Part shown: piece after piece, positions 1 through 64,000 of the stretch
Layout of the letters: each line of letters begins with the position of its first letter
Numbering within the stretch: position 1 is the stretch's first letter
Assembly: GCF_039655775.1 (NCBI RefSeq)
Contig: NZ_JBBYXJ010000002.1
Location: 496,001 to 560,000, forward strand
Origin: Iodidimonas sp. SYSU 1G8
GTDB taxonomy: Bacteria; Pseudomonadota; Alphaproteobacteria; SMXS01
Length of the DNA: 64,000 nucleotides
Direction of reading: 5' to 3'
The notes under the pieces: model-generated
Seen by the model: the letters and a program-made list of their open reading frames with translations, nothing else
Told to the model about the DNA's origin: nothing
The model's database searches: none
Translations under genes and position numbers: made by a program

Positions 1-682
1 CGTCCTTTTTCCAGCGGACGAAAATCTCGTCGCGCTTGCCCTCGTAGGGACCGATGCCGAGCGGTCCGCCGAAATGATCGAAGATCACCGGAATGTCCGG
101 AAACGCCCGGGCCAGGTCGGTCAGCTCGGGAATCTGCGGGTGATAGAGCCAGGAATCGAAGCTCATGCCGTAGCGCCCGAGCTGCGCGTAGCCGCGCCGG
201 AACACTGGATCGAGAAGCATGCCCTCGCGCGGGTTGGTGTGCGAGCGCCGGACGCGGTCGTCCTTGTCCCAGCCCGCCGCGTGGCGGATGCCGCGGAAGC
301 GGTCGGGGGCGGCGGCCTGATGCGCCTCCAGCACCTCGGCGACCTCTTCGCCCAGGGTCAGGTCCGCGAAGCCGACGATGCCGGCGCAGGCGCGGGTCCG
401 GCCATAAATGCCGCTGGCGCTCATGGCGGCGATGCCGTTGACGAACTCGGTCTCGCCGACCGGCCGCAGCCGCACGGGTCCATCGGCGCGGTACATGGCG
501 GCGCATTCCATGAAGACGGTGGCGACGATATTATGGCCGCTGCCGGTGTCGGCGAGCAATTCGTCGAGCAGATAGCGCGAGCCGGGGTGATCCCACAGAT
601 GGTGATGGGGGTCGACAATCGGCAGATCCGGCTCCAGAGCCGCTTCCTCCACCAGCGCCAGCCACGCCGCGTCTCCCGCCAT
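1..682 (-). CDS. Amidohydrolase family protein (partial, C-terminus off the window)
   Basis: A minus-strand gene starts at the ATG at 682-680 and stays open to the window edge, giving 227 codons of the N-terminal part. The start is backed by a strong AAGGGGAG Shine-Dalgarno just upstream. Near the N-terminus the protein reads PIVDPHHHLWDHPGSRYL, the metal-binding HxH strand of amidohydrolase_2 (PF04909) TIM-barrel enzymes. Further on it has IRHAAGWDKDD and, near the cut end, PVIFDHFGGPLG, the third conserved histidine block. This family hydrolyses or decarboxylates lactones and aromatic acids; the substrate cannot be told here. The next gene upstream on the same strand (GST) ends 67 bases away, so co-transcription is possible. 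Confidence 0.85.
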   Translation of the reverse strand, partial: MAGDAAWLALVEEAALEPDLPIVDPHHHLWDHPGSRYLLDELLADTGSGHNIVATVFMECAAMYRADGPVRLRPVGETEFVNGIAAMSASGIYGRTRACAGIVGFADLTLGEEVAEVLEAHQAAAPDRFRGIRHAAGWDKDDRVRRSHTNPREGMLLDPVFRRGYAQLGRYGMSFDSWLYHPQIPELTDLARAFPDIPVIFDHFGGPLGIGPYEGKRDEIFVRWKKD

Positions 683-749
683 CGCTCTCCCCTTTTCCGG
701 TTCCCCAACCGTTCGAGCCTACTCCATGCAGCGGTGCAGAAAAAAGAGC

Positions 750-1436
750 CTAATCCGCTTCGGCGCAGGGTTCCGCGCGCGCGAGACCGCCAAACAGATC
801 CAGCATGCGCTGGCGCCAGGCCTCGACGGGGTCGGCCGGATCGAGGAGGCCGCCAACGGTCATCCGTGCCCACATGAAGCCGCCGAAGGCGCAGTAATCC
901 GCATAGGCGGGGGCGTCGCCGGACAGGAAATCGCGCTCACGCAATGTCAGCCGCAGGGGCTCGATCGCCGCGCGCAGCTTCTTCACGCTGCCTGCCTCGG
1001 CCATCTGCTCGATGCTCATGCCGGTCCAGTCGAAGCGGCTCTGGCGAAAGTAGGGCTGGTCCGCTTCGGGCGTCAGGGCATAGGTCGCGGGCGTGCACAG
1101 CAGGAACAGGGCCGACAGTTGCTGACTGTCGCACCAGTGATTGACGAGGCGGGCGAGCGCGCGGCCGCCGTCGCCGCCGAACAGGCTGGGACGGTCGGGA
1201 TAGGTCTCTTCCAGATGACAGGCGATGCGCCACGAATCGCTTACGGCGGTCTCGCCATCGACCAGGACGGGCACCCGGTCCTGTCCGGAAAAGGCGATGA
1301 CATGCTTGCCGCCATAGCCGATGCCGATCCGCTCGGGCGTCAGGCCCTTATGCGCCAGCGCCATCCGGGCGCGCCAGACGAACGGACTGACCGAGCGCCC
1401 CTGGTTCAGCACGAGTTCGTAGAGCCGCACGTCCAT
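750..1436 (-). CDS. Glutathione S-transferase family protein
   Basis: A protein of about 228 residues starting MDVRLYELVLNQGRSVSPF, the thioredoxin-like N-terminal domain of a GST. It is followed by VPVLVDGETAVSDSWRI, the cis-proline plus glutathione gamma-glutamyl-binding ES/DS motif, and an all-helical C-terminal domain. I chose the ATG at 1436 because GGGGAG lies just before it and the domain begins there; an in-frame start 33 bases upstream has no such support. It follows tamB by 46 bases on the same strand. The role is probably glutathione-dependent detoxification or isomerisation in the cytoplasm. The substrate is unknown. Confidence 0.85.
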   Translation of the reverse strand: MDVRLYELVLNQGRSVSPFVWRARMALAHKGLTPERIGIGYGGKHVIAFSGQDRVPVLVDGETAVSDSWRIACHLEETYPDRPSLFGGDGGRALARLVNHWCDSQQLSALFLLCTPATYALTPEADQPYFRQSRFDWTGMSIEQMAEAGSVKKLRAAIEPLRLTLRERDFLSGDAPAYADYCAFGGFMWARMTVGGLLDPADPVEAWRQRMLDLFGGLARAEPCAEAD

Positions 1437-1482
1437 CTCCCCGGTTCGCGTGTGCGCCGGCGCCATCACGCCCGAGGAGAAC

Positions 1483-4400
1483 TCAATAGTCCAGCTTGTA
1501 CTGCACCCGGAACTTCTGGTTGCCGGTGCTGGTCGCCTCCGTCCCCACGCTCAGGTTCTTGGTGAGATCGATCTCGACCGACGCGGAGGTCGCGTCCTCC
1601 TCTTCGGTGGCGCTGCCGAATTCCACATAGATGTCCTTGGTGATGTATTTGCCGCCGCGAATGACGGGGGAGCCGGCCTCGTCCTCGTCATCGGCGCCGG
1701 GACGGTCGAGCGTTCCCACGGTCAGTCGGTCGAGGCTCAGCGCGCCGCGCAGCTTGCCGATCACGTCGAAGCCCGAGCCCGATGAACCCAGCGAGGCCAC
1801 GGCGGTCGCCAGCTGGGCGGCCTCGAAGGTCGACAGGTTCGCCTTGCCGGTGCCGAACAGAACCCGGGAGATGATTTCGTCCTGGGGCATTTCCGGATTG
1901 GACGACAGCTTGATCTGCGGGTTGGAGGCACGGCCGCTCAGGGCGATCTCGGCGCTCAGCGAGGGGACGGTGTAAACCGCCCGCGCGTTGATGACCGGGT
2001 CGAGGTCGCCGCCGCCCACCAGTTCGATCCGCGATCCGTCCTGCAGCACGAAGGTGCGGCCCGCGAAATCGAATTCACCCTTCACCAGCTCGATGCGGCC
2101 CTGAAGCGCCAGATTGTCCGTCGTGCCGCGCACCCGCACCTGGCCCTGCCATTCGGAGTCCAGGCCGCGGCCGCGCACGAACAGTCGGTTCTCGGCGCTG
2201 ACGTTGATCCGCAAACGGGTCTTGAAGGGAGTCTCGGCGGGCTTTTCCGGCAGGGTGATCAGCCCGGGCGGCCGGTTCAGCTCGACCACGTAGAGTTTGA
2301 TCACATCATCCGAGGCCCGCGCGTTCAGCGTGTATTCGGCTTCGTTGACGCGCGCATCGCCGGTGATCTCGGCATATTCGGCCGTCTGGACATAGCGGAT
2401 CTTGCCGGTCGCTCGCGCGGTCATGTCCCGCAGCTTCAGCACGCGCGCCCTGTCGAAGGCGGCGTTCAGGTCGGCTTCCATGCCGCCGGGCGCCAGGGGC
2501 TTGATCCAGCCGGACAGGGTGATGACGCCCTTGCCGCCGTCGCTGGCTGCGGTGGACGGAATTTCCAGGAGATTGTCGCGCAGGACGAAGCGCATCTCGG
2601 GCGTCTGGGCGCGGAAACCCGTCGACAGGTTGCGATAGGTCATATTGGTGATGCCGAACTGGCCGTTGAGCGTCGGCGCGGCGATGCTGCCCGAGACGGT
2701 GGCGTCCACCCGGGCGGTGCCGCCCAGAATATGCTCGTAGGCGCCGGTCAGCGGCCAGATATAGGCCAGTTCCGCGTTGCCCTTCACGGCGGCCTGCAAC
2801 GGCGCGTTCTCGTTCACGGTCAGGGCGAACGGGCCGTCGCCGCGGCTGACCGGTACTTCCGCGGTGGCCTCCAGCGCCCGTTGGCCGCCGGTGTCGATGG
2901 TCAGCGTGCCGCTTGCCCGGCTGCCACCCAGGCGTCCATTGGCCGCGATGGTGACGGGCCGCCGGTCCAGGCTGTCGGCGACCAGAAGATCATCGACCCG
3001 CAGGCTGAAGGTGCCTTGCGGCGCGCCGCTCAGGTCGATCCGGCCATCAAGGCTCAGCTTGCCGGTCATGTCGACGCCGCCGAGCATCTTGGACAGGGCG
3101 GCGACATCCAGATCACTGGCGCGAAGCCGCGCGGTGCCGCCCTGTTCACGAATGCTCGCCTGCGCTTCGACGGGCGAGCCGTTGTACGACAGGCGAATCG
3201 GGCCGACCTCGGTGCCGGCTTCGGCCAGCACCACGGTCGCGGGGGAAGAGAGGGTCACCTTCTGGCCCACGATGGTGCCGTTCAGCGCCTCCAGCGTGAT
3301 GGTGTTCGGCGCCGCCAGAACCGGCCGGTCGGCACGGCCTTCCAGTGTCACCGACAACGGCCCGTCGTAATCGCCGGTGATCGTGGCGTTCAGCGCCAGG
3401 CCGGTCCCGCTCGGCGTGACCGTCGCGGCGACCTGGTCCAGCTTGGCGCGGTCCCAGACGATGTCCGTGCCTTTCAGGCTGAGCGTGCGGATGTCGAGCG
3501 CCTCGCCCGCCAGCAGGTCACCCTGCAGCCGCGCCTGGGCCATGGTGATCTCGTTCTCGCCAGATGGCGAGAGAGCGGCGTCGCGCGCGCTCATGTCGAT
3601 GCGGATCCGCTGGGCATCGCCTTCGGGGGCGAAGGCGACGGTGCCGTCGAAGTTACCCGATGCCGGCATCCCGGCCAGCGCCGTCGGCACGTCCTTGCCG
3701 GCGACGCGCAGCTCGAGCGTGCCGCTCATGGGCGATGCCAGACTGTCGGCGGCAAGCGCGCCCGACAGCGAGAGCGACTGGCCGGTGACGGCGATCGGGT
3801 CGGCGCGCCATGCGCCATCCTCGCCCATGGCGAAGGGGACCGCGACCTGGATGGGCTCGCCATTCAGGCCGAAATTCGCGTCCAGCCTGCCTTCGGGGGC
3901 GGCGACCACATCGCGGAACGCGGCGCTCAGCGAGACGTCGGTCAGGTTGAGCCCCGACACGGTGGCGGCGGCGATCCCGGTGCGCATCGTCACGTCTGGC
4001 GAGGCGGTCTCGCCGGTGATGGTGCCGGTCACCGCCAGCGGGCCGCTCGCGGTCACCGCGTCGCCGGCAAGGTCGGCCACGTCGGCGAAGCGGGCTTCAT
4101 AGGTCGCATCGATGGTATCGCCGATCCGCCCGTTGATCCCCGCGGTCACGCGCGCGCCCTTGATCGTGCCGTTCAGATCGCCCTGTCCCGCGCCGGCGGG
4201 ATCGTCCAGCGTCAGGCTGAAGCGGGGCGAGGCGCCGATCAGGGCGGACAGGCGGGCGTCCTGCAGCGCGAGCGCCGCCGCCTCGCCGGTCGCCTTGACC
4301 AGCAGACGTCCGGCATCCGGCCGCCAATCGACGTTGGCGGATGCGTTCAGGCGGCCCGCGGCGCCCAGCGCCGGCACGCGCCGCAGATCGTTCAGCGCGA

Positions 4401-5814
4401 TCCTGGCCTCGCCCTTCACCGACAGGGGCGACAGCACGACATCGCCGCTCGCCGTCAGCGACGATCCGGCATCCGAGAGGGATGCCTCGGCGATGGCGAT
4501 CCGTCCCGCCGCCGTGTCATAGGTGGCATTCACGGCCCAATCGGCTCGAAGCGTCTGGCCCGAGGTTGCGACGTCCTCGAGCGCGCCCTTGCCCTCGATG
4601 CCGTAGGTCTCGCCATCTCCGGCGGTGGCGACGATCTCGCCGCTGACCTGCCGCGCGGTGAGGTCGGGGCCGCTGAGTCGATCCAGCGTGACGGTGGCCG
4701 CCATGCTGGTGCGCGCGCCGTCGCGGGTCACCGAGCCGTCGGCCGCCAGCGTTCCATAGCGCCAGTCGCCCAGCAGCGCCGCGAACCACTCGGCGTTGCG
4801 CGAGCGCAGGGAAAAACGCGGCGACATCATCTCGTCGCCGCCCGTCAGCGTCCCTTCGAGGCGAATCTCGGCGCCCGGATTGATCAGCGTCGCGCCGTAG
4901 CTCTCGGGCAGGCCATCCTCGAACGCGATGTCGATGGTCACGGCCGGCGCGCCGATCAACGCCGTGGTCTCGTTTTTCGGCAGGAACGGACGCGGGTCCA
5001 TCACCCCGGCGATCCGCAGCCGGTCCGTGAAGAGGATGGTCAGGTCGGCGATGGTCTTGCCGCTCCGGGTTCCGTCCAGCCGGCCGCGCCAGTTGTTCAC
5101 CGAGCCCTGGCCGCCGAGCGTCATCTCGATATCGCCATCCTCGCCGGGGAACAGGAAGCCGCCCAGCCCGCCGCCTGCCTTGCTGACCAGCTTGCCGTCC
5201 AGCGCCAGCCGGTCCCGGGCCGGTTCGTAATCGGCCACGAGCCGGATGGATTCGCCGCGCGCGTCCTGCGGGGCCAGCGCCAGCCTGATCTCGATGGCGG
5301 GCGACCTGGTCCAGCGGAGCGCGCCCATCAGGGTGAACGGCGTCTCCTCGCCTTCGAACAGGACCTCATCGACCTTCAGCCGGTCCAGCCTGAGATCGAC
5401 GGGCAGGTTCGGCAGGGCGAGGGGTTCGGTGGTCTCGGTGGGCGGCGCCTGCGCCAGCGTCAGCCGCGCCGCGCTCAGGCTCTCCACGTGCACGGTGCCG
5501 GCCAGCAGCCCCAGATGCCGCCAGCGGACGGCGACGCGCTCCGCCATGACCACGGTCTTGCCTTGCTGGGTCAGGGTGAAACGGCCGATGGTGAGGTCGG
5601 ACAGCGGGTCGCCGCTCAGATCCGTGATGACGGCGACACTTTGCGTGGCCGGGTCGCCGATGGCGTCCTCGGCGATGCCGGCGATCAGGCCGTTGAACGC
5701 GCCCGCGCGCAGCAGCACGTAGAGCATCAGCACGATCCCGACGACCAAGGCGGGGGTCCAGGCGCGTTTCAAGGTCCACCAGGGACGCGAGGTCTGTTCC
5801 ATGTCCTGTGTCAT
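1483..5814 (-). CDS. tamB: Translocation and assembly module subunit TamB (DUF490)
   Basis: A 1443-residue protein with one N-terminal membrane anchor (about residues 16-35) and then a very long periplasmic region of repeating beta strands, as expected for the lipid-conducting groove of AsmA/TamB proteins. The C-terminal DUF490/TamB domain is evident: strand-rich DLALQGRIELVKGEFDFAGR, a downstream ISRVLFGTGKANLSTFEAAQ segment, and an end in an aromatic residue (KLDY). TamB spans from inner to outer membrane and works with TamA in outer-membrane protein assembly and phospholipid transport. Its ATG overlaps the stop of tamA as TGATG, so translation is coupled. The length is within the family's usual range (about 1200-1500). 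Confidence 0.95.
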   Translation of the reverse strand: MTQDMEQTSRPWWTLKRAWTPALVVGIVLMLYVLLRAGAFNGLIAGIAEDAIGDPATQSVAVITDLSGDPLSDLTIGRFTLTQQGKTVVMAERVAVRWRHLGLLAGTVHVESLSAARLTLAQAPPTETTEPLALPNLPVDLRLDRLKVDEVLFEGEETPFTLMGALRWTRSPAIEIRLALAPQDARGESIRLVADYEPARDRLALDGKLVSKAGGGLGGFLFPGEDGDIEMTLGGQGSVNNWRGRLDGTRSGKTIADLTILFTDRLRIAGVMDPRPFLPKNETTALIGAPAVTIDIAFEDGLPESYGATLINPGAEIRLEGTLTGGDEMMSPRFSLRSRNAEWFAALLGDWRYGTLAADGSVTRDGARTSMAATVTLDRLSGPDLTARQVSGEIVATAGDGETYGIEGKGALEDVATSGQTLRADWAVNATYDTAAGRIAIAEASLSDAGSSLTASGDVVLSPLSVKGEARIALNDLRRVPALGAAGRLNASANVDWRPDAGRLLVKATGEAAALALQDARLSALIGASPRFSLTLDDPAGAGQGDLNGTIKGARVTAGINGRIGDTIDATYEARFADVADLAGDAVTASGPLAVTGTITGETASPDVTMRTGIAAATVSGLNLTDVSLSAAFRDVVAAPEGRLDANFGLNGEPIQVAVPFAMGEDGAWRADPIAVTGQSLSLSGALAADSLASPMSGTLELRVAGKDVPTALAGMPASGNFDGTVAFAPEGDAQRIRIDMSARDAALSPSGENEITMAQARLQGDLLAGEALDIRTLSLKGTDIVWDRAKLDQVAATVTPSGTGLALNATITGDYDGPLSVTLEGRADRPVLAAPNTITLEALNGTIVGQKVTLSSPATVVLAEAGTEVGPIRLSYNGSPVEAQASIREQGGTARLRASDLDVAALSKMLGGVDMTGKLSLDGRIDLSGAPQGTFSLRVDDLLVADSLDRRPVTIAANGRLGGSRASGTLTIDTGGQRALEATAEVPVSRGDGPFALTVNENAPLQAAVKGNAELAYIWPLTGAYEHILGGTARVDATVSGSIAAPTLNGQFGITNMTYRNLSTGFRAQTPEMRFVLRDNLLEIPSTAASDGGKGVITLSGWIKPLAPGGMEADLNAAFDRARVLKLRDMTARATGKIRYVQTAEYAEITGDARVNEAEYTLNARASDDVIKLYVVELNRPPGLITLPEKPAETPFKTRLRINVSAENRLFVRGRGLDSEWQGQVRVRGTTDNLALQGRIELVKGEFDFAGRTFVLQDGSRIELVGGGDLDPVINARAVYTVPSLSAEIALSGRASNPQIKLSSNPEMPQDEIISRVLFGTGKANLSTFEAAQLATAVASLGSSGSGFDVIGKLRGALSLDRLTVGTLDRPGADDEDEAGSPVIRGGKYITKDIYVEFGSATEEEDATSASVEIDLTKNLSVGTEATSTGNQKFRVQYKLDY

Positions 5815-7835
5815 CAGAAGGCCTGCCCGATGCTGACATAGATCTGGAAGTCGTCATCCGCGGGGGTGCCGTTGATGGGGAACGCCACGTCCAGTCGCAC
5901 GGGACCGAAGCCCGTGTAATAGCGCACGCCGATGCCGGCGCCCCAGCGCAACTTCTGCGAGAAATCCGGCAGCGCGCTGTCGAACACGCTGCCGCCCTCG
6001 AAGAAGGGAACGACGCCCCATGTATCGGTGACCTTGATGCGCACCTCCGCGCCGACCTCGAACAGCGATTTGCCGCCGATGGGTTCGCCGGCCGGATCGA
6101 CGGGACCGATGGCCTGATAGCCATAGCCCCTGATCGAGTTGCCGCCGCCAGAGTAGAACCGCTTGCTGGCCGGGATGTTCCGGATGTCGTTGGCGCCGAA
6201 CAGCGCGCCCAGCTTCACGCGCCCGGCGACGACGTATTTGCCGGCGTCGTCGAGCCGCAGATAGGCGCTCGCCGTCCCTTCCATGGTGACGAAGTTCTTG
6301 GCGTCGCCGAACACCAGATAGGGCGCAGCCTTGAGGCCCAGACGGAAGCCGGTGGTCGGGTCCAGAAGATCATCGGAGCGGTCGTAGGCGACCAGGGCCG
6401 GGAGCCCGAGCAGGATCGATTTGGTCGGCGCGAAGGCGTCGCGCGTATCGAGATAGGACGCCTCGGTCCCCAGGCGCACCCGCAGACGCTTGGTGACTTC
6501 CCGTTCGACGCCGGCGCGCAGCACGCCGCGATATTCCAGGAACGCGTCCGTGTCCTCGCGGGCCACCTCGGCGCCGATCAGCAGCTTCTGGTCGTTGCGC
6601 AGGAAGCGCGGCTTGGTGAGGTCGCCGGTGAACTGCTGCAACTTTTGGTCCGCCTCGGCTTCCACGATCAGCCGTTCGCCGGCGCCGAAGATGTTGCGGT
6701 GTTCCCAGAACACCGAGCCGCCGAAGCCGTTGACGGTGGAGTAGGAGGCGGTGGCGCCGATCGACCGGTGGTCGCGCTCGCGCAGGCGAACCTTCATGGG
6801 CTGCTCGTCGCCGTCCACCAGCGGATCGTCCGAGTCGATCCGGATGGTGGAGAACAGGTTCATGGCGGTCAGTTCCTCGCGGAACTTGGCGACCTTGCGG
6901 CTGTCATATTGCTCGCCTTCCTCCCAGGTGATCACCTTGAGCACGGCGTTCTTCTTGACCGTCTCGAGGCCGTCGACGGTGGTGGCGCCGAATCGGATCC
7001 GGGGGCCGGTCTCGATGCGGACCTTGGCCGTCAGCTTGCCGTCGAGGTGGTTCGCCTTGAAATCCTGGTCGGCCAGCTTGGCGCGCGGATACCCCAGCTG
7101 AGGCAGCTCCTGCATGACCTTGCCGAAGGCCGCGACCACGATCTCGCTGCGGGCGGGCTGCCCGACCTGCTCGGTGGCGACCTTGTCGGCCATTGCCTGA
7201 ACCTCGGGCGGCAGCGAGGCCGGCCCGACCAGTTGCATGGAATAGGCGCCGATGGTGAAACGGTCACCGGGCGTGATCGTGATCGTCACCGCGATGGGTT
7301 TGCGGTCCCGGGCGACGGTGTAGTTGATGCGCGCCCCGTAATATCCCTCGGCGCGCAGCACGTCGGCGAAGCCGTTGATATCGCGCCGTATGCGGGCACG
7401 AAGATCCCAGATCGAGGCGGGATCCTCCTTGCGCAGCCGGACCAGGTCGGAACGGTCCTTCAGGCTGGATTCGAGGCCGGTCCCCTTGAGGCCCTCGATA
7501 TCGACATCGTAAGCGTAGGAGGGAATGCCGGCCGCCCGACGCGCCGCTTCCTCGGCCTCCTCCTCCTGCGCGCGGAGTTTTTCCTCCTCCTTGCGCGCGG
7601 CCTTGTCGGCCTTGCGGGCCTTTTTCTCGGCCTTGCGCTGGGCTTTCTCGGCCTGACGTTCCGCCTTGGTCAGAGGCGGGCGCTCGGCCTCTCCTCCCCA
7701 TTCGTCGGCGGATACCGGATCGACCTGCGCCGACGCCGGAGCGGTAAGTACCAGCGTCAGGACAAACAGGGTGGTGACGATGCTCAAGGCCGGCCGGATC
7801 GCCGCTCTCCCATGCTCGGCGGCACAGGCCGCCAT
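5814..7835 (-). CDS. tamA: Outer membrane assembly protein TamA (Omp85 family)
   Basis: An Omp85-family protein of about 673 residues. The N-terminal hydrophobic stretch LSIVTTLFVLTLVLTAPASAQ is a signal peptide. Next comes an unusual highly charged Lys/Ala/Glu-rich stretch of roughly 50 residues, then POTRA domains, then a 16-strand-type beta barrel with SIRGYGYQAIGP (the conserved RGY element of the L6 loop) and a C-terminal strand ending in Phe (YVSIGQAF). I placed the start at the ATG at 7835; a TTG at 7868 extends the frame by 11 residues but has no better ribosome site. It sits directly upstream of tamB and overlaps it by one base, the standard tamAB order. Confidence 0.93.
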   Translation of the reverse strand: MAACAAEHGRAAIRPALSIVTTLFVLTLVLTAPASAQVDPVSADEWGGEAERPPLTKAERQAEKAQRKAEKKARKADKAARKEEEKLRAQEEEAEEAARRAAGIPSYAYDVDIEGLKGTGLESSLKDRSDLVRLRKEDPASIWDLRARIRRDINGFADVLRAEGYYGARINYTVARDRKPIAVTITITPGDRFTIGAYSMQLVGPASLPPEVQAMADKVATEQVGQPARSEIVVAAFGKVMQELPQLGYPRAKLADQDFKANHLDGKLTAKVRIETGPRIRFGATTVDGLETVKKNAVLKVITWEEGEQYDSRKVAKFREELTAMNLFSTIRIDSDDPLVDGDEQPMKVRLRERDHRSIGATASYSTVNGFGGSVFWEHRNIFGAGERLIVEAEADQKLQQFTGDLTKPRFLRNDQKLLIGAEVAREDTDAFLEYRGVLRAGVEREVTKRLRVRLGTEASYLDTRDAFAPTKSILLGLPALVAYDRSDDLLDPTTGFRLGLKAAPYLVFGDAKNFVTMEGTASAYLRLDDAGKYVVAGRVKLGALFGANDIRNIPASKRFYSGGGNSIRGYGYQAIGPVDPAGEPIGGKSLFEVGAEVRIKVTDTWGVVPFFEGGSVFDSALPDFSQKLRWGAGIGVRYYTGFGPVRLDVAFPINGTPADDDFQIYVSIGQAF

Positions 7836-8020
7836 GCCGCCCGACAGAGGCGGCCACTTCGTGGACAACGCGCGGACGCTCCATAAGTTTCACGCCGCGT
7901 GCAAGCCCGGCGGCGACAGCCAAGTGTGGCACGGGATGGCCGTCCGCGCCAAGCGTCCACGCCCGTCCATGACGGGCAACCAAGGCCCGATGAACCCTTC
8001 GTGAACGCCACTTTGCGCTG

Positions 8021-8049
8021 TTGTAAGCATAACGGGCGTGAGGTAGTAT
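8021..8049 (+). promoter_or_regulatory. Probable sigma-70-type promoter of the giant repeat protein
   Basis: TTGTAA at 8021-8026 and TAGTAT at 8044-8049 are separated by exactly 17 bases, a good match to housekeeping -35/-10 spacing. They lie in the 330-base gap between divergent tamA and the repeat-protein gene. This would give a 5' leader of roughly 110 bases before the start at 8165. I see no clear riboswitch fold in that leader. Judged by eye only. Confidence 0.55.
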
Positions 8050-8164
8050 CTCGATTGAGGTGGGCGAGCGCTACGAGAGGGTGTGGTGTGTCGTCTGCGT
8101 TCGGACGGAGGGCTTATGGCCGTCTGGGCGCGTGAGCCAACAGCTTTTTTTAGGGGGGCTACCA

Positions 8165-11100
8165 ATGCGTAAGAGTCAGGTACTGGCTACGGTCAGTGTA
8201 ATCGCGCTTGCTTCGGCTGGCATCACGAGCGCGGCATTCGCCGTGGATCAGTTCAACGCGACGGTCAACTGGGTCACGGAAGTGCCGACCGTCGTCGCGG
8301 GCTCGAGCTCGGTCGACATCAACAACAATCAGAACAACACCAATACCGACCCGACCGCCAACATCACCAACGTGATCATGGGCGTGCCGGCGGTTCTGGG
8401 CACCCAGGATTACAACGGCCTCGATTCCGTGATCGTGGAAGAGAACATCGTCTCGGCCATCGCGGTGCTGAACACCTCGGTCGATTACGACAATGTCTCC
8501 CCCACCTATGTGGATCCGCTGCAGCTGGACCCGATCGCGTGGAACAGCATCGACCTGTGGACGGCGACCGGATCGGGCGCCAGCGCCGCGGCGACGCTGG
8601 TTTCGCTGCAGAGCAGTGATGGCGGTTCCATCCTGACGGCCTCGGTCTCGAACGTGGACGTTCAGGCCGATTCGTCCGACCTGTTCGCGGGCAGCTCGCA
8701 GCTGGTCAACGACAACACGGTCCGCGCGCAGGCGATGGGCAACGAGACCATCAACACGATCTCCGGCGACATCAACCCGCTGCTGAGCAGCACGGAAATC
8801 GGCCACGCGGGCATCAGCGGCGGCCCGAACCTGGCCGGTAACGCCGGCACGGGCTCCGGCCTGGGCGCCAGCGCCACCGTTCTGGTCGCGTCGGCGCAGG
8901 AAAACGACAATCTGGGCGCGTCTTCCGCGACGGTCGACAACACCCGCATCGGCTCGCTCGCCGTCGAACTCGACACCACCACGACCATCGAAGGCATTCC
9001 GCTGGAAGTGACGGGCAACGACATCGGCGCCGTCTTCATCGGCAACAGCGCGACCAACCAGGTCAACCTGGACGATGATCTGGACCTGGCCAACACCAGC
9101 GCCGTCACCCTGGACGGCACCGCCGGCGTCGCCAACGCGCAGCGCAACACCACGGTGGGCATGACCTTCCTGGCGCAGGTGACCGAATCGCAGATCGAGG
9201 CCGGTGAGAGCGGCGCTGTCGCCACCCCGATCAGCAACCTGACCGGCAGCTCCATCGATTTCTCGGCCAACACCATCACCGCCCAGGGCACCGGCAACGG
9301 GGCCGACAATCTGGTGCGTCTGGGTGACGGCATCAGCCAGTCGGGCAACTTCCCGGGCGGCGGCATCATCAATCCCCTGGCCTCGACGGCCCTCGTCAAT
9401 GGCGGCGGTCCGGACGGCAACGCCAACGCGGTCGGCGACCTGTTCATCGCCAACCACCAGTTCGGCGAAGTGGCGATCAGCGCCCTGGTCGGCGGCGCGA
9501 CCGCCGCCGATGACGGCGACATGAACGTCCTCGTCGAGAGCGTGCTCGATTCGAGCGTCGATGCCGTCGGCAACCTGATCGGCGCCAGCGCGCTGGGCAA
9601 CGATGTCGGCAACGCCATCGTCGTCGAGGGTGCCGCCACCTTCGACAGCCTGGTCAGCATCGCCAGCGCCCAGATCCTGAACAATGGCAGCAGCTCCACC
9701 GCGACGACCAATGGCGACATCACCGTCAGCGTCGCGACCCTCGGCACCGTGAACGGCGATATCGCCACCAGCTCGGTCACCGTCGACCGTAACAGCCTGT
9801 CCAGCCAGGCGAGCGGCAATGTCGGCTCGAACACGATCGATATCGAAGGCACCAACATCAATGGCGTCGGCGTCGATCCGGACGCCAATTTCGCGCTGAG
9901 CAGCCACACCAACATCGCCCCGCGTGTCGCGGCGGACTTCGGTATCGTCAGCGGCCAGTTCACCCGCGAGGCCGAATACACCGCCACCACCACCGGCAGC
10001 GTGCTCGTCGACGCGGCCGATGTGAGCGGCGCGGTTGGCTCCTCCATCCTCGATTCCGACATCAGCGCCTCGACCAACAATGTCAGCGCGCTCGCCGTCG
10101 CGAACCGCATCACCGAGAACAGCTTCATCGTCGGCGACGAAGGCCCGACCGCCAGCTTCACCGGCACGGTCGGCGTCATCAACGCCCAGCTCGCCCAGGG
10201 GTCCGGCAACACCGCGACCGATCACCTGAGCATGTCGGCCACCGTCGCGCCGAGCAACGACGGCGGCGCTCCGGCCATCATCAACGTCGATGCCACCGCG
10301 CTCGCGACCGACCAGTCGGACATCAGCGCCGATTCGAACAGCATCAGCGCCCGGATCTTCGGCAACCTGGTCGACGCCAACACCAACTCCATCGACATCA
10401 GCGCGGTCACCGTCGGTGACGGCGTGGTCGCCGGCGTTCAGGCGTCCAACCCGACGGCGGTCGTCTACCGCTCGGTCGCCGATGCGTCCATCGGCAACGG
10501 CACGCCGGATGGCCTGCCCGACACCGTGGTCCAGGGCGGCTTCGTGCTGATCAACGACCAGAGCGTCGAGGACATTTCGGCCAACGCGCTCGGCGACGTG
10601 CCGTGGGTGGCCAACGTGACCGGCAATTTCGTCGACGTGCAGGTGGGCAGCACCAATGCCGCCGCCACGATCACCGCAACCGACGTCAGCACCAGCCTCA
10701 ACGCGGTGACCGGCTCGATCACCGGCAACCAGGGCAGCAACGCCCTGTCCATCGACGCCGTGACGCTCGATGGCACGTCCACCCTGGTCAACACCCAGAC
10801 CTTCGCCAACGAAACCACCGGCTTCACGAGCTTCTCGGGCAGCATGGACGTGAACGTCGCCGGCGACATCCTGAACACGGTGTCGGCGGGCGCGACGACC
10901 ATCTCCGACGTCAATGTCGAGGCCAACAGCAACACGGTGATGGGCTCGGCGCGCGTCAACAACGCCTCGAACACAGTTTCCGTCGCGGCGCAGACCCAGG
11001 TCGTGACCGATATCGTCACCGGCAACGACGTGAACTCGGTCGAGATGAGCTACGGCACCGCCGGCACGCACACGGTCAGCAACGTGCTGCTCCGCTCCGA

Positions 11101-13519
11101 AACCGGTCTGCTCAACAGCCAGGAATTCGGCTCGCTGCGTCCGTCCGGGCTCGACGTGCTCCTCAGCGACACGGATGTGCTCGTCACCGTCAACACGGCT
11201 GACGGCGCGCTGGCCGACAGCGTCGTCGCGGCCGACCTGAACAGCTTCACGGCCCAGTCGCTCGGCAATGACGCGGGCAACCTGCTGACGCTCGAAGTCG
11301 GCACCTTCGACCTGACCGATGCCGGCTCCGCCACGGCGACCAATGGCCCGCTCGGCATCATCGCCAACCAGCAGCGCGGCAGCGACGCCGACAACACCGG
11401 TTCGGTCTCTTCGCTGACCGGCGGCGTGAACGTGACCGTCGATGTCAGCGGGATCGATACCTCGATCACCGGTACGGACGTGACGGCCGATGGCAACAGC
11501 ATCCGCTCGCTGTCCCGCATCAACAACGCGGTGAACGTGCTGGACGCGTCGGGCACCACCTATGAGAACGCCGTCACGGCCGCCTCTTCGGTGGAAATCC
11601 TCGACGTCGCCGAGATCGTCAGCACCTCGGCGGCCAGCGTCGAGATGACGGTCGAGGATCTGGCCTTCGGCATCGCCTCGTTCCAGGTCAACGCCATCGA
11701 CGTGAACAGCACCGTCACCGGCGGCGGCATTCTGGTCAACGCCGACAACGTGGACGCGATTTCCGACTCGTCCCTTTCGGTCAGCGGCAACCTGCAGGTC
11801 GCCGAAGCGCGCGGCAGTGACGTGACCAGCGTCGCCACGCTGGACTTCGGCACCAACCACGTCTCTGGCTTCGTCGCCAATCTGCAGCAGACCGACGCGG
11901 GCGGCGCCACTCTGACGTCCAACGCGACGGGCAACGTTGTTGTCCTCGAGGCCGATACCGCGACCCAGACGCTGACCGACAGCAGCTTCGCCGCGGACAG
12001 CAACGCCATCGCGGCGATCACCTCGGCCAACCGCGCCACCAACAGCGCCTCGGCTCTCGGCACCAACCTCTACAGCGGCACCGGCCAGACCACGCCCAGC
12101 GGCGTGATCAATCCGGCGGTCACGTCCGACATCACCGTCAGCGCCGATCTCAGCGTCGTCAACGTGCAGGGCGCCGAAGCGGTCGTGTCCACCCAGGACG
12201 ACATTCTGACGGCCAATACGGCCGGCAACACCGTCGTGGCGGTTCTCGACGATCTCGACAGCGGTTCGGTCAGTGTCGACAACAACCTGGTCCTCAGCCA
12301 GGGCACCATCCACAGCGCCACCAATGCGGGCCGGCTGGATGCGGCCGCCAACGTCGGCACGACGGGTGACACCGTCAGCGCCATCGTCCTGTCGCAGCAG
12401 ATCGTCACCAGCGGCAGCAGCGTCACCACCACCACCGCCGGCAACGCGGTCCTTGGCCTCGTCGATGACATGTCCGATGCGGGTTCGGCCTCGCTGTCGG
12501 TTTCCGGTAACGATATCCTCAGCCAAGCGGCTGGCGGCACGGCGTCCAACCGTCTCGACGTCCTGGCCGATGCGGCCATCGTCGGTGGCGCGCCGGCGGC
12601 CACCCCCAGCTTCGTCAGCGCCATCCTGACGGTCAACGCCGACTTCTCGGTGCTGAACGCCCAGTTCGGTGAAACCGACATCAGCGCGACCACCACCGGC
12701 ACCGGCATCGCCGGCGACGTCGGGACGGTCGACACCACGCCGCTCAACAACGACGCGGTCGATGTCAACGCCAACCTGGTCTCGGCCTCGTCGACGGGCT
12801 TCTCGGCCGCCAACATCCTGGTGCTCGACGCGGGCTCGTCCAGCGATGCCACCGGCCAGGTCGGTAACCGCCAGTCCATCGTGACCGGCTCGACTCTCAG
12901 CTCCACCACCACGGGCACGGGCGTCGGTGCCGACATCGCCGGCGGCGCGCTGAACAGCAGCATCGAAGTCTCGGGCAACGAGGTTTCGGCTGTCACCACC
13001 GGCAGCACGGCGCTCAACGCCCTGCAGACCAGCGCCGACTCCACCCTGCAGGAGAGCAGCGGTGCCGGCGGCGCGATCGATCCGGCGACCGGCATCACGG
13101 TCAGCGGTGCGGATTACGCGGTGCTGAACTGGCAGTCGGCGGCGGGCAGCAGCTTCGGCTCGACGGTCGCGGGCACGTCCATCGGTGTCGACGATCTGGC
13201 CGGCGGCCAGGGCGTGGACAACAGCTCGGTCGAGGTGAACGGCAACGCGGTCATCGCGTCGACCGTCGCCAACAACTCGGTGAACAGCCTGGTGCTGAAC
13301 ACCGGTACCTTCCAGCACCCGAGCGCGTCGGTCTCCAACCTGCAGACCACGTCCGACTCCACCGTCAGCGCCAGCGTCAGCGGCACTTCGGTCGGTATCG
13401 GCCTGGGTGGCGGTCTGATCAACAACGCCAGCAGCAACAGCTCGTTCACCGTCCGCGGCAACTCGGTCGGCTCGAGCGCCATCGGCAACGGCGCGATCAG
13501 CAGCATCTCGGGCAACTGA
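8165..13519 (+). CDS. Giant secreted beta-strand repeat protein, function unknown
   Basis: A 1784-residue protein starting MRKSQVLATVSVIALASAG and followed by a clear signal peptide cut after AAFA. The start is fixed by AGGGGGG a few bases upstream; the reading frame extends 5' but only into sequence without signal-peptide character. The whole mature part is degenerate repeats with two alternating signatures: a strand such as VSGNDILSQAAGGTASNRLD (general form S-V-x-V-x-G/N-N-x-V-x-A-x-x-x-G-x-x-x-x-N) and a strand such as FSVLNAQFGETDISATTTG (V-x-N-x-Q). Asn, Ser, Thr, Ala, Gly and Asp dominate. Reading the mature sequence I find no Cys and no Lys. I see no autotransporter barrel, RTX repeats, LysM, PEP-CTERM tail or membrane anchor. 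The pattern suggests a beta-solenoid or curli-like surface fibre or adhesin. That is inference; the family is not one I can name. Confidence 0.9.
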   Translation: MRKSQVLATVSVIALASAGITSAAFAVDQFNATVNWVTEVPTVVAGSSSVDINNNQNNTNTDPTANITNVIMGVPAVLGTQDYNGLDSVIVEENIVSAIAVLNTSVDYDNVSPTYVDPLQLDPIAWNSIDLWTATGSGASAAATLVSLQSSDGGSILTASVSNVDVQADSSDLFAGSSQLVNDNTVRAQAMGNETINTISGDINPLLSSTEIGHAGISGGPNLAGNAGTGSGLGASATVLVASAQENDNLGASSATVDNTRIGSLAVELDTTTTIEGIPLEVTGNDIGAVFIGNSATNQVNLDDDLDLANTSAVTLDGTAGVANAQRNTTVGMTFLAQVTESQIEAGESGAVATPISNLTGSSIDFSANTITAQGTGNGADNLVRLGDGISQSGNFPGGGIINPLASTALVNGGGPDGNANAVGDLFIANHQFGEVAISALVGGATAADDGDMNVLVESVLDSSVDAVGNLIGASALGNDVGNAIVVEGAATFDSLVSIASAQILNNGSSSTATTNGDITVSVATLGTVNGDIATSSVTVDRNSLSSQASGNVGSNTIDIEGTNINGVGVDPDANFALSSHTNIAPRVAADFGIVSGQFTREAEYTATTTGSVLVDAADVSGAVGSSILDSDISASTNNVSALAVANRITENSFIVGDEGPTASFTGTVGVINAQLAQGSGNTATDHLSMSATVAPSNDGGAPAIINVDATALATDQSDISADSNSISARIFGNLVDANTNSIDISAVTVGDGVVAGVQASNPTAVVYRSVADASIGNGTPDGLPDTVVQGGFVLINDQSVEDISANALGDVPWVANVTGNFVDVQVGSTNAAATITATDVSTSLNAVTGSITGNQGSNALSIDAVTLDGTSTLVNTQTFANETTGFTSFSGSMDVNVAGDILNTVSAGATTISDVNVEANSNTVMGSARVNNASNTVSVAAQTQVVTDIVTGNDVNSVEMSYGTAGTHTVSNVLLRSETGLLNSQEFGSLRPSGLDVLLSDTDVLVTVNTADGALADSVVAADLNSFTAQSLGNDAGNLLTLEVGTFDLTDAGSATATNGPLGIIANQQRGSDADNTGSVSSLTGGVNVTVDVSGIDTSITGTDVTADGNSIRSLSRINNAVNVLDASGTTYENAVTAASSVEILDVAEIVSTSAASVEMTVEDLAFGIASFQVNAIDVNSTVTGGGILVNADNVDAISDSSLSVSGNLQVAEARGSDVTSVATLDFGTNHVSGFVANLQQTDAGGATLTSNATGNVVVLEADTATQTLTDSSFAADSNAIAAITSANRATNSASALGTNLYSGTGQTTPSGVINPAVTSDITVSADLSVVNVQGAEAVVSTQDDILTANTAGNTVVAVLDDLDSGSVSVDNNLVLSQGTIHSATNAGRLDAAANVGTTGDTVSAIVLSQQIVTSGSSVTTTTAGNAVLGLVDDMSDAGSASLSVSGNDILSQAAGGTASNRLDVLADAAIVGGAPAATPSFVSAILTVNADFSVLNAQFGETDISATTTGTGIAGDVGTVDTTPLNNDAVDVNANLVSASSTGFSAANILVLDAGSSSDATGQVGNRQSIVTGSTLSSTTTGTGVGADIAGGALNSSIEVSGNEVSAVTTGSTALNALQTSADSTLQESSGAGGAIDPATGITVSGADYAVLNWQSAAGSSFGSTVAGTSIGVDDLAGGQGVDNSSVEVNGNAVIASTVANNSVNSLVLNTGTFQHPSASVSNLQTTSDSTVSASVSGTSVGIGLGGGLINNASSNSSFTVRGNSVGSSAIGNGAISSISGN

Positions 13520-13544
13520 TCTCTCGCCTTCTCGTAACGGGATC

Positions 13545-13574
13545 GAAGGGCCGGAACGCAAGTTCCGGCCCTTC
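13545..13574 (+). terminator. Rho-independent terminator of the repeat-protein gene
   Basis: A perfect 13-base-pair stem (GAAGGGCCGGAAC paired with GTTCCGGCCCTTC) with a four-base loop GCAA lies 25 bases after the stop and is followed by a TTCTTT tract. With the promoter at 8021 it isolates the giant gene as a single-gene transcription unit. Confidence 0.85.
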
Positions 13575-13618
13575 TTCTTTGGGCGACAGTGCCGACCTGC
13601 TTCCGGCGAGGGGCCGCG

Positions 13619-13971
13619 ATGATATTCCGCCAGCTGTTCGATCCGCAGTCGTCCACCTACACCTGTCTGCTCGCCGACGCCGCGAGCCGGGACGCTGTGC
13701 TGATCGATCCGGTTTTCGAGCAGGTTCGGCGTGTGGCCGCTATGGTCGGGGAACTGGGCGCGCGGCTGGTGCCGCTGGGCGACCTGAAAAAGCGCACATG
13801 CCGCGGATCGACAGGGACCGGCCGGTCGTGACCGTCTGCCGGTCCGGCGCCCGGTCGGCGCAGGCCGCTCTCATGCTGGAGAAGGAAGGCTTTGGCCGGG
13901 TGGCCAATCTGGCGGGCGGCATGCTGCGCTGGCGGGCGCAGCGCCTGCCGGTCGAAGGGCTCGACGCCTGA
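13619..13971 (+). pseudogene. Remnant of a metallo-beta-lactamase/rhodanese (persulfide dioxygenase-like) gene
   Basis: Two pieces of one gene survive in different frames. From the ATG at 13619 the text reads MIFRQLFDPQSSTYTCLLAD and AVLIDPVFEQVRR, the N-terminus of ETHE1/Blh-type metallo-beta-lactamase proteins. After GELGARLV, near 13780, the frame breaks. From about 13800 another frame reads DRPVVTVCRSGARSAQAALM and VANLAGGMLRWRAQ, the active-site loop and end of a C-terminal rhodanese domain, stopping at 13971. The metal-binding HxHxDH core and everything between, probably about 200 residues in the intact fusion family, is missing. A frameshifting internal deletion is the simplest reading. 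The rhodanese piece has an internal ATG at 13799 (MPRIDRDR) and might still be expressed alone. Confidence 0.7.
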
Positions 13972-13989
13972 CCGGCAGGCCGCGTCGGA

Positions 13990-14814
13990 TCAGCCGCGCT
14001 TGCCGGCTTCGCGCAGGATGGTCGGCTCCTGGCTGTGGAATGCCGGATTGCCCGCGCCGGTGGTCGCGCCGGCGTCGACGGCCAGCGTCTGTCCGGTGAC
14101 ATAGCGGGCCTCGTCGCTGGCCAGATAGAGCAGCGCGTTGGCGATATCGACCGGATAGGCGGCGATGCCCAGCGGCGAGGAGGCCTTGAACGCCGCGGCG
14201 GTCTTTTCCTCGTCGTTGACGTCACCGGTGACGGCGCTCGCGGTCATTGGCGTGACGGTGCCGGCCGGCGCCACGGCGTTGACCCTGATCCCGTGCTGGG
14301 CCAGCTCCGACGCGACCGATTTGGTCAGACCGACCACGCCATGCTTGGCGGCGGTGTAGGCATGCGGGCCAAGACCGCCCAGGATGCCGGCGGTGCTGGC
14401 GAGGGACAGGATGACGCCGCTGCGGCGCGGCTGCATCACCCGGGCGCCGTGTTTCATGCCGAGGAAGACACCGCGCAGCAGCACGGCGATGGTGCTGTCC
14501 CACGCGTCGACCGACGTCTTCGCGATGGGCCCGATGGCGCCGACGATGCCGGCATTGTTGACCATGATGTCGAGCTGGCCGAATTCGGCCACGGCCAGAT
14601 CGACGGCGGCGGCGACATCGACCTCGCTGGTCACGTCGGTGCGGATGAACCGCGCCCGGTCGCCGAACTCCTCGGCCGCCTTGCGGCCGATGTCGGCCTG
14701 CAGGTCCGCCAGCACGAGGCGCGCGCCTTCCTCGGCGAAGCGCCGCGCCGTGCCCAGTCCGATGCCGCTCGCGCCGCCGGTGATGACGGCAATCTTGCCT
14801 TCCAGTCTCGCCAT
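13990..14814 (-). CDS. SDR family NAD(P)-dependent oxidoreductase
   Basis: A 274-residue classical short-chain dehydrogenase. It carries the nucleotide-binding TGGASGIG near residue 13, the NNAG motif (MVNNAGIVG), a catalytic Ser in LSLASTAG, and YTAAKHG as the YxxxK active site. The cofactor loop DLQAD after the second strand has an acidic residue, which usually favours NAD(H). The late sequence YVTGQTLAVDAGAT is typical of the fabG-like C-terminus. It is convergent with the rhodanese remnant and divergent from the thioesterase gene. The substrate is unknown. Confidence 0.9.
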   Translation of the reverse strand: MARLEGKIAVITGGASGIGLGTARRFAEEGARLVLADLQADIGRKAAEEFGDRARFIRTDVTSEVDVAAAVDLAVAEFGQLDIMVNNAGIVGAIGPIAKTSVDAWDSTIAVLLRGVFLGMKHGARVMQPRRSGVILSLASTAGILGGLGPHAYTAAKHGVVGLTKSVASELAQHGIRVNAVAPAGTVTPMTASAVTGDVNDEEKTAAAFKASSPLGIAAYPVDIANALLYLASDEARYVTGQTLAVDAGATTGAGNPAFHSQEPTILREAGKRG

Positions 14815-15005
14815 GTTCTTTCCCCTGTTTGGTGGTTCCGCGTGATCCTAGAGGCGATCGTTCGGCGAGGGAATCGGAGAACGATTTTTTCAGCGGTGGC
14901 GGCGCGCGGCGTCCCGCACTGCAAGAAAAGCACTGGATTTCCCTTCGCGTCCGCGTCAGAAAACTCCCGCGCCGGAGTCCCCTTCACCGGCCTGCGAGGA
15001 ATGCC

Positions 15006-15824
15006 ATGAGCCCGATCAAGGCTGAAGATTTTCTGGGGCTGCGCCCCACCCACAATCCGCACCGCTGGATATTGCCAGTGACCGAGGCGGTGTCGACGCC
15101 CGGCAACTTCCTGTTCGGGGGCTGCGGCCTCGCCGCGGCGATTTCGGCCATGGAGCAGACCTGCGGCCGCCCCACCGTCTGGGCCACGGCGCAATATCTG
15201 TCCTATGCCCGGCCACCATCCATCATGGATCTGGACGTCATCGTGCCGGTCAGCGGCAAGCAGAATACCCAGGCGCGCGTTGTGGCCCATGTGGGGGATA
15301 CGGAAATCCTCACCGTGAACGCGGCGCTGGGCGCGCGCGCCATGGATATCAGCGGTCAATGGACGCAGCGTCCCGACGTCGCGCGGCCCGAGGACTGCGA
15401 AGTGGTGCCGCGCTGGTCGAAGAAGGAGGGCTACATCGACGGCCGTGTGGAATTTCGCGCCGCCAAGGGGCGCTGGGGCCAGCACGACAATGGCGAGCCC
15501 GGCGATGGGCGTTCCATCCTGTGGGCCCGGATTTCCGAAGGCGCCGAAATAAGCGCCGCCATGCTGGCCGTGATCGCCGACTGGATGCCCTCGGGCATCA
15601 GCGGCGCGCTTGGGCGCCGGGGCGGCGGCAACAGCCTGGACAACACCATCCGGGTGCACAAGCTGGTCCCCACCGAATGGGTGCTGTGCGACATCCAGGT
15701 GCACGGGGTGCATGGCGGGCATGGGCATGGGCGCATGCATTTGTGGAGCCAGGACGGGGTGTTGCTGGCGACGGCGAGCCAGTCCGTGATCCTGCGGCTC
15801 TGGGACGAGACCCCGAAGGGATAA
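15006..15824 (+). CDS. Acyl-CoA thioesterase, TesB-like double hotdog
   Basis: A 272-residue protein with the layout of a TesB/thioesterase-like superfamily double-hotdog enzyme: an N-terminal hotdog with GNFLFGGCGLAAAISAMEQ (central hotdog helix) and a C-terminal hotdog with SLDNTIRVHKLVPTEWVLCD and GRMHLWSQDGVLLATASQS. The latter ends on the typical strand with Gln/Ser used by TesB-type enzymes. Such enzymes hydrolyse acyl-CoA in the cytoplasm. The ATG at 15006 is preceded by GAGGA. The open frame continues upstream to 14829 but without domain content, so I rejected the longer form. Confidence 0.75.
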   Translation: MSPIKAEDFLGLRPTHNPHRWILPVTEAVSTPGNFLFGGCGLAAAISAMEQTCGRPTVWATAQYLSYARPPSIMDLDVIVPVSGKQNTQARVVAHVGDTEILTVNAALGARAMDISGQWTQRPDVARPEDCEVVPRWSKKEGYIDGRVEFRAAKGRWGQHDNGEPGDGRSILWARISEGAEISAAMLAVIADWMPSGISGALGRRGGGNSLDNTIRVHKLVPTEWVLCDIQVHGVHGGHGHGRMHLWSQDGVLLATASQSVILRLWDETPKG

Positions 15825-15849
15825 AATCCCGCCATGCCTGAACTGCGTA

Positions 15850-15884
15850 TTGTAAGCGGTCACCCGTAAGTTTTAACATACGGG
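15850..15884 (+). promoter_or_regulatory. Possible promoter with overlapping inverted repeat upstream of the TonB receptor
   Basis: TTGTAA at 15850-15855 and TAACAT at 15874-15879 are 18 bases apart and could be -35/-10 elements. The -10 is straddled by an inverted repeat, CCCGTA (15863-15868) and TACGGG (15879-15884) with 10 bases between. That is a reasonable operator site for the receptor gene starting at 15967. The divergence from consensus makes this tentative. Confidence 0.35.
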
Positions 15885-15966
15885 ATGTAACCGATGGGCT
15901 GGGGGAACGCCTTCGGGTCAGGCTCTTGCGTTAGATTATTCTGAATCCGGCACGGAGGCGAAGGCC

Positions 15967-18300
15967 ATGGTGACGCACGCCACCGCTCTGCGGACGGCCG
16001 TCGCCTCGATCTGTCTGCTGACAGCAGGCAACTGGACTGGGACAGCGAACGCGCAGGCCGCCGACGCAGCAGACCCGCGACCGGCGCTGACCGGTATCGA
16101 ACAGGTCATCACCAGCGCCCGTCGCCGCGAGGAAACGGTGCAACAGGTGCCGGGGACGGTCTCGGTCCTGCCCGAGGACACACTGCGCAAGCTCGGCGTC
16201 GAAAGCCTCGACGACCTGTCGGCCATCGCGCCCAATCTGATCGTCGCGCCCGACAACGTCTCGAGCCGGACCTCGCGCATTACCCTGCGTTCTCAGGTGC
16301 AGAACGACACGCTGATCACGCTCGATCCCGCGGTTGGCCTCTACCTCGACGGCGTCTATGTGGCACGCAGCGCTGGCGCGTTGTTCGATCTGGTGGACGT
16401 GGAACGGGTCGAGGTGCTGAACGGACCGCAAGGCACGCTCTATGGCCGCAACACCACCGGCGGCGCCATCGGCATCGTCTCGCGCAAGCCCACCGATGAA
16501 TTCGAGGGCCGCGTGAGCGCCGGCGTCGGCCTGTATACGGACGGGCCGGGTCGCCATAACGGCCTCAATCACGATCTGGCCGCGATCCTCAACGTTCCGG
16601 TGTCGGACAAGCTGGCCGCGCGTTTCGTGCTGCAATCCACCGGCCTTGCCGGTTACAGCGAAAACACGCTGCTCGGCATCGACATGGATAATGACCGGAC
16701 CTTGTCGTGGCGCGCCAGCGTGTCGTGGCGGCCCAGTGACCATGTCGACGTCCTGCTGATCCATGACGGCATGCGCTCGCGCGGCAACGAACGTCTGTCG
16801 CAGGTCTCGCAGGTCGTGCCCGCCGGCCTCGATCCGGCCTGCAACCCGCTCGATCCCGATCCGGTGGCCTCGGCCGCCTGCGCCGCCAACCTGCTCCTGA
16901 CCGGCGGGCAATGGGCAGGCGCCTTCGACGGCGATCCCCGCCGTAACGAGCAGAACGTGCTGGCGCTGACCGGCGAGCCCGGACGGCTGGCCGCCGACGC
17001 CCACGGCGTGGCGCTGATCACGACCGCGCGGTTCGACGGCGTGACGCTGAAGAACATTTCGGCGTGGCGCCGCATGGACCAGTTCAGTTCCTTCGACTTC
17101 GACGGGACCGGATTCGACCTTGGCGAAGCGGTCCAGACCGACCGGCAGAACCAGCTGTCCACCGAATTCCAGGCGCTTGGCGACACGGGCAAGTCGATCG
17201 AATGGCTGGCCGGGCTGATGCTGCTGCGCGAGAGCGGCCGCACGGACAACACCGCCCGCGCCTTGTCCTTCCTGAATCCGACGAACCCGTTCAGCGCCAC
17301 GGGGCGCGGGGTGAACGCGGCGGCCGGGATTTACGGCCATGCCGTCTGGCATCTGAACGAGGTCGTCTCGCTGGTGGCCGGTGCGCGCTACACGTGGGAG
17401 CGCAAGGAACTCACCGCCGACAGCACCAACGCCCTGGTCGGCTGCCTCGTCCCTGACGCGTTGAACCTCGATCTGGAGACGGGCGGGTGCCGGGGCGAGT
17501 TCGGCAAGAATTTCGCGCGCCTGACCTGGGAAGCCGGCGTCAACGCGCAGGTGACCCCCGATACGCTGCTCTTCGCCAAGCTCGCGACCGGCTTCAAGAG
17601 CGGCGGCTTCAACCTGCGGGCCAATGCGGTCAAGGCGTTCGAGCCGTTCAAGCCGGAACGGGTGCTCAGCGTCGAAACGGGCGTGAAGACCGCCATCCTG
17701 GGCAATCGCGGCCACGCGAATCTGACGGCGTTCTATGCGGATTATACCAATATCCAGCGGACCGATTTCACCATCGAAGGCGGCAACCTGACCACCTTCA
17801 TCGCCAACGCGGCCAGCGCCGGCATCTGGGGCGGCGAACTGGAGGTCGACGTGGCGGCCACGGACGCGCTTCGCCTGCGCGGCACGCTGGGCGTCTCCGT
17901 CGCCCGTTACCGCGCGTTCGATTTCGGCGGCGCGGATTTCTCGGACAAGCGCTTCCCGCTGGCCCCGGACTATTCGGCGGCCGTCGCGGTCATCTACACC
18001 CTGCCGGTCGATTGGCTGGACGCGGACTGGACCGTGACGGGGGACTTCACCTGGCGCGCCAAGGCCTATGGGGATGTGGCCAACACGGCGAGCCTGATGC
18101 AACCGGCTTATGGACTGCTCGACCTGCGGCTCGACATCGAACCGCGCGACACGCGGGTTCGGCTGGCGCTGTTCTGCAAGAACGTCACCGACAAGGCGTA
18201 CCGGGTGACCGGAACCACCTTCCTCGACCAGTTGGGCTGGGCGTTCAACCAGTACGGCGAGCCGCGCCGCGTTGGACTCCAGGTCGATATGGACCTGTAG
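15967..18300 (+). CDS. TonB-dependent outer-membrane receptor
   Basis: A 777-residue protein with an N-terminal signal peptide (residues 1 to about 30) and a TonB-box-like VITSARRREETVQQVPGTVS. The plug domain has the signatures PAVGLYLDGVYVARSAG and VDVERVEVLNGPQGTLYGRN TTGG. A 22-strand-type barrel follows, ending in the family C-terminal block (NQYGEPRRVGLQVDMDL). The plug resembles the large group of receptors for hydrophobic or organic substrates expanded in alphaproteobacteria such as sphingomonads, rather than a classic siderophore receptor. The substrate is not determinable. A MarR regulator follows 89 bases downstream on the same strand. Confidence 0.93.
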   Translation: MVTHATALRTAVASICLLTAGNWTGTANAQAADAADPRPALTGIEQVITSARRREETVQQVPGTVSVLPEDTLRKLGVESLDDLSAIAPNLIVAPDNVSSRTSRITLRSQVQNDTLITLDPAVGLYLDGVYVARSAGALFDLVDVERVEVLNGPQGTLYGRNTTGGAIGIVSRKPTDEFEGRVSAGVGLYTDGPGRHNGLNHDLAAILNVPVSDKLAARFVLQSTGLAGYSENTLLGIDMDNDRTLSWRASVSWRPSDHVDVLLIHDGMRSRGNERLSQVSQVVPAGLDPACNPLDPDPVASAACAANLLLTGGQWAGAFDGDPRRNEQNVLALTGEPGRLAADAHGVALITTARFDGVTLKNISAWRRMDQFSSFDFDGTGFDLGEAVQTDRQNQLSTEFQALGDTGKSIEWLAGLMLLRESGRTDNTARALSFLNPTNPFSATGRGVNAAAGIYGHAVWHLNEVVSLVAGARYTWERKELTADSTNALVGCLVPDALNLDLETGGCRGEFGKNFARLTWEAGVNAQVTPDTLLFAKLATGFKSGGFNLRANAVKAFEPFKPERVLSVETGVKTAILGNRGHANLTAFYADYTNIQRTDFTIEGGNLTTFIANAASAGIWGGELEVDVAATDALRLRGTLGVSVARYRAFDFGGADFSDKRFPLAPDYSAAVAVIYTLPVDWLDADWTVTGDFTWRAKAYGDVANTASLMQPAYGLLDLRLDIEPRDTRVRLALFCKNVTDKAYRVTGTTFLDQLGWAFNQYGEPRRVGLQVDMDL

Positions 18301-18389
18301 CGGTTCGCGCCTGCGAGGGCGGCGGAGAACGCACTGGATCGCGACGACCGGACTTGATAAGACGGAGCCCCCTCCGGAGTAACGAAATC

Positions 18390-18863
18390 GTGAATAACGA
18401 TCACAAAATGCTGAGCGACACCGAGATCGAGGTCTGCGCGCAGGCGTCCGCGATCTGCCCCAGCTTCAACCTGCGAAAATCCGCCCGCGCCGTGTCGCGC
18501 ATCTTCGACGAGGCGCTGCAGCCGTGCGGCCTGCGGTCGGGCCAGCTCGCCATGCTGCTGGCCATCGCCACCGGCCGCGAGCCGACCTATGCGCAACTGG
18601 CGCGCGATCTGGTGATGGATACCTCCACCATCGCCCGCAGTCTCCGGCCGCTGGAACGCGAAGGCCTGCTGGAAATCGTCGCCGGCCTGGACCGGCGGCG
18701 TAAATCCGTCCGGCTGACGCCTCTTGGCGCCGAGCGCATCCGCCAGGCCGTGCCGCTCTGGGAAAAGGCGCAGGGCTGGTTCAATGGCCGGGTCGGCGAC
18801 GATGAATGGACGCGCACCCTCGCCGATCTGGACCACGTCCTGGGCCGCATCCGCGGCTACTGA
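18390..18863 (+). CDS. MarR family transcriptional regulator
   Basis: A protein of about 157 residues with a winged helix-turn-helix: SGQLAMLLAIATGREPTYAQ LARDLVMDTSTIARSLRPLEREGL as recognition helix region, and VAGLDRRRKSVRLTPLG as the wing with the conserved D-x-R-x-x motif of MarR proteins. I prefer the GTG at 18390 because GGAG lies about 10 bases upstream; the ATG at 18408 has none at proper distance. MarR proteins are usually ligand-released repressors. Being next to the TonB receptor it may control that gene. It meets ynfA tail to tail with 2 bases between. Confidence 0.88.
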   Translation: MNNDHKMLSDTEIEVCAQASAICPSFNLRKSARAVSRIFDEALQPCGLRSGQLAMLLAIATGREPTYAQLARDLVMDTSTIARSLRPLEREGLLEIVAGLDRRRKSVRLTPLGAERIRQAVPLWEKAQGWFNGRVGDDEWTRTLADLDHVLGRIRGY

Positions 18864-18865
18864 GC

Positions 18866-19192
18866 TCAGGCGGCGCGCGGCGCGAACAGGATGACGCCGG
18901 CGCCGACGAGGGCGATGGCGGCGCCCAGCACGTCCCAGCGGTCGGGCCGGATGCTCTCGGCCAGCCACAGCCAGGCCAGCGACGCCGCGATGTAGACGCC
19001 GCCATAGGCGGCATAGGCGCGGCCGGCGGCCTCGCTTTCCACCAGGGTCAGCAGCCAGGCGAAGATGGCGAGCGCGACCATGCCGGGCAGCAGCCACAGC
19101 GCCGAGCCATCCTTGCGCAGCCAGACCCAGAAAGCGAAGCATCCGGCGATCTCGGCCAGGGCCGCGCCTACATAGACCGCGATGGACTGCAT
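18866..19192 (-). CDS. YnfA family small membrane protein (UPF0060)
   Basis: A 108-residue protein with four predicted membrane helices and the YnfA signatures [38 protein letters not shown] and [20 protein letters not shown]. YnfA proteins are inner-membrane proteins related to small multidrug resistance transporters. Its ATG overlaps the stop codon of the acyl-CoA synthetase gene (TGATG), so the two are translationally coupled although no functional link is known. Confidence 0.92.
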
Positions 19193-20991
19193 CAGTACAG
19201 CCCGTCCAGCGCGTCCTTGTAGCGGCGCACGATCATGTGCCGGCGAATCTTCATGGTCGGCGTCATCTGCTCGTTGTCGATGCTGAACGGCTCGGACGCG
19301 ACGGTGAAGCGCCGCACCTTTTCCGTCGCCGCGAGCCTCTGGTTGACCCGCGTGACGGCCCTGTCGAGCACCGCGTGGAAAGCGGGATCGTGGGCGAGCG
19401 ACGGCATGTCGGCGGGCTTGCCGTTCTCCGCGGCCCATCGGGCGGCCCATTCCATGTCCGGCACCAGCAGCGCGACCATGTGCGGGCGGCGGTCGCCATA
19501 GATCATCGCCTGGGCGATTTCCGGCTCCAGGGTCAACAGGCCCTCGACGCGCGCGGGCGCCACATTGTCACCCTTGTCGTTGATGAGGATGTCCTTCTTG
19601 CGGTCGGTGATCTGCAGATGGCCGTCCGCGTCGATGATGCCGATGTCGCCGGTGTGCAGCCAGCCATCGACGATGGCGCGCGCGGTCGCGGCCTCGTCGC
19701 GCCAGTATCCCTGCATGACCAGCTCGCCCCGGATCAGGATTTCGCCATCCTCGGCGATGCGGACCTCGGTGGCCTTCAGCGGCGGGCCGACGGTGTGGAT
19801 CTTCACCAGCCCGACGCGGTTGACGCTGACCACCGGCCCCGATTCGGTCTGGCCATAGCCCTGCAACAGCCGCAAGCCGAGCGCATGGAAGAACATGCCC
19901 ACATCGGCGTTCAGCGGCGCGCCGCCCGACACCAGCGCCTTCACCCGTCCGCCGAAGCGCTGCTGCACCTTGCGGCGGACCAGCCGGTCCAGCGCCCAGT
20001 TTTCCGTCCGCTCCTTCAGGCTCAGCGACTTCCTGTCGGTAAACCGTTTCTCGCCCAGCACCAGCGCCCGGTGGAACAGCCGGGCGCTCGCGCCGCCCTT
20101 CTCCTCGATGGCGCGCGTCACCCGGGTGCGCAGCATCTCGAACAGGCGCGGCACCACGGTCATGATGGTCGGCCGCGCCTCGGCCATGTTGACCGCCAGC
20201 TTGTCGATACCCTCGGCGTAGTAGATCTGCGCGCCGATGGAGAGCGGAAAGAACTGGCCGCCCGAATGCTCATAGGCATGGGACAGCGGCAGGAACGACA
20301 GGAACACCTCGGTCTTGTCCAGACCGTCGTCCAGCCCCAGTTCGGCGATCACTTCCTCGGCGCCGGCGCAATTGTGCAGGATGGCGCCGTGGCTGATCAT
20401 CACGCCCTTGGGCGCGCCGCCCGTGCCCGAGGTATAGATCAGGCAGGCTGTCTGGTCGCGACCGACGCCTGCCATGGCCTCGCGCACCTGGGCGACGGTG
20501 CCGGTGCTGCCCGCCAGCAGCGCGTCCCACAGATGGATGTCGACGCTCTGCGACCGGCGCGGCTCCTCCATGGCGATGACGAAATCCAGCGTGCCCAGAT
20601 CGGTCACCGCCGGCAGCAATTCCTTCGCCAGTTTCGCGGTGGACACGATGGCGCCGCGCGCGCCGCTGTCGCGCAGGATATGGGCGTGGTCGCGCTCGGT
20701 ATTGGTGGTGTAGGTCGGCACGGTGATCGCGCCCGCCGCCATGATGCCCAGATCGGCGACCAGCCATTCCGGCCGGCTTTCGCTGACCAGGGCGACCCGG
20801 TCGCCCGGCTGCACGCCCAGCGTCTTCAGCGCGGCGGCCAGCCTTGCCGTCTGCTCGGCGACGGCGCGCCACGACACGGGCCGGTAAGGCTTGCCGCGCT
20901 CGGCCTTGTGCCAGACACAGGGGCGGTCGCCCCGGCGGTCGGCCTGATCGAGAAACATATCCACGAGATTGCGCGCGTTCTGCGCCGTCAT
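19192..20991 (-). CDS. AMP-dependent long-chain acyl-CoA synthetase
   Basis: A protein of about 599 residues of the long-chain fatty-acid-CoA ligase (FadD/FAA1-like) family. Motifs are [20 protein letters not shown] (P-loop, A3), [16 protein letters not shown] (A5), [24 protein letters not shown] (A7-A8), and the C-terminal lid. It activates fatty acids with ATP and CoA. The start at 20991 is preceded by AAGGGGGGAG; the frame extends 19 codons further upstream without a site. It lies between the QueD-like gene and ynfA on the same strand. Confidence 0.93.
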
Positions 20992-21048
20992 CCGGCTCCC
21001 CCCTTGCTCAGGAGGGCTTACGTTACGGCAGCCGCCCGACTCGGGCAA

Positions 21049-21417
21049 CTACAGGCGGTAGACGCAGTATTCGTTGCAGCTGGGGCGGGCGACCTTGACC
21101 CAGGCGAGGCCGGGGAAATCGCGGGCGATCTGTCCGGCGATCCAGCGCGAGATGTTCTCCAGCGACGGATTTTCCAGACCCTCGACATCGTTCAGGGTGT
21201 TGTGGTCCAGCGTGTCGCGCACACCCTGCAGCGCCTTGGCGACCTCGGCGAAATCGGCGATCCAGCCGGACACCGGATCGGGCTCGCCGGTCAGCGCGAC
21301 TTCCACATGATAGGAATGGCCATGCATGCGCTGATAGCCATGCCCCACGGGCATGTGCTGGAAGTGGTGCGCCGCCTCGAAGGTGAACGCCTTGACGATT
21401 TCAAGCCGACCGGTCAT
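21049..21417 (-). CDS. 6-carboxytetrahydropterin synthase (QueD/PTPS) family protein with altered active site
   Basis: A 122-residue PTPS-fold protein clearly related to QueD. Zinc-ligand positions are present: AAHHF (His17) and HGHSYH (His32, His34). TGEPDPVSGWIADFAEV and LDHNTLNDVEGLENPSLENI are family hallmarks. Compared with E. coli QueD, from memory, the CxxxHGH catalytic cysteine (Cys27) is replaced by Tyr28 in GYQRMHGH. The pterin-anchoring Glu near the C-terminus (KETC) falls in ARPSC, without Glu at that spot. It may be one of the COG0720 subfamilies with a different reaction, or inactive. No queC, queE or queF is in the window. Confidence 0.8.
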   Translation of the reverse strand: MTGRLEIVKAFTFEAAHHFQHMPVGHGYQRMHGHSYHVEVALTGEPDPVSGWIADFAEVAKALQGVRDTLDHNTLNDVEGLENPSLENISRWIAGQIARDFPGLAWVKVARPSCNEYCVYRL

Positions 21418-21519
21418 GGCGCGGCTATGTACGGGAAAGGCGGGTTTTAGGCAAGCGGGTTTGGGTTTCGCGCGGCCATGCCTAGCGGTTTCAGAGAAGT
21501 TCGCCAGCGTCGCATGGCG

Positions 21520-21987
21520 TCACGAATCGAGAGGGCTCTCGTCGTAACAAACAAATTCGATGGTGTGCCCGTCAGGGTCGGAGACATAGATTGACCTCCA
21601 ACCGATCCATTGGTGCGTTTGCGTATTTGGATTCAGGTTCTGTCGAACGAGGTATTCGAGAATGGCGTCGTGCGCGTCGAGGGATATCTCGATCGCGAAG
21701 TGGTGCAATGTCGAACGCTCTGGGCTGCTTCCATTCCAGATCTTACCCTCGCGGTTCGATGGCCAGGCGGTGCTGAAAAGCCCGATGATTTGTGTGTGTC
21801 CTTCCACGCCATCGGCGATGCGCATGAATGCAATGGCATGATCTATTGTCCGGATAAGCCGGAATCCGAGCACGTCTCTGTAGAAACTGATGGATTTTTC
21901 AAGGTCGGTGACCCGTAGCACGACCTCTCCGAGACCAAGCGGCCTGATCGGGTTCTCCACGTTAGTAGTGGGCCTTTTGTCTTCCAT
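21520..21987 (-). CDS. VOC family (glyoxalase/dioxygenase fold) protein
   Basis: A 155-residue protein with one pair of vicinal-oxygen-chelate modules: LGLGEVVLRVTDLEKSISFY RDVLGFRL at the start and RSIYVSDPDGHTIEFVCYD at the end. It has the usual His and Glu metal-ligand candidates (TLHHFAIEI; HTIEFV). The reaction cannot be assigned. The gene is visibly less GC-rich than its surroundings, with codons such as TTT, GAT and ATT more frequent. It lies 17 bases after the YpeA-like acetyltransferase on the same strand, and the two look like a small insert. Confidence 0.85.
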   Translation of the reverse strand: MEDKRPTTNVENPIRPLGLGEVVLRVTDLEKSISFYRDVLGFRLIRTIDHAIAFMRIADGVEGHTQIIGLFSTAWPSNREGKIWNGSSPERSTLHHFAIEISLDAHDAILEYLVRQNLNPNTQTHQWIGWRSIYVSDPDGHTIEFVCYDESPLDS

Positions 21988-22004
21988 TGCGTCCCGATCC
22001 GCTG

Positions 22005-22430
22005 TTATCCGAGCCGTTTACCCAAGCTGACGCGTGGTTCGATCGTGTAGCCGAGGCTCTTGTAAAACTCGATGGCAGCGTCGTTCCCGCATCGGACCTG
22101 GATGTTAAGCTTCGGGCAACCAAGCTTGGTGAGTTCCGCTTCCGCAACCGCCATGAGACGAGACGCAACTCCCCGTCTTTGGAAGTCGGGCGTGGTCGCG
22201 ACTTTGTTGACCCACCCGCGGAAACCATCGTACCCGGCCAATACCGTGCCGACGAGACGTCCGTCCGATAGGCAGACCAGGAGCAACTCGGGCTGAACGG
22301 TCAGCTTTCGGCGGAGCACATCATTTGGCTCGTTCCATGGCGGGTCGTCAGGGAAACATGTTTCCCACAGCCTCACAACAGCTGCCATATCCGTCAGCTC
22401 ATAGGGGCGAACCTCGAGTTGAACGGTCAT
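22005..22430 (-). CDS. YpeA-like GNAT acetyltransferase
   Basis: A 141-residue single GNAT domain. Its text follows E. coli YpeA closely: VVRLWETCFPDDPPWNEPND, a central GTVLAGYDGFRGWVNKVATT, the acetyl-CoA site DFQRRGVASRL (Q/R-x-x-G-x-A), CPKLNIQVRCGNDAAIEFYKSLGY and a terminal SLGKRLG. The start at 22430 is preceded by AGGTGG; a TTG 15 bases upstream is less likely. The substrate is unknown. It forms a two-gene unit with the VOC gene. Confidence 0.88.
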   Translation of the reverse strand: MTVQLEVRPYELTDMAAVVRLWETCFPDDPPWNEPNDVLRRKLTVQPELLLVCLSDGRLVGTVLAGYDGFRGWVNKVATTPDFQRRGVASRLMAVAEAELTKLGCPKLNIQVRCGNDAAIEFYKSLGYTIEPRVSLGKRLG

Positions 22431-22491
22431 TTCCACCTCTTGCAAAACGAGATGTTACGCGAGCGAGCTGAACTCAGCAATCCGCCTGGGT

Positions 22492-24618
22492 TCAGACCGG
22501 CTCCAGCCTCTGGTGTGGCGGCGGCGGCAGGTCGATGCGGATCGGATCGCCCGGCTTCACGACACCGCCCTCGATGACTATGGCCATGATCCCGGCCTTG
22601 CGGATCAGAGTGCCATCCGGCGTGCGGTCCAGCAGGGCCTTCATCAGGCCGGACCGATGCTTGTCCAGTTGCGCGCAGGGGTTGCGCAGGCCCGTGATCT
22701 CGATGATCGCGGTTTCTCCCAGCAGCAATCGTGTGCCGCGTGGGAGATCGAGCAGGGCGATTCCCTGCGTGGTGATGTTCTCGCCCATGGCGCCGGGCCG
22801 CACGTCGAAGCCGCCCCGGTGCAGTTCCTCCAGCAGTTCCTGGTGGATCAGATGAACCTGCCGCAAATTGGGCTGGTCGGGGTTGGCGGCTACCCGGGAG
22901 CGGTGCTTGACGGCCGCGCCTTGATGGGCGTCACCCTCCACGCCGAGGCCGGCGACCAAGGATATTTCGGCGACATTCGCTTTCGAGAATTTATGCTCCC
23001 GCTGCCGTGATACGGCGACGACCTGTGGCGGCTCTGGTCCCTTGTCTGGCGGAAGCTCGCTCTCCGCCATGCGCCTTAGCTCCGTCCGGCGAATCTTGAC
23101 GCCGTTGGCGCTTTCCGTCACCGGAAACGCCTCGATCCCGATGAACCGCACCGGCTGCTTGTAGCGGGCCAGCGGGGCGCAATGGGCCAGCAGCGCGGCG
23201 TCGTCCAGCGTCTGTCCGTCCGCCGGGATGATGAACGCCACCGGCCGCATGCCTTGCGCGGTGCCGATCGCCACCACCTGCGCGGCGCGGACCGAGGGAT
23301 GGGCTTGCAGGTGCTCCTCGATCTCGGCGGGGTTCACCAGGAAGCCGCCCAGGCGCAGCACGTCGCCCATGCGGCCGAGGAACTCGAACGCGCCGTCCGG
23401 CTCCAGGCGGGCCAGGTCGCCGGTGCGGAAGAAGCCGTCCGCCGTGAAGGCCGCCGCACTGGCCTCGGGGTTGCCCTCGTAGCGGGCGAAGAGGCTGGGG
23501 CCGGCCACTTCGAGGGCGCCGGTCTCGCCAATTGGCAGGGTCTCGCCCGTATCCGGGTCGGTGACGCGCACGCGGGCCTCGGGCGACACCGGGGTGCCGC
23601 CGCCCTTCTTGCGCTCGGCGACGGGCGCGGCGAGCGGCCGGACGCTGTAGAGCGCCATGCATTCGCTCATGCCGTAAAGGCCGCGCAGGGTGATGCCGCG
23701 CGTGTCGGCGCGCTCGGCGATGTCCGCCAGCGCGGTGTTGAAGGCGGCGTGGCCGATGAAGTTCAGGCTGGGAAAGTCCTGCCCGGTGTCCAGCAGGCGC
23801 TGGACCATGTCGTCGCTGGCGAACAGGCTGTCCACCTCCCATTGCCGGATCAGGCCGGCGGCGCGCTCGCCATCCCATTTGGCCAGCATCACCAGCCGCC
23901 CGCCCGACGCCAGCACGGCCATGGCCTGGGCGAAGCCGAACACGCCGCACAGCGGCAGCGCCTGCAGCGACACGGTGCGCGGCCCGAAGCCGAAGGCGGC
24001 GGCCACGTCCTGCGCGTGATGGGCGATGGCGTGCTGGGGCTGGACCACGATCTTGGGCGCGCTGGTGGTGCCCGAGGTGGTGAAGGTAACGCAATCGGCG
24101 TCCGGCATGGCCAGCGTGCCTTCATAGGTGTCGGCCGCCAGCAGGCTCTCCAGCGGAATGCGCGGCGCGTTTTCCCAGCCGCCGGCCCGCACCGCGCCGC
24201 CGCCGACCTCGATCAGCGCCTCGAGGCGCGGCAGGCTGGTCGCGTCGATCGCGGTCATCACGGCGTCGCTGGCCAGGCCGCCGAAATCGGGCCACAGCGC
24301 CAGCGCCCGCGCGCCGCTGCGCCGGACGATGTCGCTCACCTCGCCGGGGCCGAACCGCGTGTTCACCGCCACGGCGGCGACGCCGAGCCGGGCGCAGGCG
24401 ATCAGCAGCACCACATAGGCGGGCACGTTGGGCAGCCAGAACGCGATGCGGTCGCCGGGGCCGAAGCCCCGCGCCTTCAGGCCGCCGGCGACGTGCTCGG
24501 CCTGCTTCATCATCTGGCGATAGGTGATAAGCTCGTCGTCCCATACCAGGGCGACGGCGTCGGGATGCCGTTCACAGGCGGCGTCGAACAGATCGGGGAG
24601 GGTCTTCCATCGTGTCAT
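22492..24618 (-). CDS. Fusion of AMP-dependent acyl-CoA synthetase with a C-terminal MOSC domain
   Basis: One uninterrupted frame of about 708 residues. Residues 1 to about 525 are an ANL-superfamily acyl/aryl-CoA ligase: VTFTTSGTTSAPKIVVQPQH (A3), GLYGMSECMALY (A5), GFFRTGDLARLEPDGAFEFLGR (A7) and SANGVKIRRTELR (A10 lysine). After a short Pro-rich linker (ELPPDKGPEPPQ) the rest is a complete MOSC domain of the YiiM-like type: GLGVEGDAHQG, MGENITTQGIALLDL and GLRNPCAQLDKHR with the conserved NPC cysteine. MOSC domains bind sulfur or molybdenum-cofactor carriers. An ATG at 23070 with AAGG 6 bases upstream could also give the MOSC part alone. The start used here (24618) has a weak ribosome site. 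Divergent from an SDR gene 48 bases away. Confidence 0.88.
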   Translation of the reverse strand: MTRWKTLPDLFDAACERHPDAVALVWDDELITYRQMMKQAEHVAGGLKARGFGPGDRIAFWLPNVPAYVVLLIACARLGVAAVAVNTRFGPGEVSDIVRRSGARALALWPDFGGLASDAVMTAIDATSLPRLEALIEVGGGAVRAGGWENAPRIPLESLLAADTYEGTLAMPDADCVTFTTSGTTSAPKIVVQPQHAIAHHAQDVAAAFGFGPRTVSLQALPLCGVFGFAQAMAVLASGGRLVMLAKWDGERAAGLIRQWEVDSLFASDDMVQRLLDTGQDFPSLNFIGHAAFNTALADIAERADTRGITLRGLYGMSECMALYSVRPLAAPVAERKKGGGTPVSPEARVRVTDPDTGETLPIGETGALEVAGPSLFARYEGNPEASAAAFTADGFFRTGDLARLEPDGAFEFLGRMGDVLRLGGFLVNPAEIEEHLQAHPSVRAAQVVAIGTAQGMRPVAFIIPADGQTLDDAALLAHCAPLARYKQPVRFIGIEAFPVTESANGVKIRRTELRRMAESELPPDKGPEPPQVVAVSRQREHKFSKANVAEISLVAGLGVEGDAHQGAAVKHRSRVAANPDQPNLRQVHLIHQELLEELHRGGFDVRPGAMGENITTQGIALLDLPRGTRLLLGETAIIEITGLRNPCAQLDKHRSGLMKALLDRTPDGTLIRKAGIMAIVIEGGVVKPGDPIRIDLPPPPHQRLEPV

Positions 24619-24665
24619 CCACAATAGTTAGCGACCGCATGCAGCGGACAACAAGGGGAGAGATC

Positions 24666-25406
24666 ATGCTGCTCGAAGGAAAAGTCGCCATCGTCACCGG
24701 CGCGGCGTCCGGCATCGGCCGGGCGAGCGCCCAGCTCTTCGCCGAACACGGCGCCAAGGTGCTGGCCGTCGACCTGCCGGGCCACGGCCTGGTCGACGCG
24801 CACCGGGAGTTCGACGACATCATCGAGCTGGAACACGACATCACCGACGCCGACGCGCCCGAGAAGATCGTCGATACCGCCATCGCGACCTGGGGCCGGC
24901 TCGACATCCTGTTCAACAATGCGGGCGTGTCCGGCCGCTACAACACGGCCGACATGTCGGACGAGCACTGGAACAAGGTGATGGGGGTCAACGTCACCGC
25001 CCAGTTCCGCCTGTCCCGGGCGGCGATCCCGCATCTGCGCGAGTCGGGCGCTGGCCGCATCATCAACACGGCCTCGGTGATGGCGCAGGGCACGGATTTC
25101 GGCCTGTCGGCCTATTGCGCGTCGAAGGCGGGCGTCGCCGGACTGACCCGGACGATCGCGCTCGAGGAAGGCCGCCATGGCATCACCGCCAACTATATCG
25201 AACCGGGCGCCATCGCGACGGGGATGACCAAGGCCATGACCGAGGACGAGACGGTCGCCGCCATCTGGGCGAAGAAATCGCCGCTCAAGCGCCTCGGCCA
25301 GCCCATCGACATCGCCAAGGGCGCGCTGTTCCTGGCCTCGGACCTGGGCGGCTTCGTCACTGGCCACGGCCTGCGCGTCGATGGCGGGCTGATGCTGCGG
25401 GTCTAG
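24666..25406 (+). CDS. SDR family oxidoreductase
   Basis: A 246-residue classical short-chain dehydrogenase: TGAASGIG near the N-terminus, an acidic residue after strand 2 (AVDLPG), LFNNAGVSG, a catalytic serine in TASVMAQ and YCASKAG. The end, FVTGHGLRVDGGLMLRV, is typical. The ATG at 24666 has AAGGGGAGAG just upstream. It is divergent from the synthetase-MOSC fusion, so both may share a control region of 47 bases. The substrate is unknown. Confidence 0.92.
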   Translation: MLLEGKVAIVTGAASGIGRASAQLFAEHGAKVLAVDLPGHGLVDAHREFDDIIELEHDITDADAPEKIVDTAIATWGRLDILFNNAGVSGRYNTADMSDEHWNKVMGVNVTAQFRLSRAAIPHLRESGAGRIINTASVMAQGTDFGLSAYCASKAGVAGLTRTIALEEGRHGITANYIEPGAIATGMTKAMTEDETVAAIWAKKSPLKRLGQPIDIAKGALFLASDLGGFVTGHGLRVDGGLMLRV

Positions 25407-25407
25407 C

Positions 25408-26250
25408 CTATCCCAGCTCGAAGCTGGTGATGCCGAACACCTCGCCCAGCGGCAGCAGCGGCTGGGCGCCGGTGTACATGCGGGCCGTCTCGAAGGTGGG
25501 GGTCATGCCCTTGCGCGCGGCCAGCGCCAGCGCCGGCTCGTTGGTCTCGGGCACGTCGAGGAAGACGGGGCCGGTCGCGCCCGTGGCCGCGGCGTCGAAC
25601 AGGCGTTCGGCGACCTCTGGCGCGACGGCGAACAGCGGCGCGATCTTGGTGCCCTCTAGGCACGGCCGCGCCACGGCGAAGCCATCCAGCCGCGCCCCGG
25701 CGAAACAGCCCAGTGGGCGGTGACCCTCGGTCCACAGCCAGGCGTCGAGGAAGGCGTGCCGCTCGTAACCGAAGCAGGCCATGTCCATGGCGCGCACGGC
25801 GTGCATGTCGTCGCGGGTCAGCGGCCGGATGTCCGGCGCGATGGCCGCCGCCGCCGGTTGACCGGCGAAGCGGATGTCGCGGTGGGCGAGGACGAAGCCC
25901 GACTTGCCGTAGTTTTCCTGCTGCGCCACCACGCCGTCGAGGCCGATGGTATGGGACTTCAGCGCCGCCAGCGCCGCGTCCCAGGTCTGGATGCCGTAGC
26001 CCTTGCCGCGATGCTCGGGCAGGCAGAGATAGAGGCCGAGGAAGCCGAAGGACGGGCCATAGGAAATGGCGGAGATCGCCGTGACCGGCACGCCGTCCAG
26101 CAGGCCGACGAAGAATCCCTCGGGATCGGCGGCCCAGAAGCACTCGGCGTCGCGCAGGCCCGGATTCCAGCCTTCCCGCGCCGCCCAGCCGAGGATCATG
26201 TCCAGTTCGTCGCGGGTAGCGCGGCGTACGGTGAAGTTCGGGTCGTTCAT
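25408..26250 (-). CDS. GNAT family N-acetyltransferase with tandem domain layout
   Basis: A protein of about 280 residues. The N-terminal GNAT domain is clear: RRATRDELDMILGWAAREGW, then LYLCLPEHRGKGYGIQTWDA with the R/Q-x-x-G-x-G/A acetyl-CoA loop, and ENYGKSGF. The C-terminal half resembles the GNAT_C/YitH-type acetyltransferase domain (DMACFGYERHAFLDAWL; FLDVPETNEPALALAARKGM). Three in-frame ATGs lie within 12 bases (26262, 26256, 26250); GAGGA spacing favours the last. The stop is 2 bases from the stop of the convergent SDR gene. The substrate is unknown. Confidence 0.85.
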   Translation of the reverse strand: MNDPNFTVRRATRDELDMILGWAAREGWNPGLRDAECFWAADPEGFFVGLLDGVPVTAISAISYGPSFGFLGLYLCLPEHRGKGYGIQTWDAALAALKSHTIGLDGVVAQQENYGKSGFVLAHRDIRFAGQPAAAAIAPDIRPLTRDDMHAVRAMDMACFGYERHAFLDAWLWTEGHRPLGCFAGARLDGFAVARPCLEGTKIAPLFAVAPEVAERLFDAAATGATGPVFLDVPETNEPALALAARKGMTPTFETARMYTGAQPLLPLGEVFGITSFELG

Positions 26251-26314
26251 GGACATCCTCATCTGTCTTGCTGGCGGCGGGGCGCGGTCATGGTGACCCC
26301 GCGATAACGCGTCC

Positions 26315-27388
26315 TCAAGCGGATCGTTCACCAGGATCGGCGTCCGGCGGATAGAGATGGCGTCCGCCGCGAAAATCCGTGACCTCGTAGCGGCCGCCGC
26401 CGATGTCGCGCACGGTATCGTCGCCGATGACCATCTTGCCGTGTCCGCCCGGAATATCCAGCACATAGGTCGGCTGGCACAGGCCCGAGACGCGCCCGCG
26501 CAAGCCCGCGACCAGCGCCCTTCCCTCGGCCAGCGACAGGCGGAAATGCCCGGTGCCCGGCGCCAGATCCGGATGGTGCAGATAGTATGGTTTCACCCGG
26601 CTTTCGACGAAGGCGCGCATCAGCGCCGCCAGGACCTCCGGATCGTCATTCACGCCGCGCAGCAGCACCGACTGGCTGAGCAGGCCGATCCCGGCATCGG
26701 CCAGCCGGGCGCAGGCCGCGCGCGCGTCCGGTGTCAGCTCGCGCGGGTGATTGGCATGCAGCGCCAGATTGACCGGCCGGCCCGCGGCCTTGATGGCGGC
26801 GATCATGGCCGCGTCGATGCGCCCGGGCTCGACCACCGGGACGCGGGTGTGAATGCGCACGGTCCGCACATGGAAGATGGCGGACAGCCGGGCCATGATC
26901 TCGTGCAGGCGCCGGGGCGAGAGAACCAGCGGGTCGCCGCCGGTGAGGATCACTTCCCAGATGTCCGGCCGGGACTCGATATAGGCGAACGCCGCCTCCA
27001 GCGCGTCCGGCGACAGGGTGCCCAGACCGTCGGGGCCAACCATTTCGCGGCGGAAGCAGAAGCGGCAATAGACCGGGCAGACATGCACCGCTTTCAGCAG
27101 CACCCGGTCCGGATAGCGGTGGACGATTCCCTCGACCGGGCTGTGGGCCAGATCGCCGATGGGATCGGCGCGCTCCTCGGGCAGGGCGGTCAGTTCGGCG
27201 GCATCGGGCACGAACTGCCGGGCGATGGGATCGGCGGGATCGGCCGGATCGATCAGCGCCAGCATGGCCGGGCTGATCGCCATGGCATAGCGGCTTGTGA
27301 CATCGTTCGCCGCGGGGAGTTTGTCCGCTGGCATCAGGCCGGCGGCCACGAGCGCGCCGGGCGCGGTCATGGTGCGGCTGTCGCTCAC
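26315..27388 (-). CDS. epmB: EF-P beta-lysylation protein EpmB (lysine 2,3-aminomutase-like radical SAM)
   Basis: A protein of about 357 residues of the lysine 2,3-aminomutase family. It has the radical-SAM cluster motif CPVYCRFC (Cys104, Cys108, Cys111), the SAM-binding TGGDPL, and the PLP-site neighbourhood near PTYVLDIPGGHGKMVI. Its length is that of EpmB rather than the longer catabolic KamA. EpmB converts (S)-alpha-lysine to (R)-beta-lysine for attachment to EF-P. The GTG start overlaps the epmA stop (GTGA), so the two are translationally coupled; an ATG at 27370 is the alternative. Being directly after epmA makes the assignment secure. Confidence 0.93.
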   Translation of the reverse strand: MSDSRTMTAPGALVAAGLMPADKLPAANDVTSRYAMAISPAMLALIDPADPADPIARQFVPDAAELTALPEERADPIGDLAHSPVEGIVHRYPDRVLLKAVHVCPVYCRFCFRREMVGPDGLGTLSPDALEAAFAYIESRPDIWEVILTGGDPLVLSPRRLHEIMARLSAIFHVRTVRIHTRVPVVEPGRIDAAMIAAIKAAGRPVNLALHANHPRELTPDARAACARLADAGIGLLSQSVLLRGVNDDPEVLAALMRAFVESRVKPYYLHHPDLAPGTGHFRLSLAEGRALVAGLRGRVSGLCQPTYVLDIPGGHGKMVIGDDTVRDIGGGRYEVTDFRGGRHLYPPDADPGERSA

Positions 27389-28455
27389 CGCGCGGCCTCC
27401 GCGACGGGCGCCCACAGCACATGCTCGATGCGCGGCGCGCCGGTCGCCAGCATGACCAGCCGGTCGAAGCCAAGCGCGATGCCGCTGGCCTCGGGCATCA
27501 GCGGCAGGGCGGCGAGGAAATCCTCGTCCAGCGGATACCGCTCGCCATAGAGCCGCGCCTTTTCGGCCATCTCCAGCTCGAAGCGGCGGCGCTGCTCGCC
27601 CGCGTCGCGCAGCTCGCCGAAACCGTTCGCCAGCTCCACGCCGCAGGCATACAGCTCGAAGCGCTCGGCGACGCGCGGATCGTCCGCCGCCGGCCGCGCC
27701 AGCGCCGCCTCGGCGACCGGATAGCGATCGAGAATGGTGACGCGGCCGATGCCCAGCCGGTGCTCGATCCGTTCCACCAGCACCCGGCTGAACAGATCGG
27801 CCCAGGTGTCGCCCTCGGCGACGCGGATGCCGGCGGTCCGGCACTGGGCGGCCAGATGGGCCATGTCGGTGTCGCCATTGGCGGCGACCGAGGCCAGCAG
27901 GTCGATCCCGGCGAAACGCTCGAACGCTTCGGCCACGGTCAGGCGCTCGGGCTCGCGGAACGGGTCGGCCTGCCGGTCGCGGAACATTAGCCGGTGCGCG
28001 CCCGCCGTCTCCGCCGCCAGCGCGAGCAGGGCGGAGCAATCGGCCATCAGCGCGTCATAGGTCTCGTGCGCCCGGTACCATTCCAGCATGGTGAATTCGG
28101 GGTGGTGCAGCGCGCCGCGCTCGCGGTTCCGGTAGACATGGGCGAAACAGGCGATGCGCTGCTCGCCGGCGGCCAGCAGCTTCTTGCAGGCGAATTCGGG
28201 CGACGTGTGCAAATAGAGCGGCGTGACAGCGCCGTCGCCAGCCACCGCCTCGGTGGCGAAGGCGTGAAGATGCGCCTCGTTGCCGGGCGATACCTGCAAC
28301 GCGGCCGGGTCCACCTCGATGAAGTCGCGCGCGGCGAAATAGGCGCGCATCGCCGCCTGGATACGGCCGCGCGCCAGCAGGAAGCCGCGCCGGTCGGCGT
28401 GGACATGGGGCGTCCACCAGGGCGAGGCGGCGGGTATGGTATCGGGGCGGTCCAA
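27385..28455 (-). CDS. epmA: EF-P--(R)-beta-lysine ligase EpmA (GenX/PoxA)
   Basis: A 356-residue class II lysyl-tRNA-synthetase-like protein without an anticodon-binding domain, the hallmark of EpmA. Motif 2 is FAHVYRNRERGALHHPEFTM LEWYRA, and motif 3 is ASGIALGFDRLVMLATG near the C-terminus. It adenylates beta-lysine and transfers it to Lys34 of EF-P. It lies head to head with efp (147-base gap that must hold both promoters) and upstream of epmB. No epmC (hydroxylase) is present in the window. Confidence 0.94.
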   Translation of the reverse strand: MDRPDTIPAASPWWTPHVHADRRGFLLARGRIQAAMRAYFAARDFIEVDPAALQVSPGNEAHLHAFATEAVAGDGAVTPLYLHTSPEFACKKLLAAGEQRIACFAHVYRNRERGALHHPEFTMLEWYRAHETYDALMADCSALLALAAETAGAHRLMFRDRQADPFREPERLTVAEAFERFAGIDLLASVAANGDTDMAHLAAQCRTAGIRVAEGDTWADLFSRVLVERIEHRLGIGRVTILDRYPVAEAALARPAADDPRVAERFELYACGVELANGFGELRDAGEQRRRFELEMAEKARLYGERYPLDEDFLAALPLMPEASGIALGFDRLVMLATGAPRIEHVLWAPVAEAAR

Positions 28456-28602
28456 GCGGTCTCCACGTCGGCGAATGGCCAGGGTTCGAGGTCAAGGCTG
28501 GCGATTTGCGCCAACATAGGCTAAATGCGGCACTGAAAAACCAACTTTGCAGTCGAGGCTCCGGCGTCTGAACCGCGCCCGCCTCCGTCACAAGGATCAG
28601 AC

Positions 28603-29172
28603 ATGGTCAAGGTCATCGCATCCCAGATTCGCAAGGGCAACGTCCTCGACGTGGACGGCAAGCTCTACGTCGTGCTCACGGCGGACAATATCCACCCGGG
28701 CAAGGGCGCCTCGGTCACCCAGATCGACATGCGCCGCATTTCCGACGGCACCAAGGTGTCCGAGCGCTACCGCACCACCGAGCAGGTGGAGCGCGCCTTC
28801 GTCGAGGACAGCGACTTCACCTACCTGTACGAGGACGGCGAAGGCTTCCACTTCATGAATCCGGAAAACTACGACCAGGTCGTGGTGGCCAAGGAACTGA
28901 TCGGCGATCAGGCGGCGTACCTGCAGGAAAACATGACCTGCATCCTGAAGATGCACGACGGCAACGCCATCGCCGCCGAACTGCCGGCCCGCGTGACCCT
29001 GGAAATCGCCGAGACCGAGCCCGCCGTGAAGGGTCAGACCGCGTCGTCCTCCTACAAGCCGGCCATCCTGTCGAACGGCGTGCGCACCAACGTGCCGCCG
29101 CACATCTCGGCCGGCACGCGCGTCGTGATCCAGACCGAAGACGGCTCCTACGTCGAACGCGCCAAGGACTGA
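28603..29172 (+). CDS. efp: Translation elongation factor P
   Basis: A 189-residue EF-P with three beta-barrel domains. The domain I loop reads NIHPGKGAS, putting the modifiable lysine exactly at position 34. The C-terminal domain has the EF-P signature region around [20 protein letters not shown] and ends [18 protein letters not shown] relieves ribosome stalling at polyproline. Lys34 together with the divergent epmAB argues for beta-lysylation. The next gene starts 2 bases after the stop, suggesting readthrough transcription. Confidence 0.97.
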
Positions 29173-29173
29173 C

Positions 29174-30157
29174 ATGTCCGATCCCGTCCGCATCGGCATT
29201 CTGGGCGCAGGCGCCGTCGCCAAATACGCCCTGATCGCCCCGGCGCGGCGGGACAATGGGATCGTCGTGGCCTCGGTCGCGGCGCGCGACGCGAACCGGG
29301 CGGCCGCCTATGCGGCGGCGAACGGCATTCCACGCGCGTCCACCTATGACGAGATGCTCGCCGATCCCGAGATCGAGGCGGTCTATGTGGCGACGCCCAA
29401 TTCGCTGCACTGCGAGTGGACGCTGAAGGCGCTGGACGCCGGCAAGGCCGTGCTGTGCGAGAAGCCGCTGGGCTCCAACGCCGCCGAGGCGCGCCGCATG
29501 GCGGACGCGCCCGGTCTGCTGGTCGAGGCGCTCCACTGGCGCTATCACCCGCAGTCCGACCGGATGCGCCAGCTGATCGAGGGCGGCGCCATCGGCGCGC
29601 TGACCGAGATCGATTTCACCTTCCTGGTGCCGGGCAAGTACTTTCAGCCCGACGATATCCGTTTCCGCCGCGACCTGTCGGGCGGCGCGGTGATGGATCT
29701 GGGCTATTACGCCATCAGCTTCCTGCGCTTTGTCGCGGGCGCCGAGCCCGAGGCGATCCTGCGCGCCGAAGCGGTCCAGATCGCGCCGGACGTGGACGGC
29801 GCCATGAAAGCCGAAATGCGTTTCCCCGGCGGCTGTATCGCCCGGATGAACCTGTCGCTGGTGGATGAGGCGGATGATTTCACCATCGCGGCCGAGATCA
29901 CCGGCGAGCGCGGTAGCATCAGCATCGTCAATCCCGTCCATCCGCAGAATGGCGGCGGCCTCGATGTCATCGTCGATGGGGCGGCCCGCAACTATCCGCC
30001 TGAAAAGCCGGCGACCTATGACTGGCAGGCCCGCGCGTTCGCCCGCAATGTGCGCGAGGGCGCGCCCGTTCTGACCACGGCGCGCGAGGGCGCGGCGATC
30101 ATGAAGGTGATCGACGATGTGTACCGTGCCGCCAGCATGAACCCACGCGGCGTCTGA
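29174..30157 (+). CDS. Gfo/Idh/MocA family oxidoreductase
   Basis: A 327-residue protein with an N-terminal Rossmann fold (RIGILGAGAVAKYALIAPAR), the AVLCEKPLGSNAAEA element holding the family's EKP lysine, and LSGGAVMDLGYYAISFLR, the conserved GG-x-x-x-D-x-G/x-H region of the C-terminal sheet domain (here Tyr replaces the usual His). Such enzymes oxidise or reduce sugars, inositol or related alcohols with NAD(P). Starting 2 bases after efp it is probably co-transcribed. The substrate is unknown. Confidence 0.9.
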   Translation: MSDPVRIGILGAGAVAKYALIAPARRDNGIVVASVAARDANRAAAYAAANGIPRASTYDEMLADPEIEAVYVATPNSLHCEWTLKALDAGKAVLCEKPLGSNAAEARRMADAPGLLVEALHWRYHPQSDRMRQLIEGGAIGALTEIDFTFLVPGKYFQPDDIRFRRDLSGGAVMDLGYYAISFLRFVAGAEPEAILRAEAVQIAPDVDGAMKAEMRFPGGCIARMNLSLVDEADDFTIAAEITGERGSISIVNPVHPQNGGGLDVIVDGAARNYPPEKPATYDWQARAFARNVREGAPVLTTAREGAAIMKVIDDVYRAASMNPRGV

Positions 30158-30248
30158 AGCCGTTCAACCTTCCGTCTTTTCCCGGCCTGCGTCTGTGCTA
30201 GGCTCTCCCGCCACATTCATGTGTGACTTGAAAAGGGGGAGACACGCG

Positions 30249-30749
30249 ATGACAGATACGGCATTCAGCGCCGAGGAAATCCAGGAGCTGCGCAAGCTGC
30301 TGGAGATCGAGAAGATCCGGAAGGTGAAGTCCATGTACTCGCACCTCATGGACAGCCGGGATATCGATGCCCTGGCCCAGATCGTCGCCGAGGACGCCGT
30401 GTGCGAATTCGGTCCGTACGGCACGTGGACCGGCCGCGACGTGATCCACAAGGGCTGGGCGGCGGTGTTCAAGGACGCCATTCCCTATGGCGGCTTTCAC
30501 GCCACCACCAACATGTGGATCGAGATGACCGGGCCGACGACGGCCATGAGCCGCACCTACCTGCACGACATCTCGAACGAACCCGATCCGCGGGCCAATC
30601 CCGTGGTCTGGTACGGCATCTATGACGAGGATTACGTGAAGGTCGATGGCCAGTGGAAGATCAAGTACTGCCGCCTGCAGTTCCTGTGGCCCAAGCGCCT
30701 CGTCGCCGATGACTTCCCGCGGCCGATGACACCGACCGCGTTCGGCTGA
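30249..30749 (+). CDS. SnoaL-like/nuclear transport factor 2 family protein
   Basis: A 166-residue single-domain alpha+beta-barrel protein. It starts with a helix (SAEEIQELRKLLEIEKIRKV), then the SnoaL-like pattern DIDALAQIVAEDAVCEFGPYGTW, and ends with VDGQWKIKYCRLQFLWPKR. It is clearly paralogous to the gene at 53300: both share CEFGPYGTW, EMTGP and VDGQW followed by LQFLWP. Members of this fold act as cyclases, isomerases, dehydratases or ring-hydroxylating beta subunits; none can be chosen here. The start at 30249 is preceded by GGGGGAG. It ends at a bidirectional terminator. Confidence 0.82.
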   Translation: MTDTAFSAEEIQELRKLLEIEKIRKVKSMYSHLMDSRDIDALAQIVAEDAVCEFGPYGTWTGRDVIHKGWAAVFKDAIPYGGFHATTNMWIEMTGPTTAMSRTYLHDISNEPDPRANPVVWYGIYDEDYVKVDGQWKIKYCRLQFLWPKRLVADDFPRPMTPTAFG

Positions 30750-30756
30750 GACAAAG

Positions 30757-30790
30757 AAAAAGGGGCGATCCCTCGGGACCGCCCCTTTTA
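30757..30790. terminator. Bidirectional terminator between SnoaL gene and csp
   Basis: AAAAGGGGCG-ATCCC pairs with GGGA-CCGCCCCTTTT across a short TC loop with one mismatch, with A-tract on one side and T-tract on the other. It serves both the plus-strand SnoaL gene and the minus-strand cold-shock gene. Confidence 0.75.
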
Positions 30791-30826
30791 CACCCCGGCG
30801 AAGCAGAGCTCACGCCAGGGGCGACG

Positions 30827-31036
30827 TCACGCGAGCTGCAGGTTGCAGGCCGAATTCTTGCCGCTTTTCTTGTCACGCTCCAGGTCGAACGCCAGCTTCT
30901 GGCCTTCGTCGAGGCTGGAGTGACCCGCGCGCTCGACGGCCGAGATGTGCACGAACACATCGGTGCTGCCATCGTCCGGCTGGATGAAACCAAAGCCCTT
31001 CTGGGCGTTGAACCACTTCACGGTTCCTTGAGTCAT
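30827..31036 (-). CDS. Cold-shock protein, CspA family (divergent copy)
   Basis: A 69-residue cold-shock domain with RNP1 KGFGFIQP and RNP2 VFVHIS, starting [10 protein letters not shown]. It differs from the other two Csp proteins in the window in its C-terminal third ([20 protein letters not shown]). AAGGA precedes the ATG. It acts as an RNA chaperone in the cytoplasm. The upstream region is AT-rich and long, as is common for cold-regulated csp leaders, with a perfect operator-like palindrome 30 bases before the start. Confidence 0.95.
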
Positions 31037-31419
31037 AGTACGTTCCTTGTAGAATATAATCATCAACCGGAACTGTTCCGGTCGAACCAAATTTCGATGT
31101 GGAGAGGAGGCAGGGCGGCGCTTGTAAAAGCGTCCAAAAAGCACCCGTACCAGAGCGAATTCTGATAGCGGATAAATAGTGCGGATTTCGGGTTAATACA
31201 AGGATATTGTGAATTTATTCTTGCGGGCACGGCCGCGCACATTAAAACGTGGCAAAATAAATGCTTCTACCCATATAATAAGGACTGGTTCGAGCGCGGC
31301 GTTGGTCGTCCGTCCAGTCTGATTGGCGGTTGCGCGAAAGTATGACGGCCACGATTTCAGGGGCGACGATGCCCCGGCGACGGGCGGCGATTTCCGCCCC
31401 TCCCAAGGAAAGCGAGCCT
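31037..31419. promoter_or_regulatory. Divergent intergenic region with palindrome and AT-rich segment
   Basis: This 383-base gap separates the minus-strand csp from the plus-strand small gene at 31420. It holds a perfect 17-base palindrome, ACCGGAAC-T-GTTCCGGT at 31066-31082, in the csp leader. A conspicuously AT-rich stretch from about 31165 to 31290 probably carries promoters for one or both directions. I cannot fix -35/-10 boxes with confidence, and I see no convincing gene within it. Confidence 0.5.
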
Positions 31420-31680
31420 ATGTCGAGCGACTCCAGAAAACGACGTGAAGAACTGTTCCAGATGGAGCCGGAACTGCATGGCTGGGCGGCGACCTATACG
31501 CCGGACGCCAATCTGGCCTATGCCCTCGTTCATCATACCCTGCTGAAATCCTATACCGACCCGGCGCGTCCCGACGAGGGCACGCCGACGCGGACGTGGC
31601 TCGCCAGCGTGATGTGGAACAGGGTCTGCACCATGCAGTGTTTCCGATCCCTGCGGTATTCGGGAGGGCAGGTCCATTGA
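31420..31680 (+). CDS. Small protein resembling sigma-70 region 2
   Basis: An 86-residue protein preceded by AAGGAA. Its middle reads LHGWAATYTPDANLAYALVHHTLLKSYTDP and then GTPTRTWLASVMWNRVC. The order and spacing match region 2 of ECF-type sigma factors (x-L-T-x-x-x-x-A-x-D-L-x-Q-x-T-x-x-x-A-W, then W-L-x-x-I-x-x-N), though the usual acidic 'DLVQ' positions are degenerate. There is no region 4, so it is not a complete sigma factor. It could be a decayed sigma or a small regulator. The next gene begins inside its stop codon. Confidence 0.55.
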   Translation: MSSDSRKRREELFQMEPELHGWAATYTPDANLAYALVHHTLLKSYTDPARPDEGTPTRTWLASVMWNRVCTMQCFRSLRYSGGQVH

Positions 31681-31931
31681 GCGACCTGGTCACGTTTGAC
31701 TATCAGGCTCCCGCCGACCTGTTCCTGCGCAGCATTGGCGCGCGGGGCAAGCAGCTGGCCTACAAACGCTTCGATTCGGCCGCTTCGGCCATCCAGTTCG
31801 TGGTCGAAGGCCGTCAGGCCTATGCGCTGACGACGCTCGAGGTCGGAGAGGATCGCTTCGAGAAGGCCGATATCGAGCGCCTTTACGAGGCCGGCGACTA
31901 TCCGTTGGCTCGCAAGGCCGCCGCGCGCTAA
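31677..31931 (+). CDS. Small conserved-looking hypothetical protein
   Basis: An 84-residue protein starting at a TTG that overlaps the stop of the sigma-like gene (TTGA), with GGGAGG at a good distance before it. Text: VTFDYQAPADLFLRSIGARG, LAYKRFDSAASAIQFVVEG and IERLYEAGDYPLA. I recognise no named domain. It looks like short alphaproteobacterial proteins of unknown function with an aromatic AEAI/RFxxE-type core, but that is only an impression. Coupled translation with the sigma-like protein suggests a joint role. Confidence 0.6.
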   Translation: MSDLVTFDYQAPADLFLRSIGARGKQLAYKRFDSAASAIQFVVEGRQAYALTTLEVGEDRFEKADIERLYEAGDYPLARKAAAR

Positions 31932-32803
31932 CGCCGCGGCGTCACGCTCACATCGACATCCATGGCCGCGAACGCGTCGGTCATGCCGACGAAGCTGCCG
32001 GTGACCGGCATGATCTGGCCCACATGCCGCGCCACCGCGACAGGGATCAGATTGGCGCCGCCGACACTGCGGTTTGTCGGATCGAACGTGATCCACCCGG
32101 CGCCGGGCACGTAAACCTCGGCCCAGGCGTGGGTCGATCCGTCATCCGGCCCTGCGGCGTCTTGCGCCCCGCGCTCCGGGATGTACAGATAGCCGGACAC
32201 GATGCGGGCGCCGAAGCCCAGGCAACGCGCGGCTTCGGCGAACAGGACCGCGAAATCCCTGCACGATCCCCATCCCCGGTCCAGCGTTTCCACCGGCGAC
32301 TGCGTGCCTTCGGCTTCGCGGCTCTGGTAGGAAATCCACGATGACACGCCCCGGCTGAGATCGTAGAGCAGCGCCAGCGTGTCCGTCCGGCGTCCCGCGA
32401 CGAAGCGCCTTGCCCATTCCCGCAGCCGACCCGCGCGATCGACATATTGCGGCCATGCCAGCGCTCCCAGATCGGTCCATTCGGCGTCCGAATACCGGAA
32501 CGGGTAACGGACCGCCTGCTTGGCCACGTCAAAGACCGGATCGGTGGGACTGCGAAGATCCAGCTCGGAAGTGCTTTCGATGGTCAGCGCGTCCGCCCAG
32601 GTCGGAAAGCTGGCGGTAGCCACGGCGTTGCCGAAGACATCATGCGCCCAGGAGACCTCGGCCTCGGGAGACACGGTGATCTGGATCGAGATCAGCCGAA
32701 GGTCGCGGCTTTCCCGGGGGCGCAGCATCAGCCGGTGGCGGCCGAGCATGACCGGGCGGTGATAGCGGTATGTCGTACGGTGCCGGATGCACAGCTCGAC
32801 CAT
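31928..32803 (-). CDS. Transglutaminase-like cysteine protease family protein
   Basis: A 291-residue protein with an N-terminal bacterial transglutaminase-associated domain (CIRHRTTYRYHRPVMLGRHR) and a transglutaminase core. The catalytic triad is visible: Cys in DRGWGSCRDFAVLFAEAARC, His in DGSTHAWAEVYVPGAGW and Asp in FDPTNR. Such proteins are peptidases or isopeptidases of uncertain substrate. I placed the start at 32803 where the domain begins; the frame runs further up but into low-complexity text. Its stop overlaps the stop of the convergent small gene. Confidence 0.87.
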   Translation of the reverse strand: MVELCIRHRTTYRYHRPVMLGRHRLMLRPRESRDLRLISIQITVSPEAEVSWAHDVFGNAVATASFPTWADALTIESTSELDLRSPTDPVFDVAKQAVRYPFRYSDAEWTDLGALAWPQYVDRAGRLREWARRFVAGRRTDTLALLYDLSRGVSSWISYQSREAEGTQSPVETLDRGWGSCRDFAVLFAEAARCLGFGARIVSGYLYIPERGAQDAAGPDDGSTHAWAEVYVPGAGWITFDPTNRSVGGANLIPVAVARHVGQIMPVTGSFVGMTDAFAAMDVDVSVTPRR

Positions 32804-33000
32804 CTCAGAGGGATCTGGAATGGGCGGGCGCCGCGGGGCGATAACCCTGTCTGGGACTGGAGATGCTGTTCGCCTGCTGGAGGAGCGGTGGGCGAAGTCT
32901 AGCACGGAACCGGCCGTGCGTACGCCCGCCATGAACCGATGTCGCCCGTGCGCTTCCATGCTAGCCTTCGCCGGAACATGAAGCTTGGGGAGGCTTGATC

Positions 33001-34287
33001 ATGGATGAAATCAACCGGATGGCGAATCCCGTGGTGCCGGATCGGATCGAGGATGCGCGTCTCGCCGATCCCGAAGTGCTGGAGTGCCCCTATCCGACCT
33101 ATGACATCCTGCGCGAGCAGGCGCCGGTCTGGCAGGATCCGCTGACCGGGCTCTACGTCATCACGCGATATGACGATCTGCGCGCGATTCTCGTCGATAC
33201 CGAAACCTACAGCAACTGGCGGCCCAGCAATGACCACGCCAACCTGCAGGGCATCGCCCGCACCGTGCGCGACCTGTTCGAGGAAAAAGGCTGGGTGCCG
33301 GCCGCGTCGCTGGCGGGGCGCGACGATCCCGAGCACAAGCAGATGCGCGCCATGTTCGACAAGGCGTTCCGGGCCGGCAAGATCAAGGAGATGGACCCTT
33401 TCGTCGAGCAGCTGGCCTATGGGTTGTTCGACGGCTTCATCGAGGACGGCCGGTGCGATTTCGTGCGCCAGTACGCCGTGCCGCTGCCGCTGACCATCAT
33501 CTGCCGCCAGATGGGCGCGCCGGACGAGGACATCTGGCGGATCAAGGCGTGGACCGACGCATGGATCAAGGGCGTGGGGTTCGGCCTGACCGAGGCCGAG
33601 GCGATCTGGGCCGCCGAGATGGAAATCGAGGCGCAGCATTATTTCCAGCGCATTTTCGAGCGCCTGCGCCGCGCGCCCGACGATACGCTGCTGTCCGATC
33701 TGGTGAATACGGTGATCCCGGAATGGGGCCGCACCCTGACCGACAACGAACTGCACGCCGAGATGATGCAGGACACCTTCGTCGGCGGGTCGGAGACCAC
33801 GACCAACGCGCTGTCGGCGGGCATCATGCTGCTCTCGGAGAATCCGCGCGCCTGGGACATGCTCAAGTCCGACCCGGACAAATATCTCAAGACCTTCTGC
33901 GAGGAGGTGCTGCGACTCGAAGGCCCGGTGCAGGGACTGACGCGCATGGCCAAGCGGGACATCGAGCTGCACGGGGTGCGGATTCCCAAGGGCGCGATCC
34001 TGAATGTGCGTTTCGGCGCGGCCAACCGGGACCCGGCGCATTTCGACTGCCCCAACCAGCTCGACCTGGAGCGCCGCAACGCGGGCTCGCATCTGGCGTT
34101 CAGCTCGGGCACCCACCATTGCCTGGGCGCGCCGCTGGCCCGGCGCGAGCTGTACTGGGGCTTCCGGGCCTTCATCGACCGGGTGGAGGACTTCGCGCTC
34201 GCGCCCGGCAACACGCTTCGTCACCAGCCCAACTACATGCTGCGCGCCCTGAAGGAGCTGCACATCACCTTCACGCCGCGCCGCTGA
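33001..34287 (+). CDS. Cytochrome P450
   Basis: A 428-residue soluble bacterial P450. The I-helix oxygen-activation motif is DTFVGGSETTT, the ExxR pair is Glu302-Arg305 (EEVLR), and the haem loop FSSGTHHCLGAPLARRE gives the thiolate Cys374. It would hydroxylate a small hydrophobic compound using an electron from a ferredoxin; no ferredoxin or reductase gene is next to it. The ATG at 33001 has GGGGAGG upstream. The CYP family cannot be assigned by eye. Confidence 0.95.
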   Translation: MDEINRMANPVVPDRIEDARLADPEVLECPYPTYDILREQAPVWQDPLTGLYVITRYDDLRAILVDTETYSNWRPSNDHANLQGIARTVRDLFEEKGWVPAASLAGRDDPEHKQMRAMFDKAFRAGKIKEMDPFVEQLAYGLFDGFIEDGRCDFVRQYAVPLPLTIICRQMGAPDEDIWRIKAWTDAWIKGVGFGLTEAEAIWAAEMEIEAQHYFQRIFERLRRAPDDTLLSDLVNTVIPEWGRTLTDNELHAEMMQDTFVGGSETTTNALSAGIMLLSENPRAWDMLKSDPDKYLKTFCEEVLRLEGPVQGLTRMAKRDIELHGVRIPKGAILNVRFGAANRDPAHFDCPNQLDLERRNAGSHLAFSSGTHHCLGAPLARRELYWGFRAFIDRVEDFALAPGNTLRHQPNYMLRALKELHITFTPRR

Positions 34288-34342
34288 AGCGTGCTATGTC
34301 CGGCCTTGAAAGGCCGGGCCTCCGCCCGCGTAGGGACCAGAG

Positions 34343-34567
34343 ATGAGCGACGAGATCGATGTCAGGGACAGCAACGGCACCAGGCTGGCGGACGGTGATT
34401 CCGTCACGCTGATCAAGGACCTGAAGGTGAAGGGGACGTCGGTCACCTTGAAACGGGGCACGCTGGTCAAGAATATCCGCTTGACCGGAACCGCCGACGA
34501 GATCGAATGCAATGCGGAGAAGGTCAAGGGTCTGGTGCTGAAGACCCAGTTTCTCAAGAAAGCCTGA
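34343..34567 (+). CDS. PhnA/YjdM-type domain protein (C-terminal domain only)
   Basis: A 74-residue protein that matches the C-terminal domain of YjdM/PhnA proteins: VRDSNGTRLADGDSVTLIKD, LKVKGTSVTLKRGTLVKNIR and KGLVLKTQFLKKA. The N-terminal zinc ribbon of full-length YjdM is missing; the ATG lies at the domain boundary with a plausible ribosome site, so this is a stand-alone short form rather than a truncation in the window. Despite the historical name the family's function is not established as phosphonate use. Confidence 0.88.
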   Translation: MSDEIDVRDSNGTRLADGDSVTLIKDLKVKGTSVTLKRGTLVKNIRLTGTADEIECNAEKVKGLVLKTQFLKKA

Positions 34568-34587
34568 GACAACCTGTCCGAACGTGA

Positions 34588-34617
34588 AAAAGGGCGCCGG
34601 TTGCCCGGCGCCCTTTT
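34588..34617. terminator. Bidirectional terminator between phnA-like gene and csp
   Basis: A perfect 13-base-pair stem, AAAAGGGCGCCGG with CCGGCGCCCTTTT, around a TTGC loop. Tracts of A and T flank it on either side so it can end transcription in both directions. Confidence 0.88.
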
Positions 34618-34638
34618 CCGAAATCCAGCGAAAGCCGA

Positions 34639-34848
34639 TCAGGCGTTCTTCAGATTTTCCGCGGAAGTCTTGCCGCGCTTGGGATCGCGCTGCTCTTCGT
34701 AGGAAATCTTCTGGCCCTCGTTCAGGGTGCCCAGACCGGCGCGCTCGACGGCCGAAATGTGAACGAAAACGTCCTGGCCGCCGCTATCCGGCTGAATGAA
34801 ACCAAAACCCTTGGTGCTGTTGAACCACTTAACGGTGCCGACCGGCAT
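34639..34848 (-). CDS. Cold-shock protein, CspA family
   Basis: A 69-residue cold-shock domain starting [20 protein letters not shown] with VFVHIS and the tail [20 protein letters not shown]. It differs from the copy at 44443 at only six positions I can count. TTGGAG precedes the ATG. It is an RNA-binding chaperone. The 180-base gap upstream towards the MEMO gene must hold its promoter and leader. Confidence 0.96.
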
Positions 34849-35028
34849 GATGTATCTCCAAGTTCCAAAAAGCGCGCTCACGGAATGATGAGCGCATAAA
34901 CCTGCCCTTTGGAACGGCAGCAATCTACACACGGTTTTGGCGCGATAGGCCGCCAAACCGCAGTGGCGTGGTCGCGGATACCATAGGGTATTCCGCCAGG
35001 AACGCAAGAAGAAGCTTCGGCGCCGGGT

Positions 35029-36420
35029 TCAGGCGCGACCGGACATGGTGAACGATCGCGAAAAAGTCTCGGTGCTGAAGCGGTTGGCGCGGAAACCGTC
35101 CGACCAGTGATCGGCGGCCAGACCCGCTTTCCGTTTAAGCTGCGAGAGGAAATCACGAGCGTGGGGCAGTGTCTGCCAGACCTTGGGCAGGAACAGGGCG
35201 CGGCGATCTCCATCGGCGATGACCAGACCGTCCCGGTCGGGGCGCAGCGCGTTCAACAGGGCCTGTTCGCCGTCGAAGGGAATCGGGCGCTGCTGGCTGA
35301 GAATGGACACCTCCACATCCAGCCGCTCCAGTTCGGTCGCGGTCAGCGGCTTGAACCGGGGATCGGCGAAGGCGGCCTTGTAGGCATTCTCCATGACGTC
35401 CAGCACCAGAGACCGGTGAGGTGTCACCGATCCGATGCAACCCCGCAACTGGCCGTCCAGGGTCAGGGTCACGAAGGTGGCGCGCATGGCGAGCAGCGCC
35501 CGAGGCATGTTCTTCAGGGTGATCGCCGGCATCTTGCCGTGCTGGATGCCATAACGGATCGCGGTCACCGCCGCGTCCAGCAACAGGCGCCGGTGCGGTT
35601 CGGCCAGCCGCGCCGATTCGGCATATTCGAACGCGAAGCTGCCATAGCCGACGACTCGGTCCCTGTTGCCGGCCGTATCCCCGGAGTTACGCAGGTCCAG
35701 CGTCGTGGCCCGCAGGTCGCGCCGCTGGGCTTCCAGCAACAGTCCGCGCAGCGGCCGGTTGCCGCAGGCCTGTTCGTCGCGCAGCAGGTCGGGCCGCAGC
35801 ATCTCGATGGCGCGCGCCGCATCGCCGTCCAGCGTGCCGGCGGTATCGTAATCATGGAAATGGCTCAGATCGGACGAGATGACGATCAGCGTCTCGGGAC
35901 CGCCCCAGCATTCGGACAGTACACGGGCCACGGTCTGCGGCGCGGCGTCGCCCACCAGCACCGGCACCAGGGTGAACTGGCCGAGCACCGTCTGCAGGAA
36001 CGGCAGGTGGACTTCCAGGCTGTGCTCCTGGGCGAAAGGCGCATCGGCGACGACTGAGTCGGGCAGCGCGCGAAGGCGCGCCATGGTTTCCATATCCACG
36101 GGAATCTCGCCCAGCGGCGTCGCCCAGCTTCGGGCGGTCGAGAGGGCGATGCCGCGAAAGCCGACCCTGTGGTTCGGCCCCAGCAGCACGACGCGGGTGA
36201 TCACGGCGCGGCGGGCGCGCAGCGTGGCATAGGCGGTGGCGGCGACGGTGCCTGAATAGATGTATCCCGCATGAGGCACGACCAGCACCTTGGCCGCCAC
36301 CGATGCCGGCAAGGCGGCGTTGAGGCACGCGTTGACCTGGGCGGCGCAGGCCGCACGGTCGGCGGGATAGAACATCCCGGCGACTCCCGGCTGCTTGACG
36401 AGGCTGGCGTCGACGCTCAT
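35029..36420 (-). CDS. AmmeMemoRadiSam system fusion: MEMO domain plus AMMECR1 domain
   Basis: A 463-residue two-domain protein. Residues 1 to about 270 are a MEMO domain related to class III extradiol dioxygenases: VVPHAGYIYSG (His50), LGPNHRVGFRG (His84) and ISSDLSHFHDYDTA (His187/His189). Residues about 275-463 are an AMMECR1 domain with the invariant LRGCIGS at 325-331. In many bacteria these are separate 'system protein B' and 'A'; here they are fused. It is divergent from the radical SAM member with 41 bases between starts. The reaction of this system is not established to my knowledge. Confidence 0.93.
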   Translation of the reverse strand: MSVDASLVKQPGVAGMFYPADRAACAAQVNACLNAALPASVAAKVLVVPHAGYIYSGTVAATAYATLRARRAVITRVVLLGPNHRVGFRGIALSTARSWATPLGEIPVDMETMARLRALPDSVVADAPFAQEHSLEVHLPFLQTVLGQFTLVPVLVGDAAPQTVARVLSECWGGPETLIVISSDLSHFHDYDTAGTLDGDAARAIEMLRPDLLRDEQACGNRPLRGLLLEAQRRDLRATTLDLRNSGDTAGNRDRVVGYGSFAFEYAESARLAEPHRRLLLDAAVTAIRYGIQHGKMPAITLKNMPRALLAMRATFVTLTLDGQLRGCIGSVTPHRSLVLDVMENAYKAAFADPRFKPLTATELERLDVEVSILSQQRPIPFDGEQALLNALRPDRDGLVIADGDRRALFLPKVWQTLPHARDFLSQLKRKAGLAADHWSDGFRANRFSTETFSRSFTMSGRA

Positions 36421-36461
36421 GTGCGGTTCCCAATGATTGTCCTCGGGCCTAGGATAAGCCG

Positions 36462-37574
36462 ATGACGAGCGCAGTCCAGACGGCAAACGCGACCGGCCAT
36501 CCGACCCGCTACTGGCATGCGCTGGATGACGGGCGGGTGCAGTGCGATCTGTGTCCGCGCGCCTGCAAGCTGGCGGAGGGACAGGCGGGTCTGTGCTTCG
36601 TGCGCGCCGCGCGGGGCGGCGCGGTGGTGCTCGACACCTATGGCCGCTCGTCCGGCTTCATGATCGATCCGATCGAGAAGAAGCCGCTGAACCATTTCCT
36701 GCCCGGCACGCCGGTCCTGTCATTCGGGACGGCGGGCTGCAATCTGGCCTGCACCTTCTGCCAGAACTGGGACATCTCGAAATCGCGCGAGACCGACACG
36801 CTGTCGGCGGTGGCGTCGCCCGAGGCCATCGCCCGCGCCGCGCGCGCCACCGGCTGCCGGTCCGTCGCCTTCACCTACAACGATCCGGTGATCTTTCACG
36901 AATACGCCATCGACATCGCCCAGGCCTGCCACGAGGTCGGGGTCAAGGCGGTCGCCGTGACCGCCGGTTACGTCATGCCGGCGCCCCGGGCCGAGTTCTA
37001 CCGCCACATGGACGCGGCGAACGTGGACCTGAAGGCCTTCAGCGAGGATTTCTACTGGCGCGTCACGAAGGGACATCTGCAGCCGGTGCTGGAGACGCTG
37101 GAATATCTCAAGCGGGAAACCGATGTCTGGTTCGAGATCACGACCCTGCTGATCCCCGGCGAGAACGATTCGGACGCCGAGTTGCACGCCATGACCCAAT
37201 GGATCATGGACAGGCTGGGGCCGGATGTGCCGCTGCACTTCACCGCGTTCCATCCCGACTACCGCATGCGCGACAAGGCGCGCACGCCGCATGGCTCGCT
37301 GATCCGGGCCCAGCGCATCGCCCACGCCAACGGGATTCGCCATGCCTATGTGGGCAACGTCCATGATCTGGGGCGCCAGAGCACCCATTGCCCCTGCTGC
37401 GGCGAGCGGGTGATCGGACGCGACTGGCACCAGCTTTCCGACTGGCGCCTCGATGCATCGGGCCAGTGCGGCAATTGCGGCACCGCCATCGCGGGCGTGT
37501 TCGAGGCGCGGCCGGGTGTCTGGGGCCGCAAACGGCAGGCGGTGGACGTATCCCGGTACGCCCTCACCGTCTGA
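36462..37574 (+). CDS. AmmeMemoRadiSam system radical SAM enzyme
   Basis: A 370-residue radical SAM protein of the PflA-like AmmeMemoRadiSam family. The cluster motif is CNLACTFC (Cys93, Cys97, Cys100). Extra cysteines occur at the N-terminus (CDLCPRAC, likely metal site). A C-terminal zinc-ribbon-like segment carries CPCCGE and CGNCGT. The body contains ITTLLIPGENDSDAELHAM, typical of pyruvate-formate-lyase-activase relatives. It is paired head to head with the MEMO-AMMECR1 fusion, so all three parts of the system are here. The substrate is unknown. Confidence 0.93.
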   Translation: MTSAVQTANATGHPTRYWHALDDGRVQCDLCPRACKLAEGQAGLCFVRAARGGAVVLDTYGRSSGFMIDPIEKKPLNHFLPGTPVLSFGTAGCNLACTFCQNWDISKSRETDTLSAVASPEAIARAARATGCRSVAFTYNDPVIFHEYAIDIAQACHEVGVKAVAVTAGYVMPAPRAEFYRHMDAANVDLKAFSEDFYWRVTKGHLQPVLETLEYLKRETDVWFEITTLLIPGENDSDAELHAMTQWIMDRLGPDVPLHFTAFHPDYRMRDKARTPHGSLIRAQRIAHANGIRHAYVGNVHDLGRQSTHCPCCGERVIGRDWHQLSDWRLDASGQCGNCGTAIAGVFEARPGVWGRKRQAVDVSRYALTV

Positions 37575-37902
37575 GCGACGCGCGCCGGAGACGTGATTGT
37601 CCTCCGCGTTCCCGACTCGGGCATGAAAGGCTCTGGGGTAAGAGTAATCAGCCAAGGAGACGCTTTTGGTTCCGTCCATGCGGACAAGAAGTCATCTTGT
37701 GGTTTTGATCGATTACTCTTGGGGCATTTGCATAGGAATTGACCATAAAAATAAATCTCCGTGGACGATTCCATATTATTTTCCGGTTGTCTCTGCCGCC
37801 AGTGATGAGCGTGATTGACGCCGGCACCAAAGCTCTGGAATTCTTGTCGCATTGGAGCGAGCGAGGGCCGCGCCGCTCTCCAGTCTGACAAGGGACTGCG
37901 CG
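37575..37902. promoter_or_regulatory. AT-rich leader with nested inverted repeats upstream of the permease operon
   Basis: No gene is visible here. AAGAGTAATC at 37640-37649 is repeated inverted at 37711-37720 (GATTACTCTT). Between them lie CCAA/TTGG (37652-37669), GTCC-ATGC-GGAC (37674-37685) and ACAAGA-N5-TCTTGT (37684-37700). Downstream, GGAATTGACCA and TGGACGATTCC (about 37735-37772) pair with one wobble and one mismatch. The result could be a structured RNA leader or a set of regulator sites. The start of the permease gene is about 130 bases further on. I cannot name a known riboswitch class. Confidence 0.45.
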
Positions 37903-39402
37903 ATGAGCGATATCAAGGGAACGCATGGCGTCTCCTACAAGGCGGTCGACGACCAATATTTCCAGAAGCGCGGCCTGCGGCGATATGCGGGCGTGTTTTC
38001 ACTGTGGGCACTTGGCGTCGGCGCCGTGATCTCCGGTGATTTCTCGGGCTGGAACTTCGGTCTGGGGTTCGGATGGGGCTCCATGTTCGTGGCCGCGATC
38101 ATCATCACGGTGATGTATCTGGGGCTGACCTATTCCATCGCCGAAATGTCGCCGGCCCTGCCGCATACGGGCGGCGCCTATTCCTTCGCGCGGTCGGCCA
38201 TGGGGCCCTGGGGCGGGTTCGTGACCGGCATCGCCGAGAATATCGAGTACATCCTGACGCCCGCCGTCATCGTCTTCTTCATCGGCTCGTATGTGGGCGC
38301 GATCCTGGGCACGGATGCCGCCATCCAGCCCCTCTACTGGGTGATCGGTTATCTGGTCTTTCTGGGCCTGAACCTGTTCGGCGTCGAGTTGTCCTTCAGG
38401 GTCACGGTCGTCGTCACGCTGGTCGCGCTCGCCGTGCTGGCGGTGTTTTTCGTGAGCGCCATCCCCAGCATCGACTTCAGCCGCTGGGCGCTGAATATCG
38501 GGGTCGGCCCGGATGGTACGATGGTGGCGTTGCCCGAGGGCGGCGGCCCCTGGTTTCCCGATGGCGTGCACGGCGTGCTTGGCGCGCTGCCTTTCGCGGT
38601 CTGGCTGTTCCTTGCCATCGAACAGTTGCCGCTGGCCGCCGAGGAAGCGGTCGATCCCAAGCGCGACATGCCCAGGGGCATCCTGCTGGGCATCTTCACC
38701 CTGATCTTCACCGGTTTCGGCGTGCTGTTCTTCAACGCCAGCATCGGACCGGGATCCTGGGGGCTGAAGGAGTCGGGCGAGCCGCTGCTGGACGGTTTTC
38801 GCACCATCTACGGCACGGACATCGCCAATCTGCTGTCGCTGGCGGCCATTCTCGGTCTGATCGCGTCGTTCCACGCGATCATGTACGCCTTCGGCCGGCA
38901 GATCTATTCGCTGTCGCGCGCCGGCTATTTTCCGCGCGGTCTTTCCATCACCCATGGCACCCACAAGACACCCTATCTGGCGCTGATCTTCGGCAGCCTG
39001 GTCGGCCTGGGCGTGATGCTGGTGATCTGGTTCCTCTACGGGGCCGAGACCGGCGGCGCCTTCATCGGCGCGGCCCTGCTGAACATGGCCGTGTTCGGCG
39101 CCATGCTGTCCTATGTCTATCAGGGCATTTCCTTCATCCTGCTGCGGATCAACATGCCGCATATCGAGCGGCCGTTCCGCAGTCCGTTCGGCATTCCCGG
39201 CGCGCTCGCCACCATCCTCATCGGCCTGGTCACGATCTATTTCCAGATCACCGATCCGGCGTTCCGCGCGCCGGTCATCGCCGTGGCGATCTACTATGCG
39301 GTCATGATCCTCTACTTCGCCCTGATCGGGCGTCATCACCTGGTGCTCTCGCCCGAGGAGGAATTCGCCATGACCAAGGGTGCGTCGGGCGGCGCGCACT
39401 GA
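37903..39402 (+). CDS. APC family amino acid/amine permease, ethanolamine-permease-like
   Basis: A 499-residue membrane protein with about 12 transmembrane helices. The start MSDIKGTHGVSYKAVDDQYF and the first helix region ALGVGAVISGDFSGWNFGLG match the ethanolamine permease (Eat) branch of the amino acid-polyamine-organocation superfamily. The G-x-x-S/G-x-D-x-x-G-W text replaces the GSGIF of amino acid importers. Later GRQIYSLSRAGYFPRGLS is the conserved cytoplasmic loop. AAGGGA lies before the ATG. It heads the operon with ligase, aldehyde and alcohol dehydrogenases and hydrolase, so it likely imports their substrate, an amino alcohol or amine. Confidence 0.85.
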   Translation: MSDIKGTHGVSYKAVDDQYFQKRGLRRYAGVFSLWALGVGAVISGDFSGWNFGLGFGWGSMFVAAIIITVMYLGLTYSIAEMSPALPHTGGAYSFARSAMGPWGGFVTGIAENIEYILTPAVIVFFIGSYVGAILGTDAAIQPLYWVIGYLVFLGLNLFGVELSFRVTVVVTLVALAVLAVFFVSAIPSIDFSRWALNIGVGPDGTMVALPEGGGPWFPDGVHGVLGALPFAVWLFLAIEQLPLAAEEAVDPKRDMPRGILLGIFTLIFTGFGVLFFNASIGPGSWGLKESGEPLLDGFRTIYGTDIANLLSLAAILGLIASFHAIMYAFGRQIYSLSRAGYFPRGLSITHGTHKTPYLALIFGSLVGLGVMLVIWFLYGAETGGAFIGAALLNMAVFGAMLSYVYQGISFILLRINMPHIERPFRSPFGIPGALATILIGLVTIYFQITDPAFRAPVIAVAIYYAVMILYFALIGRHHLVLSPEEEFAMTKGASGGAH

Positions 39403-39463
39403 TAGGCTTTCGATGCCGGGCAGGTTCTCTCGCGCCGGCTTCCTGTCTCCGGATGGTGCCGTC

Positions 39464-40831
39464 ATGGACCCAAGACACGTCAGAACCGCCGCCGATGCGC
39501 GGGCCATTGTCGAGCACCGCGGTCTCGATCATGTCAAGATCGGCGTCTTCGACATCGACGGCATCATGCGCGGCAAGTACATGGCGCGGGACAAGTTCTT
39601 CGCCGCGCTCGAATCCGGTTTCGGCTTCTGCGACGTGGTGCTGGGCTGGGACAGCAACGACCAGCTCTATGACAACGTCAAGGTGACCGGCTGGCATACC
39701 GCGTATCCGGACGCCATGGTCCGCATTCTGCCCGAGACGTGCCGCGCGGTGCCGTTCGAAGGCGACATGCTGCTGTTCCTGGCCGAGTTCACCGGCGAGG
39801 CCGAGGCGGTCTGCCCGCGCGGCGTGCTCCGCCGGGTGCTCAAGCGCGCGGCCGACATGGGGTACAAGGTCGAGGCGGCCGCCGAATTCGAATTCTTCAT
39901 GTTCGAGGAGACGCCCCATTCGGTGCGCGCGAAAAGTTACCGCGACCTGAAGAACGTCACGCCGGGCTTCTTCGGCTACTCCATGCTGCGCAATTCGGTG
40001 CACGCCGAATTCTACAAGGAGTTGCTGGACCTTGGCGCCGGCATGGATTTCCCCATCGAGAGCCTGCACACCGAGACCGGCCCCGGGGTGATCGAGGCCG
40101 CCATCGTCCATGACGAGGCGCTCGCCGCCGCCGACAAGGCGGCGCTGTTCAAGACCTTCACCAAGATCATGGCGCAGCGGCGGGGCTGGATGGCCACCTT
40201 CATGGCCAAATGGTCGCCCGACTGGCCTGGCCAGAGCGGCCATCTGCACATGTCGCTGTCGGCCGGGGATGGCGGTTCGGTGTTTTTCGACGCCGCCGCG
40301 CCCCACACCATGTCCGATACCATGCGCTGGTTCGTCGGCGGCCAGCAGCACTTGATGCCCGAGCTTCTGTCCATGATCGCCTGCACGGTCAACAGCTACA
40401 CCCGGCTCATACCCGGATTCTGGGCGCCGACCGAGGCCAACTGGGGCGTCGAGAACCGCACCTGCGCGCTGCGGATCATCTCCGGCTCGCCCAAGAGCCA
40501 GCGGATCGAGTACCGGATCGCGGCGGCCGACATCAATCCCTACATCGCCCTCGCCTGCGCCATCGGCTCCGGGCTCTGGGGCATCGAGCACCGGCTCGAT
40601 CCAGGCGATCCGGTGCCGGGCAACGCCTATGCCATGGCGTTCCCGCCCGAGCGCGGCCTGCCCCGCACCTTGTCCGAAGCGGCGGGCCGGCTGCTGGAAT
40701 CGGCAGCCGCCCGCGACCTGTTCGGCGACGCCTTCGTCGATCACTACGCGGCCACGCGGGACTGGGAAGAGCGCGAGTTCCGCAAGGCGGTGACCGACTG
40801 GGAACTGGCGCGCTATTTCGAGATCATCTGA
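39464..40831 (+). CDS. Glutamine synthetase family protein, probable gamma-glutamyl-amine ligase
   Basis: A 455-residue glutamine-synthetase-fold enzyme. Visible are AAAEFEFFMFEE (metal-binding ExE), SLHTETGPGVIEAA, QSGHLHMSLS (the HxH equivalent of NGSGMHxH), IPGFWAPTEANWGVENRTCA LR and EYRIAAADINPYIALACAI. The text is closer to PuuA/GlnA4-type ligases than to the housekeeping GlnA, and it has no adenylylation-loop signature. It would join glutamate to an amine with ATP. Its stop overlaps the ALDH start (TGATG). The ATG at 39464 suits the domain; an upstream ATG at 39413 is possible. Confidence 0.85.
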   Translation: MDPRHVRTAADARAIVEHRGLDHVKIGVFDIDGIMRGKYMARDKFFAALESGFGFCDVVLGWDSNDQLYDNVKVTGWHTAYPDAMVRILPETCRAVPFEGDMLLFLAEFTGEAEAVCPRGVLRRVLKRAADMGYKVEAAAEFEFFMFEETPHSVRAKSYRDLKNVTPGFFGYSMLRNSVHAEFYKELLDLGAGMDFPIESLHTETGPGVIEAAIVHDEALAAADKAALFKTFTKIMAQRRGWMATFMAKWSPDWPGQSGHLHMSLSAGDGGSVFFDAAAPHTMSDTMRWFVGGQQHLMPELLSMIACTVNSYTRLIPGFWAPTEANWGVENRTCALRIISGSPKSQRIEYRIAAADINPYIALACAIGSGLWGIEHRLDPGDPVPGNAYAMAFPPERGLPRTLSEAAGRLLESAAARDLFGDAFVDHYAATRDWEEREFRKAVTDWELARYFEII

Positions 40832-42225
40832 TGCGCCCGATCCTGCAATGCATCAGCCCCGTCGACGGGCGCGTCTATGTGGAACGGCCGCTCGCCGACC
40901 GGCAGGCGATCGACATGGCTTTGGATCGCGCCGCGGGTGCCTTGCGCGGCTGGAAGACGGCCACGCTGGTCGAGCGTCAGGCGGTCCTCTCCCGCGCGGT
41001 GGATGGCGTCGTGGCGCACGGGGCGGCCATCGCCGAGGAACTGACCTGGATGATGGGCCGCCCCATCGCCCAGACGCCCGGCGAAGTCCGGGGATTCGAG
41101 GAAAGGGCGCGCTACATGATCGGCGCCGCCACCCAGGCGCTGGCGCCGCTGGACCCGGGGCCGAAGGAGGGCTACAGGCGTTATGTCCACCACGAGCCGC
41201 TGGGTGTGGTGGTGGTCGTGGCGCCGTGGAACTATCCCTACCTGACGGCGGTCAACGCCGTCATCCCGGCGCTCGCGGCGGGCAACGCCGTCATCCTCAA
41301 GCATTCGCACCAGACGCCGCTCTGCGCCGAACGTCTTTCCGGGGCCTTTCGCGCGGCCGGTTTGCCCGACGGTGTCTTCCAGCACCTGCATCTCGGCCAC
41401 GAGGACACCGCGCTGCTGATCGGTGACGGGCGGGTCGGCGGGGTGTGCTTCACCGGTTCGGTCGAGGGCGGTCACGCGGTCCAGCAGGCGCTGGCCGGCA
41501 AGTTCGTCGCGGCCGGACTGGAACTGGGGGGCAAGGATCCGGCCTATGTCCGCGCCGACGCCGACCTGGCCCACGCCGTCGAGACTCTGGTCGATGGCGC
41601 CATGTTCAATTCCGGCCAGAGCTGCTGCGGCATCGAGCGCATCTATGTCCATGAGCGGCTGTACGACGACTTCGTCGCCGGGGCGCTCGAGCTGACCCGG
41701 TCCTATGTGCTGGGCGATCCGACCCGGCCCGAGACCACGCTGGGCCCCATGGTGCGGAGCTCCGCGGCGGCTTTCGTCCGGGGGCAGGTCGCCGAAGCGG
41801 TCCGTCAGGGCGCCGCCGCGTTGCTGGACCCGGCGCATTTTCCCGCCGATGCCGCTGGAACGCCCTATCTGGCGCCCCAAATCCTGGTCAATGTGGATCA
41901 TTCCATGCGGATCATGACCGAGGAAACTTTTGGCCCCGCCGTCGGCATCATGAAGGTGACCTCCGACGAACAGGCCATCCGGCTGATGAATGACAGCGCC
42001 TACGGGCTGACCGCCGCGATCTGGACCGCTGATGTGGGGGCGGCCGAGCGCATCGGCCACCATCTGGAGACCGGCACCGTGTTCATGAACCGCTGCGACT
42101 ATCTGGATCCCGCCCTGGCCTGGACCGGGGTCAAGAACAGCGGCCGGGGCTGCAGCCTGTCCGTTCTGGGCTATCAATACCTGACCCGTCCGAAATCCTT
42201 CCATCTGCGCACACGCACGCGCTGA
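40831..42225 (+). CDS. NAD-dependent aldehyde dehydrogenase
   Basis: A 464-residue ALDH: NAD site APWNYPYLTAVNAVIPALAA, VCFTGSVEGG, catalytic Glu231 in LELGGKDP and nucleophile Cys265 in FNSGQSCCGIER, then EETFGPAVGIMK. At 464 residues it is on the short side but complete. It begins at the overlapping ATG in the ligase stop. In context it would oxidise a gamma-glutamyl-amino-aldehyde to the acid, the role PuuC plays in putrescine use. Confidence 0.93.
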   Translation: MRPILQCISPVDGRVYVERPLADRQAIDMALDRAAGALRGWKTATLVERQAVLSRAVDGVVAHGAAIAEELTWMMGRPIAQTPGEVRGFEERARYMIGAATQALAPLDPGPKEGYRRYVHHEPLGVVVVVAPWNYPYLTAVNAVIPALAAGNAVILKHSHQTPLCAERLSGAFRAAGLPDGVFQHLHLGHEDTALLIGDGRVGGVCFTGSVEGGHAVQQALAGKFVAAGLELGGKDPAYVRADADLAHAVETLVDGAMFNSGQSCCGIERIYVHERLYDDFVAGALELTRSYVLGDPTRPETTLGPMVRSSAAAFVRGQVAEAVRQGAAALLDPAHFPADAAGTPYLAPQILVNVDHSMRIMTEETFGPAVGIMKVTSDEQAIRLMNDSAYGLTAAIWTADVGAAERIGHHLETGTVFMNRCDYLDPALAWTGVKNSGRGCSLSVLGYQYLTRPKSFHLRTRTR

Positions 42226-42244
42226 TCTCACCAGGGTAGCCTTC

Positions 42245-43420
42245 ATGACCGTGCTGACCGCCGCCTGGAATTATCCGACCCGTATCCTGCACGGGCCGGG
42301 CCGCATCGCCGAACTGGCCCAGGCCTGCCGGACACTGGGAATCTCCCGGCCGCTGCTGGTGACGGATGCCGGCCTGAGGGAGGCGGCGATCACCCGCGAG
42401 GCCCTGGCCGCCCTGGCGGCCGATGGCATGGATGTGTCCGTGTTCGCCGAGGTCAAGCCCAACCCCGTGGGCGCCAATATCGAGGCGGGCGTCGCCGCCT
42501 ACAAGGCGGGCGGTCATGACGGGGTGATCGCCTTCGGCGGCGGATCGGGTCTCGACGCCGGCAAGGCCATTGCGTTTATGAGCGGCCAGACCCGGCCGAT
42601 CTGGGATTTCGAGGATATCGGCGACTGGTACACCCGTGCCGATCCGGCAGGCATCGCACCCATCGTCGCCGTGCCGACCACGGCCGGCACCGGCTCGGAA
42701 GTCGGCCGTGCCTCGGTCGTGGTGAACGAGGAAACGCACGAGAAGAAGATCATCTTCCATCCCCGGATCATGCCGGGCATCGTGATCGCCGATCCCGCGC
42801 TGACGGTCGGGCTGCCGCCGCATGTCACCGCCGCCACCGGCATGGACGCCTTCACCCATTGCTTCGAAGCCTACTGCGCGCCGGGCTTTCATCCCCAGGC
42901 CGACGGCATCGCGCTCGAAGGCATGCGGCTGATTCGGGACTACCTGCCGCGCGCCTATCGTGACGGCGGCGATATGGAAGCCCGCTCGCGCATGCTGGCG
43001 GCGGCCTCCATGGGCGCGGCGGCGTTCCAGAAGGGGCTCGGCGCGGTGCACGCCGTCTCGCATCCGGTCGGCGCGCTCTACGACACGCATCATGGGCTGA
43101 CCAACGCGATCGTGCTGCCCTACGTGATGGTCCACAACCGCGCCGCCATCGACGACAGGATGCGCCATCTCGGCCGCGTCCTGGATCTCGCCGCGCCGGG
43201 CTTCGACGGCGTGCTCGAGGCGGTGCTCGACATGCGCGCGGCGCTGGGCATCCCGCATGGGCTGGACGCGATCGGGGTCGACGATGAACGCGCGGCCGAG
43301 ATCGGCCGGTTCGCCGAGGCCGATCCGTCCGCCGGCGGCAATCCGGTCGCGGTCAAGGCGCCGGCCCTTGAGCGCATCTTCCGCGCCGCCGTGGCCGGAT
43401 CCCTCGGCGACGCGGCGTGA
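42245..43420 (+). CDS. Iron-containing alcohol dehydrogenase
   Basis: A 391-residue group III (FucO/AdhB-like) dehydrogenase. It has the NAD site GGGSGLDAGKAIA and PTTAGTGSEVGRASVV, and the divalent-metal ligands appear as Asp201, His205, His269 and His283 (TGMDAFTHCFEAY; LGAVHAVSHP; THHG). It would oxidise a primary alcohol to the aldehyde handed to the upstream ALDH. It sits between ALDH (19 bases) and hydrolase (1 base). Its presence suggests the operon's substrate carries an alcohol group, unlike putrescine. Confidence 0.94.
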   Translation: MTVLTAAWNYPTRILHGPGRIAELAQACRTLGISRPLLVTDAGLREAAITREALAALAADGMDVSVFAEVKPNPVGANIEAGVAAYKAGGHDGVIAFGGGSGLDAGKAIAFMSGQTRPIWDFEDIGDWYTRADPAGIAPIVAVPTTAGTGSEVGRASVVVNEETHEKKIIFHPRIMPGIVIADPALTVGLPPHVTAATGMDAFTHCFEAYCAPGFHPQADGIALEGMRLIRDYLPRAYRDGGDMEARSRMLAAASMGAAAFQKGLGAVHAVSHPVGALYDTHHGLTNAIVLPYVMVHNRAAIDDRMRHLGRVLDLAAPGFDGVLEAVLDMRAALGIPHGLDAIGVDDERAAEIGRFAEADPSAGGNPVAVKAPALERIFRAAVAGSLGDAA

Positions 43421-43421
43421 G

Positions 43422-44255
43422 ATGACCCGCGTTCTGATCGTCGAGGGCAACACCGCCGAGGCACGCGACCGGTCGGTCGCCGCCGGGGGCACGGTGGCCA
43501 ACCAGCTCTATGCCGCCGCGCTGCGCCGCGTGCGCGGCGATCTGTCCCTGGAGGTCGTATTTCCGGCCGATTCGGGCGCCGTTCTGCCCGACTCCGCGGC
43601 CTTGCGCGGCTTTGACGGCATCGCGTGGACCGGCTCCTCGCTCAACATCTATCATGGCGGCCCCGAGATCGAGCGTCAGCTCGCCTTCTGCCGCACCTGC
43701 TTCGCCGCCGGCGTGCCCCAGTTCGGCAGCTGCTGGGGGCTTCAGGTCGGCGCCGTGGCGGCTGGCGGCACGGTCGAGGCCAATCCGCTGGGGCGCGAGA
43801 TCGGCCTGGCCCGAAAGATCGTCCTGACCGGGGCGGGGCGCGTTCACCCCTTGTATCGCGGCCGTCCCGATGCGTTCGACGCCATCGCGGTGCACCGGGA
43901 TATCGTGACCGCGCTGCCGGAGGGCGCCCAGATCCTGGCCCATAACGCCATGGCCCATGTCCAGGCCGCCGCCTTCAGCCGCGACGGCGGGGTTTTCTGG
44001 GGGGTCCAGTACCATCCCGAGTACACATTCACCGAGATCGCCGCGTCCATGCGACGCTATACGGAGGGGCTGGTCGCAGAAGGTCTCTTCGACAGTGTTG
44101 AGTCGGCGCGGTCCGCCGCGCAAGTGTTCGCGTCGTTCGACCAAGGCGGCGCACCGGAAAACCGCTGGCTGGCGGGTATCGATGGGGATGTGCTCGACCC
44201 GGCGGAAAGACTACGGGATCTGCGTAACTGGCTGGATTTCATTTCGGGCATATAA
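43422..44255 (+). CDS. Class I glutamine amidotransferase-like protein, probable gamma-glutamyl hydrolase
   Basis: A 277-residue single-domain class I amidotransferase fold with nucleophile Cys104 (GSCWGLQ) and the His198/Glu200 pair (GVQYHPE). It has no synthetase partner domain, so it probably hydrolyses a gamma-glutamyl amide, as PuuD does. It is the last gene of the operon, 1 base after the dehydrogenase. It ends close to a third cold-shock gene, with a hydrophobic 46-codon frame directly overlapping its stop. Confidence 0.82.
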   Translation: MTRVLIVEGNTAEARDRSVAAGGTVANQLYAAALRRVRGDLSLEVVFPADSGAVLPDSAALRGFDGIAWTGSSLNIYHGGPEIERQLAFCRTCFAAGVPQFGSCWGLQVGAVAAGGTVEANPLGREIGLARKIVLTGAGRVHPLYRGRPDAFDAIAVHRDIVTALPEGAQILAHNAMAHVQAAAFSRDGGVFWGVQYHPEYTFTEIAASMRRYTEGLVAEGLFDSVESARSAAQVFASFDQGGAPENRWLAGIDGDVLDPAERLRDLRNWLDFISGI

Positions 44256-44442
44256 TGATGGTGGGTTTGCGTGCAACGCACTTCCTGCTTGCGTTGTTGC
44301 CCTTTGCTTTTATCCTTGTGGCGTCATGCTGCTGCGGTTTGCCGGCCCGTCTCGCCACCCGGGATAGATTGCTGCCAATCCAAGGTACAGGTTGATGCGC
44401 TGCTCATCCGATGCGGCGCCACACATTGATTGGAGAACAGCG

Positions 44443-44652
44443 ATGCCCGTCGGTACCGTGAAGTGGTTCAACAGCACTAAAGGTTATGGTTTCATTCAGC
44501 CGGACGCCGGTGGTCCGGATGTATTCGTGCATATCTCGGCCGTCGAGCGTGCCGGTCTTGGCAGCCTCAATGAAGGCCAGAAGATCTCTTACGAAGAGCA
44601 GCGCGATCCCAAGCGCGGCAAGACCTCGGCCGAAAACCTGAAGAAGGCCTGA
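44443..44652 (+). CDS. Cold-shock protein, CspA family
   Basis: A 69-residue cold-shock domain, [20 protein letters not shown] with VFVHIS, near-identical to the copy at 34639. Tyr replaces Phe in RNP1 (KGYGFIQP). TTGGAG stands before the ATG as in the other copy. It is an RNA chaperone. A strong terminator follows and is shared with the RND outer-membrane gene. Confidence 0.96.
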
Positions 44653-44676
44653 GCGGGTCTTCTATGGACTGAATTG

Positions 44677-44706
44677 AAAGGGCGCCGACGAGTCGGCGCC
44701 CTTTTT
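44677..44706. terminator. Bidirectional terminator between csp and the RND operon
   Basis: AAAGGGCGCCGA (44677-44688) pairs perfectly with TCGGCGCCCTTT (44693-44704) around CGAG and runs into T's. On the other strand it immediately follows the stop of the outer-membrane channel gene. Confidence 0.88.
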
Positions 44707-46121
44707 CATGGCGCGGGCGCCGGAACCGGCGTGCCGATGGCGCTGTGGAAGTCGATGATGGCCCGCGCGAGGTCGGCATCGGCCTCGACCAGCGCCTCGC
44801 GATTGGAAATCAGGGTGCGCTGGGCATCGAGAATATCGATGAAACTCGCCAGTCCTTCCTTGTACAGCGCGTTGGCCTGCTGAAACGCCGTATCGCTGGC
44901 CCGCGCCGCCTCGCGATAATCCTTCTGGCTCAGACGCGCGCTGCGGATCGCCACCAGCGCCGTCTCGGCGTCGCGCAGCGCCAGCAACAGCGTCTGCCGA
45001 TAGACCAGCAGCGCTTCCTGCGCCAGCGCCTCGGCGGTCCGAACCTGGGCGCGCCGTCCGCCGGCGTCGAACAGAGGAATATCCAGCGTTGCCGACAAAA
45101 GGCCGATCACCTGCTCGACCACCATGCCGCTGCCGATATCGGTGGCCTGGGCGGTCAGGCGGCCGGGCAGGCTGAGGCTCGGATACAGCGCCCCGGCGGC
45201 GACACCGATTTCGGCGGTGGCGCGCGCCAGGTTCGCTTCCGCCGCCGCCAGATCCGGGCGGCGGCGCAGAATGTCGCGCGGCGCGCCGGGCTCGGGGCCT
45301 CCCGCATACACCGGCACCCGCATCTCGCCCGGCAGCGCCGGTGCGGTCAGGCCCGGCGCGTCGCCCAGCAGCACGGCGACCGAGTTGCGGGCCGCTTCCA
45401 GCGACAATTCCAGCGGACCCTGGATCGCGCGGGTTTCCGCCACTTCGGCGGTCGCGCGGTTGACGTCCAGGTCGGCCGCAAGACCGGCTTCCTGCCGGCT
45501 GCGCACGATGTCGAGAGTCTGGTTCTGCAGCCCCAGGGACGTCTCGAGCAGCGCGAGCCGCGCACCCGCGCGCCGCGCTTCCACATATTGCCGGGCCACG
45601 TCCGCCACGGTCAGCCGCTGGATGTCGGCCACCAGCGCCGCGCGCCGCCGGGCTTCGGCCTGTGCCGCTTCCAGCGCCCGCGTCTGGGCGCCGAACAGGT
45701 CGGGCGTCCAGTTGAAGATCGCCGAACCGTCAGCCGATCCGGTGGTGGCGCGTCCCGCGTCGCCGCGACCGGCCAGAACACTGTCCAGACCGGCGCCCAC
45801 CTGCGCATCCAGGGTCGGGAAGCGGGCGGAATTGGCCACCCGTGCCTGCTCGCGGGCCTGCGCAAGACGCGCGGCGGCGGCGGCGACGTCCAGATTGTCG
45901 GCCAACGCGTCGGCGATCAGGCTGTCGAGCACCGGATCCTCGAAGCCGCGCCACCAGCCGTCCTCGCGCGCGACGGTCTGCCCCAGCGACGCGCGGGCGG
46001 GGCCGAACGCCTCGGGCGCCGCCAGCGCCGGCGGGGTATACTCTGGCCCCGCCTTGACGACGCAGCCGGCCAGCAGCACGCCGATGGACAACAGGCCGAG
46101 CGCCCGCGCCAGACCGGTCAT
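44706..46121 (-). CDS. RND efflux outer-membrane channel lipoprotein (NodT/OprM family)
   Basis: A 471-residue outer-membrane factor with signal peptide and lipobox LLAGC near residue 19, so it is lipid-anchored. Two repeated outer-membrane-efflux domains follow: ADALADNLDVAAAAARLAQAR and the matching LRRRPDLAAAEANLARATAE and LDAQRTLISNREALVEADAD. It forms the trimeric exit duct. It is the last gene of the operon and overlaps the RND pump gene by 4 bases. Confidence 0.94.
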   Translation of the reverse strand: MTGLARALGLLSIGVLLAGCVVKAGPEYTPPALAAPEAFGPARASLGQTVAREDGWWRGFEDPVLDSLIADALADNLDVAAAAARLAQAREQARVANSARFPTLDAQVGAGLDSVLAGRGDAGRATTGSADGSAIFNWTPDLFGAQTRALEAAQAEARRRAALVADIQRLTVADVARQYVEARRAGARLALLETSLGLQNQTLDIVRSRQEAGLAADLDVNRATAEVAETRAIQGPLELSLEAARNSVAVLLGDAPGLTAPALPGEMRVPVYAGGPEPGAPRDILRRRPDLAAAEANLARATAEIGVAAGALYPSLSLPGRLTAQATDIGSGMVVEQVIGLLSATLDIPLFDAGGRRAQVRTAEALAQEALLVYRQTLLLALRDAETALVAIRSARLSQKDYREAARASDTAFQQANALYKEGLASFIDILDAQRTLISNREALVEADADLARAIIDFHSAIGTPVPAPAP

Positions 46122-49100
46122 GTGGGGCGCTCCATGTCCTTGTCGGCGATGGTGCTGGCTCGTTCCAGTTCGCTGGCGAGTCTGTCCCCTTCGGCGGCGC
46201 GCGGCTTGCTGAAGCGGGCAAGGCCGAGATACATCACCGGGGTGAGGAACAGGGTGAAGATGGTGGCGAGACCGAGGCCGCCGAAGATCACCCAGCCGAT
46301 GGCGACGCGTGCCTCGGCGCCCGGCCCGGTCGAGAGGATCAGGGGCAGCGCGCCCAGGACGGTCGACAGGATGGTCATGCCGATGGGACGAAGGCGCACC
46401 CAGGCGGCCTGCTCGATGGCCTCGCGAATCGGCAGGCCTTCGTCGCGCAGCTGGTCGGCGAACTCGACGACGAGAATGCCGTTCTTGGCCATCAGGCCGA
46501 TCAGCATCACCAGTCCGATCTGCGAATAGATGTTCAGGGAGATCCCGCTGAAGAACAGCGCGTAGACGGCGGCGGCGATGCCGAAGGGGACGACCGCCAT
46601 GACGACGAGCGCGCTGCTCACGCTCTCGAACTGGGCGATCAGCACCAGCAGCACGACGACCAGCGCGATGATGTAGGTCAGCGCGAGTTCCTTGGAGGTC
46701 TCTTCCAGTGTCGCCGCCTCGCCCAGCATGATCATGTCGATACCGGGCGGCAGATCGGCGGCCAGCCGGCGCAGATCGTCGACCGCCGATTGCAGCGGAT
46801 AGCCCTGCGCCACCTCGGCTTCCACCTCGATGGCGCGGCGCTGGCCATGACGGTCGAGTTCAGCGGCGACGCCTTCCTCGCGCACGGTGGCCAGACTGTA
46901 GAGCGACACCAGGCCGCCGCTGTCGTTGCGCACGAACAGGTTGCGCAGGTCGGACGGGTTCTCGATGGCGCCGGTCCGGGATTCCAGAATGACCGGAACG
47001 GCCTGATCGTCCACATTGAGATCGACCAGATCGTCGCCGTCGATCATCGCCCGGAGCGTGCTCGATATATCCTCGAGCGACACCCCCAGATCGGCGGCGC
47101 GCCGGCGATCCAGGTCGAACGACAATTGCGGCTGGGTCGGCTGATAGGAAATCTCGACGTTGGAGAGATTGTCCAGTTCGGATTCGATCCGCGCCGAGAG
47201 CGCTCGCGCGGCATCGTAGATTTGCGCGTAGTCCGGTCCCGTGAGCGCCACCTCGATGCCGCCGATTCCTCCGCCCACATCCAGACTCGACGAGCCATGG
47301 ACATTGACGCGGGCGCCGGGGATACGGGCCATGGGGCCCTGCAATTCCTCGATGATGGCCTGCTGGTCGCGGTCGCGCTCTGACCAGTCGGCCAGCGGCG
47401 CGGTGACCGACACTCGGTTCGGGTCCCAGCGGCCGACGACCGTGTAGAGCGACTCGATCTCGCCGCTGTCCAGATAGGGCCGCAGGATCGTTTCGATCCA
47501 GTCGGCCTGCCGCTCCGAATAGCTCAGTCCGACGCCGTCGGGTCCGGTCGCCCGGATGTTGATGACGCCGCGATCCTCCGGCGGCACCAGTTCCTGGTCG
47601 AGGGCGCTGAACAGCAGGGCGGCGCCGATCGCCGCCGCCAGTCCGATCCCCAGCGCCGCCAGGGGCGCGGCCAGCGCGAGGTGCAGAATCCGCCGGTAGA
47701 ACGATGAGGCCCGCTGGCCGGCGGTGTTCAGCCCGCGGCGCAGTTTCGTATCCTTCGGCGGACTGTCCGACAGGCGCGCGGCCATGGCGGGGACAAGCGA
47801 GAGGGACACGAACGAGGAAATGGCCACGGCGATGGCCAGCACGAAGCCGAATTCACGGAACAGGCGGCCTGCCGTGCTGGGCAGGAACGAGATCGGCAGA
47901 AAGACCGAGATCAGCACCGAGGTGGTCGCCACCACGGCAAAGAACACCTGCTGTGTTCCCAGCACGGCCGCCGCGCGGCCGCCGATCCCTTGGGCGCGGC
48001 GGCGCTGGATATTCTCCAGCACGACGATGGAATCGTCGACGACCAGCCCTGTGGCCAGCACCAGGGCCAGCAGGGTGACGATGTTGATGGAGAAGCCAAG
48101 CGCCCAGATCGCCGCGACGGTGCCGATCAGCGAAATGGGAATGGCGACGCTGAGCACCACGGTCGCCGGCCACGAACCCATGAAGATCCAGATCGCCAGG
48201 ATCACGATGGCGACGGTGATGGAAAGGCTCAGCAGCACCTCCGTCACGGACCCCCGGATGAACACCGCGTCGTCCGAGGTGACGACGATGTTGACGTCCT
48301 CGAACCGCTCGTTCAGGCGTGCCGCGACGCGCTGGGCCTCGTCGGAAATCTGGATGGTGTTGGACTGGGCCTGACGCACGATGCCCATGCCAATGACCGG
48401 CCGTCCGTCCAGCCGGACGTAGGATGTCGCGTCGGCCGGGCCGAAGAACACATCGGCCACGTCGCCGATGCGGATCCCGCCGCGGATGATCATCTCCTCC
48501 ACGGCCTCGGGCGTGACCGTGCTGGCGTCCGCGCGTACGACCAGCTCCTGGTCGTCGGACCGGAAGCTGCCCGCCGGCACGTCGAAGGAGGCGGTCCGCA
48601 GCACGGTCGCCACGTCGGTCATGGACAGGCCATGGCCCGCCAGCCGCGACGGGTCCACCATGACCCGCATCTGTCTTTCCCGGTTGCCATTGAGCGGGAC
48701 GTCGGCGACGCCGTCGATGGAAATGAATTCGGGAACGATGTCCTGCTCGACGATGCGGGTCAGTTCCTGCTCGTCCAGCGTCGCGCTCCAGACGGCAAGG
48801 CGCACGACCGGGTCCGCGTCATCGTCCGCCTTGATGACGAGCAATTCCTCCACATCCTCGGGCAGGTCGCGCTGGACGCGGCTCACGGCCTCGCGCACGT
48901 CCGAGGCCGCCGTGTCCAAATTGGCGCCGGGCCGGAATTCGATGCGGACGCGCCCGCTGTTCTCCTCGCTGGAGGATTCGATGGATGAAACGCCGGACAC
49001 CCGGGCCACCGCGCCCTCGATGATGCGCGTGACCTCGGCATCCATGGTCTCGGGCGATGCGCCGGGGAAGGTGGCGCGGACCACGACGATGGGCCGGTCC

Positions 49101-49234
49101 ACGTCGGGCAGTTCGCGAACCTCCACCGCCAGGATCGCGGCGATGCCGGCGATGGCGATCAGCAGGTTGATGACCAGAACCAGCAGAGGACGGCGTACGC
49201 CCAGTCCCGGGAGACCGCCGCCTTCTGCGCTCAC
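46118..49234 (-). CDS. RND efflux pump, inner-membrane permease (HAE1-like)
   Basis: A 1038-residue RND permease with 12 predicted helices and two periplasmic loops. It has the FPGASPETMDAEVTRIIEGA porter start, TM4 proton-relay residues in LATGLVVDDSIVVLENIQRR, and GLMAKNGILVVEFADQLRDEG in TM10. It pumps drugs or other amphiphiles using the proton gradient. It overlaps both partners by 4 bases. No regulator gene adjoins the operon. Confidence 0.95.
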   Translation of the reverse strand: MSAEGGGLPGLGVRRPLLVLVINLLIAIAGIAAILAVEVRELPDVDRPIVVVRATFPGASPETMDAEVTRIIEGAVARVSGVSSIESSSEENSGRVRIEFRPGANLDTAASDVREAVSRVQRDLPEDVEELLVIKADDDADPVVRLAVWSATLDEQELTRIVEQDIVPEFISIDGVADVPLNGNRERQMRVMVDPSRLAGHGLSMTDVATVLRTASFDVPAGSFRSDDQELVVRADASTVTPEAVEEMIIRGGIRIGDVADVFFGPADATSYVRLDGRPVIGMGIVRQAQSNTIQISDEAQRVAARLNERFEDVNIVVTSDDAVFIRGSVTEVLLSLSITVAIVILAIWIFMGSWPATVVLSVAIPISLIGTVAAIWALGFSINIVTLLALVLATGLVVDDSIVVLENIQRRRAQGIGGRAAAVLGTQQVFFAVVATTSVLISVFLPISFLPSTAGRLFREFGFVLAIAVAISSFVSLSLVPAMAARLSDSPPKDTKLRRGLNTAGQRASSFYRRILHLALAAPLAALGIGLAAAIGAALLFSALDQELVPPEDRGVINIRATGPDGVGLSYSERQADWIETILRPYLDSGEIESLYTVVGRWDPNRVSVTAPLADWSERDRDQQAIIEELQGPMARIPGARVNVHGSSSLDVGGGIGGIEVALTGPDYAQIYDAARALSARIESELDNLSNVEISYQPTQPQLSFDLDRRRAADLGVSLEDISSTLRAMIDGDDLVDLNVDDQAVPVILESRTGAIENPSDLRNLFVRNDSGGLVSLYSLATVREEGVAAELDRHGQRRAIEVEAEVAQGYPLQSAVDDLRRLAADLPPGIDMIMLGEAATLEETSKELALTYIIALVVVLLVLIAQFESVSSALVVMAVVPFGIAAAVYALFFSGISLNIYSQIGLVMLIGLMAKNGILVVEFADQLRDEGLPIREAIEQAAWVRLRPIGMTILSTVLGALPLILSTGPGAEARVAIGWVIFGGLGLATIFTLFLTPVMYLGLARFSKPRAAEGDRLASELERASTIADKDMERPT

Positions 49235-50346
49235 GGGGCTGCTCCCGGGCGCTGTCTGGCGGTCGCCCCGGCTGGCGCGGGACGGTCGACGATGTCGACC
49301 GGCGTGCCGTCCCGGAGTCGCTGGACGCCTTCGACCACCACGGTCTCGCCCTCACGCAGCGCCGCGTCGACCAGCACGCGGCCTTCGCGCCGCTCGACGA
49401 TCACCGCCGGAACGCGAACGGCCTTGCCCTCCCGGACCGCCCAGAGGTAGGAGCCTTCGCCGCCCCAGATGATCGAGGCTTCGGGTATGAAGGGATAGGC
49501 CCGGCCGGAGATTTCGATGATCATCCGGAAGCTCATGCCGGGGCGGAGCAGATCGTCTTCGTTATCGAAGGCGGCACGCACCGTGAAGCTGCGGTCGACC
49601 GGATCGATGCGGCTGCCCACATGCTGTACCTCGCCCTTCCTGGGCGCGGCATCCGTCGTCCAGGGTTCCGCCGTGATCGGCGTACCGGGCGTGACCTCGC
49701 CGATGAAGGCTTCCGGCACGGCAAAGTCGACCAGGATCACCGCGCGGTCGTCGAAGGGCGCGATTTCTGTGCTGGTGTCGACGCGGTCGCCGGGATCCAA
49801 TTCGCTCAGTCCCACATGGCCGGTGAAAGGCGCCCGAACCGTCCGGTCGTGGAGCGCCACCTGGGCCTGTTTCAACTCGACCTGCGAGCCGTCCAGCGCG
49901 GTGCGGACCTCGTCGATCTGGCTTTCGCTCACCGCGCCGGTGTTCTTGATGCGCTCGTAGCGGGCCAGCAACTGCCGGTTGTTGCGCACTTCCACCTCGG
50001 CGCGTTCCACGGCGAGACGTTCGCGGCGGGCGTCGAGTTCGACCAGCGCGGCGTCCTTGGCCACCTTGTCTCCGGGGCTGAACAGCACTTTCGAGACCTC
50101 GCCGGCGGCGGCCGCGAACAGCATCACCGATTGCCGGGCACGCGCGGTACCGACCGCTTCGACGCGGGCCTGTTCGCCGGAGAAAGCGATTTTCTCCACG
50201 ATCACCGGCGCCACCGGAGTCTCGCGCGGCGCATCCTCGCCGCCGCCGGTCAGCAGAAGGACGGCGCCGATGATGCACGCGCCGACCACGCCGACGATCA
50301 GCAGGGGGCGCAAGCGCTGAAGCGTCGGCGTTTTTTCAGGCGGCAT
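49231..50346 (-). CDS. RND efflux periplasmic adaptor subunit
   Basis: A 371-residue membrane-fusion protein: N-terminal signal or anchor LLIVGVVGACIIGAVLLLTG, then the lipoyl half-motif SVMLFAAAAGEVSKVLFSPGDKVAKDAALVEL, a coiled-coil hairpin, the second half DRTVRAPFTGHVGLSELDPG, and a beta-barrel domain. It is the first gene of the efflux operon. The 142-base gap to divergent creA holds the promoter. Confidence 0.94.
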   Translation of the reverse strand: MPPEKTPTLQRLRPLLIVGVVGACIIGAVLLLTGGGEDAPRETPVAPVIVEKIAFSGEQARVEAVGTARARQSVMLFAAAAGEVSKVLFSPGDKVAKDAALVELDARRERLAVERAEVEVRNNRQLLARYERIKNTGAVSESQIDEVRTALDGSQVELKQAQVALHDRTVRAPFTGHVGLSELDPGDRVDTSTEIAPFDDRAVILVDFAVPEAFIGEVTPGTPITAEPWTTDAAPRKGEVQHVGSRIDPVDRSFTVRAAFDNEDDLLRPGMSFRMIIEISGRAYPFIPEASIIWGGEGSYLWAVREGKAVRVPAVIVERREGRVLVDAALREGETVVVEGVQRLRDGTPVDIVDRPAPAGATARQRPGAAP

Positions 50347-50488
50347 GGAATGTGAAATGGGCTGGCACTCGGGAAAGGGTATGGTCGGTGACTGTGCCGC
50401 GCCACCCTATTGCTGTTTCATGACGCAATTGTAATCGGGCGGAGCGGCTATTGTCGGGAATCCGCTCCTTTCACCACGGGAATGACTC

Positions 50489-50962
50489 ATGCGACTGACC
50501 CTTCTCTGCTTTTTTGTCCTGAATGTTCTGGTCCTGTCTCTCCAGGCCGCGCCGGTGCGCGCCGAGGAGGTGGGCTGCGTGTCGACGACCTTCCGCATGC
50601 TGGGACTGGCCAACGACAAGGTCTGCGTGGATTCCTTCCGCGATCCCAAGGTCGAGGGCGTGGTCTGTCACGTCAGCCGCGCGCGCACCGGCGGCGTCAA
50701 GGGCGCGGTCGGTCTGGCGGAGGATACGTCCGACGCGGCGGTCGCCTGCCGCCAGGTGGGACCGATCTCGTTCAAGGGCAAGCTCAAGGATGGCGAGGAC
50801 GTGTTCAAGGAAAGCCGGTCCTGGCTGTTCAAGCGGCTGCAGGTGGTCCGCTTCTACGACAGGCCCAACAACACGCTGGTCTACCTGGTCTACTCGGACA
50901 AGCTGGTCGATGGCTCGCCGAAGAATTCCATTTCCACCGTGCCCGTCATGCCCTGGCGCTGA
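50489..50962 (+). CDS. creA: CreA family periplasmic protein
   Basis: A 157-residue protein with a signal peptide ([20 protein letters not shown], cut near VRAEE) and the CreA signature [42 protein letters not shown], then [19 protein letters not shown]. Conserved cysteines suggest disulfides in the periplasm. The function of CreA is unknown. Confidence 0.95.
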
Positions 50963-51168
50963 GGACCCAACCTCTCGAATCCGCCAGCTATCAGACTCAC
51001 CAGTTTCGGCCGGCCCGATTTATTTATAACGTTTGTTGTGTGCCGCGAGCCGCGCACATCGGGAACGGCGCCACTCCCCGGGCGCCATTTCCCGCGGGCC
51101 GCGGCGGTCGATGAAGGCGCGCCGCGCGCCGCCTAGCTCCCCGCGGGCAGGCGTGCGGCGCCCCATCG

Positions 51169-51660
51169 TCAGGCAGTCAGCAGCGCTTTCGCCTGTTCCG
51201 CGCGCTCGCCGTGGCGGCGTTCTTCCTTGCCGTTCTGGCGCAGCAGCTTGGCCACTTCGGCATCGGTCATCTTCTGCGCCCAGCCCTCGTACATCAGCTC
51301 GCCGCCGAACTCGCCTTTGGCCATGTTGTCCAGCAGCGCCTCGTCGACCGGCAGGCTCGCGGGCGCCGTGTCGTACGGGTTCGTCTGCGGCGACGGGATC
51401 TCGAACATCTCGCCGGTCATCAGCTGGATCGCCTTCTGAAGCCGCTTGGCATGGGCCATCTCCTCCCGGCCATTGGCGGCGAGCAGGTCGGCGATCTCCT
51501 TCGAGGGCGCACCGGCGGCGAGCGCGTTGTAGAAGCTCAGGCCACTGGCCTCGAGGCAGATCATCAGCTTGAAATCATCGACCGTCGGCGTGCCGATGGT
51601 GCCGATATAGGCAAAGGCCTCTTCCGATGTCTGCGGCAGCGACGCGGGTAATATGCTCAT
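51169..51660 (-). CDS. Ferritin-like domain protein (rubrerythrin-type di-iron)
   Basis: A 163-residue four-helix-bundle protein with two metal-binding E-x-x-H repeats: LEASGLSFYNALA followed by NGREEMAHAKRL, and GWAQKMTDAEVAKLLRQNGKEERRHGERAEQA. This is the rubrerythrin/ferritin-like di-iron pattern without a rubredoxin tail. It may be an oxidase, peroxidase or iron-storage protein. The frame and start (51660) are preceded by AGGAGG. Confidence 0.85.
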   Translation of the reverse strand: MSILPASLPQTSEEAFAYIGTIGTPTVDDFKLMICLEASGLSFYNALAAGAPSKEIADLLAANGREEMAHAKRLQKAIQLMTGEMFEIPSPQTNPYDTAPASLPVDEALLDNMAKGEFGGELMYEGWAQKMTDAEVAKLLRQNGKEERRHGERAEQAKALLTA

Positions 51661-51783
51661 GGCATCCTCCTGTTCCCTGGCGGTAACCTACTCTGGCCCG
51701 CGCCCGCCAACAAGCTGGCTTGATTGTTGACTCGGACGCCGATTACCCCTGTTCTAGAGGCCGGGAAGATCAAGGGGATGACC

Positions 51784-52275
51784 ATGAACAGGGAAACGCT
51801 CGACATGACCGCCATTCTCGACCGGCTGCACCGGGTCGAGGCGGTACTGGAGATTCACAACCTCAAGTCGCGCTACTGCGCCGGCTGCGACGACAACCAC
51901 AATGCCGATTCGCTGGAAGCCATTTTCGTGCCGGAAGGCCGCTGGAAGTGCGATGCCATGGGCGTGGACGCGCAAGGCCATGCCGAGCGGCGCGTGTTCT
52001 TCGACGGTCTCGCCAATTCGGGCCGCATCCGCAACTCCCAGCACATGGTGACCAATCCCCACATCGTCGTGGATGGCGACCGGGCGACCGGCTACTGGCG
52101 CATGATGATGGTCTATGCGGGCAACGCGCCGGACGGCAGCGTGCAGTTCCACCGCATTCTCGGCCACTACCAGGACGATTTCGTGTTCCGCGACGGCCAC
52201 TGGCTGTTCGAGACCATCCGGCCGATGGTCGAGGACACCGAGGCCTACACCGTGGAGCCCAGCAAGTTCCGCTGA
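51784..52275 (+). CDS. SnoaL-like/nuclear transport factor 2 family protein
   Basis: A 163-residue protein with the SnoaL_4-like pattern: IHNLKSRYCAGCDDNHNADSLEAIFVPEGRW, then HMVTNPHIVVDGDRATGYWRMMMVY, and DDFVFRDGHWLFETIRPMVED. It is the first of three genes (SnoaL-SDR-SnoaL) and probably part of one pathway step set. ATGs at 51778 and 51784 are both possible; Shine-Dalgarno spacing (AGGGG) favours 51784. The reaction is unknown. Confidence 0.82.
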   Translation: MNRETLDMTAILDRLHRVEAVLEIHNLKSRYCAGCDDNHNADSLEAIFVPEGRWKCDAMGVDAQGHAERRVFFDGLANSGRIRNSQHMVTNPHIVVDGDRATGYWRMMMVYAGNAPDGSVQFHRILGHYQDDFVFRDGHWLFETIRPMVEDTEAYTVEPSKFR

Positions 52276-52375
52276 ACCGGCCGCCCGCCGTCAGGGGTTT
52301 GCAAAGCCCCCGAACCGGGCGATCATGCGGCGCGGTCTTGGGGAAGACGTGTCGGGGATCAAACGGGGAAATGGC

Positions 52376-53275
52376 ATGAACAGGCTTTGCGAGGGACGTG
52401 TCTGCGTCGTCACGGGCGCGGGGCGCGGCATCGGCCGCGAGTACGCGAAAATGCTGGCGTCGCAGGGCGCCAGGGTGCTGGTCAACGATCTGGGCGCCGC
52501 CGCCGATGGTGTCGGCGCCGACCGGACGCCAGCGCAGCTGGTGGTCGACGAGATCAAGGCGGCGGGCGGCGACGCGGCGGCCAATTATGACGACGTCTCC
52601 GACTTCAAGGCTGCCAAGCGGATGATCGACCAGGCCATCGAAACCTGGGGCAAGCTGGACGTGGTCATCAACAATGCGGGCATCCTGCGCGACCGCATGC
52701 TGGTGAACATGACCGAGGAGGAATGGGACGTGGTCATCAAGGTGCATCTGAAAGGCACCTTCGGCCCGGCCCATCACGCCGCCGCCCACTGGCGCGACGT
52801 GGTCAAGGCGACCGGCGCGCCGGTCGATGCGCGGATCATCAACACCTCGTCGGTGTCGGGCATCTACGGCAATATCGGCCAGACCAATTACGGCGCGGCC
52901 AAGCAGGGCATCGCCGCCTTCAGCATCATCGCCGCGCGCGAGTTGCGCCGCTACGGCATCACGGTCAACTGCATCGCGCCCGGCGCGCTGACCCGCCTGA
53001 CCGAGAACCTGCGCGAGCGCACCGAGGAGGAAAAGAAGCAGGGCGATCCGTTCTGGATCGCGCCCATCGTGACCTGGCTCGCCAGCACGGAATCGCGGGA
53101 CGTGACGGGCCGGATGTTCGAGGCCTCGGGACGGATCCTCGCCATCGCCGAAGGCTGGCACCGCGGCCCGGTCACCGAACCCATCGCCGATCCCACCCGG
53201 CTGGGACCGGTGGTCGAAAGACTCGTCGCCAAGGCCCGCCTGAACGCGGGCATGGACGGCATGGACCTGGATTAG
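52376..53275 (+). CDS. SDR family oxidoreductase, multifunctional-enzyme/steroid-dehydrogenase-like
   Basis: A 299-residue short-chain dehydrogenase with TGAGRGIG, the long insert GADRTPAQLVVDEIKAAGG typical of 17-beta-hydroxysteroid dehydrogenase 4/peroxisomal hydroxyacyl-CoA dehydrogenases, VVINNAGILRDRML, SSVSGIYGNIGQTNYGAAKQG (YxxxK). This branch acts on hydroxyacyl-CoA or steroid substrates. It lies 100 bases after one SnoaL gene and 24 bases before another. Confidence 0.9.
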   Translation: MNRLCEGRVCVVTGAGRGIGREYAKMLASQGARVLVNDLGAAADGVGADRTPAQLVVDEIKAAGGDAAANYDDVSDFKAAKRMIDQAIETWGKLDVVINNAGILRDRMLVNMTEEEWDVVIKVHLKGTFGPAHHAAAHWRDVVKATGAPVDARIINTSSVSGIYGNIGQTNYGAAKQGIAAFSIIAARELRRYGITVNCIAPGALTRLTENLRERTEEEKKQGDPFWIAPIVTWLASTESRDVTGRMFEASGRILAIAEGWHRGPVTEPIADPTRLGPVVERLVAKARLNAGMDGMDLD

Positions 53276-53299
53276 ACTTACACACCAAGGAGATCGCGC

Positions 53300-53797
53300 A
53301 TGTCGGGTGAATTCACGGCCGAAGAGGTCAAGCGGCTGAGGACCCTGCTGGATATCGAGGACATCAGGAAGCTGGGCCTGCTCTATTCCCAGCTGCAGGA
53401 CCACGCCTATCTGGATCAGCTGGCCGACATCTTCACCGAGGACGCGCTGTGCGAGTTCGGTCCCTACGGCACCTGGAACGGGCGGCAGGAAATCCGCGAG
53501 AACTACGCCAAGGTGAAGGAAGCCAATGGCGGCAGCTCGTTCAGCGCGCTGCACGCCAATTCCCACCACTGGGTCGAGATGACCGGCCCGAACACGGCCG
53601 TCGGCCGCCGCTACCTCCTCGACCTGATGACCACCCGCCCGAAGGACGAAAGCCCGTTCATCTGGCTGGGCCTCTATGACGAGGAGTACCGCAAGGTCGA
53701 TGGCCAGTGGCTGATCGCGCGGACCACCCTGCAGTTCCTGTGGCCGGAAAAGCACCTGACCGGCGATTTTCCTGGCACGTTCCCGCCCAAGAGCTGA
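53300..53797 (+). CDS. SnoaL-like/nuclear transport factor 2 family protein
   Basis: A 165-residue paralogue of the gene at 30249: it shares the N-terminal helix (TAEEVKRLRTLLDIEDIRKL), ALCEFGPYGTWNG, WVEMTGP and KVDGQWLIARTTLQFLWPEK. It is close behind the SDR gene and ends at a shared terminator with katG. The reaction is unknown. Confidence 0.83.
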   Translation: MSGEFTAEEVKRLRTLLDIEDIRKLGLLYSQLQDHAYLDQLADIFTEDALCEFGPYGTWNGRQEIRENYAKVKEANGGSSFSALHANSHHWVEMTGPNTAVGRRYLLDLMTTRPKDESPFIWLGLYDEEYRKVDGQWLIARTTLQFLWPEKHLTGDFPGTFPPKS

Positions 53798-53821
53798 GAG
53801 GTTCGCGCGGGGCAAGAAAAA

Positions 53822-53849
53822 AGGGCGCGGACCGCGAGGTCCGCGCCCT
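53822..53849. terminator. Bidirectional terminator between SnoaL gene and katG
   Basis: AGGGCGCGGACC and GGTCCGCGCCCT form a perfect 12-base-pair stem with a GCGA loop. An A-run lies on the left and a less regular CTTTTA tract on the right, so it probably ends transcripts from both sides. Confidence 0.85.
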
Positions 53850-53869
53850 GCTTTTATCCCGTCTCGGCC

Positions 53870-56092
<2,223 letters not shown>

Positions 56093-56164
56093 TCAGCCCG
56101 TCCACCGTTTTCGCGAATTCGACGCATGAAAGTTCTGTGTCGTCTCGTTCACGGGGCAAAAGAA

Positions 56165-56192
56165 AAGGCGCGGACCTCGCGGTCCGCGCCTT
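56165..56192 (-). terminator. Terminator of the Rieske oxygenase gene
   Basis: AAGGCGCGGACC and GGTCCGCGCCTT form a perfect 12-base-pair stem around a four-base loop. Read on the minus strand it is followed by TTTTCTTTTG, a strong T-tract, about 20 bases after the stop of the Rieske gene. Confidence 0.88.
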
Positions 56193-56213
56193 GGATCTTG
56201 CCCGGGGCGGCGC

Positions 56214-57407
56214 TTATTCGGCCGCCTGGCGCTCCGGCTGTCGGAAGAGGGCATTCAGGCCGTCGTCCGGCGTCTCCAGCAGGCGCTGGACCCAGCCGTG
56301 AAAACGCTGGCCGCCAAATTCGTTGCGGCCGAACAGCGAGTGATTGCGCGCCCCCGAGGCGAGCGCTTCCTGGACCTGCAGGCCGGTCTTGTAATCCTCG
56401 TCGCGGACCACGTTCTCCAGCAGGTCGAACTGCTTGCGCGCCCCGTCCTTGCCTGCCTGGTCCGGCTCCTTTTCCATCATGTAGTACTGGGTGGTGAAGG
56501 ACTCGCCCACATTGTCGCCGGGGAACAGTTGCGAGATCATCACGCCGCGCCCACCGCCCTTGAACGAGGCGATGGAGATGTGCGGGAAGATGGTCCACAC
56601 GCCCGTCATGATGTCTTCCATCGGCCATTCGGCCTCCGGCAGCTTGTCCAGGTGGGCATAGCGATCCGGCGAGGTGACGCGCTGGTGCGGGCCCCAGGCG
56701 TAGTAATTGGCCTGCGGCGAGCGGTCGCCGCCGATGGTGGTCTTGTGCAGCACCGGGAGATGGTAGAAATCCAGGTAGCCGTCATAGGCGATCTTCCAGT
56801 TCGGGCCGCGCAGAGTGCGCGAATCGAACAGATACCAGTTGTCGAAGTTGAAGTTGGCCAGCATGTCGTCATAGCCCGACAGGAAGGCGTCCATATCGAT
56901 GGTCGAGTTGGGGTCCAGCACCGCCCAGATCAGGCCAGCGCGCTCCAGGGTCGGCAGCTCGGGAAGGCCGTATTCCTCGCGGTCGAATTCGCCGAACTCG
57001 CTGCTCGCGGCCACGCCCACCAGCTTGCCTTCATTGTTGTAGGTCCACCCGTGGTAGGGGCACACGAAACGCGACGCCTTGCCGGTGCCGCAATCGCGCA
57101 GCGGCGCGCCGCGATGGCCGCAGGAATTCATGAAGACGCGGGCCTTGCCGTCCTTGCCGCGCGTGATCAGAAGCGGCGTGCCGAACGGGTTCATCGCCTT
57201 GTAATCGCCGGGCTCCTTGACCTCGGCGCTGGGCGCCAGCATCAGCGGCATGCGCTTGAAGATCAGGTCGATCTCCTGCTTGAAGCGCGCTTCGTCCGTG
57301 TAGGCCGAAGCCGGCACCTTGTAGACGCCTGGCGCCTGCTCGATCGTGCCTGCCTTGAAATGCGCGATGTTGTCGCGCACGATTTCGACCAGTTTCTCTC
57401 TCGACAT
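56214..57407 (-). CDS. Rieske non-haem iron aromatic ring-hydroxylating oxygenase, alpha subunit
   Basis: A 397-residue protein. The Rieske [2Fe-2S] ligands are Cys96, His98, Cys116 and His119 (NSCGHRGAPL; FVCPYHGW). The catalytic domain has the iron-binding pattern DFYHLPVLHK (Asp213, His216, His221). It would dioxygenate, demethylate or mono-oxygenate an organic ring compound with electrons from a reductase. No beta subunit, ferredoxin or reductase gene is adjacent, so it is probably a one-component-type alpha subunit using shared partners. AGAGG precedes the start. Confidence 0.93.
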   Translation of the reverse strand: MSREKLVEIVRDNIAHFKAGTIEQAPGVYKVPASAYTDEARFKQEIDLIFKRMPLMLAPSAEVKEPGDYKAMNPFGTPLLITRGKDGKARVFMNSCGHRGAPLRDCGTGKASRFVCPYHGWTYNNEGKLVGVAASSEFGEFDREEYGLPELPTLERAGLIWAVLDPNSTIDMDAFLSGYDDMLANFNFDNWYLFDSRTLRGPNWKIAYDGYLDFYHLPVLHKTTIGGDRSPQANYYAWGPHQRVTSPDRYAHLDKLPEAEWPMEDIMTGVWTIFPHISIASFKGGGRGVMISQLFPGDNVGESFTTQYYMMEKEPDQAGKDGARKQFDLLENVVRDEDYKTGLQVQEALASGARNHSLFGRNEFGGQRFHGWVQRLLETPDDGLNALFRQPERQAAE

Positions 57408-57607
57408 GAAAAACCTCTTTTCCCTGAGCGTGGCGCGGAGCGGCTCCGCGGAGCTGGCTTAGCGTATCACGGCGCTCCCGCGCAATGCATCGTGAGACGC
57501 TCGTTATATTATGCAGACTAGCATAAATCCAGCGGACCAACAAATGGGCCGTATTGCCGGGGTGGCCCGGGAAGGGTACGGTTTCGGCAACCTTGGGGAG
57601 GGTCGAG

Positions 57608-58555
57608 ATGCCGTTTCACCGCTCGCGCCGACACATTGCCTGTTCTGTGGCCCTGCTGCTTTCGCTTGCCGCCCCCGCCGCATGGGCGACACCGCAGCCG
57701 GCGCCGCCGGGCGGCCCGCTCACCCAGTTCGAGGCGCACGATCCGAATGCGGAAGTGAGCGTCTATTACGATGTCTGGGCCAACATCCTGTCGACGGTGA
57801 TGGAAGAGAAGGCCGGCCGCGTCGAGCCCAATTACGGCGGCCTCGGCCAGACCGGACGGGAGGCCATCGACATTGTTCTCACCGAATGGCAGGGCATCAA
57901 GGTCACGGCTCTGGGACGCGACGAACAGTTGGCCTACTGGCTCAATCTCTACAATCTGGCGTCGCTGAAGATCATGTTCGAGACCTTCGCCTCGACCGCC
58001 AAGGCGTCGCAAGACATAGCCGGGCGCAATCCCTGGGCGAACGACAAGTTCAACGTCAAGAGGTTCTACACCGCCGAGGGTAATCCCTGGGCCACGCCGA
58101 TGCTCACGGTCGAAGGCGTCAGCCTGTCGCTCAACGACATCGAACATCGCATTCTCTACGCGTTCTGGCCCGCCGAACAGGTGCTCTACGGCCTCGGCTG
58201 TCCGGTCAGGGGCTGTCCGGACCTGCCCTTGAAGCCCTATGCGCCGGCCGTCGTGCACAAGCAGCTCGCCGCCGCCGCCACCCGCTTCGTCGCCGACCCC
58301 GAAAATGCCAAACTCAAGGGCACGGCCGTACGTCTGTCCGAACTCTACCGCTGGCATCAGGGTGTACTGGGCGGCGAGGCCAAGGTGCTGGAGCATGTGA
58401 CCAAGCTCGCCGGCCGGCGGCTGGCCGGCGCGACGAGTATTTCCGGCTACGACTTCGACTGGAAACTGGCGGGCAAGCAGCCGCCCGCCAACTGGACCAT
58501 GCCCCGCGGCCAGATGAACCGGGGCGCCGGCGCGGGCGGCATGATCTCCGAATAG
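57608..58555 (+). CDS. DUF547 domain-containing exported protein
   Basis: A 315-residue protein with a signal peptide (residues 1 to about 28; VALLLSLAAPAAWA) and the DUF547 core: FWA-like LAYWLNLYNLASLKIMFETF, VEGVSLSLNDIEHRILY and LGCPVRGCPDLPLKPYAP. The fold resembles a transglutaminase/papain-like shell, and the function is not known. The ATG at 57608 follows GGGGAGG. It precedes an SDR gene by 18 bases. Confidence 0.87.
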   Translation: MPFHRSRRHIACSVALLLSLAAPAAWATPQPAPPGGPLTQFEAHDPNAEVSVYYDVWANILSTVMEEKAGRVEPNYGGLGQTGREAIDIVLTEWQGIKVTALGRDEQLAYWLNLYNLASLKIMFETFASTAKASQDIAGRNPWANDKFNVKRFYTAEGNPWATPMLTVEGVSLSLNDIEHRILYAFWPAEQVLYGLGCPVRGCPDLPLKPYAPAVVHKQLAAAATRFVADPENAKLKGTAVRLSELYRWHQGVLGGEAKVLEHVTKLAGRRLAGATSISGYDFDWKLAGKQPPANWTMPRGQMNRGAGAGGMISE

Positions 58556-58573
58556 TTTTCTGAAAGGACGCGC

Positions 58574-59419
58574 ATGAACCATCCAGCGATTGCTCCCGGC
58601 CATGTGGCGGTCGTCACGGGCGGCGCCAGCGGCATCGGCCTTGCCGCCGCCCGGCGTTTCGCCGAAGCCGGCATGAAAATCGTGCTCGCCGACCGGGACG
58701 AGGCGAGGCTGGCCGATGCGCGCGGCGTGGTCGCCGCCCTGGCCGGCGCGGCCGCCGACGTGCTGGCGGTGCCGACGGATGTGAGCCGGATGGAGGATCT
58801 GGAGCGCCTCAGGGACGCGGCGTGGCAAACCTTTGGCGGCGTGCACCTGCTGATGAACAATGCGGGCATCGGCGCCGGCGGCGGTCCGCTGGAGAATTAC
58901 GAGGGCTGGCGCAAGGTGATGGAGGTCAATCTCTGGGGCGTCATCAACGGCGTCCACGCGTTTGCCCCCGGGATGATCGCCCAGGGCGCGCCGGGCGCGA
59001 TCATCAATACGGGCTCCAAGCAGGGCATCACCTGTCCGCCCGGCAATACGGCCTACAATGTCACCAAGGCCGGCATCAAGGTCCTGACCGAAGGCCTGCA
59101 GCACGAGCTGCGCAACACGCCCGGATGCCGGATCAGCGCCCATCTGCTGGTGCCCGGCTTCACCTATACCGGCATCACCCGTACCGATGGCCCCGGCAAG
59201 CCGCCTGGTGCCTGGACCGGCGAACAGGTCGCGGACTTCATGCTGACCGCCATGGCGGCGGGCGATTTCTACATCATCTGCCCCGACAATGACGTGACGC
59301 GGGAGCTCGACAACAAGCGCATCCGCTGGGCCGCCGACGACATCGTCCGGAATCGCCCGCCGCTGTCCCGCTGGCATCCCGACTACAAGGATGCGTTCGC
59401 GGCGTTCTCCATCGATTGA
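58574..59419 (+). CDS. SDR family oxidoreductase
   Basis: A 281-residue short-chain dehydrogenase: TGGASGIGLAAARRFAEAG, acidic D after strand 2 (VLADRDEARL), LLMNNAGIGAG, NTGSKQGITCPPGNTAYNVT K (Ser and YxxxK). The C-terminus has DDIVRNRPPLSRWHPDYKD, seen in SDRs annotated as sterol- or cis-dihydrodiol-type dehydrogenases. It could be coupled to the DUF547 gene 18 bases upstream. The substrate is unknown. Confidence 0.9.
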   Translation: MNHPAIAPGHVAVVTGGASGIGLAAARRFAEAGMKIVLADRDEARLADARGVVAALAGAAADVLAVPTDVSRMEDLERLRDAAWQTFGGVHLLMNNAGIGAGGGPLENYEGWRKVMEVNLWGVINGVHAFAPGMIAQGAPGAIINTGSKQGITCPPGNTAYNVTKAGIKVLTEGLQHELRNTPGCRISAHLLVPGFTYTGITRTDGPGKPPGAWTGEQVADFMLTAMAAGDFYIICPDNDVTRELDNKRIRWAADDIVRNRPPLSRWHPDYKDAFAAFSID

Positions 59420-59509
59420 TCGCCGCGCCAACGATTTCGCTCCACATGGGTTGACGCAGGTCCATCCGTCGGAGACAAGGCCGCTCACCGGACTGGGGGA
59501 AACTGTTTC

Positions 59510-61330
59510 ATGCTGCCATCGATCCACGCGGCCGCCACGATCCTGCTGACCATCGGCACCTTCTGGCTGTTCGCGACGGGAAAGCTGCGGATCGAGCTGG
59601 TGTCGATGGGGGTGATCGGCATCCTGGCCCTCGGTTTCTACTTCTTTCCGCTGGAGCATGATGGCGCGCTCACCGGCATGGAGGTGGCGTTCGGCGGTTT
59701 CGGCCACGAGGCACTCATCGCCATCTGCTGTTTGATGATCCTGGGGCGGGGGCTGGTCGTCACCGGCGCCCTCGAGCCCGCCGGGCGGCTGCTCGCGCGA
59801 CTGTGGCGGGCGAACAAGCCGCTCGGGATGCTCTTTACCCTGATGATCGCCGCCGGCATGAGCATGGTGGTCAACGATACGCCGGTCATGGTGCTGACCA
59901 TGCCGATCCTGCTGAATCTGGCGACGCGGGTCGGTGTTCCGGCGTCGAAGACGTTGATGCCGGTCAATTGCGCTGTCCTGATCGGCGGCATGGCGACCAC
60001 GATCGGAACCTCGACCAATCTGCTCGTCACGTCCATCGCCACGGATATGGGGCTGCCTCGCATGGGCGTGTTCCATTTCGCCGATACGGCGCTGCTGGCC
60101 GCCCTGATCGCCCTGCCATACCTATGGTTCGTGATGCCTCGGCTGCTACCGAGCAATTCATCGGTGGCCGTGCAATCGCCCCGCTTGTTCGAGGCCGCCC
60201 TGCATATCGGCCCGGAAAGTACCGTCCTGGGGGCGCCGGCAAGCGAGCTCGAACGCCGCATCGGCCATGAGCTGAAGATCGTCTCCGTGGTGCGGCCCTA
60301 CTTCGCCAACGCCGCCGTGCCGCCGGTGGGCAAGCTGGAAGCCGGGGACCTGGTGCGGGTGGAAGGCACCATGGCCCATCTGCGCGAGGCCAGCGAGGAT
60401 CTCAAGGCGCCGCTGGCGCATCCGACCGTTCTGGAGACGTTGCGGGCGCTGGAGGGCAGTCCCGAGGACGACGACATCATCGCGGAACTCGTGATCGGCT
60501 CGGATTCGCCCCTCACCGGCAAGAGTATCAAGTCGGCGCAGATCGCCGACCGCTACGGCGTCGTCGTCATCGGCCTGCACCGGCCCAATCGCGCGTTGTT
60601 TTCGGAGCCGCGCCATTCCGCCGACGAGGTGCTGGAACTGGGCGACGTGGTGCTGGTCCGTGGCACGCCGGAGCGTCTGAAGGCCATGGAGCTGGGGGAA
60701 AGCGCCATGGTGCTGGAGGGAGCGGCCGAAATGCCGCGCACCACCAAGGCGCCGATCGCGCTCGCCATCGTCGGCGCGGTGGTGTTCCTCGCCTCGTTCA
60801 AGCTCATGCCCATCGCCATCGCGTCCCTGGGCGGCGCCATCGCCATGCTGGCGACGGGCTGCATCAAGTTCGACAGGGTGGGCCGGGCGCTCAGTACCCA
60901 GGTGATCGTGCTGGTCGCCGCCAGTATCGCGCTGGGCCGCGCGCTGCTCGAAACCGGCGCCGCTGGCTGGCTGGGGGAGATATTCGCGTTCGTTCTCCAG
61001 CCATTGCCCGCCGCCGCGGTGCTGGCCGCCATGATGCTGTTCGCGACCCTGCTGACCAACTTCGCTTCGAACACGGCCGCCGCCGCCGTCAGCACGCCCA
61101 TCGCCGTCAGTCTGGCGGCGACGCTGGGCATCCCTGCCGAGCCGCTGGTGCTGGCCGTGCTGTTCGGCTGCAATCTATGCTACGCGACGCCGTTCGCCTA
61201 CCAGACCAACATTCTGATCATGTCGGCTGGTGGTTATCAGTTCCGCGATTATCTGCGGGCCGGTCTGCCCTTGGTGGTGATCATGATCGTGTCGCTCTCG
61301 ATCCTGCTGGTGCTGCGCTACAATCTGTAG
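59510..61330 (+). CDS. SLC13/ArsB-type anion permease with two RCK_C (TrkA-C) domains
   Basis: A 606-residue inner-membrane transporter. Helical halves are separated by a cytoplasmic region (roughly residues 220-400) holding two TrkA-C domains: STVLGAPASELERRIGHELK and SPLTGKSIKSAQIADRYGVV with following VLELGDVVLVRGTPERL. The membrane part has NDTPVMVLTMPILLNLATRV and GGMATTIGTSTNLLVTSIA, the SLC13/citrate-transporter hairpin signatures. It likely moves an inorganic or organic anion such as sulfate, with ligand control through the TrkA-C domains. It ends 12 bases from the convergent PEP-CTERM gene. Confidence 0.9.
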   Translation: MLPSIHAAATILLTIGTFWLFATGKLRIELVSMGVIGILALGFYFFPLEHDGALTGMEVAFGGFGHEALIAICCLMILGRGLVVTGALEPAGRLLARLWRANKPLGMLFTLMIAAGMSMVVNDTPVMVLTMPILLNLATRVGVPASKTLMPVNCAVLIGGMATTIGTSTNLLVTSIATDMGLPRMGVFHFADTALLAALIALPYLWFVMPRLLPSNSSVAVQSPRLFEAALHIGPESTVLGAPASELERRIGHELKIVSVVRPYFANAAVPPVGKLEAGDLVRVEGTMAHLREASEDLKAPLAHPTVLETLRALEGSPEDDDIIAELVIGSDSPLTGKSIKSAQIADRYGVVVIGLHRPNRALFSEPRHSADEVLELGDVVLVRGTPERLKAMELGESAMVLEGAAEMPRTTKAPIALAIVGAVVFLASFKLMPIAIASLGGAIAMLATGCIKFDRVGRALSTQVIVLVAASIALGRALLETGAAGWLGEIFAFVLQPLPAAAVLAAMMLFATLLTNFASNTAAAAVSTPIAVSLAATLGIPAEPLVLAVLFGCNLCYATPFAYQTNILIMSAGGYQFRDYLRAGLPLVVIMIVSLSILLVLRYNL

Positions 61331-61342
61331 GGCGGCGCCGGA

Positions 61343-62017
61343 TCAATGGCTGCGGCGACGCCGCCGCAGCCCGGCCAGCAGCGCTAGGCCGGCGGCGGAC
61401 AGTGCCAGCATGCCCGGCTCGGGCACGGACACCGCGAACGAGACCTGGTCCACATGGGGCGATACCGCCGACGTGCCGCCAAAGGCCTGAAACAGCAGGG
61501 TGACCATTTCGCCAGCGGCGACGGTCACGTTGAACACGTTGGGCGTCCACAGGCTGCCATTCATGGCGATGGCGCTGGGGGCCAGGATCTGACCGGATAC
61601 CGTACCCTGCAGCGAGACGGTGCCCAGCGCGTTCTCGCGCGGCCAGGCATCGAAACTCAGCACGGCGGCGCCGGACGTGATATCGAGCGGCACGGTGAAG
61701 GTCTGGAAGACCGAGGCGCCGCCCATATTGGCGTTCAGCTCGAGGCTCTGTCCGGTGGGATTGCCGTCACTGCCATAGCTCGGCGAGCCGGAAAAACCCT
61801 GTCCCCAGATCTCGATGCCGCTGTCCGTCGTCCCCCAACCCGGGACGCCGTTGGTGGGCAGGATGTTGTAGCTGGTGATCCCGGCGGGATACTCGAACTC
61901 GCCATTGCTGATCAGATTGACCGACATGGCGCCGGAAGGGCTCGGCATGAGCGCGCCGGCCAGCGCCGCCAGCAGCAGGGCGGGGACGAGCGGGACTCCG
62001 GCGCGTGTCATGGGCAT
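61343..62017 (-). CDS. PEP-CTERM sorting-domain protein (DUF642-like body)
   Basis: A protein of about 224 residues. It has a signal peptide (VPLVPALLLAALAGALMPSPSGA), a beta-sandwich body starting LISNGEFEYPAGITSYNILP with GVPGWGTTDSGIEIWGQGF and SLELNANMGGASVFQTF, typical of DUF642-like extracellular domains, and the tail VPEPGMLALSAAGLALLAGL RRRRR: a VPEP motif, a hydrophobic helix and Arg cluster. It should be processed by an exosortase, of which none is in the window. Two ATGs (62017, 62011) are possible. Confidence 0.85.
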   Translation of the reverse strand: MPMTRAGVPLVPALLLAALAGALMPSPSGAMSVNLISNGEFEYPAGITSYNILPTNGVPGWGTTDSGIEIWGQGFSGSPSYGSDGNPTGQSLELNANMGGASVFQTFTVPLDITSGAAVLSFDAWPRENALGTVSLQGTVSGQILAPSAIAMNGSLWTPNVFNVTVAAGEMVTLLFQAFGGTSAVSPHVDQVSFAVSVPEPGMLALSAAGLALLAGLRRRRRSH

Positions 62018-62083
62018 GGCCTTAGCTATGCCCCCGGAAAGGGCAAAGATCAATCGCTGCCTGCCGTGCGGGCCGGCGCTGGG

Positions 62084-63175
62084 TCATGCGACCGTGATCT
62101 CGTAGCGGGCGACGGCGTCCTCGTTCCACGCCACGCCCGTGCCCGGCGTTTCCGGCACCACGTAGACGCCATTCTCCTGCCACGCCGGTTCGACCAGGAT
62201 CGGGCTTGCCCATTCCAGGAACTCCAGCCAGTGCGCCGTGGGCGTGACGCACATCAGATGGGCGCTGATCTCCGGAAAGAAATGGCTCGACAGCGGCAGG
62301 CCGTGCGCCTCGGCGAGGGCGGCGCATTGCAGCCATCCCGTGACGCCGCCGATGCGGGCGATGTCCAGCATGACGCAGTCGGTGGCGCCGGCCTTCACCG
62401 CCTTCAGCATGTCGGGCGCGTTCCACCAGTTCTCGCCCATCTGGATCGGCGTGCGGAAATCGCGCGCCAGGGCGGCATGGCCGTCCAGATCGTTGAAGTC
62501 CAGCGGCTCCTCGATCCACAGCAGGCCTTCCGGCTCCAGCAGCGCCATGCGCGCGGTGGCTTCCACATTGGTCAGCCGCTGATTGTAGTCGACCATCAGC
62601 TGCATGCCCGGCACGGCCTCGCCGATGGCCCGAATGACGGCCAGATCGTCGGCCCCGGTCGCGTAGCCCAGCTTGATCTTGATGGTGCCGAAGCCCGCAT
62701 CCGCCAGCTCGCGCGCTTCCCGCGCCACCGAGGCGGGACCGCCAAGGCCGGTGCTGTCATAGGTCGGCAGCGGGCGGGGTGCCCCGCCCAGATAGCGCGC
62801 GAGCGGCAGGCCCGCCGCTTTCGAGGCCGCGTCCCAGGCCGCCATGTCGATGGCCGACGCGATGATCTGCATCAGTCCCTGCATGCCCAGATAGCGGAAC
62901 CGGCCGGCAATAGCGCGGTTCAGCGCCAGCGGCGCGAGCTCGGCGCCGGTCACCACGTCCGCCATGTTGCGGGCCAGCGCGACCATCGGCTGCACGGCCT
63001 CATCGTGGTAGCAGAACAGATAGGCATGGCCGGTGACGCCGGCGTCCGTCTCCAGGTCGAGCAGCAGCAGCGGCGATTCCGAGAATACCGCGGTGTGGAA
63101 GATCAGCGGTCGGGGTCGCGGAACCATCGCCGCGCGGACCCGCAAGCCGGTGATCTTGATGCCTGTTGCCGTCAT
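62084..63175 (-). CDS. Mandelate racemase/muconate-lactonizing (enolase superfamily) enzyme
   Basis: A 363-residue enolase-superfamily protein. The active-site set matches the mandelate-racemase subgroup: KxK at Lys166-Lys168 (TIKIKLG), Asp196/Asn198 (MVDYNQ), Glu222 (WIEEPL), Glu248 (GEN) and His298 with Glu302 (SSHFFPE). It should abstract the alpha proton of a carboxylate such as an acid sugar or mandelate-like compound. GGGAGAAGG precedes the start. It is divergent from the flavin-reductase gene with a perfect palindrome between. Confidence 0.92.
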   Translation of the reverse strand: MTATGIKITGLRVRAAMVPRPRPLIFHTAVFSESPLLLLDLETDAGVTGHAYLFCYHDEAVQPMVALARNMADVVTGAELAPLALNRAIAGRFRYLGMQGLMQIIASAIDMAAWDAASKAAGLPLARYLGGAPRPLPTYDSTGLGGPASVAREARELADAGFGTIKIKLGYATGADDLAVIRAIGEAVPGMQLMVDYNQRLTNVEATARMALLEPEGLLWIEEPLDFNDLDGHAALARDFRTPIQMGENWWNAPDMLKAVKAGATDCVMLDIARIGGVTGWLQCAALAEAHGLPLSSHFFPEISAHLMCVTPTAHWLEFLEWASPILVEPAWQENGVYVVPETPGTGVAWNEDAVARYEITVA

Positions 63176-63246
63176 GAGCCTTCTCCCTGCCGAAGGCGCA
63201 TTGATAGACCGGCGGCGGCGACGTGGCAAAGGCGCTTGCGGATAAA

Positions 63247-63260
63247 TATATCATGATATA
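63247..63260. promoter_or_regulatory. Perfect palindrome, candidate operator
   Basis: TATATCATGATATA is a perfect 14-base palindrome in an AT-rich patch of the 116-base gap between the divergent enolase-superfamily and flavin-reductase genes. It lies 71 bases before the racemase start and 31 before the reductase start. It fits the size of a dimeric MarR/GntR-type operator. No such regulator gene is next to it in this window. Confidence 0.5.
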
Positions 63261-63291
63261 GTAAATGGCATTCACAACGGTGGAGCCTCCC

Positions 63292-63936
63292 ATGGAACTG
63301 GATTTCGCGACTCTCTCCCGCGCCGAGCGCTACAAGCTGCTGGTCTCCACCGTGGTGCCGCGGCCGATCGCGCTGGTCACCACCGTCAGCAAGACCGGTA
63401 TCGTCAATTCGGCGCCGTTCAGCTTCTTCAATGCCATGAGCAGCGAGCCGCCGCTCGTGGTGCTGGGGCTCGAGGTGACCGACTACGCGCCGCGCAAGGA
63501 TACCGGTGACAATATCCGTGACACGGGCGAGTTCGTCGTCAGCCTGGTCAGCCAGGCGATCGCCCCGCACATGAATCTGTGCGCCATGGACTTCCCCGCC
63601 GAGGAGGACGAGCTCGAGGGCGCCGGCCTGACAGCGGTGCCCAGCGTCAAGGTGAAGGCGCCCTACATCAAGGAATCGCCCGTCAGCTTCGAGTGCAGGC
63701 GCATGACCACGCTGGAAGTGGGGACGGGCAACCGCATCGTGGTCGGCGAGGTTCTCTACATGCATATCGACGACGCCTGCTTCGATCCCGCCACCTTCCA
63801 CGTGGACGCGCCCATGATGCAGCTGATCGGCCGCATGCATGGTGGCGGCTGGTACACCGACACAACCGGCACCTTCAACATGCCGCGCATCGCCTATGCC
63901 GACTGGGCGGTGGAGCGCCGCAAGGCGGGCGAATAG
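63292..63936 (+). CDS. Flavin reductase-like (FMN-binding split barrel) protein
   Basis: A 214-residue flavin_reduct-domain protein: YKLLVSTVVPRPIALVTTVS, NSAPFSFFNAMSSEPPLVVL, DTGDNIRDTGEFVVSLVSQA and VVGEVLYMHIDDACFDP, the usual FMN-binding split-barrel order. It is likely a flavin reductase or a flavin-dependent partner of an oxygenase. TGGAG precedes the ATG at 63292; an ATG at 63265 is the longer alternative. The last 64 bases of the window after it show no gene. Confidence 0.88.
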   Translation: MELDFATLSRAERYKLLVSTVVPRPIALVTTVSKTGIVNSAPFSFFNAMSSEPPLVVLGLEVTDYAPRKDTGDNIRDTGEFVVSLVSQAIAPHMNLCAMDFPAEEDELEGAGLTAVPSVKVKAPYIKESPVSFECRRMTTLEVGTGNRIVVGEVLYMHIDDACFDPATFHVDAPMMQLIGRMHGGGWYTDTTGTFNMPRIAYADWAVERRKAGE

Positions 63937-64000
63937 GCCGGTTCCCGACGCGTTCGCGCCACGGCACCTTGGAACCGCCGCGCGGCGGCCCCATGTAGCG

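Follow-up and report, generated by a model that had tools for sequence, protein, structure and literature searches.

A five-gene operon of Iodidimonas sp. SYSU 1G8 with a probable role in ethanolamine catabolism by the known gamma-glutamylation route

Which substrate is served by an alphaproteobacterial operon that joins a permease and a glutamine-synthetase-like ligase to two dehydrogenases and a hydrolase, and is the route that it encodes a new one? Ethanolamine, the candidate considered here, is a component of common membrane lipids. We analyzed the operon in a 64,000-nucleotide stretch of the Iodidimonas sp. SYSU 1G8 genome (contig NZ_JBBYXJ010000002.1, positions 496,001 to 560,000), hereafter the window, together with 80 loci carrying related ligases.

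Operon layout and proposed route

The following 5 genes were identified, with positions counted from the first base of the window:

37903..39402, + strand: APC-superfamily permease, Eat-like, proposed ethanolamine importer (499 aa; Pfam PF13520/PF00324; TIGR00908 below cut-off)
39464..40831, + strand: glutamine-synthetase-like ligase, proposed ethanolamine gamma-glutamylase (gamma-glutamylethanolamide synthetase) (455 aa; Pfam PF00120)
40831..42225, + strand: aldehyde dehydrogenase (ALDH), proposed gamma-glutamyl-aminoacetaldehyde dehydrogenase (464 aa; Pfam PF00171)
42245..43420, + strand: iron-containing alcohol dehydrogenase (ADH), proposed gamma-glutamylethanolamide dehydrogenase (391 aa; Pfam PF00465 and PF25137)
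43422..44255, + strand: class I glutamine-amidotransferase-fold hydrolase, proposed gamma-glutamylglycine hydrolase (277 aa; Pfam PF00117 and PF07722)

None of the 5 genes has an internal stop, and the domains AA_permease_2, Gln-synt_C, Aldedh, Fe-ADH with ADH_Fe_C, and GATase each scored above the curated Pfam cut-off in their proteins. The genes and their order were found intact where a preliminary description of this DNA had placed them, and all 9 catalytic residues that it named were present, comprising Glu231 and Cys265 in the ALDH active site, Asp201, His205, His269, and His283 in the ADH metal site, and Cys104, His198, and Glu200 in the hydrolase. The gene overlaps that it reported were narrowed to 1, with ligase and ALDH sharing base 40831, whereas the remaining junctions are gaps of 61, 19, and 1 base.

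The operon probably encodes ethanolamine catabolism by the known gamma-glutamylation route, a reading to which we assign a probability of roughly 0.85. We infer the substrate and every catalytic step from the gene content, order, active-site residues, conservation, and permease/TRAP exchange that were observed. The permease would bring in ethanolamine, which the ligase would couple to glutamate, using ATP, to form gamma-glutamylethanolamide; the iron ADH would oxidize the alcohol of this compound to the aldehyde, the ALDH would convert the aldehyde to gamma-glutamylglycine, and the hydrolase would split the latter into glutamate and glycine. In this way glutamate would be recycled, and a free amino-aldehyde would never arise. 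An ethanolamine gamma-glutamylation pathway was reportedly described by Vetting in 2015 in Chromohalobacter and Agrobacterium.

These intermediates, already proposed in the preliminary description, match the scheme in the literature. The same chemistry is supported here by homology, by gene order, and by the exchange of permease for EtoX-like TRAP system. Its further suggestion of a distinct pathway had to be dropped, as the full set in one operon is already published in the parts of the literature cited here (PMC10132767 section 9; PMC9397018 Table 2; PMC6529630, clusters with a putative permease). The Phaeobacter operon has its ligase, aldehyde-oxidizing, and alcohol-oxidizing genes in the same order (MED193_10046, 10051, and 10056, compared by gene role and not by protein family) and includes the gamma-glutamylglycine hydrolase, but it carries the TRAP transporter EtoVWX where the window has an APC permease, and an RpiR regulator is present (PMC10132767); according to section 9 of that source, these 3 proteins rose on phosphorylethanolamine. 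C. salexigens is listed with PF00120, PF00171, and, for the alcohol step, PF00465, the family of the window's iron ADH, whereas its hydrolase is listed under PF05013 (PMC9397018 Table 2) and that of the window belongs to PF00117. The cited passages differ on the status of the C. salexigens steps, which are predicted or proposed in PMC6529630 and PMC9397018 but demonstrated in PMC10132767. In Streptomyces, glnA4 clusters (SCO1610-1615 and relatives that include a permease gene) bring together a gamma-glutamylethanolamide synthetase, an ALDH, a glutamine amidotransferase gene, and a putative transporter for ethanolamine (PMC6529630, Fig. 2 legend), but the alcohol step is assigned there to a short-chain dehydrogenase in place of an iron ADH, the regulator is EpuRI, and the permease is said to differ from EutH and Eat (PMC6529630). 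The pathway itself is already known, and the differences here are mainly the importer and the final hydrolase used.

Specificity of the ligase

The Gln-synt_C domain would fit a glutamine synthetase (GS) lying beside unrelated oxidoreductases with no joint pathway, but this is highly improbable given the company and sequence of the ligase. In 68 of 80 related loci, the ligase has an ALDH gene downstream and an iron ADH gene nearby on the same strand, and the same 5 genes were found in the same order in 6/6 further genomes of the genus, so the gene order is more than chance. The search for the exact five-gene order in other genomes, which the preliminary description had proposed, found it in 8 of the 80 loci. 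The ligase reached neither the NCBIfam cut-off of GlnA (219.7 vs. 429.15 bits) nor that of type III GS (190.7 vs. 469.6 bits), and Trp replaces the GS flap residue Glu327 in all 74 aligned rows of its clade, whereas the 2 other GS-family genes of the genome have Glu and Leu, respectively, at this position. Trp in this column excludes a plain GS but does not prove ethanolamine as the substrate, since IpuC of the isopropylamine route (Paenarthrobacter aurescens TC1, pTC1), likewise a GS-like ligase, also has Trp there. An IpuC-type route was itself rejected, with IpuC only 38% identical to the window's ligase and accompanied by cytochrome P450, ferredoxin, ferredoxin reductase, and SDR genes.

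A Puu-type pathway for putrescine or polyamines would likewise combine a permease, a ligase, an ALDH, and a hydrolase of the class I amidotransferase fold, and the preliminary description had drawn this parallel. It stands as an analogy with E. coli Puu (puuP, puuA, puuD, puuR, puuC, puuB, and puuE) in ligase-first logic, ALDH, and hydrolase fold, and not beyond. The E. coli system acts on putrescine and has the PuuB oxidase where the window has an ADH; the PuuB-type oxidase family was absent from all 5 proteins by Pfam, and an iron ADH would imply an alcohol substrate, not a second amine. Identity to the E. coli counterparts is 28% for the ligase (PuuA) and 33% for the ALDH, the ligase falls far below the gamma-glutamylputrescine synthetase cut-off (NCBIfam NF045547; 185.8 vs. 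650 bits), and the hydrolase aligns with PuuD across 37 residues only (E = 0.002). We therefore regard a Puu-type function as very unlikely.

The same chemistry could act on another amino alcohol, such as 1-amino-2-propanol, alaninol, or 3-aminopropanol (yielding beta-alanine), if the specificity of ligase and permease had shifted, which we consider unlikely. The permease scores under the ethanolamine-permease cut-off, and ligase relatives at ~55% identity have a class III aminotransferase and an ABC transporter of the polyamine type as cluster partners, which suggests that substrates vary across the wider ligase family. Against such a shift, the 13 ligases from loci with an EtoX-like TRAP system are far nearer, at 68-76% identity to the window's ligase, and in the ligase tree the window falls among rows mixing permease and TRAP neighbors, although no branch of support ≥95 fixes its own place. 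This tree came from a rapid search, its outer branches are long (PuuA, IpuC, the 2 GS homologues, and several plasmid rows), and only its inner clade was used; of the 28 Microvirga rows, 8 were included, and 5 rows that repeated genomes already represented were omitted. Nothing was found that points toward 3-aminopropanol.

Exchange of importer and hydrolase

The best NCBIfam model of the permease was TIGR00908, "ethanolamine permease," at 354.8 bits against a cut-off of 381.75 (27 bits short), and we therefore call it Eat-like and not Eat. Among the 80 loci, an Eat-like permease was identified in 37 (28 of them Microvirga), a TRAP system with an EtoX-like binding protein in 13, and a second APC permease (APC2) in 7. 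No locus held 2 importer classes, and all 13 EtoX-like TRAP loci were without the permease. The window's permease occupies the place held by the TRAP system in other operons with the same kind of ligase. The Thalassospira TRAP binding protein (L016), the only one compared with the PDB, matched 4UAB (E = 4.7e-169), a structure solved with ethanolamine (PMC12410723). The ligase of L013, which has the permease, is 86.6% and 87.4% identical to those of the TRAP loci L041 and L051. Because of this structural match and because ligases ~87% identical follow either importer, the window's permease most likely imports ethanolamine. Orthology supports the view that both importers serve one kind of ligase, which predicts the substrate of the Eat-like permeases beside such ligases in 37/80 loci.

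The final hydrolase is also variable, with a class I GATase in 24 of the 80 loci, a formylglutamate-amidohydrolase-like (PF05013-type) protein in 39, and both together in none of the operon windows counted. Where present with a related ligase, the PF05013-type gene sits upstream.

Regulation and distribution

RpiR-like regulator genes were present in 46 of the 80 loci. No such gene was found around the window's operon and no HTH_6 protein (RpiR type) in its genome, so that no regulator is in sight. As no RpiR-type protein was found and the permease lies outside the curated ethanolamine-permease family, the conserved ligase-ALDH-ADH core might in this genus act on a different amino alcohol and yield, for instance, beta-alanine from 3-aminopropanol, although we hold this to be doubtful; if true, the core would more generally form a chassis of flexible substrate range into which importers and hydrolases are plugged.

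Scanning positions 37400-44750 returned 1 sigma-70-like promoter site, within the hydrolase gene and at chance level, and 9 terminator-like sites (3.9 expected), all within genes. The sigma-54 box scan of the window gave 5 matches vs. 11.3 expected, with none between 37575 and 37902. A TTGAC motif before the permease start is common to 7 aligned loci of the genus, in an alignment where the window and L114 rows are shifted slices, and we draw no inference from it.

EutB, the marker used for the eut (ethanolamine ammonia-lyase) pathway, had no match in the window's genome, in a search that matched only E. coli among 14 control genomes, and glycine-cleavage P-protein matches above the cut-off were identified in the genome. 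The ethanolamine reading would place an already described route in another alphaproteobacterial genus. Of 385 genomes sampled across the class, 57 encode a ligase matching at E ≤ 1e-190, among them the window's genome and 3 of its genus, and the route may therefore be common there.

Organization of the operon and the ligase flap residue

The operon comprises the following genes of the window, each product giving a Pfam family match above the curated cut-off.

37903-39402, + strand, permease
39464-40831, + strand, GS-like ligase
40831-42225, + strand, ALDH
42245-43420, + strand, iron alcohol dehydrogenase (ADH)
43422-44255, + strand, class I amidotransferase-fold (GATase) hydrolase

The permease scored below the TIGR00908 cut-off. 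The 9 catalytic residues named in the preliminary description were present in the window's proteins. One base is common to the ligase stop and the ALDH start. All 6 other genomes of the genus keep this ligase-to-ALDH offset (1367), and their ligases share 79-83% identity with the window's. The operon is bordered 5' by a radical SAM gene, itself adjoining a Memo/AMMECR1 gene, and 3' by a cold-shock gene, with no tie to the pathway seen for these flanking genes. The Memo/AMMECR1 fusion gene (- strand) overlaps the radical SAM gene (+ strand) at 35029-37574, a pair that we take to be AmmeMemoRadiSam-like. Three cold-shock-domain-like genes lie within 14 kb (30827-31144, 34639-35007, and 44443-44652), the one at 44443 identified by Pfam and the other 2 judged by eye.

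At the position of the GS flap Glu327, the window's ligase has Trp (IPGFWAPT), as do 74 of 74 aligned clade rows. This position is Tyr in PuuA and Trp in IpuC, and the genome's 2 further GS-family proteins (29 and 31% identical over matched parts) have Glu in one and Leu in the other; according to PMC6529630, PauA7 has Trp here and GlnA4 has Phe. Trp therefore argues against ammonia as the ligase substrate but is not a specific indicator of ethanolamine.

Gene neighborhoods of related ligases

A scan of genome contigs with the ligase yielded 177 relatives, of which the best 80 were analyzed; the loci are counted by species record and are not independent of one another, with 28 Microvirga and 9 Thalassospira among these 80. 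Neighbors were called by tblastn (E <= 1e-8), on contigs that are sometimes short, and since only a handful of query proteins was used, an uncalled neighbor may be a distant one. Pfam was run on a few neighbor genes, the others being called by similarity.

The five-gene order of the window recurred exactly in 8 of the best 80 of 177 loci, comprising L006, L007, L008, L015, and L026 inside the genus (genomes G002, G001, G004, G006, and G003, respectively) and L009, L011, and L013 outside it. A downstream ALDH and an iron ADH, both on the ligase strand, accompanied 68 of the best 80 ligases. Among the 12 loci where one or both of these were missing, 7 end early (L005, L033, L037, L058, L066, L071, and L073); in L020, L030, L046, L078, and L083, ALDH and/or ADH were not found by tblastn although the contigs extend well beyond the ligase.

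The permease was immediately 5' of the ligase in 37 of the best 80 loci, a TRAP binding protein resembling Phaeobacter EtoX was identified in 13 (on the ligase strand and 5' of it in 11, on the opposite strand in L023 and L083), and a second APC family preceded the ligase in 7, with no importer identified by tblastn in 23. None of the 80 loci fell into 2 importer classes; one gene receives a single label, permease or second APC, because these 2 families are homologous, and the mutual exclusion of permease and TRAP is free of this labeling effect. For the hydrolase, a class I GATase lay 3' of the ligase in 24 of the best 80 loci and a PF05013-type gene 0.7-3.2 kb upstream in 39; within the windows counted, no locus had both, and neither was found in 17. 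L006 and L007 have the GATase and, beyond the operon at 6-7 kb upstream, a PF05013-like gene as well. An RpiR-like regulator gene was present somewhere in 46 of the best 80 loci. In L014, L017, L018, and L019 (about 8000-16300; Kiloniellaceae, Denitrobaculum, and Pelagibius), the PF05013-type hydrolase stays with the ligase, and an SDR gene and others separate the ligase from the ALDH-ADH pair 2.5-3.3 kb on.

Ethanolamine as the probable substrate and the published route

The TRAP binding protein beside the Thalassospira ligase (L016) matched PDB 4UAB at E=4.7e-169 over 319 residues, with the second-best PDB match at 1.1e-15; this comparison covers the L016 protein alone, with which the remaining 12 TRAP binding proteins share 65-94% identity. 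4UAB is Csal_0678, a structure with ethanolamine (PMC12410723), and its Phaeobacter homologue, EtoX, has a Kd of 7.9 uM for ethanolamine (PMC10132767). The ligases of L013 (permease) and of L041 and L051 (TRAP) share mutual identities of 86.6, 87.4, and 88.5% and form a single tree group with support of 100; the window's ligase shares 76.9 and 75.8% identity with those of L013 and L051, respectively. The 78-row tree, with uncalled rows omitted, requires at least 6 switches of importer and at least 6 of hydrolase; the window and its own genus grouped at support 92, and no branch at or above 95 fixes the window's place. The plain reading is that the substrate would be single and conserved, with importers and hydrolases exchangeable. 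We consider it highly probable that the operon performs gamma-glutamylation of a small amino alcohol, and put the probability that ethanolamine itself is the substrate at roughly 0.85.

The proposed chemistry, from gamma-glutamyl-ethanolamide through the aldehyde and gamma-glutamyl-glycine to glutamate plus glycine, stands and agrees with the published route. The suggestion that it might be a distinct pathway fails, because accounts from Phaeobacter, C. salexigens, and Streptomyces are already in the literature (PMC10132767, PMC9397018, and PMC6529630). In Phaeobacter sp. MED193, proteins that increase on phosphorylethanolamine are encoded by an operon of RpiR, gamma-glutamylglycine amidohydrolase, TRAP EtoVWX, ethanolamine gamma-glutamylase, an aldehyde-oxidizing enzyme, and gamma-glutamylethanolamide dehydrogenase (PMC10132767, which credits Vetting et al. 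2015 for C. salexigens and A. tumefaciens C58). The C. salexigens families are PF00120, PF00465 (iron-dependent dehydrogenase), PF00171, and PF05013, with steps termed proposed (PMC9397018) and the pathway described as an in silico prediction (PMC6529630). S. coelicolor GlnA4 is a gamma-glutamylethanolamide synthetase by in vitro assay and deletion, the later steps being proposals, and related clusters include an amidotransferase along with a putative transporter for ethanolamine (PMC6529630). The exact set of Eat-like permease, ligase, ALDH, iron ADH, and class I GATase was not found in the portions of the open-licence literature covered. The window's link to the C. salexigens and Phaeobacter systems runs via families, gene order, PDB 4UAB, and published text.

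Elsewhere in the window's genome, EutB had no match (E. coli alone among 14 control genomes gave one), and glycine-cleavage P-protein matches above the cut-off were identified, so an outlet for glycine exists. A genome search run without a positive control showed no relative of the TRAP ethanolamine-binding protein, and no HTH_6 (RpiR-type) protein was found in the whole genome, with 8 of the 14 control genomes giving matches.

Distribution and plasmid relatives

Within the class, 57 of 385 sampled genomes had a ligase match at E <= 1e-190, the window's and 3 of its genus included; the 3 genomes from other genera of the family had nothing closer than distant GS-family genes (best E 1.1e-29). 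Among 72,556 plasmid records, 34 matched at E <= 1e-60, 4 of these at 60-80% identity. A Photobacterium plasmid (L109) has the window's gene order; its permease is 41% identical and its GATase is more distant.

On plasmids of Rhodobacteraceae M382 (L105:4786-15007) and Pseudorhizobium flavum (L107:5525-13507), a gene cluster combines a ligase sharing about 55% identity with that of the window, a class III-type aminotransferase, a P1 peptidase, and a polyamine-type ABC transporter. No iron ADH is annotated in these clusters, and their substrate may be another amine. The Burkholderia vietnamiensis G4 plasmid pBVIE01 (L104:4325-10883) carries genes for a Na+/solute symporter, an RpiR regulator, a ligase, an ALDH, and a GATase, but none for an ADH, next to an IS66 transposase; the symporter adds a fourth kind of importer to those that accompany such ligases.
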